DNA of 64,000 nucleotides from positions 62,001-126,000 of the forward strand of contig NW_026570325.1 of the NCBI RefSeq assembly GCF_019649055.1, in the 5' to 3' direction. The notes beneath the pieces were generated by a model. The model saw only the letters and a program-made list of their open reading frames with translations. It did no database searches and was not told the DNA's origin. Below, piece by piece: positions 1-64,000 of this stretch. Within the stretch, counting starts at the first letter, position 1. Each line of letters begins with the position of its first letter. The stretch is from Paramacrobiotus metropolitanus. Taxonomy: Eukaryota; Tardigrada; Eutardigrada; Parachela; Macrobiotidae. The position numbers were made by a program, and so were the translations under genes.

Positions 1-65
1 TATTTGCATACAATATAAGGCAGAACTTGAGCAGGTGCGCACTAAAAAGTACTTCACGCTTTTAG

Positions 66-678
66 GCCCGGATCCATGCATAATGGAGTGCAATACAACA
101 ACAACTTATTAGTGTACTTTGGGACCTATTTTCCACTGCACGGAAGTCCTGACACTTCCAATCCCGGGGACGTGACATTCGTCGCTTGTTTCGACACCGT
201 AACCCGTAAATGGGATTCGCTTCCAACATTACCCTTTCGCTGGCGCTCGTTTTCTCTGCTGGTCCTCGGAATGCGCATTTGTGTGTTGGGTTGCCGCTCG
301 TGTTCTTCCCTGTGCTCTGTAGATGCAATATGCACGCATGCCGTCCGCCGGTGCATGGGTTTGAACATGGACACTCGAACGTGGGAATATATAGCGGATC
401 TTGTCTTACCCAGGCACTCACACTGTGCCATCACATTGGATGACAAGATGTACATTTGCGGCGGCTGGACACTGGCCAGTGGACGTACTGTTCAAAAGAT
501 GGACATGGAACAATCATCACTATATAATAATCGCGTAAGCCTTAGCGAAATTCCCACTCTGTCGAGTTCGCCAGCCCGATCCACTGAATCAAATTTCCAT
601 GTCAACATATCATTCGATAGCCCTTTGTGTGTAGATTTGCCATCGCAAGTCAGTTTTTATAGAAAAACAAACGTTTGA
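66..678 (+). CDS. Kelch-repeat protein, last exon (5' part outside window)
   Basis: The exon follows a TTTTAG acceptor at 59-65 in phase 2 and runs to a stop at 676-678. Two kelch-like blades are visible: FDTVTRKWDSLPTLP, and a second with MDTRTWEYIADL followed by HCAITLDDKMYICGGW, including the GG pair. The protein lines up blade by blade with the last exon of the kinase-kelch fusion at 8214-10241, and that exon also starts in phase 2. The missing 5' exons probably encode a kinase domain as well, but this is inference because they lie outside the window. The tail after the second blade (about 60 residues) is not recognisable, so the exon may be a decaying copy. An ATG at 76 exists, but homology begins before it, so it is not treated as the start. 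Confidence 0.65.
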
Positions 679-2333
679 AAAAAAACTTCAAAAAACTTTA
701 ACATAGAAAGCCAATAGGAAAAGTTTTGAATCCACCACTGCCAAACTGTCCACCCCACCACTGCCTGGACAGCTAAAACGCGTTTTGGCCAACTTTGCTG
801 ATGGACTGGGGGAAAGTTCTTGAATTAGGAGCACGTACTGTTCCTTAGTCTTGAATGAAATTATGAATTTTTAATCAAAAAATCGCTTAAAAAAATAAAA
901 TTTTCTGGAGTCTTCGAGTATGGAACTGCTCAAATCTGTTCTCAAGGAGCTGTCGTTCGCAGTGGTTCGACCAGTTTATAGCTGCAACTTTTCCACGGGC
1001 GGTTGCCATTGGTAGTGATTTGTCATTGAAGGAAAAATTAACTACGGTATGTACGACTTGCAGCTCGCAAGTTGCGAGTACTGCTTTCCGTAGAAAATGA
1101 TGTCCGACAAAGGCGGTATTGCAAGTTTGGGCTGATTTAAAGGATAGCAATTAGCAAGCTGGCTGCTGCATATCGGCCATGTCGACATGAGCTTAGTAGA
1201 TGTGTAACAGCTACTGCAGGGTAATAGCAAACGATAAGTTTTCTTATTTCGGTGATTGCTTAGCGATCGTTCGTGAGGCTTCATTATTGAGAGCGAGAGA
1301 TTCTGGGAAACTCGAAATAATTTCGTCGCTTTTTCATAGAAGGCGGAGCCGCAGGCGACGCCGAGCTGCGGCGCGAGCGGAGCTCGCGGAGCAGCAAGCG
1401 AGGCAAGCGGCTTCACATTTCCGGCATAATAAGCGATGAACAAAATATTACAGTAGTTTGAAATGGCTGTTTGTTTTTCGAAAAAAGTAAGTTACCAATA
1501 GTCGCGGACCAGAAGGCGGGGCGAACCTGCCTTATCATAACAATATTTGGAAATGACTATTTATTTTTTTTGCAAAGTAATTTACCATCAGCTGAACTGA
1601 GAACAAAAAGCAACAGGGAATTAACTGATTGATGCATACTGTGATTGTAAAACAGGAGTTTTGGATTCAATGACAACCAGTGTGTCCGGACTGCAAAGCT
1701 AACGGTAAACTGAAATTTTAAAAAAGCGCGATGGTTAAAATGAGCGGGGAACATAAGTTTTACTTAAATTAAACACCTACTATTTTACAATTGGGCTAAA
1801 ACTTTGAATGACTGTGATTTACCATTATGGTGCGAAGGATTTGTTCTGGAACCGAACTGAAGCCGGTCCCGTTCCGGGAAGAAAACTTGAAAAAATTCAT
1901 ATAGTCATGTCTAAGGTTGTCCTAGCAGTCGACGGTTTGAAAAAAGAACCAGTGGTGGCAGCATACTATCATCAGTTCTTAAAACGGCTATTGTTGACTA
2001 CGCATAGTCTATAGCCGAAGTCTTTGCCAATGAATGTCAATGATGTTTTAATAGGCAACAGCCAATGCACATATCGGTATGCTTTTACATGTTTACACTA
2101 ATTAAAATGAATAAATTTTAAAAATTGAAAAAACCCCCATGGCAATGAACGGCAGTGATAACAGTTAATTCAACTTAATTGCAATTCTATGATTTCCTGA
2201 TAAGACTTATAAATCTAAGTCTATAAGACTTAGATTTATAAGATAACTATTATTTTTTGCACTAAATAATTCTTCTCTTATTTATTCCGCGCAATTTGCG
2301 CGGGGTCTACTAGTACGATAGTAAAACCGGCCA
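679..2333. other. Intergenic, no gene recognised
   Basis: Only short ORFs with no recognisable motif are present. There is a short GC-rich stretch near 1340-1410 and a perfect hairpin at 2206-2242, listed separately. Confidence 0.5.
2206..2242. repeat. Perfect hairpin, 15-bp arms, 7-nt loop
   Basis: CTTATAAATCTAAGT (2206-2220) is followed by a 7-base loop and its exact reverse complement at 2228-2242. It is AT-rich and lies outside any gene. It is one of about a dozen short-loop palindromes in this window. Confidence 0.9.
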
Positions 2334-2612
2334 ATGGCAACGGTAGAACTTAACTTGCTGGACAAGGATGACCAGCGACCACCAGTGTTTTGTATCAAAG
2401 GAACTTTTGAGAGGCAAACTAAGACGTCTACTACGCAGACCGAACAGCGCGATATCATACGTTCGGATATACAGGCGCATGAAGGGGATGTCGATATGAT
2501 CAAGGAAGAAAGTGCATCACAACCGAACCAGCATGTGGACAAAATGGAGACCATTGCAGAAAACAGTAATATGGTTTCTCAAGGCGATGACATTCCAGCG
2601 GTGGATTTGTAA
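2334..2612 (+). CDS. Possible small acidic hypothetical protein
   Basis: This is a 92-residue ORF rich in D, E, Q, S and T (for example KTSTTQTEQRDIIRSD), with no hydrophobic segment and no known domain. The composition looks more protein-like than the neighbouring random ORFs. It could be a small gene, a terminal exon, or chance. No clear splice partner was found. Confidence 0.25.
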   Translation: MATVELNLLDKDDQRPPVFCIKGTFERQTKTSTTQTEQRDIIRSDIQAHEGDVDMIKEESASQPNQHVDKMETIAENSNMVSQGDDIPAVDL

Positions 2613-4082
2613 AAGAAGGATCGTAGGCGGAGCGCTGCTCAAAACCTGCAAAAGTTGGGATGTTTCCCTTAGAGACAATATACAGTACTTTGTATTATTG
2701 CGATGGCATTTAAATATATTGTAGTATTCTTTTAAAATGTGCTCTTCGTACATGGGTATCTGAATAAGTTACTTTACTCATCACTTACACTCACTTCTCT
2801 GCCTACTGCTCCTAATAACCGGCACTTTTTCCATTTTCGACAGTTTCTTATAGTCGCCGTATTCGTTTATCCTGCTGCCATAAAACCTGAGTGCTGACTG
2901 CTGAGCGCGTCTAAATAAGAACTTTTCCAGCTTTTGGCTTTGAGAAGCCGGGAGAAACGCGCTCTGGTTCGCTGCCGGGAGAAATATATCGCTGCACCAT
3001 TGCTACTGTTGGTGACAGTGCCGCGGCAGCTATGGGCACTTTGCCACGTGTAAACCGCAGGATAACATTTTATATATGGTAATGGTTGTTTTAGTTTACC
3101 TTTTGATACAAATTTAGAGCTGTAATGTCTGGTTGTACCGACGAAGATCGTGAAGTAAAGCCGTTGTAACATTATCTATTTGATAATTAATTTTCTGAAC
3201 GAGCGAGCGAGCGAGCGTCTGAACTGCACTTGCGAATCCGTACTTCATGCGTCCTACTACCCGAGTGGTTTTCCACAGTAAAATACTAACACATATCGGT
3301 GACCTTTCGTTCTTTTGTTTCACTTAAGCCATACCGCCTCGTGCAGCGGCTGGATTAAGCCACGCACATTGAGTAGCGATATCAGCATAACAAACGCGGT
3401 TCAACTTATCGTCACATAGGCCAACGGCACCGCCGTTAAAAAAGGCAGTGACGGCATAAACACTCCTAATTCAGGAGCACCCAAGACATAACCTCCATCC
3501 AACAATTTAAACTCGTCGATTTTACTGCAGTTTTAATCGCAGTTGGAGTTGCGCACCCGTTGTCATAACGGTACATTTAGAGTTTAACTACTGTACTTAA
3601 CTATGTTTCTATGGTGGCTATTTCCTACGACCCGTGTAATCTCGATTCGTTCGAACGATTCATGCAACCTCTTTATTAAAGATATTACGTGAATCGTTCG
3701 CTGTTGACATGCCGCATTTTTCAATTGTGCGGTCTTTTGGTCAAAGAACATTGATGATTTCGGAGTAGATCGAGCATTTTTTGCAACACGGTAATATTAA
3801 CAATTCGTCCGCTGAGCTACATAACGATACCGATACATATGTGTGTCCAACAAAAAATTGTTACCCTTGCAACAGAACAGGAGTAAAAACCTTTAAAAAT
3901 GTAAGCTGGCAGTAAAAGAATCTTGAAGATTTAAAGCTGGCACCCTAAATAAACCATCCACAGTACTAATTATCAGTTATCCAGATTTTCTGTCGTGGGT
4001 ACCACAATTTTAGTCGTCAAAGTCAGAAACCAAGCACGGACCAGATAATCAACTATTTGGGTGTGCAGTTTGACATCCAGCC
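2613..4082. other. Intergenic, no gene recognised
   Basis: No coding signal was found. A short GAGC/GCGA microsatellite lies at about 3199-3217. The stretch ends at the 3' side of the F-box-like gene on the minus strand. Confidence 0.5.
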
Positions 4083-6617
4083 TCATTCTTTGTAACATCC
4101 GTCGAGTATGTGCACAGTCAGCTGTCTCAGCATGGAGGTGTCCAATTCTCTTAGATCAGCGGCATCCCAGTTCTGTGGATTACCATCCGGACGGTGACTA
4201 TTCAGCCTATAACCAATATTACATTTCGTAAGGTCCAGTTTTTAACCTTTTTATACGATAGAATCAAGTGTGCATATCATGATACCCACATTTTGAGGAG
4301 CACTCGAATTCCGGCCCACTCGTCAGGATAAGCCAACTTCTGCACCCAGCCGGCGTGTTTAGCCGTGACCTTATCATACGTCTGTTGACAAATGATCGGA
4401 CAGTTGTCGTTTACTGCAGCTACAAAATGACGAACATGCTCAGCAACCGCTTCGCTCGAACGAAAACATAGTACCGGGACAACCACTTCCAGCCGAGGAC
4501 GATCTATCATCGGCCAATCCCGTACTCCTCGTCGTGGAGGCGAACTGACAGAGGGCAATACGAAGTCCACCAGTCTGTGGAGGGTCGTTGGATCAGACGC
4601 GGTGTATCTGTAATTTATCATCAGCAGCTGCTCACACACGGGCATTATCGTGCACCACCCAGTGTATGCAAATCTCCCTTGACCGTTATTCTGGCTCAGA
4701 CCCAAGAACTCGGGTAGATCATCTCCTTTATCCCAGGCGTTCTTGGCGATGATAGTTTGCAGACGCAGGCCCTTCGCTTTCAATACGGTCCTCAGTGGGC
4801 ACAGTCTGAATACTACCGACTGCGTGTATTCTTCATCATTGCGCCCTTGGTCAATCAACGCCACAGTACGCGTGTTTTGGGTAATACTACGGTCTAGCAT
4901 CGTTACAAATCTGTATTGAAAGTTGTTCCTCTCTATGGGGAAGTCAATATTTCTGGGTTCCTTGACGTACAGCGGACGGATGTCGATGACAATATGCCGG
5001 CTGCTAACTTTGTCCCCCAATAGCAGCCACCAAAGCTTGCACACCCTGGTAAATTATAATGATTACCATACCCTAACGCAGTATGTAAGGTAAACGCTAT
5101 TTAATTCCGGAAAAACTACTGCGGCATAATAAGAATTTTTCCAGGCGAATATTACTGGTTGACCTCGAAGTTCTATTCAGCATGTAGTTTCTCAGATTAG
5201 AAACATCATCATGAAAGATTATCCTACCGGCTTGTTTGTATCTGCGTAGTGATGTCCAAAGAGTGCAGAACAGAAGCCACGATCGGACGAAGTAGGTGAC
5301 TGATGGGCGTCTCATCGGCGTCTGAAAGTGAGTGTAGTCAATTTAACTGGAAAATGTCAAGGAAAATATACAGACACTTAACCCTATACGCAGTTTCGAT
5401 AATCAACAGCAAAAGAGTATGTAAAAACATAAAATATCATAGTTCATTATACTTCTGTGTATGATAATTATGATAAGTATCCGGCATAAGCATAAGCTAC
5501 AATGTAGGACGAAATGGTCGCATAGCCCCATACCCAGCATTCTGTACGCAAGCGGTGCGGTGCACTTGTACGAACCGGATATTTTTAACTTAGTCGTACA
5601 GTGCACTGCGCTGCATTCGTACTGAATGTGGATATTTTGGGTATGCGACCATTAATTTTTGTCCTAAGCTCGTATGTGGTCTCAAAGTTAAGTAGTACAT
5701 ACATGTACGGCTGTACATAGTTCATAATATTCATATCACTCACCCAGCCGGAAAGTATAAATTTCACAGTCGCTAATAACATCTCTGGGTGATTGTCTCG
5801 CCGTTTGCTCAGTAATACAGCACTGGCACGCTTCCTTTAAAGAATCTGCATTCCATAAAAAACTACGCCCAGCTGGATAATCGTGCACTTCGGCACAAAC
5901 AAAAGTAACCGCTTCTACGCCCAGCCGCACAAACATCCGACAACCGACATCAAAAGTAAACATGGCATCTTGGTGGTGCTGGTGCGCTCCGGCACAGAGA
6001 AACAGGAAACACATCATATTAGCATGTCTTGTGAACTGTGTGCAGTTTCCACAAGGATGGCCAGCACTGCTAAACGCTATCCGGCACGTGTTCGCCAGAA
6101 ATTTTGGCATGAAATTTGCACTATACAATAAATGTGCTTGGCTAAAACTGACAACATGCTTCCGGTAGACGAATCCATTTAGTTTTCCGAAGAAACTTGG
6201 TTCAATTGCAGGCGTCGGCAAATGGTCGGCAAGCTGAGTTTTGTCGACCATACGCAAGCCCGCCGAACGCGGATCATCCAGCTGCACAACGAGAAACATC
6301 TCGCCTAGACTATGGATGACGGTACCCGGTCGGAAGACCATCGGTTCGTCATCGCTGTCCCGCACTGCCACCTGCACGGATGTATTTAGATATGGTTTCA
6401 AACCGTGGAAAAAGTGGTGGGGCCATATATGTTTTGAGGGAATCCATTGTGCTGAGATTGCCCTGGCATCGAAGTCAACGAAAAAGCTGTCGCCGTCAAT
6501 ATCCTGAACGTATCCCAGCCACCATTGGCCGCTGTCGCGCTGCACAAGCACCGTGTTCCCGTAGTTGACCTCGCGTGATCCCGAATGCAGCTCGCGAAAG
6601 AATCGGCCGGAAATCAT
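4083..6617 (-). CDS. Tudor-like/F-box-like protein, intact copy (615 aa)
   Basis: Four exons: 6617-5744, 5321-5228, 5045-4290 and 4206-4083, with intron phases 1, 2, 2 and GT/AG borders. The joined frame is open for 615 codons. Residues about 18-65 form a Tudor/Agenet-like module (NTVLVQRDSGQWWLGYVQDI, then FFVDFD). A Cys/His-rich stretch follows (GHPCGNC, DVGCRMFVRLG). Residues about 292-332 form an F-box-like motif (IVASVLHSLDITTQIQTSR, then VCKLWWLLL) split by intron 2. The rest is about 280 residues of alternating short hydrophobic strands, possibly LRR-like, ending in LDGCYKE. F-box proteins normally bind Skp1 in SCF ubiquitin ligases and Tudor folds often bind methylated residues; a role as substrate adaptor is inference. 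The ATG at 6617 matches the start of the paralogues (M-x-x-GRxF); an upstream in-frame ATG at 6752 exists but is not conserved. Confidence 0.8.
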
Positions 6618-8213
6618 TTTGTCGCCAACAAGACCTGATCGGTTACGAACCGGATGATGGAGCCTACTGAAATGAACACGGATAAACATAAATACAACTG
6701 TGTGAGTTGGAACTCTTAAAGAAAAGTACTTACTAGTTACTAATATTACCATACGAGTTATTCTGTAATCACGGCATTCGGTCCCGACTCACGTATTCGA
6801 GGCAAATAATAACTTTAGTAATGTCTTTAATAACTTTAATTCGAGTGAATGCAGGAAAAAATTATGATAACGATTCTGGAAATATTGTAATGGGTCGCAA
6901 GAGCACTCGTACCAAAGGACAGTGCACCGCAGATAACTTTCGAGTTTTGTATAATATGATATCTGACAGAATAGTTTCTCAGCCTAATTCACCGTAAATT
7001 TATCGGGAATGCCCAATGGCTGACACTGAGTGAGGTTGTGTGCTTTTCTGCTTGACTACGAGTACTGTTTGACTTGGTATCAGAACTAGCCCCATTCTGC
7101 CGTTTTGACCTGCTTTTGTTTAGTCTTGCCCTGCCACGATGATTCAGGAGACAGGAAAAACCGGATCTAAAATCAGTACGAGGATACTGTTATATGAATT
7201 TCGTTTTAGTACTCAGTATGTACTTGTATGTGATGCTTATTAAAAGTTTTAACGGTTTTAGAAGGACTGTCCACTATTGTTCTCGCTTGGCTGACCCCGC
7301 AGAGTCACTCGCCTGTATTATTTTATTATTAATTTTTAGCAGCATTTAGCCTACACTTCATGGTGAAATTTAATCTGATTTTTATGCTCCTTCTGCATTA
7401 TTAACACGCCAGAGCGGATTAAGGTTTTCACCAATCTTCTTTTAAAAATGATTAAACTTTGTGATGCAACCACACTACAGATACGCTAGCGGCTTACAGA
7501 AAAAGATAAGTATAGATTTTACTGTGTTTATCTGTTTGTATAAGAATAATCTGCAATTAGTAGGGATAATCCGTATCAGAAGGTCACATTCTCAGGCAGA
7601 ACTGACCGTTTCTAGCAATGTCGGCATCACGTTTCACGAACGACAAAAAAGGGTCCTCTACACATGCCGCATCGGATCTGAGCGCATACAACCCGAGTAT
7701 CATTCAAGTAAATATAAAACACAGTTAACCTTGTGATGCTGTTTGATTATTGGTCATGTACAGAGCATGTCCCAGATCAACAATAAATGGGTTTATTAAC
7801 AGTAATTAAATTCTTAAAGTACGAATGCAAGACGATGCCACGCATCAGCATGTCAAGCGGAAGTATTGTAAAAGTTCACGAAGGCAAAACAACAAGAGAC
7901 AAAACTGACACTAAGAGGGAAGCACTTCAGGAAATCTGAGCATCAAGTGCTCTTTTGCTCTTTACCACTCATCAGACCATCCGGGACTCCTAAACTAGGA
8001 TTCGAAAACTGGCAAAATGTAGTAGGTAGGGCAGCATAACCTGTTGCAATTAAAGTATAAGTGAACTAACAAACTTTTCAAAAAAAGGTTACATTCATCA
8101 TATTATCTGGAAGGATTTCTTAAAAGGGTCAAATCCTAAGGTTCTTCCATACGCTTGGTTTCTACTTAACTTACAACCAACATAGAAAGCGCGATTCAGC
8201 CAGCTAGTGTGTA
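6618..8213. other. Intergenic, no gene recognised
   Basis: An ORF at 7461-7736 shows no motif. No repeat structure was noticed. The stretch separates the F-box-like gene from the kinase-kelch gene, both on the minus strand. Confidence 0.5.
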
Positions 8214-10241
8214 TCACATGAGGTCGAAATCCAGATTCAGTGAGACTGCAGTAATTACAATCTCAGCATCTTTAAAAGCAGCTGTCCAGTCCAGAAAAAC
8301 CTGACTCTCGTTTTCCCGCAGACTAACCAACACCCATCCTGTTTCGCATTTCGTATCGCAAAACTCTATTGTGATTGCACACTCCCCTGCAGTATGTCTG
8401 CCGCCACAGATATACATTTTATCCTTGATAACGCAAGCAGCATGCTGGGATCTCGGTTGCCGAAATTGTTCAAACTTCTCCCAGTTAGCAGTTGCCAAGT
8501 TAAAACGAATGCAATCAGCCGTTGGAATTAGCGCAGCGTCCTGGAGAACTTTCCCGCCCAGAATGTACAAATACCCGTTCACGACTGCCATTGCAAATTC
8601 CCATCGGCATTGCGGCAAAGCGGGTAAGGATTCCCAGTCGTTGGTCACCGAATCGAATCGGTACAGGTGGCTCAATGTGGCACAAAATATTTGTTCACCA
8701 TATGCTACGACTGCCTCAACAGAGAAGCAGATGCTGCAACCGAAAAAAGCCACATTAAAATTAACTGCACTTCTAACGTAAAACTTTACAACGAACTTTT
8801 ATGCGTACTCAGTTAATGATGGGGGATTCTTGAGGTTTACAATACTGCCCGTAGAAACGTCCATCCTCTTAAGAAATTTTGCATCGTCCCAAAAATACAA
8901 TTTGCGATTGACCGCAATTGGGAATTTGTATCGCATCCTCGAGGAAGGCACTAAAGTACGCCATGTTCCCTGAGCGATATTCCAAAAGTGAAGTTTTGTG
9001 TTTGCGTCCTCAGTGTTATTAATGCATTCTCTGAAAATTATTTCCTTTTCGGTTCCCGTTAACTGCAAATAATGAGCGGAAAGCGAACCTGATAAAGCAG
9101 GTGCATTAAGGACTTTCTGAGTATTTAAAGATTTAGTCTGTGGATCGAATATCAATACTTTGCTGATATGATATCTGCCACAGGGAATGAATACCAGAAC
9201 TTCTTTTTTTGTAAGCGTTGACTCCTGCAGCAGAGAATCTGCGGATATTCTGTTCGCAGCAACCGGTGCTAAGCATTTTCCAATGAGATCGGCTAAATTT
9301 CTTTCAATATTGTCTCTTACATGTGGCACGTAACCGTCGATAATCAGGGTGGCATACTGGTGATGGGGAAGATCACTTCCAACGTCCACAATAATTTTTT
9401 CCTTTATGAGCTGTTTTATCGGTATACTGTGCAAAGTCTCGGCCATTTCCAGAATTACACAACCCAAACTCCAAATATCAGTTTTCCGTCCTGGTGCCTC
9501 TTTAGAAATTTGAGAGAATTTCTTTATCATTTCGGGTGACATATAGTGCATCGTGCCGCGCAACTGCAAAATATCTTCGGAACAAGTGGCGCTGCTGCGC
9601 ATTTGGATCAGATCATCCAGATCACCGATGAGGAGCTTCTGGCGACGACACTGTAAATTGCTGAGCAATATATTTTCCGGCTTCAAATCTCCATGAATAA
9701 TGCTATTCTGATGCAAAAATTGTAATCCTCGCACGATGTCCTTTATGAAATGGAATACTGTTTCACTGCTGCTCAGTAGCTTTTCGTCTTTTCTAGCTTC
9801 CTTCAAAAAGGACGCAAGATCACCTAGAACGCCATGCGTATGTTAAACAACATGAAGTTAAAGATGGATGTTGTTAGCTTTCATGTCACCGTTATGGTAA
9901 TCCATTGCCAGTTCAACGGTGAGTCCAGCAGAAGCTTTAATGATGGTAACTTTATGATAAACCACAAGATGCTCGTGCGTCAATTCCAGAAGTTTCCGCA
10001 ATCTCCTGACGGCACTCCTCCAGATTTTGTGGTCAGTAGCATCTTCGAAAATAGCCCCAATGTGGATGACTTTGACGGCCACAAAGTCACCTCCCGTGTA
10101 ATCACCACGCTTCGCAACCTTGGCCTTGTAAATAACACCAAATGTACCCCTTCCAATAAAATCTGTGTTAGAGTAGCGATATTGCACATTGCTACCCGTT
10201 TCTTCGATTGTACCGGTATCGCTGGAAAACATGCCTTCCAT
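8214..10241 (-). CDS. Protein kinase-kelch fusion protein (628 aa)
   Basis: Three exons: 10241-9890, 9823-8809 and 8733-8214. The 66-nt and 75-nt introns have GT/AG borders, and splicing gives one 628-codon frame. The N-lobe has a glycine loop GRGTFGVIYKA (residues 30-40) and VAVKVI with Lys57. The C-lobe has HGDLKPEN (Asp162), DLD at 184-186 in place of DFG, MSPE for APE at 211-214, and DIWSLGCVI. Splice 1 restores MDYHNGDLASFL, as expected for the hinge region. From about residue 330 the protein is kelch-like (SLTDICFSV across splice 2, YLYILGGKV, KMYICGGRH). The HRD arginine and the DFG phenylalanine and glycine are replaced, but the catalytic and Mg-binding aspartates and Lys57 remain, so activity is possible. 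Kelch propellers usually bind partner proteins. The substrate is unknown. The start ATG at 10241 is the first in frame before the kinase fold. Confidence 0.88.
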
Positions 10242-11173
10242 TTTATTGTCAGTTAGGAATTTAACACATGAAATTTAATGTGGTCCTGTATAAAAACAAA
10301 ATGTGTGCTTCTAATTTTACTGAACCGCGCACAATAAGCGGTATGCACTGAAAGCTTGAAAGCAAATTAAGCAATAACTGCCGCTCTTCAGATAGCGATA
10401 AGAAAATTGTGTGCAACCGTTTGCCACACTCAAAGAAAACTAAACAGTGCCGTTCAGATAACACGGCTCTGCACTTTGTAGGTTATCTGTGGTGTAATTA
10501 ACTCATAGTCTCCTGGTCTTGTTTCAGACTGTCAAAAAGAGCTCGCGGTCACATAATGACGATGAGTTTCTTGTTAAGAACAGCAAGAAAGAAAATACCC
10601 GGCTCCCCACACGAACGAGACGTTTCTGCACAAACGGTGCTACAGGGAAATAAATTTCGAGAGAATGCGAGCGTGAATATTGTGGGCCATATCTATATCG
10701 ACGTGGTACCAAAAAATTAAGTTTCCTGCTCTCTGCCACAGTACACTGCGAAAAATGCTTATACTTGAACTGGAAACCTCGCTTGGGATTTGCATATTAA
10801 GCGAGTACGCGTTGCGCAGGTGAACAATAATTATGAGATTTATGTATTACGAGTTCCAAGACTAAATGGTGTTGTACCGACGTGTGCGGTATCTGCGGCA
10901 AACCTGTTGCACTCGAAGGAGATACACTTCGTAGAACTTTACGTTATTTTTTCAGTGTTTTTAAGCGATGTAGGTTTTTTATGGTGTGTTTGATTAAAAA
11001 CAAAATTCAGTGTGCAGAGAGTTATCTTTGTTCTATCTAATGCATATGTAACCCAGGCAATGACAATAGTTCTGGCGTTGTAAAAATTGGCGAACTTTAC
11101 TGGTGGTTTTTCCACCTAGCAGACGTTGCCGGGTTAATATGTTGTCAAGGCAATAAGCGCAAATATTTGTCTA
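10242..11173. other. Intergenic, no gene recognised
   Basis: Upstream side of the kinase-kelch gene. Small ORFs at 10261-10464, 10524-10739 and 10790-10993 show no motif. No clear TATA box was seen at the expected distance. Confidence 0.45.
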
Positions 11174-11790
11174 ATTTACTCGAACAGTGGCGTTGATTGA
11201 CAAAAGGCGCAACGATGAAGAATACTACCAGTACTACACGCAATCCCAAGTGTTCCGCCTGTTTCCTCTGAAGACGATTTGTCAAGTAAACGACATACGT
11301 TTGCAAATGATCATTTCCAAGAACGTTAGGGGTAATGGAGAAGCTGTAGTGACTGCTCTACCCGAGTTTCTGGGTTTTTGAAATTATTTTGAAAATCGAA
11401 AATTCTTCTGCAAAGTGCCGTGCGAATTTACTGTATGCCGGTGTGTGAGCAGAGAGTAATCATAAAATACAGCACAACCCAACCGAGGTCTGTAAATTAG
11501 TGCACTTCATACGCAACTCTGCCGATTCTTCCATTAGATATGGTTTGCTAGATTGGCCAAAGGATAACTCGGATGGAAATGACTATTCGCTTCCTGTGTT
11601 TTCGTTCGACGGAATTGGCCGGTGAGCTTGGCGCTCTGTAACAGCGATAAACGACAACTGACAACTATCAGTCAAAAGGCGCAAAGAAAGATCATAGCCG
11701 GGCATGCGCACTTGGGGACAGACCCTGTCGTATCCCGGCGAATGGACCGGTATTCGCGTCCTGCTTCTGTTGTGCGGTATAGATCGTGTT
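11174..11790 (+). pseudogene. Fragment of the Tudor/F-box-like family (exon 3 only)
   Basis: Translation from 11174 gives TRTVALIDKRRNDEEY, then LPEFLGF before a stop, closely matching exon 3 of the 4083-6617 gene (TRTVALIDQGRNDEEY, LPEFLGL). Later pieces in shifted frames match too: MPVCEQ near 11437, EMTIRFLCFRS near 11575, and TLSYPGEWTGIRVLLLL near 11725-11775. No Tudor, F-box or last exon is found nearby. It lies on the opposite strand from all other copies, so it is an inverted, eroded partial duplicate. Confidence 0.8.
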
Positions 11791-12309
11791 GCAAAAGTCG
11801 GAAATTACAAAATGCAAAAATCCACTGTCGGTTGAGTGGTTACCTCCAGCTCCAGGCTCCGGGTCTTAGCCCACAGATCTTGGATGTCGTTGACCTAGTA
11901 CAATAGGACGTTTTTCGTGTTGGGTGTAATTTAAGTACAAACCAAACGTATGGAAGAACCTTAGCGCTTACGATAACCTTAGCAATATTTAATGCTTTTA
12001 AGAAATCCTGCTGGATATAATCAATGTAATTTAATAGTTTTTATACTGCAGCCACTGATTTCTGTCCGTTACGGAACTGCGTTACGAAAGTAACGCCGTG
12101 ACATAGCAACGTGGCAGTGATCACGCAGCTGACCGCTATGACGTCATGGCTGACTCAGGCTGACTGCCGGGTCGCAGTGGAACTGTAGCGATTGATACTG
12201 GCGATTCGTTACGGAATTAATAATTACCGCAAATAACCGCCATGATGTCATTGTTAAGTGTTGTTCTGTTGCGGGCTCGGACGTAAGTTCTTGCTGATAT
12301 AATTTTGAA

Positions 12310-12860
12310 ATGGCTACAGGCACCCCTTTTTGCACCCACGTAGACTTGAGGCACCCCTTTTCGATTAATTAATTCCAGCACCCCGTCGCGCGCGAAAGCT
12401 ATAGGCACCCCCTATTGTCCGCTGCTAAATTTTAAGGTCGAATTTTCTTGACCTTAGAGAATTTCGTCTGCTCGCCGCTGCTGCTGCTCTTCGTTTAACT
12501 TGCCGCCACATTACGCCCCGCAGAGATGGGTTGAAGCCAGAAGAGTGTGCAAACCGCTTGCTGAACGTTTGCCTAAATGATTTGTAAAGGCGGCATGCGT
12601 CCAGGTACTGCATGGCGCAGATCAGTTTATTTTGTCTCATAAGCGATAATATTATGAGACAATTTCTTGGGAACCAAAAAAACTGTCAAAAAATCTTTCT
12701 TACACCTCTGGGAAAAAAATAAAAATGGGCGCCTTCAGTCCGCTGAATAAACCGGTTTCAAGATTCATCTAACAGAAATGGGTGCCTGTAGTAAAACAGG
12801 GTGCAAACGGGGGTGCCTCTAGCAAACAGGGGGGGGGAAGGGTGCCTATAGTCTCACCCT
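12310..12860. mobile_element. Degenerate element with inverted AGGCACCCC-type subrepeats
   Basis: On the left, AGGCACCCC-like words recur near 12318, 12351, 12375 and 12402. On the right, the complement GGGTGCCT recurs near 12780, 12809 and 12839. CTATAGGCACCCC on the left mirrors GGGTGCCTATAG on the right. Ends and target duplication are not clear. No ORF of a transposase was recognised, so it would be non-autonomous. Confidence 0.5.
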
Positions 12861-14303
12861 ATAAATTTTGTCCGTTACGCAAGAAAGGAAGAGCTGTCGA
12901 TGTGAAATACATCTCAGGTATGTGCGTATTTCCTAATAGTTACCGGCAATACTGACCCCGGCAAAAATATCTCCTCCGACAGTTTTTTGTGTCTCCTAAT
13001 ACACCATCGCTGAAATATTAGCCTTTTGGTGATAATCTGCGAAATCAATGATTTGCATGATAAAACCTCGGTAACTTCATCCCCTTGTCTGTCCAATAGA
13101 AGGTTAAAACCCTTAGCTTCACTTCCATACCAGTGTTTATTACTTATTGCCTCCATATTTTAAAAATGCCGTTTTATCTTTAAAGGTCGCGCGTTCATAA
13201 TTTTTATCCAATGGTCGGCAAATTTGCGGCTTTCCTACCAAATTATTTAACAGCCCTAACACTAACTCTATTTCCCGATCTTTGGAGTCCACTTGTGTAA
13301 CTTAAGTAACTCGAGGGTTTCGTTTAAGTTACTGTATGTTACTTGCCAAAATTAGTGTCCTGTCGGCAACTTATCAAACTTTCTCCCTTCTCGACCACTT
13401 CTTTCAACACGATATCTCTTAACCGTTCTAGCGCAAATGGGTTTTTGTGGACAAACAAGTTTCAAAAGTTTAAAAAACGTTGTAAAGATATTTTTGTTTA
13501 GTCACACCTTAATGTAACTGTAAAATTTTGAGCTATATCTTTTTTTATTTAAAACGAAATTTTATCAGTTGCCTTGCCTGCGTCATGTAGTGTACTTTTT
13601 TCCGTATTCTAACTGTCTCAGCCGTTACTGCAAAACTTATCAACCCCTTCTTAAAATAAACGACAAACTCGCTTCATTTAACAATTTTTCCGTAGTGGAC
13701 AATTTCGTTTAAGCCTCGCTCCGGTCTGCCAATGCACGCCAGCGTGCATTTTCTAGTACAAATTGTGTCAGTTAACAAAACAACATAACATTATTATACA
13801 CAACGGGCACTGTTTTAAAAAGCAAGGAATCTTCCTTCTTCTTGGCTGCTGAGATTGCCTGATTGTTCTGAAATCATTCTTGCTCTTGCCCTTGCTCTTT
13901 CCCAATGAGTTTTCAGCTGATTTAAAATGTTTGTACGCTTTAGCGATCGCGCCAGTATTGGTTAACATGGTCGTAGTTGAATAACTGACTTCTGGTTAAT
14001 TCGTTCAGTTCACTAACATCACCGCCGAATCATCAAACATCGCTTTATCGTCTGCGGGTGGAGTGATTCACTCCGCTAGCGGCAGCTTAGAAGCTGCCGT
14101 TGTAATCCGTCATGCATTAGTAATGGAATCCTTAATTTACGTATTGATACCGCTGCTGTAATAGCCGGTCAAGCGAGAATAATATAAAGCTCGCAAAACA
14201 GTAAGAAACAAATTCTGGTAAAATGTTGGTAGCTGGTACACACTGCACAAATCGTCAGAATCAGTAAACAAAAACCACAAGTCAAACCATAAGGTATTCC
14301 AAC
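12861..14303. other. Intergenic, no gene recognised
   Basis: AT-rich DNA with short ORFs (12914-13156, 13768-13968) that carry no motif. No repeats stood out. Confidence 0.45.
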
Positions 14304-14727
14304 TACCGTAAAATCCGATATTAACGCCCTGGGCGTTTATTTTTTTGAGAGGCTCGGGAGGGGGCGTTTAAAACCGCAGGGGGTGTTTATTACGGGGGGG
14401 CGTCTAATTTTTCAAATGAATAACACGCTCATGATGTGTCACTTTTAACAAGGTTATTATGTATGGACATTAAAGGAATAATTCAGAAACCAAGACATCA
14501 GTTAGAAAATCATGGTTTAAGAGTGTGCATTAGCTAGATTAGCAAGATGTACCACTAAGACCGTACCGACAACAGACAAAAAAAGGGCGGCGCCGCAAAT
14601 TATTAGACGCTCCGGGGCGATAATTTCGGGGAGGGCTTTTATTATTTCGTGATCTACAAGAGGGGGCGTTTAAAACCGCACGGGGCGTTAATTTCGGGGG
14701 GGGGCCTTAATATCGGATTTTACGGTA
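14304..14727. mobile_element. MITE-like element, 424 bp, with G-run subterminal repeats
   Basis: The terminal inverted repeat starts TACCGTAAAATCCGATATTA at 14304 and is mirrored exactly by the end at 14727, 21 perfect bp in all. Inside are repeated G-rich words of the type GGGGGCGTTTAAAACCGC. No coding capacity was seen. The TIR start and internal style match the element at 28004-28290, so they belong to one family. The target duplication could not be settled. Confidence 0.8.
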
Positions 14728-14786
14728 TGTACACCATGCTGCAGCGATAATTTTGTCTTCCATATTGTGCAATGATCCATCCGCTA

Positions 14787-17236
14787 TTATTCTTTACAAG
14801 ATACGTCGAGTGCATGCGCGGCTAGCCGACTCAGCATTGAGACATCCAGGTCTCTCAGATCAGTGGCGTCCCAGTCCTGGGAACTCCCATCTGGGTGGCG
14901 ACTACTAAATCTAGAACCAATAACACATTTTATAAAACTCCATCTATTCTTGAACGTTAAATATCTCCGCATGTCACCTACAGTTTGAGGAGGACGCGAA
15001 TGCCGGCCCATCCGCCTGGATAAGCCAGTGTCTGCACCCAGCGCGCGTGCAACGCCGTGACCTTTTCATATGCCCGCTGACTCACAACCGGGCAGTTGTC
15101 GTTTGCCGCTGCCACTAACCGCCGTGCCAGCTCAACGGCCCCTTCAGCCAAACGAAAGCGCAGAAACGGAATGGTGATTTCCAGCTGTGGATGTTCGTTC
15201 TCCGGCTTATCGAGTAGATCGTCCGTTGAGGGCGAACCGGCGAAATAGAACATGAAGTACATTGTTCTCCGGAGAGCAATTGGATCGGGCCCGGTGTAGT
15301 TAATCAGCACCAGCTGTTCACATACTGGTAGCAAAATCTGCGGCACGTTGCATTCAAAGTTCCAATTCTGTTGATTCTGGTGAAAACCCAGAAACTCGGG
15401 TAAGTCTTCTCTCACATGAGCGTTCTTGGTGACGATCATGTGAAGACAAACACGTTTTGCTTTCAGTACGGCCTCTAAAACAAATAATTTGGACCCCGTT
15501 AATGCCATACTATCGCCATGACTCCTTCCTTTGTAAACCAAAGCCAACGTTCGTGTATGTCGAGTAACGCTGCGGTCCAGCATTGTTATGAATGTGTAGA
15601 GAAAGTTAGTTTTCTCGACGGGAAATTTCCACCAATCCGGTTTATGTGCGTGCAGTGGTAAATATCCAAGACAATATGCCGGCTGCTGACGGATTCTTGC
15701 AACGAAAGCTGCCAGAGCACGCACACCCTGATAAAATAATAATTAAAATTATAAATAAAGTTATAAAATACTGCAACAGTACTAAAGAAGAGACACTACA
15801 GAGAAGTGGAGAACTTTTGATGAATTTTCCATACACTTATAACTGTGCAAATAAATTTCCCAGTGAAAAATGGACTTACCGTCTCATTTGTATCTGGGTA
15901 CGAACATCCAGGGTAAGCAGAATAAAAGCGATAAGCGGATGCGGCAGGAAGCTGATACGCGTTTCTTCGACAGCTGTAAAACAGAATGTACATTGTACAT
16001 AGAGTCATGTACTGCAAAATGTTTGGGACGCTTTCAAACATCGCGATTGGAGACAAAAAAAGATCTAAATCCTTGGGATGGTTGTTTTCTGATGGATTAG
16101 ATTAGGTTCAATAGTTCTGGCGTTTTCGTGAGCCCAAGAAAAGTTCCTGTGTGGGCAGACTGTCAAAAAGTGCCTGTCACTGCAGATTTCGAGCATGTGG
16201 CACTGCAGCTGAGCGCAATACACCCAAAAAGGCACACTGAATCTATAAAGCCAGGACAAGACAGAACTGTTATCCCCGAGATTTCTTGTGGCAGGATTAA
16301 ACCCAAATTTGATTTTGACAGTAATCACTTTGGGTGTCAATACTCACCTGCCTGCAAGGGGTAAGTTGGGCAGTGGATAACCACGTCACGACTCGGTTGC
16401 CTCGACTGTTGCTCGGTAAGATAGTCTTGACACGCCACCTTCAAGGAATCTTCATTCCAGAAAAAACTCCGCCCTGCTGCATCATCATGCACTTCGCCGC
16501 AAACGAATATGACCTCATCCACGCCCAGTCGCGCATACATGCGACAACCGACATTAAATTCGTATGTGGTATAGCCGTGATTCCCCTGCGTCCCGTCACA
16601 GAAAAATTTGAAAGATTCGAGGTAAATGGGCGTTTTGATATCAGTGCAGTTTTCGTCGCACGGGTGGTTACCGCTGCCAAACGATATCCGGCACGTGTAC
16701 TCCAAGAATTTAGGCATGAGATTCAGGCCACGCAACAAGTGCGCCTGGTTGAACCTGGCAACGTGCTTCCGGTAGACGAATCCGTTACGTTTCCCAAAAA
16801 AACTCAGTTCAACGCCAGGAGTAGGCAAGTGAGCGACAAGCTGACTTTTGTCCACAATATACGTATGCGCCGAAAGGGTTGGAGGTAGATCTTCCAGGCA
16901 TACTGCGCAAAATAAGCAAAGACTGACAGTGTGGGTGACCGTGCCTCGTCGAAAGACCAACGGTTCGTTGTCCCCGTCCCGCAGCGCCACCTGCACGGAT
17001 GTCTGACGGTTTGGTGCCCAGTGCTGGAAATAGTGGTGTGGCCATAGATGTTTTGAGTGAATCCATTGAGCGTTAGTTGTGCTGGAATCGAAGTCAACGA
17101 AGAAGTTGTCGCCGTCGATATCCTGCACGTATCCCAGCCACCATTGGCCATTGTCACGCTGCACCAGTACCGTGTTCGCGTAGTTAACCTCGCGTGCTCC
17201 CGAATAAAGCTCGCGAAAGTATCGGCCTGTATTCAT
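14787..17236 (-). pseudogene. Tudor-like/F-box-like paralogue with one frameshift
   Basis: Exons at 17236-16348, 15973-15880, 15727-14982 and 14910-14787 keep the same phases and borders as the 4083-6617 gene. The Tudor-like part (NTVLVQRDNGQWWLGYVQDI), the CDENC cysteines, the F-box-like exon (FLPHPLIAFILLTLDV, then VCVLWQLSL) and the last exon (ending LDVSCKE) are all present. In exon 3 the frame that follows the splice site (VSSRHIVLDIY) breaks near 15658-15661; homology resumes in another frame with PLHAHKPDWWKFPVE. The exon is 746 nt, where intact copies have lengths divisible by three. The break is a one-base loss relative to GATATTTATCCAGTG in the next paralogue. Either a young pseudogene or a sequence error; no other defect was found. 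Confidence 0.8.
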
Positions 17237-18302
17237 GATGAGCAGCAACAGGGGCCCGGTCGGTACTTCAACCGTTGCCGAAGGAAGAATCAAGGAACTG
17301 CTTTCCCAATATACAGACTAAGCTTGAACGCAAAAGGACACTTGCTGGAATCGTTGTATCCCCACGCAAATCGCGATGTATAGTACTTTGTATTATGCAT
17401 TCAGTCCAAAACGACGTATTTTCTGCAAACTGAACTCCCTTAGCGAGCTTAATGAAAGTCTGTTGAGAGGGCCAGAAAAAAATTAAGGTCACTGAAAGCC
17501 TCAATCGGATGAACCGCTCCCAAAAGCAATCGTACCAAATAAAAAAGTTAGCTGAACAAGAGTAGATCAAAGTATAGAAAAGTTGTCTAATGTACTCGTA
17601 TATACACAGACAGACGAGAGCGGTAATTACGATGTTGTTTGTTCATACCTCTGCTCCCGTTGTAAACAGATACAGTACGTACAATTTGCGGCTAAATCAG
17701 AACTTCTTGCTGCAGTAGATTCGGTAGCTGGAGATGCTCTCTGCTGTAAAGCACAGTATTTCTAGCTATAAAATATACTCTGTGGTTGAGAATTTAAAAC
17801 GTTAAAAACTGCAGGCCGATGACGAATACACCACAACCAAAACGGTAGTATGAAAACAAGGTAGGCAGCAATCACGAGAAAGCAATGGCTCTTGGAGACT
17901 GTTATTTCGGCTGCAGCAAATAATATTATTACAAAACGGGGTCAGGAATATGGTGAATAACACATCCAGTACGGGCAAGAGAAAAGCGCGGCGACAAAAG
18001 AAAAATAGCGTTCAGCTGCTAGTCGCTCACCAATAAAACAGCATCCGTTTTACGTTTGTATCCGTTTTGCAGAGATGTGACCCCTTGCCTTTGTCAGGCT
18101 GCAACATGAACCAATGACTCATACGAAACGAACAACATGAATCATACGAATTTGCGTGCCAAGTGAGAATAGTGTACCAACCCAAAAAACAACAGAAGAC
18201 CAAAATGCAGAATACGTATGCAGGCAGTACTTCGATGTTTTTCGCTTTCGCGACAGTATTGTAACATGCAGCCTTCGCATAATAAAAACCTCACTTTTGC
18301 CT
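17237..18302. other. Intergenic, no gene recognised
   Basis: Spacer between two tandem paralogues. No coding or repeat signal was found. Confidence 0.45.
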
Positions 18303-20814
18303 TTATTCTTTATAGCATCCATCGAGTACGTGCACGACCAGCCGACTCAGCATGGTGACATCGAGTTCTCTCAGGTCCATTTCATCCCAGTTCTGTAGGC
18401 TGCCATCCGGGCGATGTCTACTTAACCTAAAACAGATACTGCACTTTGTAAACTCCGACCGTTGTCGAGACGGCCACCATATGCACATGCAACGGTACCT
18501 ACACTTTCAGGAGAACGCGAATGCCGACCCATTCCTCAGGATAAACGAATGTCTGCACCCAGCGCGCCAGCACAGCCGTGACATTTTCATAAGCTCGCTG
18601 ATTAACGACCGGGCAGTTGTCGTTTACCGCTGCTACAAAGCGCCGAGCGTGCTCAAAGGCCGCTTCACTCGAACGAAAGCGCAGAAACGGTATAGCTACG
18701 CCTGGCTGAGGATGGTCTTTCTTCGTTTCCTCTTTCCTATCCAGTATATCTTTAATCTTAACCCGCGAGGGAGCACCGATAAACAATAATGTAAAGTACA
18801 CGAGTCTCCAGACGGTAGTTGGAGTGGACGCAGTGTAGTCCATGAGCACCAGCTGATCACACACCGGCATTAAATGGCGCAGAACATTGCATTCAAAGTC
18901 CCCATTCTCTCGATTGTGGTGAAGATCCAGGAACTCAGATGAATGATCCGCCTCCTCACAGGCGTTCTTGGTGATGATCATATGCAGACGAATGCTTTTA
19001 GCTTTCAGTATGGCTTTCAGCTGAAATAGTTTGTTCCCTGTTGAGCGCGTAAACTCGTCATAACTTATTTCAAACGTCGTCGTCTCGTCGCCTCGTCTTG
19101 CCAAACCAACGCCACTGTTCGTGTATGTTTGGTAATGCTACGGTCCAATTTTCTTGTAAATCTGTAGAAAAAGTTATCTCTCTCGACGGGGAATTCCCAA
19201 TTCCTTGGCTCCGGTACGTACACTGGATAAATATCGATGACAACATGCCGGCTGCTGTCGCATTCCGGCAATAGAAGCCGCCACAGCATGCACACCCTGG
19301 TGTAATCATAATTATTATTATAAATAATTTGTACAGTAGTAGAACTGTATAAGGATCCTATGTGACTGAACGTTTTCGCGGGCACTCTACATAGACTACA
19401 CCGCGTGTGCAGAATAATTAGAATTGTAGAAAATAAATAATTATGCACATCACTTAGGATAGAACAATACAGATTATTTCAACAATAAAAACAGGGTCAT
19501 GAACGAAATTAGCAGTCCTACCGGCTTGCTTGAATCTGTGACGTGACGTCCAAGGTAATCAGGATAAAAGCCATGACCGGATGCGGAAGGCAGCTAATGC
19601 GCGTTTCCTCAACTGCAGTAAAATATAGGTTCTCATAAAATAATAGTCACACAAGTACCGTACTTCAAGATACAATTGTAGTTGTATTTATATTAGCATG
19701 CTCACAAATATGTAACTGGGACAAACTCTGCGCTTCAAACCCAGTATTAGGACACTATGTTTTCTTAGATGGCAATATTGAGCAACCGCAGAATGTCATA
19801 TTATTTCTAATGTTTGCTGTTGTAATTTCTCTTATCTGTCTTGATACCGTCATACTCACAATCAGTTGCCTGTACTTGGACAGTAGTAAGTACAATACTT
19901 ACTTGGAAGTTGAAACTACAGTGCTGCTGTACTCACCTTGCGGAGAATTTTCAAGTTGGCAGTTAACGACCAGATTCTCTTGATTCTTTCTCAGTAAGAT
20001 AGCTGTGGCACGCTTCCTTCAAGGAATCATCATTCCAGAAGAAGCTACGCCCAGCTGGATCATTGTGCACTTCACCGCAAACGAATAAGACCGTATCCAC
20101 GCCGACCCGCGCAAAAATCCGACAACCGACATCGAACTTATACTCGCCATAACGATGCCTTCCTTGACCACAGCAGAAAAATTCGAAGCGTTCCAAGTTA
20201 ACATTCCTCTTGACCTGAGTGCAGTTCGTATCACACGGATGGCCACCGCCGTTCAGCGCTAACCGGCACGTGCGCACTAAGAACTTTGGCATGAAATTCA
20301 CACCGCGCAGCAAATGCGCCTGGCTAAAACTGATGACATGCTTCCGGTAGACGAAGCCGTTTAGTTTCCCGAAGAAACTTGGTTCAAAGCCAGGCGTAGG
20401 CAAGTGTGCGACGAGCTGGGTTTTGTCCACAATATGCGGAACTGCCGAATGGGTGGAGTGCTGATCATCCAGCCGTACAGCGCAAAACGTGCTGCACAAG
20501 ATGGAGTGAGTGACGGTGCCTGGTCGGAAGACCATCGGTCCGTCATCGCCGTCTCGCACCGCCACCTGCACTGATGTCTGAGGATCTGGTTTCCAGTGGT
20601 CAAAGAAGTGGTGAGGCCATAGATACTTTGAGTGAATCCACTGAGCGTTCTTTGCGCGGGCATCGAAGTTAACAAAGAAGTTGTCGCCATCAATATCCTG
20701 CACGTATCCCAGCCACCATTGGCCGTTGTCGCGCTGTACCAGCACCGTGTTCCCATAGTTCACCTCGCGTAATCCCGAATAGAGCTCGTGAAAGTATCGG
20801 CCTGTTAGCATCAT
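18303..20814 (-). pseudogene. Tudor-like/F-box-like paralogue with two frame breaks
   Basis: Exons at 20814-19937, 19612-19522, 19296-18503 and 18426-18303. The N-terminus is MMLTGRYFHELYSG with an intact Tudor-like module. The F-box-like motif (LPHPVMAFILITLDVTSQIQ, then VCMLWRLLL) is the best F-box match of the family. Break 1: exon 1 meets a stop (TAA near 19970), although the shifted frame LVVNCQLENSPQ reaches the correct donor in the correct phase. This looks like an 11-base deletion near 19978-19988. Use of a weak GTCGTT donor just upstream would bypass it. Break 2: in exon 3 near 19108 the frame ends in RRRRLK-stop, while homology resumes in another frame as GNKLFQLKAILKAK. Two independent breaks favour a pseudogene. 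The stop codon overlaps an AATAAA. Confidence 0.78.
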
Positions 20815-22191
20815 GTTGATTCTAAATTGGAGTTTTCCTGATACTGCAATCTGTTGTTGAAAGAAAAATCAATGAGTTCTAGCTGTATGGTGAGGTCCCA
20901 CAAAGCCGGTTGCTCGTGCAGTGTAATCATGCGCGTTCCAGGTATATTATGGCATCTAGTCCGTCCAGTATGACGGATCTGGAGCAAACACAATACGATA
21001 GTCAATCCTGAATTCGAGAGGGAAGCAGAAAGCATACCCTAATGATTTGAAAGTCTTGCTATAGCTATGCTCGGCGCTCGCAGATGTGATCAAAATTAAT
21101 GGACAAAATTAAATCGATCGGACCAGAGCGCTTACCGCCTTCCTAAAGTTATACATGGCTGTCTACCGGTTACGGATTCCTTGAATTTTTACTGCTCATT
21201 CTAACGCACTACAGTATTTTTACTGTATGCGAGTATGTTTATATACAGTTCTAGAGCCCCTTCCGACCTCTGAGCAAGATAGCTCTGTCCTGTGGTTTGA
21301 CCTTGATTTCGCTCAGTACTGTTTTGGTCTTTTGTCCAACTTCGTATCAAATGTGCGGATTGATCGGAGGTAGGCAGACAAGACCTCCGATAAGTTCCGT
21401 GTTCTTTTATCTGTCTGTATACTCGTATACAAATTGAAGCGAAGCCAAATGAAGCGCTCTGTACTAGCGCTTCATTTAGCTAAGCAACCATTGGAAATAT
21501 CACTGCGTACGTACAGTATGTACACAGTACAAGTGCCGTATTTTGTTTTTGACATCCAGACGGATTTTGCCTGATTTAAAGGTTTACAACAATAGTCGTA
21601 CGTTTGCATCCGCAGTGTGACCGTGAAAGCATTCGTTTTATTGTTGCCTCTGGTCTATCGACAATTAAACAAACGGCGCAGAAATTAAATTTCTAAAAAA
21701 AACTGACACCGTTAAGTTGTTGCAGTGTCACAGCCCGTCCCGACGAGCCGGCAGTTAACCATGCAATAACAACGATAGAGGCTTTTATTACTGTACATGT
21801 AAATGCTAAAAATGCAGCTATGCTAGCAAGGGAATTATTGCGCAGCCGTTTTGCTCATAGCGCTGCATCCGGTGTATAAGATGTAACCTGCCGCATATCA
21901 AGACGTACATACGTGCTTCCGGTATTGGTATCTCAGTCAGTATCTCGATGCTTTGTTTTATCGGTTTACGACAACATGTCAAACACGAGCAAAAACATCG
22001 AGAATGCTAATAAATTTTAGAGCCAAGAATGTCGTCGATCGAGCTTGAATGATCCAGAAGTCTATGTAAATAGAGGGACCAGTACCTAAACGCTGCTAGT
22101 CTTGATGATGATGGGCATATACCAGTACGCGGCATCCAGTAGCACTACGCCCAAATTTTGTGATGCTCCGACATTCTAATCACCTGCAGCA
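20815..22191. other. Intergenic, no gene recognised
   Basis: No gene signal. A 12-bp-arm hairpin (AAATGAAGCGCT) lies at 21447-21477 with a 7-nt loop. Confidence 0.45.
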
Positions 22192-24862
22192 TCAGCGCAG
22201 GTATAGATGGGCAAGAACGGACTGCTGTAAATTGCCTAAATCTATCTTGTCAAATTTTCTCAGGTCCAGGTTATTCCATACTGCAGTCTCCTCCGGATTT
22301 CCACAGTCCTGCACTCCATAGCTGCAACGAAGCTTTACTCGATAATGATTCCGATACAATGAACATGCGGCGATAACATTATTCTCAGTAGCGAAGGATC
22401 TACCGACTTAAAACGTTGTACGACAGGTCACACTTACAACTGGAGTAAAAGTCGTAGACCGTCCCATCTGTGGCCCGGATACCACACCGTCCGCACCCAG
22501 TGAGCGTGCAATCTTCTTAAACGCTTCGTGATTTTGTGGTCCACGGCTGGGCAGTGGCGTTCTAGCGCGCGCTTAAAGCACCGCAGAGCTTCAGTTTCCG
22601 CAGTATCGAAATGAAGGGCGGGAATCACTATCAGCAATGCGAACGGTTTGCTCCTTGGCGCCACGTTGCGCATGGACCAGCGGGACCCGCCATGCACAGT
22701 TGGAGGTATGCATCCCATGGAGAAATCGATCACAAATTGGCGCACTTCCAGATACCGGCAGATGGTTTTCAGTCGCAACAGCGGTAAAAATGTTTTTCCG
22801 AGAATGGGATCGTTTGCGTAGTGCGAATTCATTTCCAGCGCCATGCGGCAATGCTTGACAAATATCGCGGAAAAGCATAGTTTCTTCAAACTGATGATTG
22901 CAGTTATGCAACTAACCACGGCTGAAATGCAGTTGGTACGGTGGTTCATATGGAGCAGAGATAGAACTTTTGTTTTCTGGCTGACAGTGCGCTGGAGGAG
23001 TAGCGCCAGTCGGTAGCCCTCGGTCCCCGGCTGTCCCGCCCACTCGGAACTAAGTCGTGGAAAGTCGATGGTGACGTACGTTGCCGCTGCCGGGTCAGGC
23101 AGCAGTTGATCCCATAAACTGTTCGAGCTGCAATTAGCAGTCTGGTTAACTCCAAAGCTTTTAAACATGCTTCTTAGAAATGCAGTCCATAACTCCACTG
23201 TGCTTAGTTAAGATAAGACAAAATTTCCAATCCTATGGCATGATAAACAGTTCGTTCTTAGACGTTATGTAATGGGGGGCAAAACTAAATGTGTTCCACC
23301 ATTTCCGGCTACTGCTGATGTTAGCCAACTGGTGGTTTACGCTAGACAGCTTTAATGTACAGCGCTGCAGTAAGCAATTAGATTACAGGTACATCCGACA
23401 ATTGCGGTAAAAGTGCATGTGAGCAGGTAACTGTAAGCCCAGTGCAATCAAGAACGACGTGTACCGTCAATGCCACACAACCTTAATAGCACCGCTTTAC
23501 ATAAAACAAGGTCAAGCCTTAACGTAAACGTTTTGTTTTGCCCACTATTACTTAGACATTTGTACTGTACTGTCACCGGCGGATACATCCATTTCTCACC
23601 GTTTGGCTGCTGCCTGCGAGTGGACATCCAAATGGAGGAGGATCTCCGAAAGAATTTCCGATGGTGTACCAAACAAGACCACTTGATCGTTTTCTAGAGC
23701 AAACCGTTTTCATGTCGAGCGGTTGTTCTCCAGATACTATTATAATTACAGAATACTATAATATTATCGGGCTGCTGTTTCCAGTCAATTGTCACCCATG
23801 TTCTCTTGTATGTATGCTAGTACTCGCGTACTTTTTGATTTTGTTTTCATTCATACTCGTACCTGCAACCTGCAGAACAAAGGCGCGATCGCCAGTTCTT
23901 GGTCCATAACAGTACTGGTGAATGTAGCTTTCCATAGCGAACGAGATCTTTTTGGCGGTATCTGCTTTCCAGCACTCGCTACGGCATGATCGGTTGGATT
24001 TCTTCGTTTGATGAAAACACGAAACGGTCTGGATTATGAACGTGATTGACCCTCTACTGATGCGAACAAAGAGCTTGTCCCATCCGAAGTAGAATATGTG
24101 TTCCTACAAAACGAAAAGCCCTCTTCATGCAACGGAAAAATGTAGCAGTAGAAGAAACTTATTTGAAAGATTGATCCCACATGCGATGTTCATGAAAATT
24201 TAATAGCGCATTAGCCGAATTCTGTGGCAACTGACCAACCAACCATACGGAGCCCGGCCATCCCGGAAACCCTTATCCAGTAGTGCAGTAACGTGGTGCT
24301 CCTCAATATTAGCCAGATAATCCAGTTTCTCCGAACGGTAGATCACTTTCATAAGGGGAACTTCCTTGATTTTCATAGGACGGTGCAGATCGTCGTCAGT
24401 GTCGTTGGTGGGCAGCAAACTGGTCATTTGCCAGTGATGGACGACACGAAACGCGGCATCTGGATCTCCAGATTCCAGAGAAACGCAGCAAAGATATGAC
24501 GTCGACTGGACACAATTGCGCAGCAGTTTCGCTGGACGGAAAATGTACGGTCCAGTTTCTTCCTCGCGCAGTGCCACGAAAACACTATTGTCAGGCTGCA
24601 CGCTGCTGTTCATCCACAGTTCCGGACGGTACGCGTACACTCGGTCGGATGACACCCACCACGGTGGGAACTTTGTACAGTCAAAATCGACAAAGACTTT
24701 ATCGCCGTCCACGTCCTGAAGGTACGCGAGATACCATTCATCGCCGACTACATTGACCATTACCGTGTTATTGATGTTAAACTGACCACGGCGTTTAGTA
24801 CCAGAAAAATATGTATTAGCTGTTTCTATCATGGCTCCACACACGAACGTCTTACTCGTCAT
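22192..24862 (-). CDS. Divergent Tudor-like/F-box-like paralogue, intact (about 618 aa)
   Basis: Proposed exons: 24862-24236, 24103-23863, 23693-23600, 23202-22438 and 22321-22192, giving one frame of 618 codons. The last three introns have exactly the phases of the other copies (1, 2, 2), and exon 2 is 94 nt as in two of them. The Tudor-like part reads NTVMVNVVGDEWYLAYLQDV. The F-box-like motif is clear: TPSEILSEILLHLDVHSQ, then TVELWTAFL. The last exon keeps NLDLRKFD. It has an extra intron inside the region that is exon 1 in the paralogues (donor GTCAGT at 24235, acceptor GTAG at 24104); this border is the least certain part. It lacks the Cys pairs of the other copies. It is likely the oldest branch of the cluster and is functional by its open frame. 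Confidence 0.72.
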
Positions 24863-26265
24863 CAGTCAGCACAATCAAGTCAAATATCCAGCTTGTGAAA
24901 TATCTTTAAGTGAAACGAGCTCTTTACATTAAACAGATAAATATGCGTTCGTTCAATACCAGGTGTCGATTTGAGGCCATTTTCTTCAAAAACTATCAGC
25001 AGAAGAGCAAAACTGCAGCTTAAAACTGGGCCCTTGCATTTCTGACACTAAGCCGATTCCTGGTTTTTGCAGCATGGTGATTCCGCAAATGTATCCGTCA
25101 TTCTGGAGTCTGGACGCGCAATCGTACTCTGCGGTCGTACGCACAGTACCCAGAAAAGCCGTTAATCAGACCGAACACGAGCACAAAACAGCATCTACAG
25201 CATTATCAAGGGCATTATCATGGTTACACAGGATTCCATATCCAGCTCGTGCCATTCGAAAAGTTGAAGGCAATTGCGCAGACCAAGATAAAGAAACTCC
25301 GGATAAAGAAGAAGCCCCGGGCGTACAACATGCTGCAGCCACTGCTCGTATCCTATGAGTTAGGGTTCGCTTAAAGGTTACGAATCTGTTTTAAATTTTG
25401 CCCGCTCTTCTCGGGAGGGGAGGGGAATCGTCCCCCTCCTGGGGTGACTGTCGTTGACTTTTCACTATTTAGGCCTGCTCGTTGGACGAGGCGCTGCTAA
25501 TTCATGCGTCCAGGGGCTAGGGATTAATACAGTCTTCAGGGTGCAGTACAGCTGCGGACAGCAATCTTAACATTCTGGACAACAAAAAGAAATTGGGAAA
25601 AGCACCAAATTAAACTTGTCCAACATTTGTACTCATATGGCTAAATCTGAATTACGGTGGAATGGAGTAAGCTTTTCTTGCCGCTTGAGCAATAGTCAGC
25701 TATATATAACACAGTGATGGTGAAGGATGGTAGACGCACAATGTACAGTACATCCGCCTTTCTAACCGGTATGTATAGAAGTACAGTAGTTTGTTTACCA
25801 TTTTGCATCTTGGGAAAAAAATGTGCGCAGAATTGCAGAATTAATCATGTGGCTTAATGTGTGCAGAAATCGAAAGGTAGCAAAGGAACGTTGCAAGGAA
25901 TGCCAAAAATGATTTCGATATACGCAATACTTGCAACATGCTTCTACGGTCTACTGGCTAAATTATGAAGGTCACACCAGAAGCCGAAGTGCCGCCATTA
26001 CCCAACACAGTGGGCAAACCGTAGTAGATGAGAAACTTCTGCAAATAAATGTCTTCCAAAACCACCAGGTGATTACCAAAAGGTCGAGTTACTTATCAGC
26101 TTCCGTTTTAAAAAGACTGGTGCCGCGCACACAGCACAGGCTATTGAGTGTCTAATTTCAGGCTTTCTCCGATTGCCAGCTGAGTCGTTTGCAAAACAAA
26201 GCAAACGTAAAAGGCTGCGTTTTTTGTCAACACTATGCACAGGAGCTTCGTACTGCAACAGTCAG
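24863..26265. other. Intergenic, no gene recognised
   Basis: An ORF at 25074-25358 has no motif. A G-rich stretch lies near 25410-25450. From about 26065 the sequence matches the upstream flank of the Ig-like gene at 57058, partly in inverted order. Confidence 0.45.
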
Positions 26266-26361
26266 AAAAAAACGGCAAGAGTCAGAAATATTTCCAAAAA
26301 AGCGGCAAGAATCAGAAATACGGTATATCCGAAAAAACGGCAAGAGTCGGAAATATTTCCA
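26266..26361. repeat. Short tandem repeat, about three units of 33-36 bp
   Basis: The unit AAAAAACGGCAAGAGTCAGA followed by AATATTTCC recurs three times with small changes. The second unit is longer. No spacers of equal length separate the units, so it is not a CRISPR array. Confidence 0.75.
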
Positions 26362-26494
26362 TGACAACTCGTATCATTCGATGTATCAGGATTCAAGACC
26401 TATCATCGATTTAAGAGTCGTATGCGCAGATAACTGATCGATTTTAATGACGTTTTTCAGCAGGATATTGGCTCTTTTCAAAGGGAAAAATAAT

Positions 26495-27879
26495 ATGAAA
26501 AAATCAGCGGCAATAGATTTCGGGTTATCTTTATTGATTTCTGCGAGTACTTGGAGATTGTGTGCAACATGCCCAACAAAATCTGAGGTCAGGTACTCTC
26601 GAGCAGAGGCCGCAGTGGATCGCATAACGGCGAAGCTGGAAGAATGCTGGAACTATACCGGTAGTTGAGTCGACCGACTGGTTCTCTAAACTTCTCTCAA
26701 TATACAGCACAGATTTAATGCAAAACAGAATTTTTAGCGTATTATAAGGATTAAGTATTCTTTCTTTACGTAATAAATCTGTTATTGTTAAACGTAAATA
26801 TTTTAGGAAAGTGCACTGCTATTGGCTGGCAATAAAAGACCGAAGGGAAGCGGGAAGCCAAACTGCTTTAAATAAGGTTTTTCAAACAAATTTGAAAATA
26901 CATGATTATTTTATATTTTTATTTTTTTAACACAAACTTCCCATTTTCAAATAATATTTTTTGTGCTCATAAATTAAATTTCAACTTTATCTACTTTTAA
27001 CGCATTACCAACGTGGCCGGCAATAGATCCGTTTCCGGTTTTGTTGAACATAGAGAACCTTCGCTCCGCTTGCTTCGATTATTGCGTGTGCTTGCAGCCT
27101 ATCGCCAGATCGAGCAGGCGGAAATAACGTACTCGAGGAAAAATCCTATTTGGCTGCCGGCGCTCTCTCCGCCCCCGCCCGATCCTAAAGGTTACGTGCG
27201 GCGGCCGTATTTGGACGAGACGATCGCCCTGACATGTGCGCCCGGCCCGACTCAGCCGAATATTGTGTGGAAACATAACGGTCAGGTGATTGCCGCCCAG
27301 CAGACCGTGGGCGACCTTCGCTATACCCGCACCAGCGACAACAACCTCGTGCTGCACAATATCACCTACGCGGCGTGGGGCAAGTTCGAATGCCTGCGGC
27401 GCTGTCAGCAGAATGGGATGGAAGCGTTGTGCTTGCAAGCGGAGCACTGGGTGTTTCCCAAACCGTTGCCTGAAGGCCACGAGGTGTTCGCGCAGCGAAT
27501 GCCACCGGTGATTGTGCCGCGATATATGCCATTTTCGTCCACCTGCCAACTGGCGTTCCCTTGTAGCCAGGATCCGCAGCAGCACTTCATCTGGCGCTAT
27601 CAGGGAATTTACCTTTCCTGGCCGCCGGGTCACTACCTACAGCAGACGTCCTGTATCGAAACCGACCGGCAAACGCTGATGGTCCACACCAACACCTCCG
27701 AAGTAACAGGGACCGATGGCCGCCGACACTGTGCTTCGAGGCTGACCCTGCAGGTTCCCTGGCCGAATCACACGGGCGCCAAGCTAGCGTGTTGGGCGCG
27801 CTCTGACACCACCCAGCAGCAGTGGTTCATCCTTACCACTCCCGTGCAGTTCAACGGAAGCCTGCCCTTTCCAGGATAA
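26495..27879 (+). CDS. Secreted protein with two Ig-like domains (315 aa)
   Basis: Two exons, 26495-26660 and 27098-27879, with a phase-1 intron (donor CCG|GTAG, acceptor TTGCAG). Residues 1-26 form a signal peptide (MKKSAAIDFGLSLLISASTW). Ig-like domain 1 shows Cys102, Trp113 and Cys154 with LVLHNITYAAWGKFEC. Domain 2 shows Cys205, Trp221 and Cys287. Further cysteine pairs and N-glycosylation sites (NIT, NTS, NHT, NGS) fit an extracellular protein. No membrane segment or GPI signal is visible. An in-frame ATG at 26447 exists; the lysine-rich start at 26495 gives the better signal peptide, although some similarity to the 57058 copy extends upstream. An AATAAA lies at 27916. The role is unknown; recognition or immune functions are possible for secreted Ig proteins. 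Confidence 0.8.
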
Positions 27880-28003
27880 CTGATGGTGGCTTGTTTCGTA
27901 TTTTACGGGAAGGCGAATAAAAACGAACACGGCTAAATAATACTGCGCTCATATTGTAACAAAATTACAGTATGATCATGATAATTTATGTCCGCGCTCT
28001 GCA

Positions 28004-28290
28004 TACCGTAATTATCGAATTTGAAGCCCCCCCCCCAAAATACAAGCCCCCCCCCGTAATTAGAGCCCACCCCTAAGGTCGTTTGAAAGTTATAAGCCCC
28101 CCCCCCCCGAAATAGAGGCCCATGGGCTTAATTAAATACCGTAAAGCCCATATAAAAAAATGCCAAAAAGCTGGTTTGAAAAATTGAAGCCCCCCCCCCT
28201 AAATACAAGCCCATGCCCGTAATTGGAGCCCACCCCGTGGGTCATTTGTAATATTTGTAACCCTGGGCATCCAATTCGATAAATACGGTA
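28004..28290. mobile_element. MITE-like element, 287 bp, with C-run repeats
   Basis: The ends are TACCGTAATTATCGAATT at the left and its imperfect mirror at 28290. The interior has repeated words such as ATACAAGCCCCCCC and AGCCCACCCC. An extra internal TACCGTAAAGCCC at about 28136 suggests a nested or rearranged copy. It is related by TIR to the element at 14304-14727. Confidence 0.75.
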
Positions 28291-28599
28291 TTACCTATAG
28301 TTACTTCACCGGTACGTACCTCCATATTATAATGGCGCACATCATACACACAATACGTATGAACAAATTCGCAACCAAAGTAGTTTTGTCAGTTCAAAAA
28401 TCCTATAGTTTTTGTTTGTTGAAATGCGTGAGAATCAGTTAATTCACCGGAAATGGCCACCTGCTACGAAAACCGCTCATCGGCTCTGAGATCGCATTAA
28501 TAAACGCCGGCGTTTTGCGGCAACTCGCCTGTTCAGTTCAGGCAATACAAGGCTCGCCGCCTACTCGATACCGCCTACTCACCTAGCTGTAGGTCATAA

Positions 28600-29530
28600 T
28601 AATCAGTATGGATATAATTAAATTTTCGGTAATTACCGAAAATTTTCTAAATGTTGAATATAATCATAGTAGGCCTAGTGGATTGCGCCAAATAGTGCGA
28701 TTGTGCAAGATCCCTAACCGGCAAAAATTCGAAGTACTTACAGTACCTGCCTGTGACGACTTGAGTAAGTACAAGTATTTAGGTTAGATTAAAGCAATGT
28801 ATCTGTATAAATAATAGTAAAACTCCTTGCCAGTATATTTATTTTCAGTATCCGTTTTTTGAAATTATTGTTACTTCCATTTCCTTCTGACATTTTTGAG
28901 GGACTTCACTTTAACTAGGTATTTTATTTCTTCCGAGTACATTTACTACGAAATTACGTACGGTAAAGTTAATTTTAATAAAATTAAGTTTGCGTGGCGT
29001 TAGAACGGCTTTGGATTCAAAGCTCGACAAAACAGCACACTGCACAAATGGATATGTGTCCAGAAAATCCATTAGCTTAATGGATTTTCTGGAAATCAAT
29101 TTGTATTCCTGTGCAAATAGTAAAATGTGTGTTTGTCTGGGTACTTGGTCCCCTGTAAAAAAATGTTAAATATGGCCTGGACGGCTGACGGTGTCACATG
29201 AAGACAAGCAGGCTGATGCAGCGAACGTTGAAAACAAAGCAAATTCAGAGAGAGTATCCCGGGAGTGGAATATATTAAATACTCGCAAACAATTTTTACC
29301 GTAACAGTTTGCTTTATTAATCGTAGTATGCATGATTTGTTTTCATACAAATGATACAACGCAATGCCCGGACCATTTGTCATGTGGAAGATACATGTAA
29401 CACCATCTCCGCAGGATCAGCAAGAAATCGATTTTCAGTGTTCGTAAAGCATCTGTGCCGGGGCGGATCTCGTATATTATAAGTCAGCAGCTCTACTGCG
29501 CTGTCACGTACGTTTCGCTAGTACCAGCTG
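28600..29530. repeat. Copy of the dispersed TATA-box repeat, rearranged
   Basis: 28600-28760 matches 37150-37345 in reverse orientation. 28800-29530 matches 62760-63640 in the same orientation, including the core TATAAGTCAGCAGCTCTACT near 29477. The copy stops just short of the 3' end of the minus-strand Ig-like gene. A perfect hairpin (16-bp arms TCCAGAAAATCCATTA, 3-nt loop) lies at 29059-29093. Confidence 0.65.
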
Positions 29531-29540
29531 ATGCCAGCGG

Positions 29541-31961
29541 TTATGTGGGGAAGGGGAGACTTCCATTGAGCCGGACGGGATCAGTTGTGAGGATGAACCA
29601 TTCCTGCTGGGTGGTGTCGGAACGCGCCCAACACTCCAGCTTGGAGCCGGTGTGATCCGGCCATGGTACGTGCAAGGTCAGCGTTGAGGCGCAGTGCTGG
29701 CGACCGTCGGCGCCGGTTATCTCAGAGGCGTTGGTGTGGATCATCAGCGTCTGTCGGTCAGGAAAAATGCAGGCCGTCTGCTGCAGGTAATGGCCTGGTG
29801 GCCAAGCCAGGTACGTTCCATGGTAGCGCCAAATAAAGTGCTGGTTCGGATCCGGGCCGCAAGGAAAATCCAGGCTGCAGGTCACCGAGAAGGGCATATA
29901 GCGCGGTACAGTGACCGGCGGCATAAGCTGCGCGTACACCTCGTGGACATAGGGAATTGCATTGGGAAAGACCCAGTGCTCCGTCTGCAGGCACCAGTCG
30001 TCCATTCCGTACGGCTGACAGCGCTGCAGACACTCGAACTTGCCCCACGCCGCGTATGTGACGTTGTGCAGGATAAGGGCGGGAGCGCCGGTGCGGCTGA
30101 AGCGAATGGCGCCCACGCTTTGATTGTCGCCTAATAGGTGTCCTTTGTGTTTCCACACAACATCTAGCCCACTAGGACCGGCCACGCAATCCAGGCTGAT
30201 CGTCTGGTCCAGGTATGGGCGGTGCACGTGACCTTTGGGGTCGGGAGGGGGAGGAGAGAGATCGGGCAGCCAGACAGGATTTTTCATCCTGTATTTTTCT
30301 TCTGCTCCCAGGATCAGGTTGAAGGCTGCGGACACAAGAAAAATTCAGTGGCATTTTAACGTTCAGAAATTTTTTCTTGGCTGCTTTACAGTCAGCGAAA
30401 ACATTCCGCCGTTGACTCGCATGCACAATTTAAAATGCTGAATTAAACTATTTAGCAATAATTTTTTCGTTTTCGCAAAGAAGGGTTGCAGCATATACGT
30501 GGGCTGTTCGTATGCACTCACTATGCACTGAATTCATCGTCAATTACATACAGCTGGGCAGTGAACACATGTTACACATCCACCAAGCTTACAGTTTATA
30601 CAATATATTAAACTCTTCCTAAGAAGCGCTAATTGCACAATGTGCGCTCAGCTTTATTCAGCTTAAGTAAAATCATAGCAGGAATGAAGGTCTGTTATAT
30701 ACAAGGTCTGTAATGTGCGCCTTCATTCCTGCTATGATAAAATGAACAGCGTCACACAAAATATGATACATAATGGTGCTACGAATGATATGTCATATAT
30801 GCCTAATTCAAAGGGCATTCCAGAGATTTTTTCCCCTGTTTTGCGTGCGTGCCATTTTAAATGCTATGGAATCAGTATGTTTTTTGTTACGTAACTTTTT
30901 TTCTAAGCTGTCGAAGAAAAGGAAAATTTAACCGTCGACAAAGAACGGGCCAGATGAAAATACTCATAATCTGGTCGGGGATATCTGGGCAGCCTAAACC
31001 TGTTTTTTTCGAAAATTCAGTTGTTTTAATGTTACTTCTATCATTCTATGATAGAAGTTCTATCGTATTCTTCTTTTATTACCTTTCGAATAAGCTACGG
31101 CTAGTTTATGACTTGGAAAGCTTAAATGCCCTTGTTATAAACGTGATGACGAAACGTTTTCGGACTTCCACAAATCAAAATATTGATTTTGTTTTTACAA
31201 TACGTCGATTTTTTTGGTTACCCACTCTCTTGTTATTCCGAACCTCGGATTCTTTTACTCAATAAAAATTGAAACTGTTTTACTGGCCAAATTCAGCGCA
31301 CAATGGCCATGATTTAATGCAATGGCCCAGGCTGTGAACCGGAAATTTTTTCTTGAAGGTTTCATATTTTTGCTGTCTAGAAACTGACAAGTTTCGTGTT
31401 TTGACAACTGGTTACAAAAACCTTTAATTATTTTGTAAAAGCAATAAGGGCATACTCTTTTGTTCTTTATTTTGCACTGCAAGAGGGAAGAATTTTAAAC
31501 ATAAAGACGTTTTGCGCCTCTAGAAATCTGAACGGAGAAAATGTTAAAAATATTACAATACTGCAAAAAAATCAGAGGATCGGCTGCCAGAAACCGCCGA
31601 TACTCTTTTGGGCGAATTTCCCGAGCCTGATTGAACAGAACCTAAATTAAATTTTTCAAAAATTAGTAAATGAATGGCATTATTAAAAAAATGGGTGTTA
31701 AGAGCTGAGTAAGTTTGAGGGGGCAGATAAAAACTGAGAAAAAAAACTTTTGAAAGCCCCTTTGTGATACCAGAATAAATTTGACGTCCCACCGGTATAG
31801 TTCCAGCACTTCTCGAGCAGCACCGTTATACCATCCAATGTGGCCAGCGTTCGGGAAAAGCTGGCCTCAGATTGGGTTGGCCATGCGTCCGACAATTTTA
31901 AAATGAGCACAGAAACCAGGAAAAACAACCCGAAATTTACTGCCACAGATTTATTTGTCAT
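29541..31961 (-). CDS. Secreted protein with two Ig-like domains, diverged copy (317 aa)
   Basis: Two exons, 31961-31793 and 30325-29541, with the same phase-1 intron as the other copies (donor CCG|GTGG, acceptor CCGCAG). It has a signal peptide (MTNKSVAVNFGLFFLVSVLI), then CWNYT at the splice. Both Ig-like domains keep their Cys and Trp (ISLDCVAGP, VVWKHKG, GKFECLQRC; FIWRYHG, LECWARSD) and the glycosylation sites. It lies on the opposite strand from the copies at 26495 and 57058. The 1.5-kb intron contains a hairpin with 19-bp arms. It is open throughout and therefore probably functional. The role is unknown. Confidence 0.78.
30672..30738. repeat. Inverted repeat, 19-bp arms, in the Ig-like gene intron
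   Basis: ATCATAGCAGGAATGAAGG at 30672-30690 and its exact reverse complement at 30720-30738, with a 29-nt loop. Confidence 0.9.
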
Positions 31962-32707
31962 TTTTCTCCTTGAGGACTGCCAAATATGCTGGTGAAATAT
32001 CTCCCAATCCGATTGATTCCCCACAAAAAAAGGCGCGAAGTACCTGCAAAAAAATCTGCAAACGATTGCGTAGACGTACTTCAAGCGCAGTTTTGTGTTT
32101 GTAATTTTATAATAGCGCGCTTAACGTAAAAACCCCAGAATTTATTTCAAAACAGGTTTTGAAAAATACCTGTTGGTAGGGAACGATCGCAGATAAATAC
32201 TGTACTGTAACAGTGAATACAATTATAGTATGATTATAATACGTATTGTGAAGGCAGTAAGCGCAAATGTTTACACAATAAATAGCATACAGATATACAT
32301 AAATACAAATTATGCAATTAATCCTAGACTTCATTTTAAATAACGATGCTGCACAAATAGCGACTGCTTCAGCAACAGGCACAAAAAGCCGCTACAACAT
32401 TTATTGATGATGTGCCATGATATTCCGTGGCTTACAGTGCTTCGTTATCTGATCGGCGTTCGGAGAATCTGCAAAACGCAGCGGGGGTCATTCGTGCTTC
32501 CGCACCAAAACTCTACTGTAATCACAGAGAACGTTTTCTCTATAATTGTGATTTTCGGTGCTGTTTCGTTATCGCCATCGGATCATGCGAGCCATCGAAG
32601 CAAAAAGCAAAAAACTGACTTGAACCCTTTGCATGCCTGAGATATGCTTTGTCGGCGTTCATCGCTTCGGCGTCCTCGGTTCTGCCAGTGTGTCTGGAAA
32701 TGCTTCC
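31962..32707. other. Intergenic, no gene recognised
   Basis: Upstream side of the minus-strand Ig-like gene. Short ORFs have no motif. No promoter element was identified. Confidence 0.4.
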
Positions 32708-33592
32708 GGTCGATCGATTATTTGGTCTGAAGCAGGCTATGGACAAGTGTGTAAAGCAGTATCAGTGCGAAATGCCTTCAGCAAATTTAAGGAAATTTCA
32801 GAAAAGTTGGGATTGGCCAGTCGTGAAGCGAGCATACTCACAGCTGCGCCTATTAGCGATGGCCAGTGGTAAGCCGCAAGGGATGGCAGCATTATTAGCG
32901 GCGTCCGAGAATGAATCAGCGGCATGGTTGCACGCTTTACTGGCAGCAAGCTTGGGAACGGTGGTGAATGACGAACAAGTTAGAGTTGCCGTTGGATTAC
33001 GATATGGTTTGGCACCGCATGAATGCGCGGGATGCGGTGCCAAACCTTCCAGGTAACTTCTGATGGTCACCACGGATTGTCCTGCCTGTATAGTAAAGGT
33101 AGATGGAGCCAACATTTGGAATTGAACAGTATCCTGGAATGGGTATGCGTATCAGCGGGTACACCTTGCGAGTAGGAACCGAAAGGAATATTCGGGGACA
33201 ACGGAAAGCATCCAGACGGACTGACCTTAGTGCCGGTGCAAGAAGGGAAGCAGCTTGTATGGGACGCCACCTTTGCGGACACGTTAGCACAGTCGTACGT
33301 TTGCGGTCAGCAAGGGCAGCGGGCGCAGCGGCACACCAAGTAGAATGCCGGAAACGGTACAACTACCGGCAGCTGGGCGAACAATACTGGCTTAATCCTT
33401 TTGCCGTAGAAACCCTGGGAGTGCTCGGTGAAGCAGCCAGAGAATGGTCAGCTTTCTTGGACGGAAAACGAAGGAGAGGTCCGGGGAATGCCAGTCCACG
33501 GCTTTTTTAAAGCAGCGTATCAGCCTCGCAATTATCAGAGGAAACGCGGCGGCTATTTTAGGAACTTTACCGGGCAAGAATTAACTGGCTGA
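32708..33592 (+). mobile_element. Non-LTR retrotransposon 3' fragment, decayed
   Basis: Pieces in several frames match the region downstream of the reverse transcriptase: SWDWPVVKRAYSQL, then ESAAWLHALLAASLGTVVND, VAVGLRYGLAPHECAGCG, GLSCLYSKGR, and [20 protein letters not shown] (near 33210). The HPDG...WD spacing recalls a PD-(D/E)xK-type nuclease, but that is inference. Several frameshifts and stops make it non-functional. Confidence 0.75.
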
Positions 33593-33929
33593 TAATACTC
33601 ATTTCGGTTGTTTTTTTAATTCTTAATTGTGCAATGGGCTGTAGTGATGTGGATTACGACTGTTATGTTACGATATGAACGTCAATAAAGAAAAGCCTAG
33701 AGTCAGGGTGCATTTTGTTTTGCCTGCCTTGCGTTATGGGCTAGCTTGATAAATCGACCATGTAAAGCCAGTAAAGGTATCTGTACAGGCAGAGCGACTA
33801 AACGCGAACTGGTAAATAGAACGATGACCACTACACTAACAATAAAGTTATCGCATTGACAAATTGCGTTATTCCACATTCTTCAACATTTTTTCCCGAA
33901 CTTAAGCCGTGATTGTTAACATTTTGAAG

Positions 33930-34926
33930 TCACATTTAGTGAGCTCGGTCACGAGCTAACTACATACGTAACGTATGTAATTTTAAACCTTATTATCAAA
34001 AATATCGAAGCCTTTACTGGGCTTCTGGTTACATACTGTAGTTACGTTACTAATAATTCACAATTATTAATGCGATGTACAAAGCAGGATATCTGTACAA
34101 AGAACAACAAGCCGATGTGGTGAAAGTTTTGAAAGTTATATCGCGGGGATAAGCAATGAAGAGCTGCTGACCCGGCCTTGTCTTTTTACAAAATAATAAC
34201 TTATGATAACAATGTATTCCATCGCATCGAGTTGATCGTGCTGTCTGGCTACAAGCTGATGTTAAGATGGAAAACACATTTATATGGAAGTCCCATTTAT
34301 ATGTTTCCTAACTGTGCCTTTCAGTACCTAATTAGTCAGTACTTTTAGTAAGGCAGTACTTTTAGTACCTAATTAGGTTATTTCAAAGTGGTGTATGCAG
34401 GGGGCACAACCAGACACCTTCAGCGTTCCCCTGTACTGCTGCCGTCACACGGCTGTGAGAGGTTGTGGCTGAACTTGGCGCTTACTTACCGCGCCGAATT
34501 TAATGTTATGTAGAGCCGCAACGTCACAATCCAGCCGGGTGTCGGCAGCAGTACAGGGGAAGGAGTATTCCGGGAGTGGGTAAATTACTCGCGAACATCT
34601 CACAGTTGTCAGTGCCTGTGTCATGGCAGTGTAAGTGTCATGTGAAAAGTAACTGCCTCTCCTCAAATCAGCATAAAATCGATTTTCGGCGTCTGTGGCA
34701 TTAGTACTGGCTTGGAAGAGCCGGGACCGATGTCGCAGACACTGAAAATCGATTTCATACAGTTCCATCGATTTCATACAAGGCCTAGCTAGACTTCGCG
34801 AGCTTGGCGGGTCGGAAGATTAATATTTATATGTACAGAAAACAAAATGCAGGAAAGCAAAGCCGTGTTACGTTTTCCTGGTCTGGGGAAATCTAAGAGG
34901 ATCGTAGCAGGGTTGATACCTTATTC
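33930..34926. repeat. Copy of the dispersed TATA-box repeat, 5' part
   Basis: 33990-34090 matches 62455-62560. 34560-34640 resembles 63150-63200. 34790-34920 matches 37510-37610 and 63450-63560 (GTCGGAAGATTAATATTTAT, then CGTTTTCCTGG). The copy is cut at 34941 by a retrotransposon and continues at 36560. Confidence 0.65.
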
Positions 34927-34941
34927 GAGTATCTTAATAAG

Positions 34942-36559
34942 GGTACCTTATCCCGCTATTATATTGCCTCGCCACCATCAAACCACACCGCCATCTGAAA
35001 TCAAACTTTCGCGAGAGCTTTTTGGATGACGATGCGCTTGGAGGTGACCCTGAAGACGTGTACGATGATCTATGTACTCTGCAGGAAGCGTTAAGAAATG
35101 CCGGGCTGCATTTGAACATCGCCAAATGCGAATTGGTAGTGATCGGAGGGCCCGAAACCGATCGCCAACGGGAAACTAACGCATTTCCAGTCCTGATTTG
35201 CAGTTGCCACACGTGAACGAGTTGAAATACCTCGGCGCGCCACTCCACGATGATGCGGTTGCAGGCACTCTTGCTGTTGAAACGGAGAAAATTGCCAGAA
35301 TGACACAGCGCTTAACACTGCTGCCTGCCCACCACGCGTTGTACATTTTGAAATGCAGCATGGGTCCAGTAAGGATGATTTACAGGTTACGAACTGCGCG
35401 GTGCTACCTGCAAGCAGAGCTGTTGCGACAGTTCGACAAAATGATCATCGGCTGTCTATCGAGCATTACCAGTGTGAACATTACCGAAGCCATATGGCAA
35501 GCGGCACTTCCCGTCGCACAGGGTGGTCTCGGAATCCGGAGCATTGAGAAGCTGGCCCTTCCGGCCTTTTTGGCCTCGGCTTACTCAGTGGCTAAACTGA
35601 CTAGCGAGTTAGTAGATTTCGACCCGGAAATTTATTGTTGCGGCGCCGCAGAAGAGTGGCAGCAAATGAGCAAAGCTGACCTTGCGGCCTTCGAAACCAG
35701 AAAACACCAGAAGATTTGGGATGAACCGATCATCCACGGCACGGTGGAAAACCTCCTGGCGGCAGCCCAGTCAGACATGTCAAGCGCAGCCCGCCTTCGA
35801 GGTGTGAGCACTAAAGATAACGGCGCATGGCTGGAAGCGCTTCCAGCCGCATCCCTCGGCAACTTTCTAAACGACATCCACACTCAGAATTGCTGTCGGC
35901 CTGCGTCTCGGCGTACCAGTCACCATTCCACACCTTTGCAATTGTGGTGAATGGGCAGGAAGCCCAGGCACAGCTGCATCAGTGTCACTTTAAAACGCGC
36001 ATATGCTTCCGCCGGTATTGAAACGGAACTGGAACCACCTGGTACTTGCCTCACCAATGGCAAGCGGAGTGACTTTGGTCCCATGGGAAAGAGGAAAGAT
36101 GTTGACCTGGGACGCCACATGTGTGTGCACGGTAGCCTTATCGCACATCGCCGCAACATCGAAGCAAGCGGGAGCAGCCGCGGCGCGCGCAGAGCAGGAT
36201 AAAGTGGCGAAGTATCGGGAACTCACGCGAGATTACCTGTTCCGTGCATTTGGCGTTGAAACACTCGGACCACTCGGACCGGATGCCTCTCGTTTGGTCA
36301 CCGAAGTCGGGAAGATGATACAACAGGAAACAGGCGAGGTACGGGCGACGGAGTTTCTGCGCCAACGGATCAGCATTGACATCCAACGCGGGAACGCGGC
36401 CTCTGTCATGGGAACAGCACCAGCATCGGCCAACTTAGACGAAATGTTCTGTGTGATTAGGCCGCCTATTTCCGTAGTCGGCTGAGGCTGTCTATTCAGT
36501 ACAATTTTTTCACTTTTATTGAAACTTGTGACTGTATTGTATCGCCAAATAAACAGTAT
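34942..36559 (+). mobile_element. 5'-truncated non-LTR retrotransposon with target-site duplication
   Basis: The insertion is flanked by GAGTATCTTAATAAG (34927-34941) and GAGTCTTAATAAG (36560-36572), a target duplication with a 2-base indel. It begins inside the reverse transcriptase, just before the catalytic FLDD box at 35019-35030. It continues with the thumb region (NELKYLGAPLHDD; QGGLGIRS), a linker (AAARLRGVS-like) and, in shifted frames, WERGKMLTWDATCV, FGVETLGPLG and RQRISIDIQRGNAASVMGT before a stop at 36483. The 3' end has AAATAAAC near 36547. Frame changes near 35950-36000 show it is dead. It split a copy of the TATA-box repeat directly upstream of the TATA position. Confidence 0.82.
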
Positions 36560-36810
36560 GAGTCTTAATAAGCCAGCAGCCCTACTGCACTGTCACGCTT
36601 CGCTTGAATTTTTTACTGATGGCATGCCTACGGATTTGCTGGACTCGGGTAATTCCTTTGGCGCCATTAACGTTAGTTGAGCTTTCGAGCTCTTTTTACC
36701 CTGCAGATTAATATTCTAAGATAATCTGACGCCAACTGTACTTATCTTAATTGTTGCTGATCTTTGCAGGAGCGGCCACCATACACAGAAACGGATGGAG
36801 GGATTTATTA
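36560..36810 (+). pseudogene. Interrupted copy of the repeat-borne signal-peptide gene
   Basis: Following the retrotransposon, the repeat resumes with CTTAATAAGCCAGCAGCCCT. Near 36713 the sequence TATTCTAAGATAATCTGACG matches the start region of the 63716 gene (TATTCTAAGACAATGCTGACG), but the ATG has lost a base. Similarity continues through GCAGGAGCGGCCACCATACA. The TATA box is mutated to TTAATAAG and the upstream part lies beyond the 1.6-kb insertion, so this copy is dead. Confidence 0.7.
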
Positions 36811-36860
36811 TCCTCTACGAGGTGGAGCTTATTATCCACTAATAGTGGATCCACGTGCCC

Positions 36861-36905
36861 ACGTGGTAGAGGATAATAGTGGACCACTATTATCCTCTAC
36901 CACGT
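36861..36905. repeat. Perfect palindrome, 22-bp arms, 1-nt centre
   Basis: ACGTGGTAGAGGATAATAGT plus GG at 36861-36882, one centre base, then the exact complement at 36884-36905. Partial extra copies of the same words lie at 36800-36860. It would extrude readily as a cruciform. Confidence 0.92.
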
Positions 36906-36959
36906 CGAGCTCTGCGAGATGGCATGTTGAAGGCCTTAAAACAAAAGCACGATGATCAT

Positions 36960-37480
36960 TTTTCAACAAAAGTAGGATGACCGGTAGGACCAAAGTATGA
37001 TTGTGATTATGAGAGGCAATATGAGTATGAATTCTGAATTAGGAGCATGAGTATGCGTACCGTTATGAGTTTTAGGTACTTAAGTTACGTACCTAGCCGG
37101 GATTAAGTAGTACACATATTCACATACACAGGTGCTGTAACCCTGTAAGTACAAAGTACTTTAAAGTTTTGCCGGTTACGGATCTTGAACAATCGCACTA
37201 CTTGGCGCAATCCACTACCTACTACAAATATGATTATAATTATTATATTATCTGTACGTACTGTATATGATTATCTTCAACATTTAGAAAATTTTCGGTA
37301 ACACCAAAAATTTAATTACGTATATACATACTGATTATTATGAGCATAGAGGCGCAAAGTCCGCATCTTGTACAAGAAGTATGTCCTGCTTATCATGTAA
37401 AGTCCAAATTTCAAACATTCCTAAAATTTTTTCCTAAAATTTTTATTCCGAGCTTAATGTTAAAACTTCGGAGTCAGATA
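36960..37480. repeat. Upstream part of a TATA-box repeat copy
   Basis: From about 37140 the sequence matches 62100-62400 (CTGATTATTATGAGCATA, AGAAGTATGTCCTGC, ATCATGTAAAGTCC). 36960-37140 holds nothing recognisable. Confidence 0.6.
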
Positions 37481-37618
37481 TTATGAACTTTGCGGGCCTA
37501 ATTAGTCTTTGCGGGACTGGCGAGTCGGAACACCAATATTTATGTACAGAAAAAATTCCAGGAAAGCACATTTTCCTGGTGTGGGAGGACTCTAACAGGA
37601 TAGTTGCAGCTGATCTCG

Positions 37619-37626
37619 TATATAAG
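37619..37626 (+). promoter_or_regulatory. TATA box of repeat-borne gene copy
   Basis: TATATAAG followed by CCAGCAGCCCTACTGCGCTG. The same block occurs at 63568, with variants at 29477 and 36564. The ATG is 143 bases downstream here and 148 downstream in the 63568 copy, which supports a core promoter. Confidence 0.6.
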
Positions 37627-37761
37627 CCAGCAGCCCTACTGCGCTGTTACGTACGTTTCGAGCTTACGGACTAACTGATTTAACTTAAGGACTTGTCGAA
37701 CTCTTTCGATTTCTTTCTTTGACCTTTCGAGCTCTCTTTTATTTTTTTTCCATTTAAGAAA

Positions 37762-37926
37762 ATGCTAAACCAGATTGCAATTATTATAATTTTTGCTTGC
37801 ATCACTGTTACAGGCGCTGCAACCATCCATGGCAGTGACGTAGAAGAGTATGTGAACAAGACACGCTCCGTTGTAATTCCTGGAAGACTTGTCCGCCGCT
37901 TTGAAGACGGCGGCAATCGACATTAA
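37762..37926 (+). pseudogene. Repeat-borne signal-peptide gene, truncated copy
   Basis: ATG at 37762 opens a 54-codon frame: MLNQIAIIIIFACITVTGAA (signal peptide), then TIHGSDVEEYVNKTRS, matching the gene at 63716. It then leaves the homologous frame and stops at 37924. DNA similarity to 63716 continues to about 38090 (ATCATGTCGCGATCTTCCAC; AGTGCCGCATTGGTCGT) with an insertion near 37935-37985. It ends at a large palindrome. It is non-functional unless the 54-residue peptide is used by itself. Confidence 0.7.
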
Positions 37927-38091
37927 CAGCCATGCACTGCATTAATTACCATGCACTGCCGACATAATATCTTTTTTGTTTTCATCTGCATGGCATGCAG
38001 ATCAAAATAAAGATGATATCATGTCGCGATCTTCCACGAATGCATGTATAGGCTGGGGGATTTCAAGTGCCGCATTGGTCGTTATGACGTG

Positions 38092-38183
38092 GCAGTTAAC
38101 TCGCTGTTATTACGACCGGTCTCTGTGCCGGCACAGAGTCCGGTCGTAATAACAGCGAGTTAACTGCAGCACCGGTGCTGCAG
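38092..38183. repeat. Compound palindrome: 28-bp arms, 18-bp inner and 20-bp adjacent palindromes
   Basis: The arms at 38092-38119 and 38140-38167 are exact complements (28 bp; inner ends ATTACGACCGG and CCGGTCGTAAT). The centre 38121-38138 is itself a perfect palindrome, CTCTGTGCCGGCACAGAG. Directly overlapping is another perfect 20-bp palindrome, CTGCAGCACCGGTGCTGCAG, at 38164-38183. It sits at the point where a repeat copy ends. Confidence 0.95.
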
Positions 38184-38805
38184 ACAAGAATCAGTCAGGT
38201 AAGTTTTTCTGACTTTCTGCTATTCTTTCTTCCTCTTTTATTGATATTTCTTTAATTTCCTAGCTTGGCTTGAAACGGTGGCGTCCGGCTCTAAATCTGG
38301 AAACCTTTGTAAAATTTCTGTAAATATCTTGGAAAAATGCTCTTATTTAGATTATTAATATATTATTGTAATGTACAAGATTGTGCCTCTGGCGCGCATT
38401 CGCGCTTGTTGGGATTTGGAATGTTATTATTAATTTGTAATGTTATTTGATGCAAGTTTGCAAATTAGGTAGTATTAGGTAATTATTGTTATTTGCATTC
38501 ATGATCGTACTTGTCAAAATAATGCTGCTAACAGCTAACTGCAAAACCACTACCCGAAAGCGACTACCAAAACACCGAGTTGCCACAATCCTAAAGACTG
38601 ATAATTATCCATACACAAGGTACATAGTACTACATACATACAATGTTATTACAGCAGCATTCCTGCCGTATCGTAACGCAGCTTTATTTCATATTTTGAC
38701 CACAGCAGAATCAACAAGGCAGCATTCAGCGATTCGGAAGTACTCGTACAATCAGTATCAGATCCAGTTTAATTACAAAAGCGCACACCACCCAACAACA
38801 GCTCA
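38184..38805. other. Intergenic, no gene recognised
   Basis: The 3' side of the LATS-like minus-strand gene. An ORF at 38486-38881 is antisense to its last exon in part and has no motif. Confidence 0.45.
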
Positions 38806-40390
38806 TCATACGTACACGGCCTCCTTGGCCTTCTTCTTCCCCGTCTCACTGCCCTCCGCGGGGCTAACGGCTTTCTCGTAACTGGGCGGCTCTTTCAGCA
38901 TCAGCCGCGGTGTCCGCTCTTCCTCGCCACCGTTATCGAAAAACCTAAGAAAAAATCAACGGAAACGTTCAGCCAACAATTAAAAAATCCAAAATCTTTT
39001 GAATTAAAGCGACCTAAATTAAATAAACAAATTATTCGAATCAACGAACGAATAAAACAAATTAATTGAATCCGAAAACTATTTTAAACGAAAAACTACA
39101 TTAAATCACATTTTAAAGTAAATTCCTAAATTATTCAGAATAACTTGATTAATCTGGATAACAAATCCAAATTAATTAAATTATTTCCGCCAAATTTTTA
39201 TTAAAAAATACTTCCATGTAAAAAAACTCCAACCAACGACAAAACCATTTTCTCCGTCATAACGCACCTTCTAAAGGTGAAATGCAGGAACGGCTGGATC
39301 CCCGCCCAGTTCTCCTCCTCCCCACTGTGCCCGCCCCATCCTTCCACCGGGGAGGGCGTGTCGGTGAAATCCTCGAAGTTGGACGTGTCCAGATCGTGCT
39401 GCAGCTGCGGCCGATGCGGCGACAGCTGTTTGCGGATACTCCGCAAGTCCAGTCCGTGGAAGAAGGGATGGTTCTTGATCTCCTCGCAGCCGCGCACCGT
39501 GCTGGGCACGAGGGGATCGGGGGACGGGGCGTAGGGGGAGAAACCGTTGCCGAGACGGTCCTCGGCGTCGCTACACAAGCACAGGATCAGATCGCGGGCC
39601 TCCGCGGACAACGAGTAGCTGTCCACGTCCAGATAGTGCTGCCAGTAAATTACCTAATCAAAAAGCAGCCAGATCAAGCCGAATTTCAGGCACATTTTAA
39701 TCAGCGTCAGTAGCGCCTTTTCCGGTTATTCAACATGCGAGCGCAGGGAAATTCACTTTTTTTTCATAATAAACAGTGTCCGCACTCGGCACTAGTTTCA
39801 AAAGGTAAGGCAACAAGTGTCCATGATCTAAATTTCATAATATGGACCTACATAATAAATACGACGTAACTACGTAGTACGCAAACCAGCCCACATCTCT
39901 ATAACCGTAGCCAACAAAATTTTGACAGCCAAATGATCGCAACAACATCGTTCAGTATGTGTTGCCGGATTCAGAACCTGTCCGGATGATTTACCGGCAT
40001 TATCGCTGCTGAGCAGCACTTCCGGGGCCATGCATTTGGGTCTCTGACCTTTAATGGGTATCACATCTAAGTACAAAATGAGCAGTTGAGCGTCACCACC
40101 TGGGAAAGCGCGCACAGCCGCTTCAGCATCTCCCCCATCCCCGCCGCTCCCCCGCCTGGCCAGTGCTTCCCTTTGGGGCTCCCGGCGACTGCGATTAGCC
40201 CCTCCCTCCACCGTCTTTACCGCCTCCCGGTTTTGCCAGGCTAACGAGTCACTGCACACGTGGATGCTGTCGTCCAGCTCGATCGCGTTTGTGAACCGGA
40301 CCGATGAAGTTGTAGTTCAGCGGTGGGTCCAGCGGAAGCCGCTGCATAGCGGACCGGCCGCGATATTTCGAGACGGTTGTCTACAAAATA
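38806..40390 (-). pseudogene. wts: LATS/Warts-like kinase, 3' part; upstream exons decayed
   Basis: Two clean 3' exons, 39653-39268 and 38944-38806, splice in frame. They read VIYWQHYL, LSAEARDLILCLCSDAEDRL, NHPFFHGLD, DTSNFEDF, then the hydrophobic motif FTFRRFF across the splice, and end in EAVYV. The LATS family ends in VYV, and the Thr of FTFRRFF corresponds to the MST-phosphorylated site. A PPSY (PPxY-type) motif lies in the tail. Further upstream, homology is damaged: LCSGFRWTH then a stop near 40316 with AGP where DFG should be, KCMAPEVLL near 40020 without the usual GTPNY, and CCCDHLAVKI near 39945 for the CDWWSVGVIL block. The N-lobe and the whole N-terminal half are absent from the window. 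Best read as a partial, decaying duplicate; alternatively I have mis-split the upstream exons. Confidence 0.68.
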
Positions 40391-40866
40391 AAGTATCCGG
40401 ATTACCACTGCCGCAATTTCCCGTTTCCTTCACGTGACAGCTACTAAATTTGTTGTCAACCTTTACTGTTAAATGTATTAATACGATAAATGACTGGAAA
40501 GCTGGCACAAACTACAAGCACCTGTTGTTAAATTGCCAAATTGTCCCTTAACCGTCTTGCATCTTGCTGGAATTCAGAATTGTTCTAGACTCCATTTTAT
40601 GTGAAACTACGCATTAAGACTGCAGTGTGCCATAAACTGCTTCCGCTAACTTTAAAACCTGTTTAGAATCTTGCTACTTATTATGCCAGTTTATTACCAT
40701 TAGACGTATCTGTATTAGATAACCTTACCTTTCTTCACATCGCCGCAAATGTTTACGAAGCGTAACAACTCTATATGATTAAAATTCCCACAAAATTTAC
40801 TGCTGCCGTATTTCTTGTGAAATTTATAAGAAAAGTAACAAGGAAGAGCTAATTTGTGTTATTTGT

Positions 40867-40983
40867 TTAGAACGACATATTGATGTTGTTGGCCATGGAG
40901 ACGCAGGTGAAGCCGGCTGGCACGAACTCGGGCAGGTCGCCATTAGTGTGGGGACTGCTGTCCGTGCGGACCTCAAATGGCGT
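40867..40983 (-). CDS. Coding-like terminal exon, unidentified
   Basis: After an ATTAG acceptor, an open frame of 38 codons ends in a stop: TPFEVRTDSSPHTNGDLPEF, then VPAGFTCVSMANNINMSF. It is GC-rich and compositionally protein-like compared with its surroundings. Upstream on the same strand, 41000-41190 also reads well in one or more frames (YCGLDKCISAENIWF). I do not recognise a family. It may be a gene fragment. Confidence 0.3.
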   Translation of the reverse strand, partial: TPFEVRTDSSPHTNGDLPEFVPAGFTCVSMANNINMSF

Positions 40984-41099
40984 CTAATTTAGAACCAGAT
41001 GTTCTCGGCCGAGATACACTTATCTAAGCCGCAGTAAACGACGATAGCTGGCTGCCGCCGCGCAGCCATTGGGACGCTACCATATCTGTACCTGGCGAT

Positions 41100-41363
41100 C
41101 GCTGTAGTGGACGCCGTTGCACCTCGGACTGCAGAGGGCGACATGCTTGCACAGTTGGCATAACGCATAATGCAGCACCCCCGAATTAAGCATCGACAAT
41201 GCCCGCGTGCTCGTTCCCGGAAGTCGGTCTACCGTTCCCGTACGGCTCCATCTTCAGTATGACATTGTCGATGCTTCGGGGGGAGCTGCACTATGCGTTA
41301 TGCCATGTACAAGCATGTCGCCGAGGCTCTGCAGTCCGAGGTGCAACAGCGTCCACTACAGCG
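41100..41363. repeat. Inverted repeat, about 100-bp arms
   Basis: 41100-41201 and 41263-41363 are imperfect reverse complements (outer words CGCTGTAGTGGACG and CGTCCACTACAGCG; inner CATCGACAATG and CATTGTCGATG), with a 61-bp spacer. The arms are GC-rich and open in some frames with Cys-rich translation (CSPRCN, VHYSD), so it may be an inverted duplication of an exon rather than a transposon. Confidence 0.8.
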
Positions 41364-41896
41364 ACAAATTCAGCGTACATACGACTAAATTACAAATTCA
41401 TGAGTTGCGGCAACCTCCGCGTAGCACCACCCATTACAAGTCCGGCAACCTCAAACGGCAACGTCCGCGTTGCATTACAAGTATTGATTTAAAATTGCTG
41501 GTGCTAGTGGTGCGTACCGAATCTTGATAAACTGATATAAACGCATAAATCTCATTATTTTATCTACTGACTTAGCTAACAATTTAATATTGTGTTTAAG
41601 CACTTTAAGGGAAATGGCCCGGTACATGCTGTCAAAAATGGGATACATGCACTAAAACTTTCGCTTTCGCGCACTCGGAATCACTTTTTTGTAATACTTT
41701 ATGTCATTCGAAAGCCAAAGATTTGTGTACATTGTTCTGAAAACAGTTTGCGCGCACAACATCGGGTTCGCGAGATATGGCGTACTAAAATGTGTAAAAA
41801 GTTTAAATGCATTGTTGTGTACCAAAACTCTGGTACTGCTTTATTAGTTAATTACATCGCGTATTGCAAAAGTAACAAGAAAAACAATAATTGACA
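41364..41896. other. Intergenic, no gene recognised
   Basis: An ORF at 41592-41894 has no motif. Nothing else was seen. Confidence 0.4.
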
Positions 41897-42338
41897 TCAT
41901 TGCCGTTCAGCTAATTTAAAGGCAAAATACACATCTTCCTTCTCAACCACGTCACTAAAAGTACCGAGAACTGATACTGCATTTCCTCTCTGAATCTCGA
42001 TACCAATTCTCTGACGCAAAAACTCCCCTGAGCGAGGGTTGCCTGTACAATCACAAATCATTCGCGACAAATCTTTGAAGAACTTCTTCGTCAGCGGCCC
42101 AAATGTTCCCGTAGTTTCGAACGCTAGCGGTTGAATAATGTAGCGGTCTGCCAGCCCGATATATGTACTTTCCTAACTTCCGGTTTTCCCGTATCTCCGC
42201 TGCACTTCCCGGCACCCTGGACGTCTTGGCGATGTACGTTTGGGCAAATGTGTCTGCCACGGTAACATCCCACACTAGCGGCTTTCCATTCTTCCATGGG
42301 AAGCCTGTCACTCCGTCGGGCCGCCGGTTATTACCCAA
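41897..42338 (-). mobile_element. Non-LTR retrotransposon 3' fragment
   Basis: The frame from 42338 gives RRPDGVTGFPWKNGKPLVWD and then VTVADTFAQTYIAKTS. In a shifted frame after about 42055 it continues with GEFLRQRIGIEIQRGNAVSV and a stop at 41897. This is the same 3' domain as in the elements at 32708 and 34942. It contains a frameshift, so it is dead. Confidence 0.75.
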
Positions 42339-42369
42339 TCTTCTTGAAACTTTGCTGTGAAAGACACTT

Positions 42370-42515
42370 GGCCATAAAGTCGAAAGTGAACCAGCTTCCG
42401 GTTCATAGCATTTTGTTCCAATTTTAAAACAAATTTCGAAAATTTAAAAATTCATTTTAAAATTATGGGAAAGTGCTATGAACCTGAAAACTGGTTCACT
42501 TTCGACTTTATGGCC
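42370..42515. repeat. Fold-back repeat, about 41-bp arms
   Basis: GGCCATAAAGTCGAAAGTGA and onward at 42370-42410 pairs with 42474-42515 with a few mismatches. The 63-bp centre is AT-rich and also partly self-complementary (ATTTTAAAAC...TTTTAAAATT). Confidence 0.85.
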
Positions 42516-45500
42516 TTGTGAGTCTTTGCGGCAAGTGGCCGGGCCCTGGTTCTAGTTACCAGTTCCGGCAGTTTGCGTTTAGTCGCTCTACCTGTACAGA
42601 TACGTTTACATGGTCGATTTATCGAGCTAGCCCATGACGTAAGGGAGGCAAAATGCACCGACTCTGTAACCGGAAATGGCACTTTGCGCTGGCCAGTGGC
42701 CACTGTGCGCTTATAACTGAGAGCCAATGAAAGAGTTCCACGTTAATCATCATGCAAATATCTCAGGCATACAGAGGGTTCACTTTGGTCTTACTCCACA
42801 CGGCGACTTCACAGAAATAATCGAAATAATAACTTTTCCAGTTTACCCGAAACAGCTACCTTCCGTTTTCAACCCTGTTAAAAGTTACCGTCCGGCGCTA
42901 CGGTCCCCCAGGGCCCAGTGCACAATTACGGTGCATTTTCGTAGCCTTTTTGAAGAAAACAAAACCGCAGTGCTGTTACCACGTTTTGCCCGACTGCCTT
43001 TAAAAAAAACTGCAATAAGCTAATATTTTTAATCCATTTTCGAGCGTTTCCACCAGCAAAATGATTCGTTGGATTTGAGCTTTGCGGGAAAAATGTTATA
43101 TAAATGGCTAATATGGAATAATATTACAAGTACTGGTGGTGACGTTAGCCCCAATATTGCGCTTCACGGGATTCAAAAAATCACCTACTCTAGTAGAATA
43201 CAAGTATCAAAAACTGCTTAAATCCAAAAATGCATTAGTTGGCTTAGCTGCCTTTGCGTTCTTGGGTTTTCACTGTACCTCTCGCCCAGGCGAGTAAAAT
43301 CGACGACGCCAACACGTACAAATAATTCGCCAACAGCAGGAATTCTTCCACATCACCAAATTTTCGAAAAAAATTTTGTCCGATAAATGGCTGCTCCACT
43401 CACTCGCCGTCGATGTTTTCCAGGTGCTACCATGATAAAACGGTGGTCCTTGCTCCTAAACAGCAAAAGCTTGAATCAAGGTAATCCCGTATGGCTAATG
43501 ACGTATCAGAAATAATCCTGCAATAATGAGGACTCAGTAAGTTTCATTAAATATGACTAAATGTCACAGCTAATCCGGCATTTTTTAAAGTAAACGTAGA
43601 TTCCATAACATCATGGCACTACACCAAGCAATAAAAAGCTTCCTAATGGTGGCTTCCAAAGTCGAAATTAGAATTTTGGTGCTGTTTATCTGTGCGTGCG
43701 TGATCACATACGTGCACAAAGAGCAAACGTGGCAGTACGAATTCCTACGCAGCAATAGTATCAAAGTGCGCCGCTGTTGAACTTTGACCTGTGTTACTGA
43801 TTCACTTGTACGAGTACAGTGCATTTTTTAAAATGTGTAAAGTGAAGTAGCATATACTTGTACCCGCAAACTGGAATAATTACTGTACGTAATTCCATTT
43901 TTAATAATTATAAAATCGATCGAAGGTCGGATCGGGCCTGCCTGCCGGAGATGACTCCCGGGGGCGGTTAGAAGCCACAAGCCTTACAATGACTGGGAAG
44001 TGGGAAGTCGTAGTAGACGCGCTTCTCGTACTCTGTAGTGCTTTTTAGACATCCCGCGCTCACGAATTATGCTGCCTGATAAAGTGAGAGACACATGAAA
44101 ACTGACAGGAAGTTGGGCTCTATATAATAAGCAACAAATGTCTGACAAAAAAGTTTGTCATATTCTCATACTGAGCGGCAAAGCCATGGCCAGTGTATTA
44201 CAGGATGCCCCGTGTGCACTCATCTTCTAAAATTACGCAGCGCATGCAAAGTTCCCATCTAGCGCACTGCAAAATCCCTGTAAGTTAGTAACGTCACAGT
44301 TAACGTCCAGTGCAGCTGCCATTCCGCTGCTGATCATCAAATCGTCTAAACTTTTTGTCATCGTCATCTTTCATAATTAATTATGTATAAATTTATAATA
44401 TCTTGGCAACCGGTTTCAGGCGAACATAAATACTGTAGTTAAAGTTAAATCACTTCCATAAAACAAAAACCACAATCAACGTATACATTAAAAATCGGGC
44501 GTGATCACTTTCACTAGTTTTAGCATTTGAACTAGAATTTTTCTTATCCTGACACTATAAGAAATTTCCGGTGAAGTACTAATCTGGCTGTCATGAAAAT
44601 GGAACGCGACGGTAGGCAGAGTGGGTCTTGTAGAGGCAATGGTTCCGCGAAGCGTAGCCCGGAGCCTACATGGCAGAAGTCTTGGACGAGGTCCTGCGGT
44701 TGTGACAACAGGTATCGGTATCTGTACTGTTTTAATTTGCTGTTTCTGGCGATGCCGTAACGCCTTAAGCAATCCGATTTGACCGGCTGTAACACAGTAA
44801 TTATTACGAAGCAGCATTCGGGGCCGGCAGTGGCGGTGGCGTCCGCCCATGGCGGTCCGGAAAATTGCTGACGGTTCGAGCCTGCCGCGCGGTAACCTTT
44901 TGACGTGGCAGCAGCGCTATATAGCCTGAATTCCTCAGATAAAACTTGTTTCGTCATAACTTCTATCCAAAACCTACGATAGTTATTTAATTTATTATCA
45001 CCTTCAGTTTTGATAAAAGTCTAAATAGGTCTCAAAATGAAAGGAAGCAAAGGACATTCCAATTATTATTTGATTTATTTTAAAAAAATAACATATATAT
45101 ATAACATATATAGGTCAAAGGAAATATTAGTTTTAATTTTTTTAAGCAGTTCAGGGGGTGTGGCAAGCTTTCGCGGTTTGCCTAATGGTGTTAGGAATAT
45201 TCTGTTGATGCTGGACAATTTCGCTACTTCACCGGGTACTTATCAACTTTAAGGGAGTGATCCCGGCCAGTATATGACACATATGTATACGTCTACATAT
45301 ACGAAAACTTTTGCTTTCGCGCAATCTAAACATAATTTTATAGTTGCATAATGGCATCATTTAACCAAATGATTTGTATAAATTGGCATGAAAGCCGTTC
45401 GCACGCCCAACATCCGGCCCGGTCGGGGAAAGAAAGGTACTAACCATAAGAACGCAAGTTATATAAACTTGTACAAGTACAAAGGATATGTCAAACCGCT

Positions 45501-45589
45501 ACTCTAGCGTAAAAGGATTTCGTTTTTTCTGAATCATTTTTTAAAAACGGGTAGAATCGAATGGCGTCCTGGAACCAAAAATTCAAATT
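42516..45589. other. Long stretch without recognisable genes
   Basis: ORFs at 42727-43023, 43585-43824 and 44544-44957 carry no motif. A GC-richer patch lies at 44600-44900. No TIRs or retrotransposon domains were seen. Confidence 0.4.
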
Positions 45590-46385
45590 TTTCTATTTTC
45601 AAATTAAAATTAGATATTCTACTAACCAGGGCACGGTCACCGCCTTTAATTATCCATAGAAAAATTTGATTTTTTTTAAAAACAGAATTGGCATGGGAAA
45701 CACGTGAAAAATTACTTTCATCGGCAATGGTCCAGTGGGCGTGGCCAGACACGAATTTAATGGTTGTCGTTATTGCATGTATGATGATGTATTGCCATTG
45801 CCATACGACCGTACTTCATATACACGAATAAATTCTTTTCCGAGTTCTGCGTAACCCTTTATCACTCTAGGTTTTACTCTTTCATTTCTTTCCATTTCCT
45901 TAATTACTTTTATTAAAAACTTAAATTTTTAGAGGATTTCGCTACTTATCAAGCTCTAGATACTTTACATCGATTTGTTGTAGCACATATGCACGGACTG
46001 TTCAGGTTTCAGCATACGTAGTCGATAATGCGCATTCTTTCAAATTTTTCAAAACAGTGATTTAGAATAAAAAAGTAAAAATTGTAGTGATAAAAGATAA
46101 CAAAAAATTCAAAAAAAAATTTAACCGTGTATTCTGTATTATGTGGTATGGCAGTATTGCAATGACATATGGCAATACAGAGTACATCATTACACATGCA
46201 ACAATTTCAACAATTAAATTTGTGTTTGGCCCCACCCACTGGACCGTTGCCGATGAAAGTATTTTTTAAGTGTTTCCCATACCTATTCTGTCTTCACACA
46301 AAAAATCAAATTTTTCTCAGGATAAAGGCGGTGATCGTGCCCTGGTTAGTAGGATACCTATAATTTTAATTTGAAAATAGAATAA
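45590..46385. mobile_element. Fold-back element, about 220-bp arms
   Basis: Left arm about 45590-45820 and right arm about 46160-46385 are imperfect reverse complements (shared words CCCTGGTTAGTAG, GATGAAAGTA, CACTGGACC, ATACATCAT-like). The spacer of about 340 bp has no ORF. No protein is encoded. Confidence 0.75.
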
Positions 46386-46861
46386 CTACAGTTTCCAGTA
46401 ACTTTAGTTTCCAACTACAGTTTCCATTTAAACTGGCGTTTTTCATCTCACCCTGTTACGAACAGTAAAACTGCAACTAAAATATCTAAAAATCCATATT
46501 TAAAAAACTTGCAATTTTTTCGAAAAGTCAAAAAGTTTGCTTCGTGCGTAGTTCATCCAGCCATGCCAACAATTTTTTCCATATTGAAAGAGGAAGCTAG
46601 TACATCTCTAGATAAAACAACTGAGAAAAATAAAATATTAAGCACGAAAACAACGTGAGACGAAATTTTTAATTTCGACAGCTGGGACACTAAAAATTTC
46701 GACATGATTCATGTGGCGCAATTATAAACGAGGAACTCGCAATTTTTCGAAAAATGTTGTATTGATTTTAGTAGCTATTAGAACTGTCTATCTAAAATGC
46801 CCAAGCAGTCTGCAGTACGCGCGCGCCAACTAGTTTGCGAGGAGCGAACGAAAAGCGGAGA

Positions 46862-46885
46862 GGGCAATTTTGTTCGGCCACCCGG
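46862..46885. mobile_element. Solitary transposon end, same as element at 57906-58873
   Basis: GGGCAATTTTGTTCGGCCAC then CCGG, followed by TA. This is the right-end TIR of the 57906 element with few changes. No matching left end was found nearby. Confidence 0.55.
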
Positions 46886-46914
46886 TACGAGTCGTACGCA
46901 ATGGCACTGGCCTT

Positions 46915-47065
46915 GTCAGTGATAGCCAGAATGGTACTGTTACTGGTTACGGAACTGGTTCTGATAGTGGTACTGTGTTATGGTACCGGTACTGCTACCA
47001 TGGTTAGTGGTAGCAGATATGACACTGTTAGTGGTAACGGTGTTTTTAATGGTACTGGTAGCAAT
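46915..47065 (+). repeat. Degenerate GGTACTG-type repeat array
   Basis: Repeated words GGTACTGTTACTGG, GGTACTGTGTTATGGTACC and TTAGTGGTA. An inverted counterpart is at 47995-48133 and a shorter one near 48370-48450. No protein is supported. Confidence 0.7.
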
Positions 47066-47994
47066 AGAAGGCTGGGGCCCCGGTACTCTTATCGGCACTC
47101 GAAACGGCATGCAAAATTCATGTTTTACTTGATTCGGAAAAAACTATACATTATCAGTGGGGTGCACAGTTGGTTTGACCCATCAAGTGAAACTGGACAT
47201 AACTAATCAGCGATTGAACTGCGATAAAAATGCTGTTAGCGCCCGGAGGTTTTGACGGTAGCTATTCACTAAAACGCGGTTAATGAAGTAACGGAATGGT
47301 TAAATTCACCAGCAGTGCAAAGTTGCAGTCGGTTCGGTGTGCCCAGTTTGATAGTGTTGGGCAGTCGGCAGCTCCTGCGAATGCAACCGGAAGCAACCGG
47401 AAGCTCGATCATCTGGGTATCACAGAGCAAAACACTTTACTACCATTTTCAAGGATATTACTGTAGGGCATGCTCGGGCAAAAAGCCGCAGCCGGATCCT
47501 GGGGATTACGAGCTCTGGCTTCTTCGGTACTTGATTACTTCGGTATTACTATTATAAGCGATTACTGTGCTTGAGGCCACCTTTATCTCTGTTTTTACCG
47601 TCTGTAACCTTAGTTATCGCTACTGCATGGGCGTAGCGAACAGTCAAAGTATTGCGTTATTTAATGGTTAGATGACCACTTGTCCTTTTTAACTATTCTT
47701 GCGTTTTTATAAATAAATAACAATTTGACTCTGTGGCGCCGGATAACGATATTATTTTATTGTAAGTGATCAGCGTTCAGCAGTGCCACAAACTGAAACA
47801 GTGCTCAAAGCTTCTACAAGGCAGACGACGTTGCGTTTTGAAAACAAGTAATTAAAAAGTAATTAATAAAGTAATATAATTAAAGTAACTAATATAGTGA
47901 TTAATAAACTAATGAATAAAGTAACTAAAACAAATTTTACTTTCTCTTTGGTTTGCGCTTTTAACGATATACTTACCGTTTTCCATCAGCAAAG
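47066..47994. other. Spacer between inverted GGTACTG arrays
   Basis: An ORF at 47315-47557 has no motif. A TAATAAAGTAA-like short repeat lies at 47850-47930. Confidence 0.4.
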
Positions 47995-48133
47995 TAATTG
48001 CTGCCACTACCAGTAATCCAGTACCATTATCAGTAATAACAGTACCATTTTTGCTAACACTACTAGTACCATAACATAGTACCGCCAGAACCAGTACCAG
48101 AACCAGTACCATTACCAGTAACAGTACCATTTA
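47995..48133 (-). repeat. Inverted counterpart of the GGTACTG array
   Basis: Read on the minus strand, it begins GGTACTGTTACTGGTAATGG and matches 46925-47065. Together with 46915-47065 it could form a long stem of about 135 bp. Confidence 0.7.
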
Positions 48134-48197
48134 TGCACATATACTTTATTAACCGTATACTAAGCAACAAACATTTTTTCACACATTCTACACAAGT

Positions 48198-48360
48198 TCA
48201 TGAGAAGCTGAAAACACAGGCGAGTTTCACAGCAACATCTACAACCACAGGCGGGCGAATAACAGAAAAGATCTCGTCTAAATTCGCCGTCAGTGGTGCT
48301 GTTCCCATGATAGATGCTGCGTTTCCTCGCTGAATTTCGATGCTGATACGTTGACGCAAA
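48198..48360 (-). mobile_element. Non-LTR retrotransposon extreme 3' fragment
   Basis: The minus-strand frame reads QRISIEIQRGNAASIMGTAP, then NLDEIFSVIRPP, and stops at 48198. It matches the end of the element at 34942-36559 (RISIDIQRGNAASVMGTAP, NLDEMFCVIRPP), so it is the same subfamily. Confidence 0.75.
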
Positions 48361-48863
48361 AACCATTCTTGCACAGTACCATTCTTGCTACTGCTAACAG
48401 TACCAGTACCATGTTACGTGGTACCACTACCAGTAACATTAACATTTATTAGTACTGCCCGCAAAAAGCCTTGTCGCCGCTCATTAGAGGCTTTTTGCAG
48501 AAAACACCATAACCATACCTTAACCATCACTTATCTGGTAGCTAGACGACCGCCATCGAAGTAGCAGTGTGCAAGATACCTTAGAGCAGGCGCAACTGAT
48601 TTTTGGGAGTCTTCGAATTTATTTTTTTTTCTCGTGTTACGTAGCTTTGGCTCCTTCGAAACATTGAAATTCAAGTTCTCTAATGTTTTCTGTGCTTGGG
48701 AAGTCCACCTCTAGTGAAGTTAAAGTGTTTAGAAATTAAGAGGAGCCGCTGGAAGTCGGCTACCATTCAACCAGTTTGTATGGTATCCGCACTTACCATA
48801 CGCTTGCACTTAACCATACGCTATGGTTAAGTGTATGGCCTCTATTAAACAACCACAACTCCA

Positions 48864-48924
48864 TCTGCCCAAATAAACAACATAGAAAACTATATAATCT
48901 GCCCAAATAAACAACATCGAAAAC
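48864..48924. repeat. Tandem duplication, 34-bp period
   Basis: TCTGCCCAAATAAACAACAT followed by A/CGAAAAC occurs at 48864 and 48898, with 27 bases matched except one. Confidence 0.85.
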
Positions 48925-51170
48925 CAAAAAACCTAAGTAATAAAAAGAAATAAGCGGAACAGCGAAAACCCTGACAAACATAGGAGAACATTTTCCATAA
49001 GAACACATACACACAATGAGAACACATTCGAATGTATAAAATAACATAAGAAAACATATTTTATAAGAAAACATAAGAAAGCAAGAAACTAGGTAACCAA
49101 GCCAATTAATTTTTTCACACCGCTCTCACACGATTGCAGAAGCCGACTTAAGGGGTTGGTGGTTGAAGTGATTTCCACCAGCCGTTTTGGATGTTTTTCA
49201 CACACCAGTTTGTAATTTTTTTAGAATACTAGAGTTGTGGCATTTTCCTATGGAATTATCGTTAATTTATTCCAAACTTTCTGCCATCGCAGCTGATATA
49301 AATACGCGTCGCACAGTCTACGCCAGTTTTGTGGTGCTTCTTGAGGCGACCATGTACATTCTGCTTGGACAGTATAGATAAACAGACAGAGTTATCAGAG
49401 CCGCACACTTCATATTTATAGTGCACATTAGTACCCTTGAAATTTTAAACCGCTGAAGTAAAATTTTTCAAAAAAATAGTTTAGGTTCGTTATATTATAG
49501 CCATTCTATAGTGCATTTTATTTCCCGGAAAAAATTCTCTGATACCTCTGGCAACGTCGGGTTAAATAGGCCGGGAATTTGCAGAATACAAAGTGCAAAA
49601 TGCTGCTGCATATAAGTATAGTAAGGCTCGTAAGCTAATTCCGTGCAGCCTGGGCGGCAGCGCACTTATTTTATCGAGTTTGAGCAGTTTGATCGAAGTT
49701 TGTTATGTTAATTTAACAATTTTAATTAACTTGTTTTTGACGGTTTACAACAGAACAAGTCGAAGCATGGCTGAATTTCTTGAATAATGGGATTATTACA
49801 GAACTTTTATTATTAAAAGATTTAACTACAGTACTTGGTTAACAAGATATGCACAATTACAGTACAGTCGGTAACGCCCGTATGCCAGCAGAAATAATTA
49901 TGTACATGTATGCTACATTGTATAATTGTGCGCTTAAAAGTCAATCCTATAACATAGTTAGTAATAAGTTGTTATAAGTAGTTATAGTTATAAGTATTCG
50001 CAAAAAGTATACGTACTGTGCAAAGCTATATTATGTCGAATCAAAAATGCAAAATAACAGTCAACAGATAATTTATCTATCATTAATTGCAGTGCACTAA
50101 AGTCCAACAGATTGCTGTTGCATGGGTTTGTGTGCTGACACCAAAATAAACAGGGCAAAAATCATTATCGATCGCATCTGCATCGGCTTTGCACGAAGAT
50201 AAACCGTGCACGAGTGGGCCCGGTGCGATTAAACCGCAGTTATACAGTTACTATCGTGGTAGATAGTGAGAGAACTTCATGCAGCATAGCTGTTTTCAGT
50301 AAATGTCTGCATATTTTAATTTAGCCTGGCTAACCACCAGCATAGAAATTATATACTGCTAACTTATTCCACACGTTCATATTAGACCCATAACCGTTTA
50401 TTATTTTAAAGTAAAGCCAAGTATGGCTAAAGAATTTGCACATTGCAGTAGTGTATTTTTTTACTGGCACATTCTGCAGAAGCGTTACATATCTCGCCCT
50501 TTTTAGGCAAAATGCAATGAACTGCGTAGTGACCTGAAGAGTGGACGGGTTGTGCATTACTGCATAGTGCTGCTGCACTTAATGGTTGTGCGGATGGTGT
50601 GAATTGTTAACTGTGGGAAATGGCCGGTACGGAAGTGATAAATGCCGACCGGATAAACCACGGCTCCATGTTTGAGGGGGGAGCGGCACAGCACTGGATC
50701 TAACTGCTGCCGTGTGCCATTCCATTCGTGCCACGAAAGTTGGTGCAGTATGTCTGTCCGTTGGGCACCACGAAGTTTTCTTCGATGTATTGTTGGAAGC
50801 AGTACAGTTCAGGTAACTGGGCGACGCGGTGAGCTTATTGTAATGCTATTTTCAGAGAAAGCGCGCTCAGTATGGGATCAGACAACCACTGTCTCCGGAG
50901 CGCGTCAGCATTGGAAGTGCGTTGTCGATTGTGGCGGTTACGTTGGGCAAGGCTGGCGAAAACCTTGTCGGATGTACTGCAGCTACAGCAGGTACTACTG
51001 AATGAGTTCCAAGGACTGAAATAGTGATCATTAATGGACACTGTACGTGGTAACGTGGCCATCGCTAAAAAATATTTTGTCCATCATTGCTGTAAAAGGC
51101 TGCAAAAGGCAAAATTTTTACAAAATTCAAATAATATTTAATAAACCAAAATGGGTTTTTAAATTTTACA
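48925..51170. other. Long stretch without recognisable genes
   Basis: ORFs at 50330-50578, 50672-51001 (both strands) and elsewhere have no known motif. A minus-strand open stretch near 50700-50820 looks mildly protein-like but has no start or partner exon. Confidence 0.35.
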
Positions 51171-52223
51171 TTAATTATTTCTGTTAATATTTTGTTAGTT
51201 TCTCTTTTTTTCCTGTTTCTGCAGCTGAAAAACAATGTCTTCCGCATATCTAAACTTCTTTGTAGCAAAGAGAGCTTTTAATAACCTCGCGAGCATACCC
51301 GCCAAAATGCATTGTGGCGGCCATGTTGTCTGTACCAGCGGTCTGCCTCTCTACTGTCCAGTGTCCAGTGGACAATGGCTGCTGGTTTATGGCATCTATG
51401 TTTTGCGGATATGTGAAACGGCGCAAACCCTTCTGGTCCTGTTGCTTACTGACCGGCATTTAGAAAGATTTTTTTAATAATTCAGAGACGCTGCAAAACG
51501 CTAAAACTTAAACGCCAAAGGCTACAGCTATATCAACTAGCTATTGAGAGCAAGTTGATTCAAGGGAATCATATTCCCAGAAAATGTATCGGAAGCGCTT
51601 TTTCGCTCTGTCGCGCCGGCAACCACCTTACCCACACCGTAGGAATCGACCACCATCAATGCCCAACTGGCGCAGTTTGCACCTACCGTTGCACTTACAG
51701 TTTCAATTTGAACTCTAACAAAAAATTTCTTGATAGTCCGAGCACTACCGGGTTAATGGTCGATGCCAAATACATACACCCTGTTGCTTCACGTAAAAAC
51801 GTTACGGGGATGCACGAGTGTTGACGTGCATCCCCATAATCCACAGCACTGCCATGCACACGTACATACATATGTACAATTGTAGTTACCAATATTTATT
51901 CGTTCACTAATAATCTATGCTCCAGATACCGTTTTAATAGAAATTCATGATAATTAACTATTTTTATAGAATTTATATCATTTCCGCAGCAAAAATCGCG
52001 TCGGCTTCGCGGTCCGAGCGAAAATTCGAAATTTTTTTATACGACATACGGACTTTACAGGCTATAGAGTTCTTCGTTTGACTTTTTGCCTTTCAACTTT
52101 CGCTACAGGGAAACAGTTATTTGATGTGTTTCTGCTATTTTTAATGGAGTTTCCAGCAGTTTTCTTACCCAGTTTGCCCGCTGGCTCCGCACTTTGAAGT
52201 CTAGTTCGACATTTGTACATAAA
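51171..52223. other. Stretch without recognisable genes
   Basis: A pyrimidine tract and CTGCAG at 51200-51225 precede an 80-codon ORF at 51235-51477 with no known domain. A hairpin GGGGATGCACG...CGTGCATCCCC lies at 51806-51835. Confidence 0.35.
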
Positions 52224-52424
52224 TACTGTACCCTAACCCTGCACTTGAAGGAAATTTGTACGCTATGAGCGGCACGGTGCTGTATAGCCGGATAAACGTT
52301 CAGCCTATTCACGTTCTAACATGCACTAGCTGCAAGCGGTGTATGTGAATGGTGAATGCGGTCGTACAAGTGCGTGTGGCTGCACTGTACAAATTTCCTT
52401 CAAGTGCAGGGTTAGGATACAGTA
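52224..52424. repeat. Inverted repeat, 38-bp arms with one mismatch
   Basis: 52224-52261 (containing CTAACCCTGCACTTGAAGG) pairs with 52387-52424, with a 125-bp spacer. Confidence 0.92.
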
Positions 52425-55400
52425 CATCATTTGCCCAGACAGCTTCCACAAATACCCGTCATATTGAACAGTAATCCAGATATCGACACGATTTGCTGCT
52501 CGAATTTACTCCAAATTGGTCGCGCATCCTTATATCAGATCGCTCTCAGGGTGGCCACCATTGACTTTTCACTATTTCGGTCCCTGAGTGAGTCGGCGAA
52601 ACAGGTGCGAAGTAGAATCTGGAAGTCGGAAGTGGATCGAACTCATAGAACTGTGGTTAATGGTAGAAACGCGAAAACGCCGCGCACAGCGGCCGAAATG
52701 ACAAACTTGCAGAAGAAAATTATGTGGTCCAGGATAACCGTTTTACCAGGGTCCAAAGTTGTTAGTTGTGATGTTGCCTAAAGCAAAATATTTGACAATA
52801 AGATTTTTTATAAAGTGAAAAAGCATCACAGTTTGTCAAAAAAAAGTCAAAGTTGGTTGTTCGTCGGATTATCTTTAGCTTAAAATGTTTATTTAGACGG
52901 ATGGAATTTCTCAATATGTACAAAGCGAGCTTCGCTCAGCAATTATACGTACAATCAAATGAAGATAAAGTAACATGCACAACTTGTTGCGCGCTGCAGA
53001 AAACAATCAAGAAAATGCTTGGACTGAAACTTTTAAGTTCCACACTGCCGTATCACACATGGTTCGCAGACTCCCTGCTGCTTTTCAGTTAACTGTTTCC
53101 TGCGCCGCCGGAGGTATGTAGTAACCAAAGTAAAACCAATACTATCCAGTACAATTATTTGCCAAGCGCGGACGCGCGAGGCACACCTCGTATATATCGA
53201 TGATTTAGTAGGCATGGTTACATAACTAAGAGTTTTATTTCATTAACGGGTACCTTCAGTAATTCATTTCCAGTGCAAAGGAGCTTTGAAATTTTCGCAG
53301 TATCTTTTCCTTTCTGCTTGAAAATGCCTCTTGAACAGAAGAAAACCATTAACCATGCGAATATGCAATGGGAACGTCACAGAGCAGCAGTAGAGGTTTA
53401 ACAGGACCACGTTATATATTCGAAAGATTAAGTTGTACCTACTGGGTGACTGCGTGAATAATTTCCAGTCCTTAATACTTCTTGCTTCCGTAAGTACGTA
53501 CTGCGTACTGTAAAAAGCGGCGGCGGTCTATAGTTAGCGTGCCGTAGTACTGCGGTATTGTTGATTTTCGAGTACTGTTGATTTTAATTATTTTAATAAA
53601 TTGCAATTCAATTCGAATTAAAGCAGGTATTTTGTTTCCGGCTAAGGTGTCTAGCATGGACTTTAAACGTGGCTAAAAGTGTTAATAATTTTATTGTGTA
53701 ACGCGGTTTAATACAGAGTTACTTATATAACCACAACTTTATGATTGGTGGTTCATGCCTCATACCAAGTCATACGCCCTTTCCTTGAGCAGCTGCGCCA
53801 GTTGATGCAATCGACTGATCTGAAAACCGATATAACCAAGATATGTGCCGATAATTCTGTATACAGTTTTTTGTATATTAATTTTGGACTCACTGACAAG
53901 AAACGTGGAAAAATAATATCTGTAATGTAGATTCTGTACGATGCGTATTGATAGTAGTCCATAAATGTATCCAGTACCATCTATCTTCCAGCAGTTTACG
54001 CTGTTTTGCTAGCATACAGATGAAGTTTTGTGGACCACATTACAACGGATTTTGTGTCTTTACCCTTAAATCTTTTTTTTATGAACTTTTTTTAACCCAC
54101 TTGTTCTGTTTTGGCACACGATAATTCGCTGTGTAGTCAAACAGACAGTGTAATTTTATTTCTACGCCGGGAAATTTTGCGTGTTTAGTAATAATACTGT
54201 TCAGACGATTTTTATAAAAAAGAATCATGTTTACCGTTTTTGAGCCAATAGCAAGTGCCTGCATTGGGCCGGAAGTTAAAGATCTCCTGCCAAAACATGA
54301 GACAACCTTTGTGTGAGATAATCACTGATCAGCTTGAAATTTCAGTTTAGAATATAAATTAGGGTCAGTATAAAATAATAAATTAGGGTCTGTATAGAAT
54401 AATGTATTTTCAAGGTTTTTCAAAAGAAATTTTCAAACAAGATACCTGAGCGCGCTCAATAAGAAGCAGAAGAATTATCTAATACGCTTTCCGGATGCGA
54501 ATATAAGCACTTCGAAAGCAGGGCACTGAAAATCAGATTCCGGTATTACAGAGAACAAAGGTCAAGAAAGTGCATGTAACGTAGACGGTACAGTACGCCT
54601 TCTCTGCCATCTCTGCCGCTTTTATACGTAACAACGCGACCAAAGAAACGACGAAAATATGTAAATTATTCATTTATTTCGCGCCCACGAACGGAATTTT
54701 GCGTGAACTGATCGGCGCGTAATTACTTTAAAATTGCATTTCATCAGTCTCTCTACGCAGGCTTTCTGCAAACCCGCGCACAATCAAGTTTCGCACCCAC
54801 ATTAACATGTAATTAGCACCAGTTAAATGTATTTATACACACATACGAAGCATAATATATAATTTTGCATTCTGCATTTTTTAATCTCCGTTTAGAAAAT
54901 AAATATATTAGATGTGAGAATATTTGTTAAAATTCACTAATATGCATAATTTCGTACTTTACCATAGGCTTATATACAGATACTGTATAATTATTACAAC
55001 GTGATTAATTAGAACGATGCTTGTACTGCACAATTAGGAAATAATTTTTCGCCCAAGGAAGTGATTCTCGTCCGGTTGTGTTGAAGAGGATTCAGCTAAT
55101 ACAGCAAGCTGAATTCCACCGCCGCACAGGAACGTAGTATTTGTTTATACCAGCAAATACGTATTTCCGGCTTCTAGAGCTTGGTAGGTCGGTATTTCAG
55201 ATAGACTGTTTCTTTGATTTTTTTTCTAATATTATTTGCCGGCTGGATGCAGTGAATCCCATTCAATGTGACTGGTTGTCCGCGAGACCAGTTATACAGT
55301 GCAGCCGTGGAGAAAACGTTAGTTTTGCATTCGTACATTCCATGAAAAATACAGCACGTGTAGCATGCACTCATATTAATTGTTATTTTAATTTTTCAAT

Positions 55401-55735
55401 ATTCTAGACAAGAAATTTTTTATAAGCTGTACTTTTTATTTAATGGATCCGCGTGTGTGAATGCATTTTACTGTATAAACTGGAGCACGTAAGAATATAC
55501 ACGGATCATCGATCTGGCTAAAGAAGGACATAAAACAAAACAAAAATGTGCTTCGGGGTGCGCGAAAGTGAAAGTTTTTGTGCATGTACACGAATATGGT
55601 GCGATGGATGATCTTAAGGGCTACTTCCCTTAAAATTATTATTTACAAATGTAAAAGTCATTAAATATGGTGTGGTCGGCTTGTCATTCTTTTCTTTATT
55701 TTACCTGTGGTACAACGTAATTTTATAATAGTTGG
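52425..55735. other. Long AT-rich stretch without recognisable genes
   Basis: ORFs at 52431-52781, 52853-53092 and 55141-55407 show no motif. A short tandem duplication (AAATTAGGGTC, period about 28) lies at 54355-54405. Confidence 0.35.
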
Positions 55736-55979
55736 AAACATCAACATTTTTTACAACATCCAGAACTTCATTAAACTTTTCTGCTCCTTCCATCGTTCCC
55801 ATAACCGATGCCGCGTTGCCGCGCTGTATCTCCAGCGACAATCTTTGGCGTAAAAATTCATGAGAACGGGCTTTGCCTGTGTGTTGCTCGAGTCGTTTGC
55901 CCAGTGCGTTGATACTGGCGATAGCGCACGGTCCCCAAGGGCCCATAGTTTCGAAAGCTATCGGTGCGAAGATGTACAA
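55736..55979 (-). mobile_element. Non-LTR retrotransposon 3' fragment
   Basis: The frame from 55979 reads FAPIAFETMGPWGPCA, then HEFLRQRLSLEIQRGNAASV and MGTMEGAEKF. It belongs to the same 3' domain family as 34942-36559 but is a different subfamily in the last residues. Confidence 0.75.
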
Positions 55980-56169
55980 AGTATCTGCCGCTTAGGTACA
56001 AATAAAGCCGGGACTTCTTTTCTTCCGCTTCTTAGTCTTAGGTCATTCTTAGACTTAGGCTGAATAGCCTGTGTGTTTCGTATTAGCACTTGATAATTGT
56101 TACTCGTATCAATTTCGCAAATGTTTGCAAACAATCTTCAGGTCATCGTATATTCCGGTGACCAGCCGA

Positions 56170-57057
56170 ATTACAGTGCAATCTGAGAAAGCCTGAAAGG
56201 CACTCAAAAGCTTGTGCTGTGTTGGCGGCACCAATCTTTTCAAAACGGAAGCTGATAAGTTAACCGAGTCGTTTGCAAAACAACAGCAAACGTGGACAGA
56301 AAGCTGCGTTTTCAACAAAAGTACAGCAGTGCAGTGCGTAAATACGTACATCATGGTAGTTTATTTCGTGCCATCAAATTTTAATAATTGTTTTATGTTT
56401 TCTGTTGCTGAAAGAATCTGGAAAGCCCGGGTGTGGTATAGAAATTTTGACCAATTACAACTTTAGCATTTGCTTGTCTCGGCTTCAGTGACTCTCATAG
56501 TGCGACTCTTATAAGGAGGTAAAAACGGTTTAACGTAAAAAACTTGGGTATTGAACTACGAATGAAACTGTTTTTTTTTGCAGACTCAAAAAACGCCGAT
56601 GAGAAGATAGCGCGGCATTGTAAGTCGATGTATCAACAGTTATCATCAGTTTAACAGTGCTATGCGCAGACAGCGCGTGTTGCAGCATTTGCTGGAGCAT
56701 TTTTGCTTGTTGTAACGTTACAGCACAACTTATGCTATTAATAATGTGTGTACTTATTGCCCTTACACTATAACAATATTTCTGTTGTCAGTAATACACC
56801 ATTAAATTGACTCAGTTTCCTTACCAACAGTGAAGCTAAAATTTAGCTTCCAAAAATTTTTTATGAAGTACTGCAGTTATTCAATATTTAAATTAAGCTA
56901 ATCGTCCCTTATGAAATACAAAAAACTGCGTTTAAAGTGCGTATGATTCAATCGCTTCCCGTTATCCAGGTTGTTTTGCAGATCCTTTTAAGTGGGGAGA
57001 ATATCGATTGTGATGACGGTTTTCAGCAGAAAATTGGTTTTTTTCACTGGAAAAATG
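56170..57057. repeat. Segmental duplication flank shared with 26065-26490
   Basis: 56200-56300 shares GAGTCGTTTGCAAAACAA and GCAAACGT with 26195-26220. A neighbouring block (GCTGATAAGT...CTTCCGTTTT) is inverted between the two sites. From 57000 the sequence aligns directly into exon 1 of the Ig-like gene. Confidence 0.6.
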
Positions 57058-59701
57058 ATGAAGAAATCTCCGGCAACAAATTTCGGGTTGTTTTTATTAA
57101 TTTCTGCGAGTATTTGGAAATTGTGTGCACCATGCCCAACAAAATCTGAGGATAGGTACTCTCGAGCGGAGGCCGCAGTGGATCGCATAACGACGATACT
57201 GGAAGAATGCTGGAACTATACCGGTAGATAAGTCGACCCACCGGTTCTCTTAACATTGAGCACATACTTAATGCAAAACAGAATTGTGTGTCTGCTAGCG
57301 TTTTAGCATTATGTTTTCCTCCTTTACGTAATTGTTATTATTAAACCTAGATATTTTAGGAAAGTGCACCGCTATTGACTGGCCCTAAAAGGCACCGAAG
57401 GGAAACGCGCGGGTAATCAATTTACTTTAAATGAGCTGTTTACCAAGTTTTAAAAAAAAGTTTAAAATATATTATAATATTTTTTTTTAAAAACAGATTT
57501 CCCATTTTCATTTATTATTTTTTGTGTTCGCTAAACTTATATGATTTTCCTGTTTTTAATGCGTTACCGACGTTACCGGCGGAAGTCCCGTTTTCTTGAA
57601 CATGAAGTTCCTTTACTTCGTCCATCACGCATTAATGACAGGAAAATAATATTGAGAAATATATTTATTGAACCAAAAAAGTATAAAATAAAATCTGGGA
57701 ATTTTTCAAACAAACATTATAATAATACATAAACACATAACTGGGTTGGTTTTAAAAAATATTTGGGTTGCCGCTCCGTATGGGTCTTTTAGTGCCAGCC
57801 AACAGCAGTGCACTTTCCTAATTAAATTGCATTTTCTTGATTTATGCGTCGACGTGACCGGCGAAAGCCCTTTTTCTTGAACATATACATACATGTACAG
57901 ATATACCGGGTGGCCGAACAAAATGGCCCTCTCTGTTTTCGGCTTGTTTCTCTCGAACCGCTCATCGCACCACAAACTGTTAAGACTCATTCGAGAGATA
58001 ATTTTATTGGCCACTCAAAATAACAAAACTTATTTATGAGAATAAGCTACGCGGATTAATAATTATGCCAGTTGAAATTACGTAAAAGATAATTGTGGCC
58101 CAGCTCGCTTGAGTCAGAATCTCGCGACAATTTTTCCCGTGTGCGATATTTGAATATTGTTGAATGTTCTAGTAAGATCAATGGTTTCTTTTTCCAACAT
58201 TAAAAATTTTATTGGCATGCTGCTTGCGTAAGTTGAGCTAAACGGTCAGCACATTTTGTGACTTTACGAAAAAATTCCAATTTTTTTTCTGATTCTTTTT
58301 TGCTGTTTTTGTTAACATATTTTTTGCGCGACAGGCCGCAATAAAGAACGTCGGTTTAACTGGATAATGTAGCCAAGATATTGTCCTTACAGAAATAAGT
58401 TTGATCGAAATCAGTTTCCCACTCACTAATGAAAAAAATTATTTTCGAGAGGTTTTTCTGCGGATTTCATGAAAATTTATTGCGTAAGGCCTCAGGCCTC
58501 CTGTGTGTTGACCGAAAAGGGTCACTGAAAAGCTGAAGTTCAAACCAGTAAAAAAAATATGGAATAATCCCTCTATCAGAAATCGAAAGATGGCAGTCAG
58601 CCAGTCACTAACTTGTTCAGCTGGATAGCAGGATTTTTCAATTTAGAGCTGGGAAATTCGAATTATGTTTCCCGGGGTGCCTCCATTCCACCCTTTTTTG
58701 TAAAACGATTTAATGAAAATTCAAACCTGTTTCTATTGTCCGGTTAACTTAGTTTTTATATGTCATAAGGATTGCCCTTTTGAATGAGACTAATACGAAG
58801 TCAGTCAGACACTGTACAGATTCAGCACGCCCCGATAAAATTAATCAGATGGCCATTTTGTTCAGCCACCCGGTAGAGAACCTTAACTCCACTGTTTCGA
58901 TTATTACTTGTGTTTGCAGCCTATCGCCAGATCGAGCAGGCGCACATAAGGTACTCGAGGAAAAATCCTGTATGGCTGCCGGCGCTCTCTTCGCCCACAC
59001 CCGATCCTAAAGGTAACGTGCGGCGGCCGTATTTGGACGAAACGATCAGCCTGGTATGTGCGCCTGGCCCGACTCAGCCGAATATTGTGTGGAAACATAA
59101 CGGTCACGTGATGGCCGCCCAGCAGACCGTGGGCGACCTTCGCTATACCCGCACCAGCGACAACACCCTTATCCTGTACAATATCACCTACGCGGCGTGG
59201 GGCAAGTTCGAATGTCTGCAGCGGTGTCAGCAGAATGGGATGGAAGCGTTGTGCTTGCAAGCGGAGCACTGGGTGTTTCCCAAACCGTTGCCTGAAGGCC
59301 ACGAGGTGTTCGCGCAGCGAATGCCACCGGTGATTGTGCCGCGATATATGCCGTTTTCGTCCACCTGCCAACTGGCGTTCCCTTGTAGCCAGGATCCGCA
59401 GCAGCACTTCATCTGGCGCTATCACGGAATATATCTTTCCTGGCCGCCGGGTCACTACCTACAGCAGACGTCCTGCATCGAAACCGACCGACAGACGCTG
59501 ATGGTCCACACCAACACCTCCGAAATAACAGGGGCCGATGGCCGCCTACACTGTGCTTCGACGCTGACCCTGCATGTTCCCTGGCCGAATCACACGGGCG
59601 CCAAGCTAGCGTGTTGGGCGCGCTCTGACACCACCCAGCAACAGTGGTTCATCCTTACCACTCCCGTGCAGTTCAACGGAAGCCTGCCATTTCCAGAATA
59701 A
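57058..59701 (+). CDS. Secreted protein with two Ig-like domains, near-copy of the 26495 gene (315 aa)
   Basis: Two exons, 57058-57223 and 58920-59701, with the same lengths and phase as the 26495 gene. The signal peptide is MKKSPATNFGLFLLISASIW. The Ig-like domains differ from the 26495 copy at a minority of positions, for example YLDETISLVC and LILYNITYAAWGKFEC. In domain 1 the first cysteine, the Trp of IVWKHNG and GKFEC are kept. An extra ATG at 57055 gives MMKK. The intron is 1.7 kb instead of 0.4 kb because it carries local duplications and a 968-bp transposon-like insertion. The downstream AATAAA of the other copy reads AATAAT here. The open frame and mild divergence suggest selection on both copies. 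Confidence 0.8.
57906..58873. mobile_element. Tc1/mariner-like non-autonomous element, 968 bp, at a TA site
   Basis: The left end CCGGGTGGCCGAACAAAATG after TA, and the right end mirrors it (CATTTTGTTCAGCCACCCGG) before TA. The TIRs match over about 25 bp with few changes. No transposase ORF is left. It sits inside the intron of the Ig-like gene, where the 26495 copy has no insertion. A TA duplication is typical of Tc1/mariner elements, hence the class call. Confidence 0.7.
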
Positions 59702-60528
59702 CTGACGGTGGCTTGTTTCGTATAGTACGGGAAGACGAAAAACGATACGGCCAAATAATACTCCGTTCATATATTAACAAAATCAGAATTTGATAATTTA
59801 CTTCCGAGCTGTACATATATTTTACACCGGTACATGCATATGACACCGCGCGCAAAATTCAACAGTCAAAAAGGTCAAGAGTTTTCAAAAAACTCAAAAA
59901 GGTCTAGAATTTTCAACTGACATGCAAAACTCATTAGGTTGCGAATTTGTTCATAAATACGCTGCGTGAGAATCAATTACAGTAATTTGCCGGAAATGGC
60001 CGCTGCGGAAGCCGGTCATCAGCTCTGAGGCCGCATTGATAAACCTCCGCGTTTTGCGGCAGCTAGACTGTTCAGCTAAGATCGCCACCCCTCGATCCGG
60101 GCGCGCGCGTAGGTTTGCGACTTGATCCCGTTCAAGGTACCGTCCAAGTAAAATAATATGTTCTCCGTCGGCCTGAATGCCGTATTACACGTACACCGCC
60201 GCAAAGCTTTAAAGCTATAAATACATGAATACAGCAAAATATACGTCTGTATTATTTAATCTTTATATTCATGAAGATATCGATCTATAAATTCTTATAC
60301 ACTTACGTCCTTTTTTTACATCCTTACGTCCTCTTACGGCCTTTTTTTTCTTACATCCTTTTAGCTCCAGATTTTTTTTACTAACGTGCAACGGTAATTA
60401 AACTAATTTTTTTTTATCGTAAGGATGAATGAACTATTCGTTTGCCCTGTATGTACAATTAAAATAGGTAATGAAAATTAATAGTAAGTGCTGAATGCAA
60501 AACACACTCGTATTATGCATGAATAATA
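59702..60528. other. Intergenic, no gene recognised
   Basis: The 3' flank of the Ig-like gene. 59930-60080 resembles 28360-28520 (the flank of the other copy: GGAAATGGCC...GTTTTGCGGCA), so the segmental duplication reaches that far. Pyrimidine-rich tracts lie at 60300-60370. Confidence 0.5.
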
Positions 60529-60612
60529 CTGAATAATACGAATATGTTTTCCATTCGTGCACAAAACGTACTCGTACTGTGCACGAATGGAAAACATATT
60601 CGTATTATTCAG
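60529..60612. repeat. Perfect inverted repeat, 34-bp arms, 16-nt loop
   Basis: 60529-60562 (containing GAATAATACGAATATGTTTT) and 60579-60612 are exact complements. Confidence 0.95.
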
Positions 60613-62099
60613 CATTTGTTAACATTCTAGTCATTCTAGTCGTTAACATTCTAGTCGAACCGCTAACTAACAACAACTTATCGAGAATACAACAAAAAAA
60701 TTTATAATTATTATCAGGTCTTGTTTAATGAGCACTCGCACTGTATAACAGTACAGAATACTGGAATCTGTGATGAAGTCCAAAGGTACTGTACGTACTG
60801 TATGTACTCGTACAGTCAAGTCCACAGTATGTAATGTTAGATTCAGTTCACGTAAAGTCTACGGCAAACATGGCAACAAAGTTTCAAATGACCACTGGAC
60901 TTCAGGAATAATATGTTTGAAAATTTTGACCAATCTATGACCATCACTACATTGAGAGGATTCTAACGCCCTTTATTCAGTGAAAACTGGATGGGGGGAA
61001 CAGTAGTTAACCGCGGAGAACGAAAATCCTGACACAGATGATTATAGTATTCATAAAACATCGCGGGCATCGTCAATCATGTATACAGAGTTACGGATGT
61101 AAGTACAGTAACTAATTGGCGACGTTTCTTTGTCGGCTTGTAAAATTTCTGTGTTTTTGTTTAACAAAATCTATTTTGTCATTATCGATTATGTGCCGAT
61201 GGAGATTGGAGATAAAAATGTTACTTGTCAGACGTTATCAGTCGACGCGGTACGTGATATTCTCAAACCGATAGGTACTATTATATAAGTGTATCACATG
61301 GCCATTCCTGTGATTCCCTCATGCGAAACACGCAGACTGTTTATAAATAGAGTGTATTTATAAATACTTACTCTAGACTTTACGGGCTTCGCGTGTCGGA
61401 AGACTAATATCTGTTGCTTGCGGCGGTGTCGGGTGTACATGTTAAGGCATTTATGTCGACGGAGAATATGAATATATTGCAACAACAGCCTATATGGCTG
61501 CTCTTCTTGTGTGGTGGCGATCAGCCTTTACCACGATTATGCGGCTGTTATGTGATGTACAGATAAGGTTGGCACGGCCGTCGGCGAGGCGGCAGGATCT
61601 GAACATAACAATAATTACTTATGGTTAGGTGGCATCGGTTGGGATGACGCGGTTCATCCCAAGCGGTCAAACGGAAAAACGTAAACACAAGGCATAGCAA
61701 GGTTTCTTATTGCAAGAGATTCAGCAAGAATTAAGGCAAGGGAAGCGGCAGAAGAAGCAAGAATCCCAAGTCTAAAAATGTGAATTGTAGATATCGAGAG
61801 AAAGTCCGGCAGAGTGCATAGAAATGTGAAGAATCGGAACGCTCCAATGCTCAAATTCGGCCGCGTTTGGCACCATTAGAAAGAAGACGAAATTTTACAG
61901 GTGATAGTGTTGTTAAAAGGTTCCCAAGTCTGTTAAGTTTAAAAGCATAAGCGTTTAATCGAGCGAGGAAAATTCTCGATACAGAAGATTAGCCCATAAG
62001 CGTTCTCTCTGCTCCCTTCCTCTGTCTCCGGATCAGCTCAGAAAGTTTTATTACTTTGCGCAGGTAAAAAGAGAGTTGACTCTGTCCTTCTGCACTATT
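60613..62099. other. Intergenic, no gene recognised
   Basis: ORFs at 61294-61485 and 61654-61854 have no motif. Confidence 0.4.
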
Positions 62100-63715
62100 G
62101 TAGAGCGGCAATGGTTCAATCCACTGCCTAGTGCCTACTCTGATAATCTGATTATATTCAACATCTTGAAAATCTTCCGTAATTACCGAAAATTTAGTTA
62201 TATACATACATATACTCAACTGGATTACTGATTATTATGAGCATACAGGTGAAAGTCCGTATCTTATAAGAAGTATGTCCTGCATATCATGTAAAGTCCG
62301 AACTTCCTAAAATCCTGCCCTCTAAAATCGATTTCAAAACTTTCTAACAGTTTTATTTTGAGCTTAATGTCGAAACTTCAAGGTCGCATATATGACTTAC
62401 ATATTATATTACGAACATGAACTTGGATGCAAGCATCAAACCTTATTGTGTCAATATATATCGAAGCTTTTACTGCGTTGCTGGCTACATGTTGTGCAGT
62501 TACGGCATTAATAATTCAGAATTATTAAAACAATGTGCAAGATAGAGTGTTTCACAATAATCGCAATGGTGGACTGTTATGTCCCGCGGATATAACTAAG
62601 CAATAAAAAGAGATTCTTTCACAGTAGTACCATGGCAAAATAAATCTGAGTATTTATTTACGCTAGGTCGTATTTATTTTGCCATGGTAGTACTGTACGT
62701 AAATGCTTCGTAAAATCGGAGCTATGTAAGTAACAGTTGCATGCAGTAGGCTAATTCAGTGCAATGTGTAAATAGTAGAGTAGTAAAAGTCCTTGCCAAT
62801 ATTTTTAGCATACGTTTTCGAAGAACTGATTACTTCTAATTACTTCTTACTTTTTTAGGGCATTTACTTACAAGGTATTTTGTTTTCCAAGTACACTTAC
62901 TTGCTAAATTAAAGTGAATTAATAAAAATTAATTAAGTTTGCGTTGCGTTAGCTAGAACTGCGCTAAAACCGATTTGGTTTTAGCGCGCATGACATTTAG
63001 TGCGACAAAACCGATTTTTCGCACTGCAAAAATGAATTTACAGAAAATCCATTATTGAACTTTCTGGAAATCCATTTGTTTCGCTGTGCATTCATAAGAT
63101 AAGCAGCTTTTTAACGGGAGTTCAGACGCTGCACTTTGCATGTACAAACAGATTCAGAGGGTATTCGGGTAAATCAGTACTCTCAAACATCTCAGTAATA
63201 CCGCGATAGTTTACTTTACTTTCCAGTAAAGTAAACTATTGCGGAATCTGACACCTGGAAAGGGCAATACGGCTTCGCTTTCCTGGAACTTTTTTCTGTA
63301 CATAAATATTAGTCTTCCGACCCGCCATGCAAGCCCGCGAAGGCTAATTAGGCCATGCCGGCTTGGAAGAGCCGGCATATGCCAGGGACAATGAAAATAT
63401 CTTTTTTTGCTGATTTTGCGGAGACGCAGTCACGTGTGTTTTTCACAGGACACACATGCGGAAGACTAATATTTACATACAGAAAAAAAATTCCAGGAAA
63501 GCGAAGCCGCATTACGTTTTCCTGGCCTGGGAGACATCTAACAGGATCTTAGTTGGGGCGGGTCCCCTATATAAGCCAGCAGCCCTGCTACGCTGCCATC
63601 GTTTCGCTCAAATTTTTGTAACTGATCGCAAGGTTACGGACTTGTTCGACTCTTTTGATTCCTGTAACTCTATTAATTTTATTTGGCCTTTTTTATAACG
63701 TGGTATTCTAAGACA
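62100..63715 (+). repeat. Longest copy of the dispersed TATA-box repeat (upstream region)
   Basis: Segments match the other copies in order: 62150-62400 with 37290-37480, 62455-62560 with 33990-34090, 62760-63130 with 28800-29110, and 63450-63640 with 37520-37650. It holds hairpins at 62621-62696 (25-bp arms, one mismatch), 62975-63001 (GCGCTAAAACC arms) and 63201-63244 (20-bp arms, one mismatch, loop TTCC). It ends in a TATA box and the start of a gene. Confidence 0.65.
63568..63575 (+). promoter_or_regulatory. TATA box upstream of the signal-peptide gene
   Basis: TATATAAG, then CCAGCAGCCCTGCTACGCTG, 148 bases before the ATG at 63716. It is conserved as a block in four copies. Confidence 0.6.
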
Positions 63716-64000
63716 ATGCTGACGCAGACTTCAGTACCTATTCTAATTTTCGCTTGCATTACTATTGCAGGTGCAGCGACCATCCACGGGAAAGATATGG
63801 AAGAATTTGTAAACATCACACGCTCCGCTTTGCGAGAAGATATGGCAGCCGCATTGAAGCCGTGGACGGAACAAATAAACGACCATGCAGATCGAAATAA
63901 GGACCAAATCATGTCCGGGTCTTCGGTGAATTCCTGGATATCATGGGCGATATCCAGTGCCGCACTGGTCGTCACTTCAAGTGCGGCTACTTGGCAGATT
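63716..64000 (+). CDS. Repeat-borne gene with signal peptide (runs off the window)
   Basis: ATG at 63716 opens 95 codons to the window edge without a stop. Residues 1-22 are a signal peptide (MLTQTSVPILIFACITIAGA). Next comes a charged region with an N-glycosylation site (NIT in FVNITRSALREDM) and an amphipathic stretch (ALKPWTEQINDHAD). A small-residue hydrophobic segment (WAISSAALVVTSSAATW) may be a membrane segment. Damaged copies at 37762 and 36713 share the start, the TATA box and the 5' flank, so the gene travels with the repeat. It resembles no family I recognise; it could be a membrane or secreted protein of a mobile element or a host gene family with amplified flanks. Being open, this copy is the best candidate for a functional one. 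Confidence 0.65.
   Translation, partial: MLTQTSVPILIFACITIAGAATIHGKDMEEFVNITRSALREDMAAALKPWTEQINDHADRNKDQIMSGSSVNSWISWAISSAALVVTSSAATWQI

Follow-up and report, generated by a model that had tools for sequence, protein, structure and literature searches.

Predicted F-box proteins with a Fragile X-type tandem Tudor module form a large family in the tardigrade Paramacrobiotus metropolitanus

Introduction

A window of 64,000 nucleotides of Paramacrobiotus metropolitanus DNA (contig NW_026570325.1, positions 62,001 to 126,000) contains four related minus-strand copies, here called A to D, in which a first-pass annotation had seen a Tudor/Agenet-like module followed by an F-box-like motif. Do both parts really belong to one protein, and what kind of family would such proteins form? 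We addressed these questions by sequence profiles, structure models and the comparison of paralogous loci, with all splices inferred from genomic DNA.

Copy A is an intact gene with a tandem Tudor front end

Copy A (4083..6617, minus strand) had been proposed to join into 615 residues, and this was confirmed. Its four exons (5744-6617, 5228-5321, 4290-5045 and 4083-4206) are bounded by GT/AG sites and give a spliced frame of 615 aa without a stop, in the order tandem Tudor, Cys-rich region, F-box and C-terminal region. The expected Tudor at about residues 18-65 and F-box at about residues 292-332 were both present, and the AlphaFold2 model showed a second Tudor at about residues 78-134 that the annotation had lacked. 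Tudor 1 covers residues 15-67 (6417..6575, minus strand) and Tudor 2 residues 78-134 (6216..6386, minus strand), and the block means of the Tudor model were 62-83 across residues 21-130. When this model was searched with Foldseek, FMRP/FXR filled the top nine places (E 8e-7), and in VIA the pair was superposed on the tandem Tudor of FMRP/FXR with Z 11.2, rmsd 5.0 and 123 aligned. The Pfam Agenet score of copy A was 20.5 bits against a cut-off of 27.

The Cys-rich region, residues 135-270 (5808..6215, minus strand), occupies the position of KH0 in FMRP. It was modelled with a pLDDT of about 27 and no resolved fold, and the idea that it might be a diverged KH0 comes from its position only. When copy A was compared with Pfam at E up to 10, no KH was matched, and thus neither KH1 nor KH2 of FMRP/FXR; PHD and SRA were not matched in Pfam either.

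The F-box is split by an intron. Its first part is placed on exon 2 (5228..5321, minus strand) by the splice join and by the presence of exon 2 in paralogues; exon 3 (4290..5045, minus strand) carries the second part (VCKLW) and the C-terminal region, and exon 4 (4083..4206, minus strand) the C-terminal DLRELD motif. The whole copy A protein did not match the Pfam F-box even at E 10, and the excised region matched at E 0.019; since these scores are weak, the case for the F-box rests on the paralogues. Exon 3 matched no Pfam family, LRR, WD40 and Kelch included, and its C-terminal model had a mean pLDDT of 40, with a best E of 0.068 in the PDB search and none at E<=0.001.

Copies B and C are frameshifted and copy D belongs to its own subfamily

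The four genes had been described as sharing exon phases and order. For copies A, B and C this description stood, with B and C frameshifted; copy D is distant, and the Cys-rich region was not recognised in it. Copies B and C match copy A in exons and phases. In copy B, exon 1 with the Tudor pair and the Cys-rich region lies at 16348..17236, exon 2 with the first part of the F-box at 15880..15973, exon 3 at 14982..15727 and exon 4 at 14787..14910 (all minus strand), and the frame of exon 3 is lost after about 46 codons. The corresponding exons of copy C lie at 19971..20814, 19522..19612, 18503..19296 and 18303..18426 (all minus strand), and the frame of its exon 3 is lost after about 76 codons. 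A weak exon-1 donor (gtcgtt) is needed in copy C because an in-frame TAA precedes the expected donor. Copy C is also the source of the joined F-box motif that had been quoted for the locus (LPHPVMAFILITLDV followed by VCMLWRLLL).

Copy D (22192-24862) consists of a Tudor ORF at 24200..24862, recognised by alignment to copy A, an F-box exon core, TPSEILSEILLHLDV, at 23600..23672, exon 3 at 22438..23127 and exon 4 at 22192..22321, all on the minus strand. Its exon 1 was 26% identical to that of copy A and unmatched in Pfam, and phmmer returned three matches, all unrelated (best E 0.078). Its F-box is split at the same phase as in copy A and was matched by Pfam at E 0.008-0.02. The possibility that D arose from A by decay was rejected, as the six best relatives of D were 43-65% identical to it; judged by these relatives, copy D is a member of its own subfamily.

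The split F-box recurs in paralogues

Paralogous loci were fetched. L005, L006, L007, L009 and L012 overlap others and were excluded as duplicates; L001-L004, which are the window itself, were excluded as well. Exon 2 was present at 23 of 23 fetched loci; nine of these were seeds of the profile, so that the count among non-seeds is 14/14. When every phase was allowed, the best GT donor downstream of exon 2 fell in one common phase in 24/26 copies. The first donor scan had used the expected phase only and was repeated in any phase; the two exceptions, L011 and L015, have GC donors there. V-C-x-L-W codons came next after the exon-2 donor in 24 of the 26 copies, with AG at the matching place in 23 of these, and the exon-2 acceptor phase was identical in 25/26.

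Twenty-three spliced sequences were obtained; L016, L020 and L031 were excluded because exon 2 was present and the exon-3 acceptor pattern was unmatched. At E up to 1, the F-box family PF00646 was matched by 21 of the 23 (best 3.1e-7), the scores of single members being mostly below the curated cut-offs. When the spliced F-box was searched as a profile in the PDB, six weak matches were obtained, of which the top four were F-box proteins. The motif was also matched by Pfam in five of six copies from other places; L043, in which the exon-3 start is present, was left out of that scan. The proposal that the F-box becomes visible after exon 2 is joined to exon 3 is therefore borne out, the join recurring in paralogues. 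A chance resemblance was rejected on the PF00646 matches in 21/23 spliced copies and on those at other loci, and, as a sequence motif, the predicted F-box is real.

A second subfamily carries an FMRP-like tandem Tudor upstream of the F-box

F-box loci were then sampled blind to Tudor, and an FMRP-like tandem Tudor was found upstream at 13 of 20, with E-values computed for about 500 frames. Five loci (L050, L052, L053, L054 and L057) had been spotted by eye and then served as profile seeds, so that their own later matches are by construction. At L057, Tudor and F-box lie inside one single ORF, with an F-box score of 38.2 bits against a cut-off of 20.5. Subfamily 2 is, by its predicted ORFs, an independent instance of the fusion between Tudor and F-box.

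The relation of this subfamily to FMRP was visible at the level of sequence. A 16-sequence profile matched FXR1 at 5.5e-8. A ten-sequence profile, built from 10 of the 18 subfamily-2 loci, these ten being picked for an ORF continuing beyond the Tudor pair, gave six PDB matches, all FMRP/FXR (FMRP 2.7e-8), which extended into KH0. When human FMRP was compared with the genome, the Tudor exon of the F-box locus L078 (7.7e-9) came second after the tardigrade's own FMR1, a separate and ordinary gene; the pairwise match to L078 (2e-14) ran into KH0, and blastp against L061, another subfamily-2 member, gave only E 0.006.

Subfamily 1, to which the window's Tudor pair belongs, was more remote. Its profile against the PDB gave five matches, among them FXR2, FXR1 and FMRP, at E 0.1-0.6, and profile A2 gave 0 matches; Pfam Agenet was found in 9/19 members (best 2.5e-5; L018 and L026 are absent from the exon-1 alignment). 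The profiles of the two subfamilies matched each other by hhalign (95.4%, E 1.7e-8), and the match stops at the Tudor pair. Against single sequences, hhalign gave the subfamily-1 profile a probability of 5% for FMRP and 0.2% for L057, and the exon-1 profile of subfamily 1 found none of 12 and none of 32 F-box loci, so that the link between the subfamilies is one of profile against profile. From the models, the N-terminal module is two Tudor barrels in tandem, closest to FMRP/FXR, with subfamily 1 placed there by fold and via subfamily 2.

Could the Tudor and F-box exons be separate neighbouring genes, or the resemblance to an F-box accidental? The weak score of the copy A F-box on its own and the 17 of 18 subfamily-2 loci with Tudor and F-box on different ORFs would fit such an explanation. 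Nevertheless, a type-2 Tudor match lay upstream, on the same strand and within 0-2.5 kb, at 16 of 150 F-box places (one being the query's own locus), with 0 downstream and three on the other strand; this count covers 150 scored candidates of roughly 1080 and 139 Tudor places among the matches listed, second pieces of a locus being left out. With the conserved splice phases, the continuous ORF of L057 and the agreement of the spliced copies on one Pfam family also against it, we hold this explanation to be very improbable.

The Tudor 2 cage of FXR1 is absent from subfamily 1

The window's genes had been suggested to carry a possible methyl-mark reader. In PMC2970552, cage residues V, W, Y and E are reported for Tud2 of FXR1, and the binding of FXR1/FXR2 to histone peptides is described as weak. 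We mapped the cage positions onto the family by our own alignment; W97, as numbered in PMC2970552, did not fit the FXR1 sequence used here and was taken as the Trp pair near 79-80. In subfamily 1, Tudor 2 has F at the first Trp (18/19), R at the second Trp (18/19), a non-aromatic residue at the Tyr position (19/19) and E in 1/19. The cage is partly kept in subfamily 2: W in 16/16, Y/F at the second Trp in 12/16, Y, W or H at Tyr in 4/16 and E in 13/16. Since the FXR methyl-lysine cage, as given in that source, is absent from subfamily 1, the suggestion is so far unsupported there. An aromatic set in Tudor 1 is invariant in 19/19 copies of subfamily 1, so Tudor 1 may have a reader function. The mean pairwise identity of Tudor 1 is 76% (23 copies).

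The family is large, partly broken and under purifying selection

The Tudor-1 motif was found at 338 places in the genome, with 0 for the reversed-pattern control, and a family of only four genes was thereby rejected. Among motif places sampled elsewhere, exon 2 was recognised at 10/15 and exon 3 at 7/15, which establishes the F-box for part of the motif places only. The genome carries hundreds of related copies, and the sampled ones mostly join an FMRP front end to a predicted F-box. The architecture first proposed is thus supported, its scale having been understated (hundreds of loci, a Fragile X-type Tudor pair and a second subfamily).

A copy number of this size, together with an exon 3 broken in 7 of 19 assessable copies (two inside the window, B and C), raises the possibility of a mostly decaying repeat, that is, an ultra-large set of duplicates, few of them translated and without a shared function. 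However, exon 3 was intact in 12/19, Tudor 1 was near-invariant, and dN/dS in the 12 closest pairs each was far below 1, at 0.26-0.36 for exon 1 and 0.37-0.60 for exon 3, ratios that are rough because dS of the pairs used was up to about 1 (L018, L026 and L015 were left out). These ratios show purifying selection on the predicted Tudor/F-box fusion, amid its great expansion in P. metropolitanus, and we regard a decaying repeat as unlikely.

A putative set of SCF adaptors

The reading that we consider probable is a greatly expanded family of SCF adaptors, some of them pseudogenes, made of an FMRP N-terminus and an F-box. The N-terminal half would derive from the N-terminal module of FMRP (the tandem Tudor and, in subfamily 2, at least the start of KH0). 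The F-box would dock on Skp1, so that every member of the family would serve an SCF ubiquitin ligase as a substrate receptor; the adaptor role named in the first-pass annotation is in this sense supported as a putative one. Tudor 1, near-frozen among the copies, might bind one common partner, either a methylated protein or a component of an FMRP-type RNP; Tudor 2 and the C-terminal region, which change faster, might choose varied targets for ubiquitylation.

The proteins could also act outside an SCF ligase, the F-box-like motif serving other contacts and the Tudor pair rivalling FMRP for its partners as a decoy or dominant regulator. Such a role would suit an N-terminus derived from FMRP in a genome that retains its own FMR1, and the mean identities of the F-box parts (0.43 and 0.50), which are conserved no more than the rest of the protein. 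The genome has four Skp1 matches, and hence Skp1 is not co-expanded. Nevertheless, the columns invariant in the 23 spliced copies are those of an F-box (D, V, C, L and W), and the motif recurs in the copies from other places, which leaves a role outside SCF decidedly unlikely in our estimation.

For the preferred SCF-adaptor reading, the size of the arrays and the many broken copies in them point to birth-and-death evolution as in arms-race families, and by this analogy our guess at the likeliest use is defence against mobile elements or pathogens. A fuller scheme can be offered as speculation with a small chance of being right: the FMRP front end would be the recognition head of a several-hundred-member set of SCF receptors, with Tudor 1 tethering every member to a single methylated or RNP scaffold, and Tudor 2 and the C-terminal region diversifying and selecting the targets, in germline or RNP surveillance against mobile elements or pathogens. 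If the proteins are SCF adaptors, the family would offer naturally occurring variants with which to look for the ligands of the FMRP tandem Tudor, and access to a sizeable unexplained share of the tardigrade gene set.

Relation to known systems

The N-terminal module of FMRP/FXR1/FXR2 resembles the family in tandem Tudor fold and order; it is the best fold match of subfamily 1 and a sequence match in subfamily 2. Unlike FMRP/FXR, the family has an F-box after the Tudor and Cys-rich regions and occupies hundreds of places, and KH is unmatched in copy A. UHRF1, an E3 ligase of the RING type, also contains a tandem Tudor (fold match to copy A at Z 6 to 7), but has RING instead of an F-box; its Tudor pair is more remote than that of FMRP, and PHD and SRA are unmatched in copy A. 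KDM2A/B, F-box proteins of chromatin, likewise combine an F-box with chromatin-type domains, but these are JmjC, CXXC and PHD in place of a tandem Tudor.

In the portion of the literature covered by our searches, an F-box with the Fragile X N-terminal module at many loci of one animal was not found. Large F-box expansions are already known in plants and nematodes (for nematodes, the accessible part of PMC5041008). That part does not mention an FMRP-like N-terminus for the Caenorhabditis families; it describes expansions that are, like the tardigrade family, ultra-large, clustered and species-specific, and in C. elegans many of the F-box genes are said there to be pseudogenes.

Splicing and integrity of the window copies

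The Paramacrobiotus metropolitanus genome carries an expanded family in which a Tudor pair is combined with an F-box, and this architecture is under constraint. The assembly searched comprises 169.8 Mb in 533 contigs, the window being C105:62001-126000. A CAHS protein used as query recovered CAHS-like genes (best 66% identity, E 2.6e-77), which marks the genome as that of a tardigrade. The first-pass annotation had proposed four minus-strand genes with common exon phases (copies A to D; A at 4083-6617, D at 22192-24862). The splice claimed for copy A held, with 615 residues joined at phases 1, 2, and 2 and with GT/AG sites throughout. Copies B and C shared the same exons and phases, but the exon 3 frame was lost after about 46 codons in copy B and about 76 codons in copy C, and a TAA ahead of the expected exon-1 donor leaves copy C dependent on a weak one. 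Copies B and C are pseudogenes or assembly errors. The place of copy D as fourth member was retained in part: its F-box was split at the phase shared with copy A, but no Cys-rich part was recognised. Exon 1 of D was 26% identical to that of A and gave no match in a Pfam scan, and the F-box region of D reached Pfam E values of 0.008-0.02. The best six of its nearest kin were 43-65% identical. On C105, the contig of the window, the D-type Tudor exon had eight matches at 385887-469814, 260-344 kb past the window end.

The Tudor pair of subfamily 1

An AlphaFold2 model built with the four window copies had low overall confidence (mean pLDDT 44.8, pTM 0.44) and was unreliable beyond residue about 136; two barrels were predicted at residues 21-130 (block means 62-83). 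When compared with the PDB by Foldseek, the first nine matches were the tandem Tudors of FMRP, FXR1, and FXR2 (best E 8e-7), followed by SETDB1, BAHCC1, and 53BP1. The modelled barrels and these matches favour the Tudor module previously assigned to copy A. VIA-align to FMRP gave Z 11.2 (rmsd 5.0, 123 residues aligned), SGF29 gave Z 10.0, and plant Agenet proteins were near 9, so that the FMRP lead over SGF29 was small. Pfam Agenet was matched by 9 of 19 members of subfamily 1, the kin of copy A (best 2.5e-5).

The F-box and its splice in subfamily 1

The F-box claimed for copy A found no Pfam match in the whole protein, but the excised region reached E 0.019; by its sequence, copy A is a weak F-box case by itself. 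Further evidence comes from 23 distinct paralogous loci, a non-random sample picked from the best matches to copy A. An exon-2 profile, for which A, B, C, and nine of the 23 served as seeds, recovered exon 2 in every locus, including 14 of 14 non-seeds (lowest score 16.1 bits). Among the 26 copies (the 23 loci with A, B, and C), the best GT donor near the exon-2 end fell in one phase in 24, although no phase had been imposed, and the rule-based call placed the exon-2 acceptor in one phase in 25. V-C-x-L-W codons followed exon 2 in 24 of the 26, with an AG at the matching place in 23 of those 24. Splicing was feasible for 20 of the 23 loci, and the joined consensus was LPHPIxAxILLxLDVxTQxRxSRVCALW. 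With E ≤ 1 as the limit, PF00646 was matched by 21 of the 23 spliced sequences (these 20 plus A, B, and C), the strongest at 3.1e-7. When the F-box region was searched as a profile against the PDB, the top four of six weak matches were F-box proteins (E 0.2-0.7).

A second sample comprised 15 loci off the Tudor-motif list, at other genome places; all 15 carried exon 1, 10 had an exon-2 match scoring more than 8 bits, and seven had the exon-3 start. Five of six spliced sequences from this sample matched Pfam F-box or F-box-like (best 1.7e-7). Separately, three subfamily-1 loci (L011, L022, and L031) had no stop between the Tudor exon and F-box exon 2 and therefore form one frame with or without intron removal.

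Subfamily 2 and its relation to FMRP/FXR

At least 150 F-box matches were found in the genome (150 scored out of roughly 1080 candidates). From this ranking, the first 12 loci and a further 20 at ranks 13 to 127 were inspected, chosen regardless of Tudor. Within the <1 kb upstream fetched for the top 12, a Tudor-like stretch was seen by eye in five (L050, L052, L053, L054, and L057). Searched with a profile of these five, 13 of the 20 loci showed such a stretch on the strand of the F-box, no more than 2 kb upstream (first-round E 3e-11 or better, in a small database), versus 1 of 20 on the reverse strand. In the partly scored lists, 16 of the 150 F-box places, among them that of the query itself, had a Tudor match upstream on the same strand; none had one downstream, and three had one on the opposite strand. 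One 326-codon open frame of L057 holds both the Tudor pair and the F-box (38.2 bits, cut-off 20.5); in the other 17 subfamily-2 loci they lie on different ORFs. At another F-box locus, L056 (C82:274300-276200), a tandem repeat resembling a minisatellite, with more than one frame open (several in all), was noted by eye upstream of the F-box ORF.

A profile of the subfamily-2 Tudor pair (A5, 16 sequences) had 11 PDB matches with E ≤ 10, the best being FXR1 (5.5e-8), FXR2 (7e-7), and four FMRP entries (2e-5 to 6e-5); uL24m and an Agenet protein were weaker, at E 0.1 or worse. A second profile reaching beyond the Tudor pair (A6, 10 sequences) gave six matches, FMRP/FXR only; the best (2.7e-8) spanned FMRP chain positions 7-161 and extends into KH0. 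When human FMRP 1-204 was used as genome query, the genome's own FMR1 came first (2.8e-35) and C49:52112-52594, the Tudor exon at the F-box locus L078, second (7.7e-9), followed by nine more matches at E 0.04-0.75. In pairwise alignment, FMRP and L078 were 27% identical over FMRP 6-172 (E 2e-14; KDTFHKIKLDVPED versus KDKFHKYEVDLPKN), FMRP and L061 19% (E 0.006), and L078 and the genome's own FMR1 24% (E 4e-13). The N-terminus of this ordinary FMR1 (C5:3433347-3433961) resembles that of FMRP, and its 630-codon frame continues, by eye, into KH-like domains.

Subfamilies 1 and 2 matched each other over the Tudor pair with an hhalign probability of 91.7%, and in a further run of 95.4% (E 1.7e-8); exon 1 of subfamily 1, searched as an ordinary HMMER profile, did not find subfamily 2. 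The subfamily-1 exon-3 profile matched two loci among the 12 highest-ranked for the F-box (E 2e-5 and 5e-4, small set).

Family size and constraint

The family was counted by scanning for WWLGY(V/I/M)QDIDG with a degenerate pattern of 32 bases, allowing at most two mismatches. The pattern occurred at 338 places in the genome (166 + 172), F-box presence being known for sampled loci only, and the reversed pattern at 0. Copy A as query gave at least 77 matches (71 of 1559 candidates scored). Clusters were apparent among the 100 motif places listed, such as those on contigs C11 (1.78-1.89 Mb), C46, C141, and C81.

Mean pairwise identity among 23 copies was 0.76 for Tudor 1, 0.38 for Tudor 2, 0.48 for the Cys-rich part, and 0.43 for the exon-2 F-box part; among 14 copies it was 0.50 for the exon-3 F-box part and 0.31 and 0.46 for later C-terminal stretches. 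In the 12 closest pairs, dN/dS was 0.26-0.36 for exon 1 and 0.37-0.60 for exon 3; across the three exon-1 parts, Tudor 1 was lowest in the 15 pairs listed. Exon 3 was intact in 12 of the 26 copies, broken in seven, beyond the fetched piece in four, and without the acceptor pattern in three. Therefore, the family comprises genes mixed with pseudogenes.

Possible role and novelty

F-boxes bind Skp1 and deliver substrates to SCF ligases. Family members may act as SCF adaptors, in which Tudor 1 would engage one common partner, and Tudor 2 with the C-terminal region varied targets. Four Skp1 matches were found in the genome; therefore, few Skp1s would serve many F-box proteins. FXR cage residues, mapped by alignment, were not retained in subfamily 1 and were kept in part in subfamily 2. 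The binding of trimethyl-lysine peptides by FXR tandem Tudors is weak (PMC2970552).

Among the open-access papers listed, judged by titles and abstract starts, none described this Tudor/F-box fusion, and no open-access paper on tardigrades and fragile X was found. The words 'F-box' and 'Tudor' were absent from a tardigrade comparative-genomics paper (PMC5531438) and from the P. metropolitanus paper (PMC11191345); 'F-box' was absent from a 2025 Tudor-evolution paper (PMC12147562). The sequences suggest a putative F-box adaptor family with an N-terminal module new to such families.

Other ORFs in the window

Between copies A and B, a protein kinase domain ORF (PF00069, 5e-28) and an adjacent Kelch-repeat ORF lie on the minus strand at 8214-10274 (Pfam) and are perhaps one gene. 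Another Kelch-repeat ORF stands at the window edge (46-678, plus strand). Long plus-strand ORFs occur at 35180-36485 and 32619-33510, of which the segments 35180-35950 and 32619-33056 matched no Pfam family at E ≤ 0.01. Three closely alike immunoglobulin-domain ORFs, each scoring below the Pfam cut-off, were located at 27001-27879 (plus), 29541-30344 (minus), and 58877-59701 (plus), the first two being convergent.
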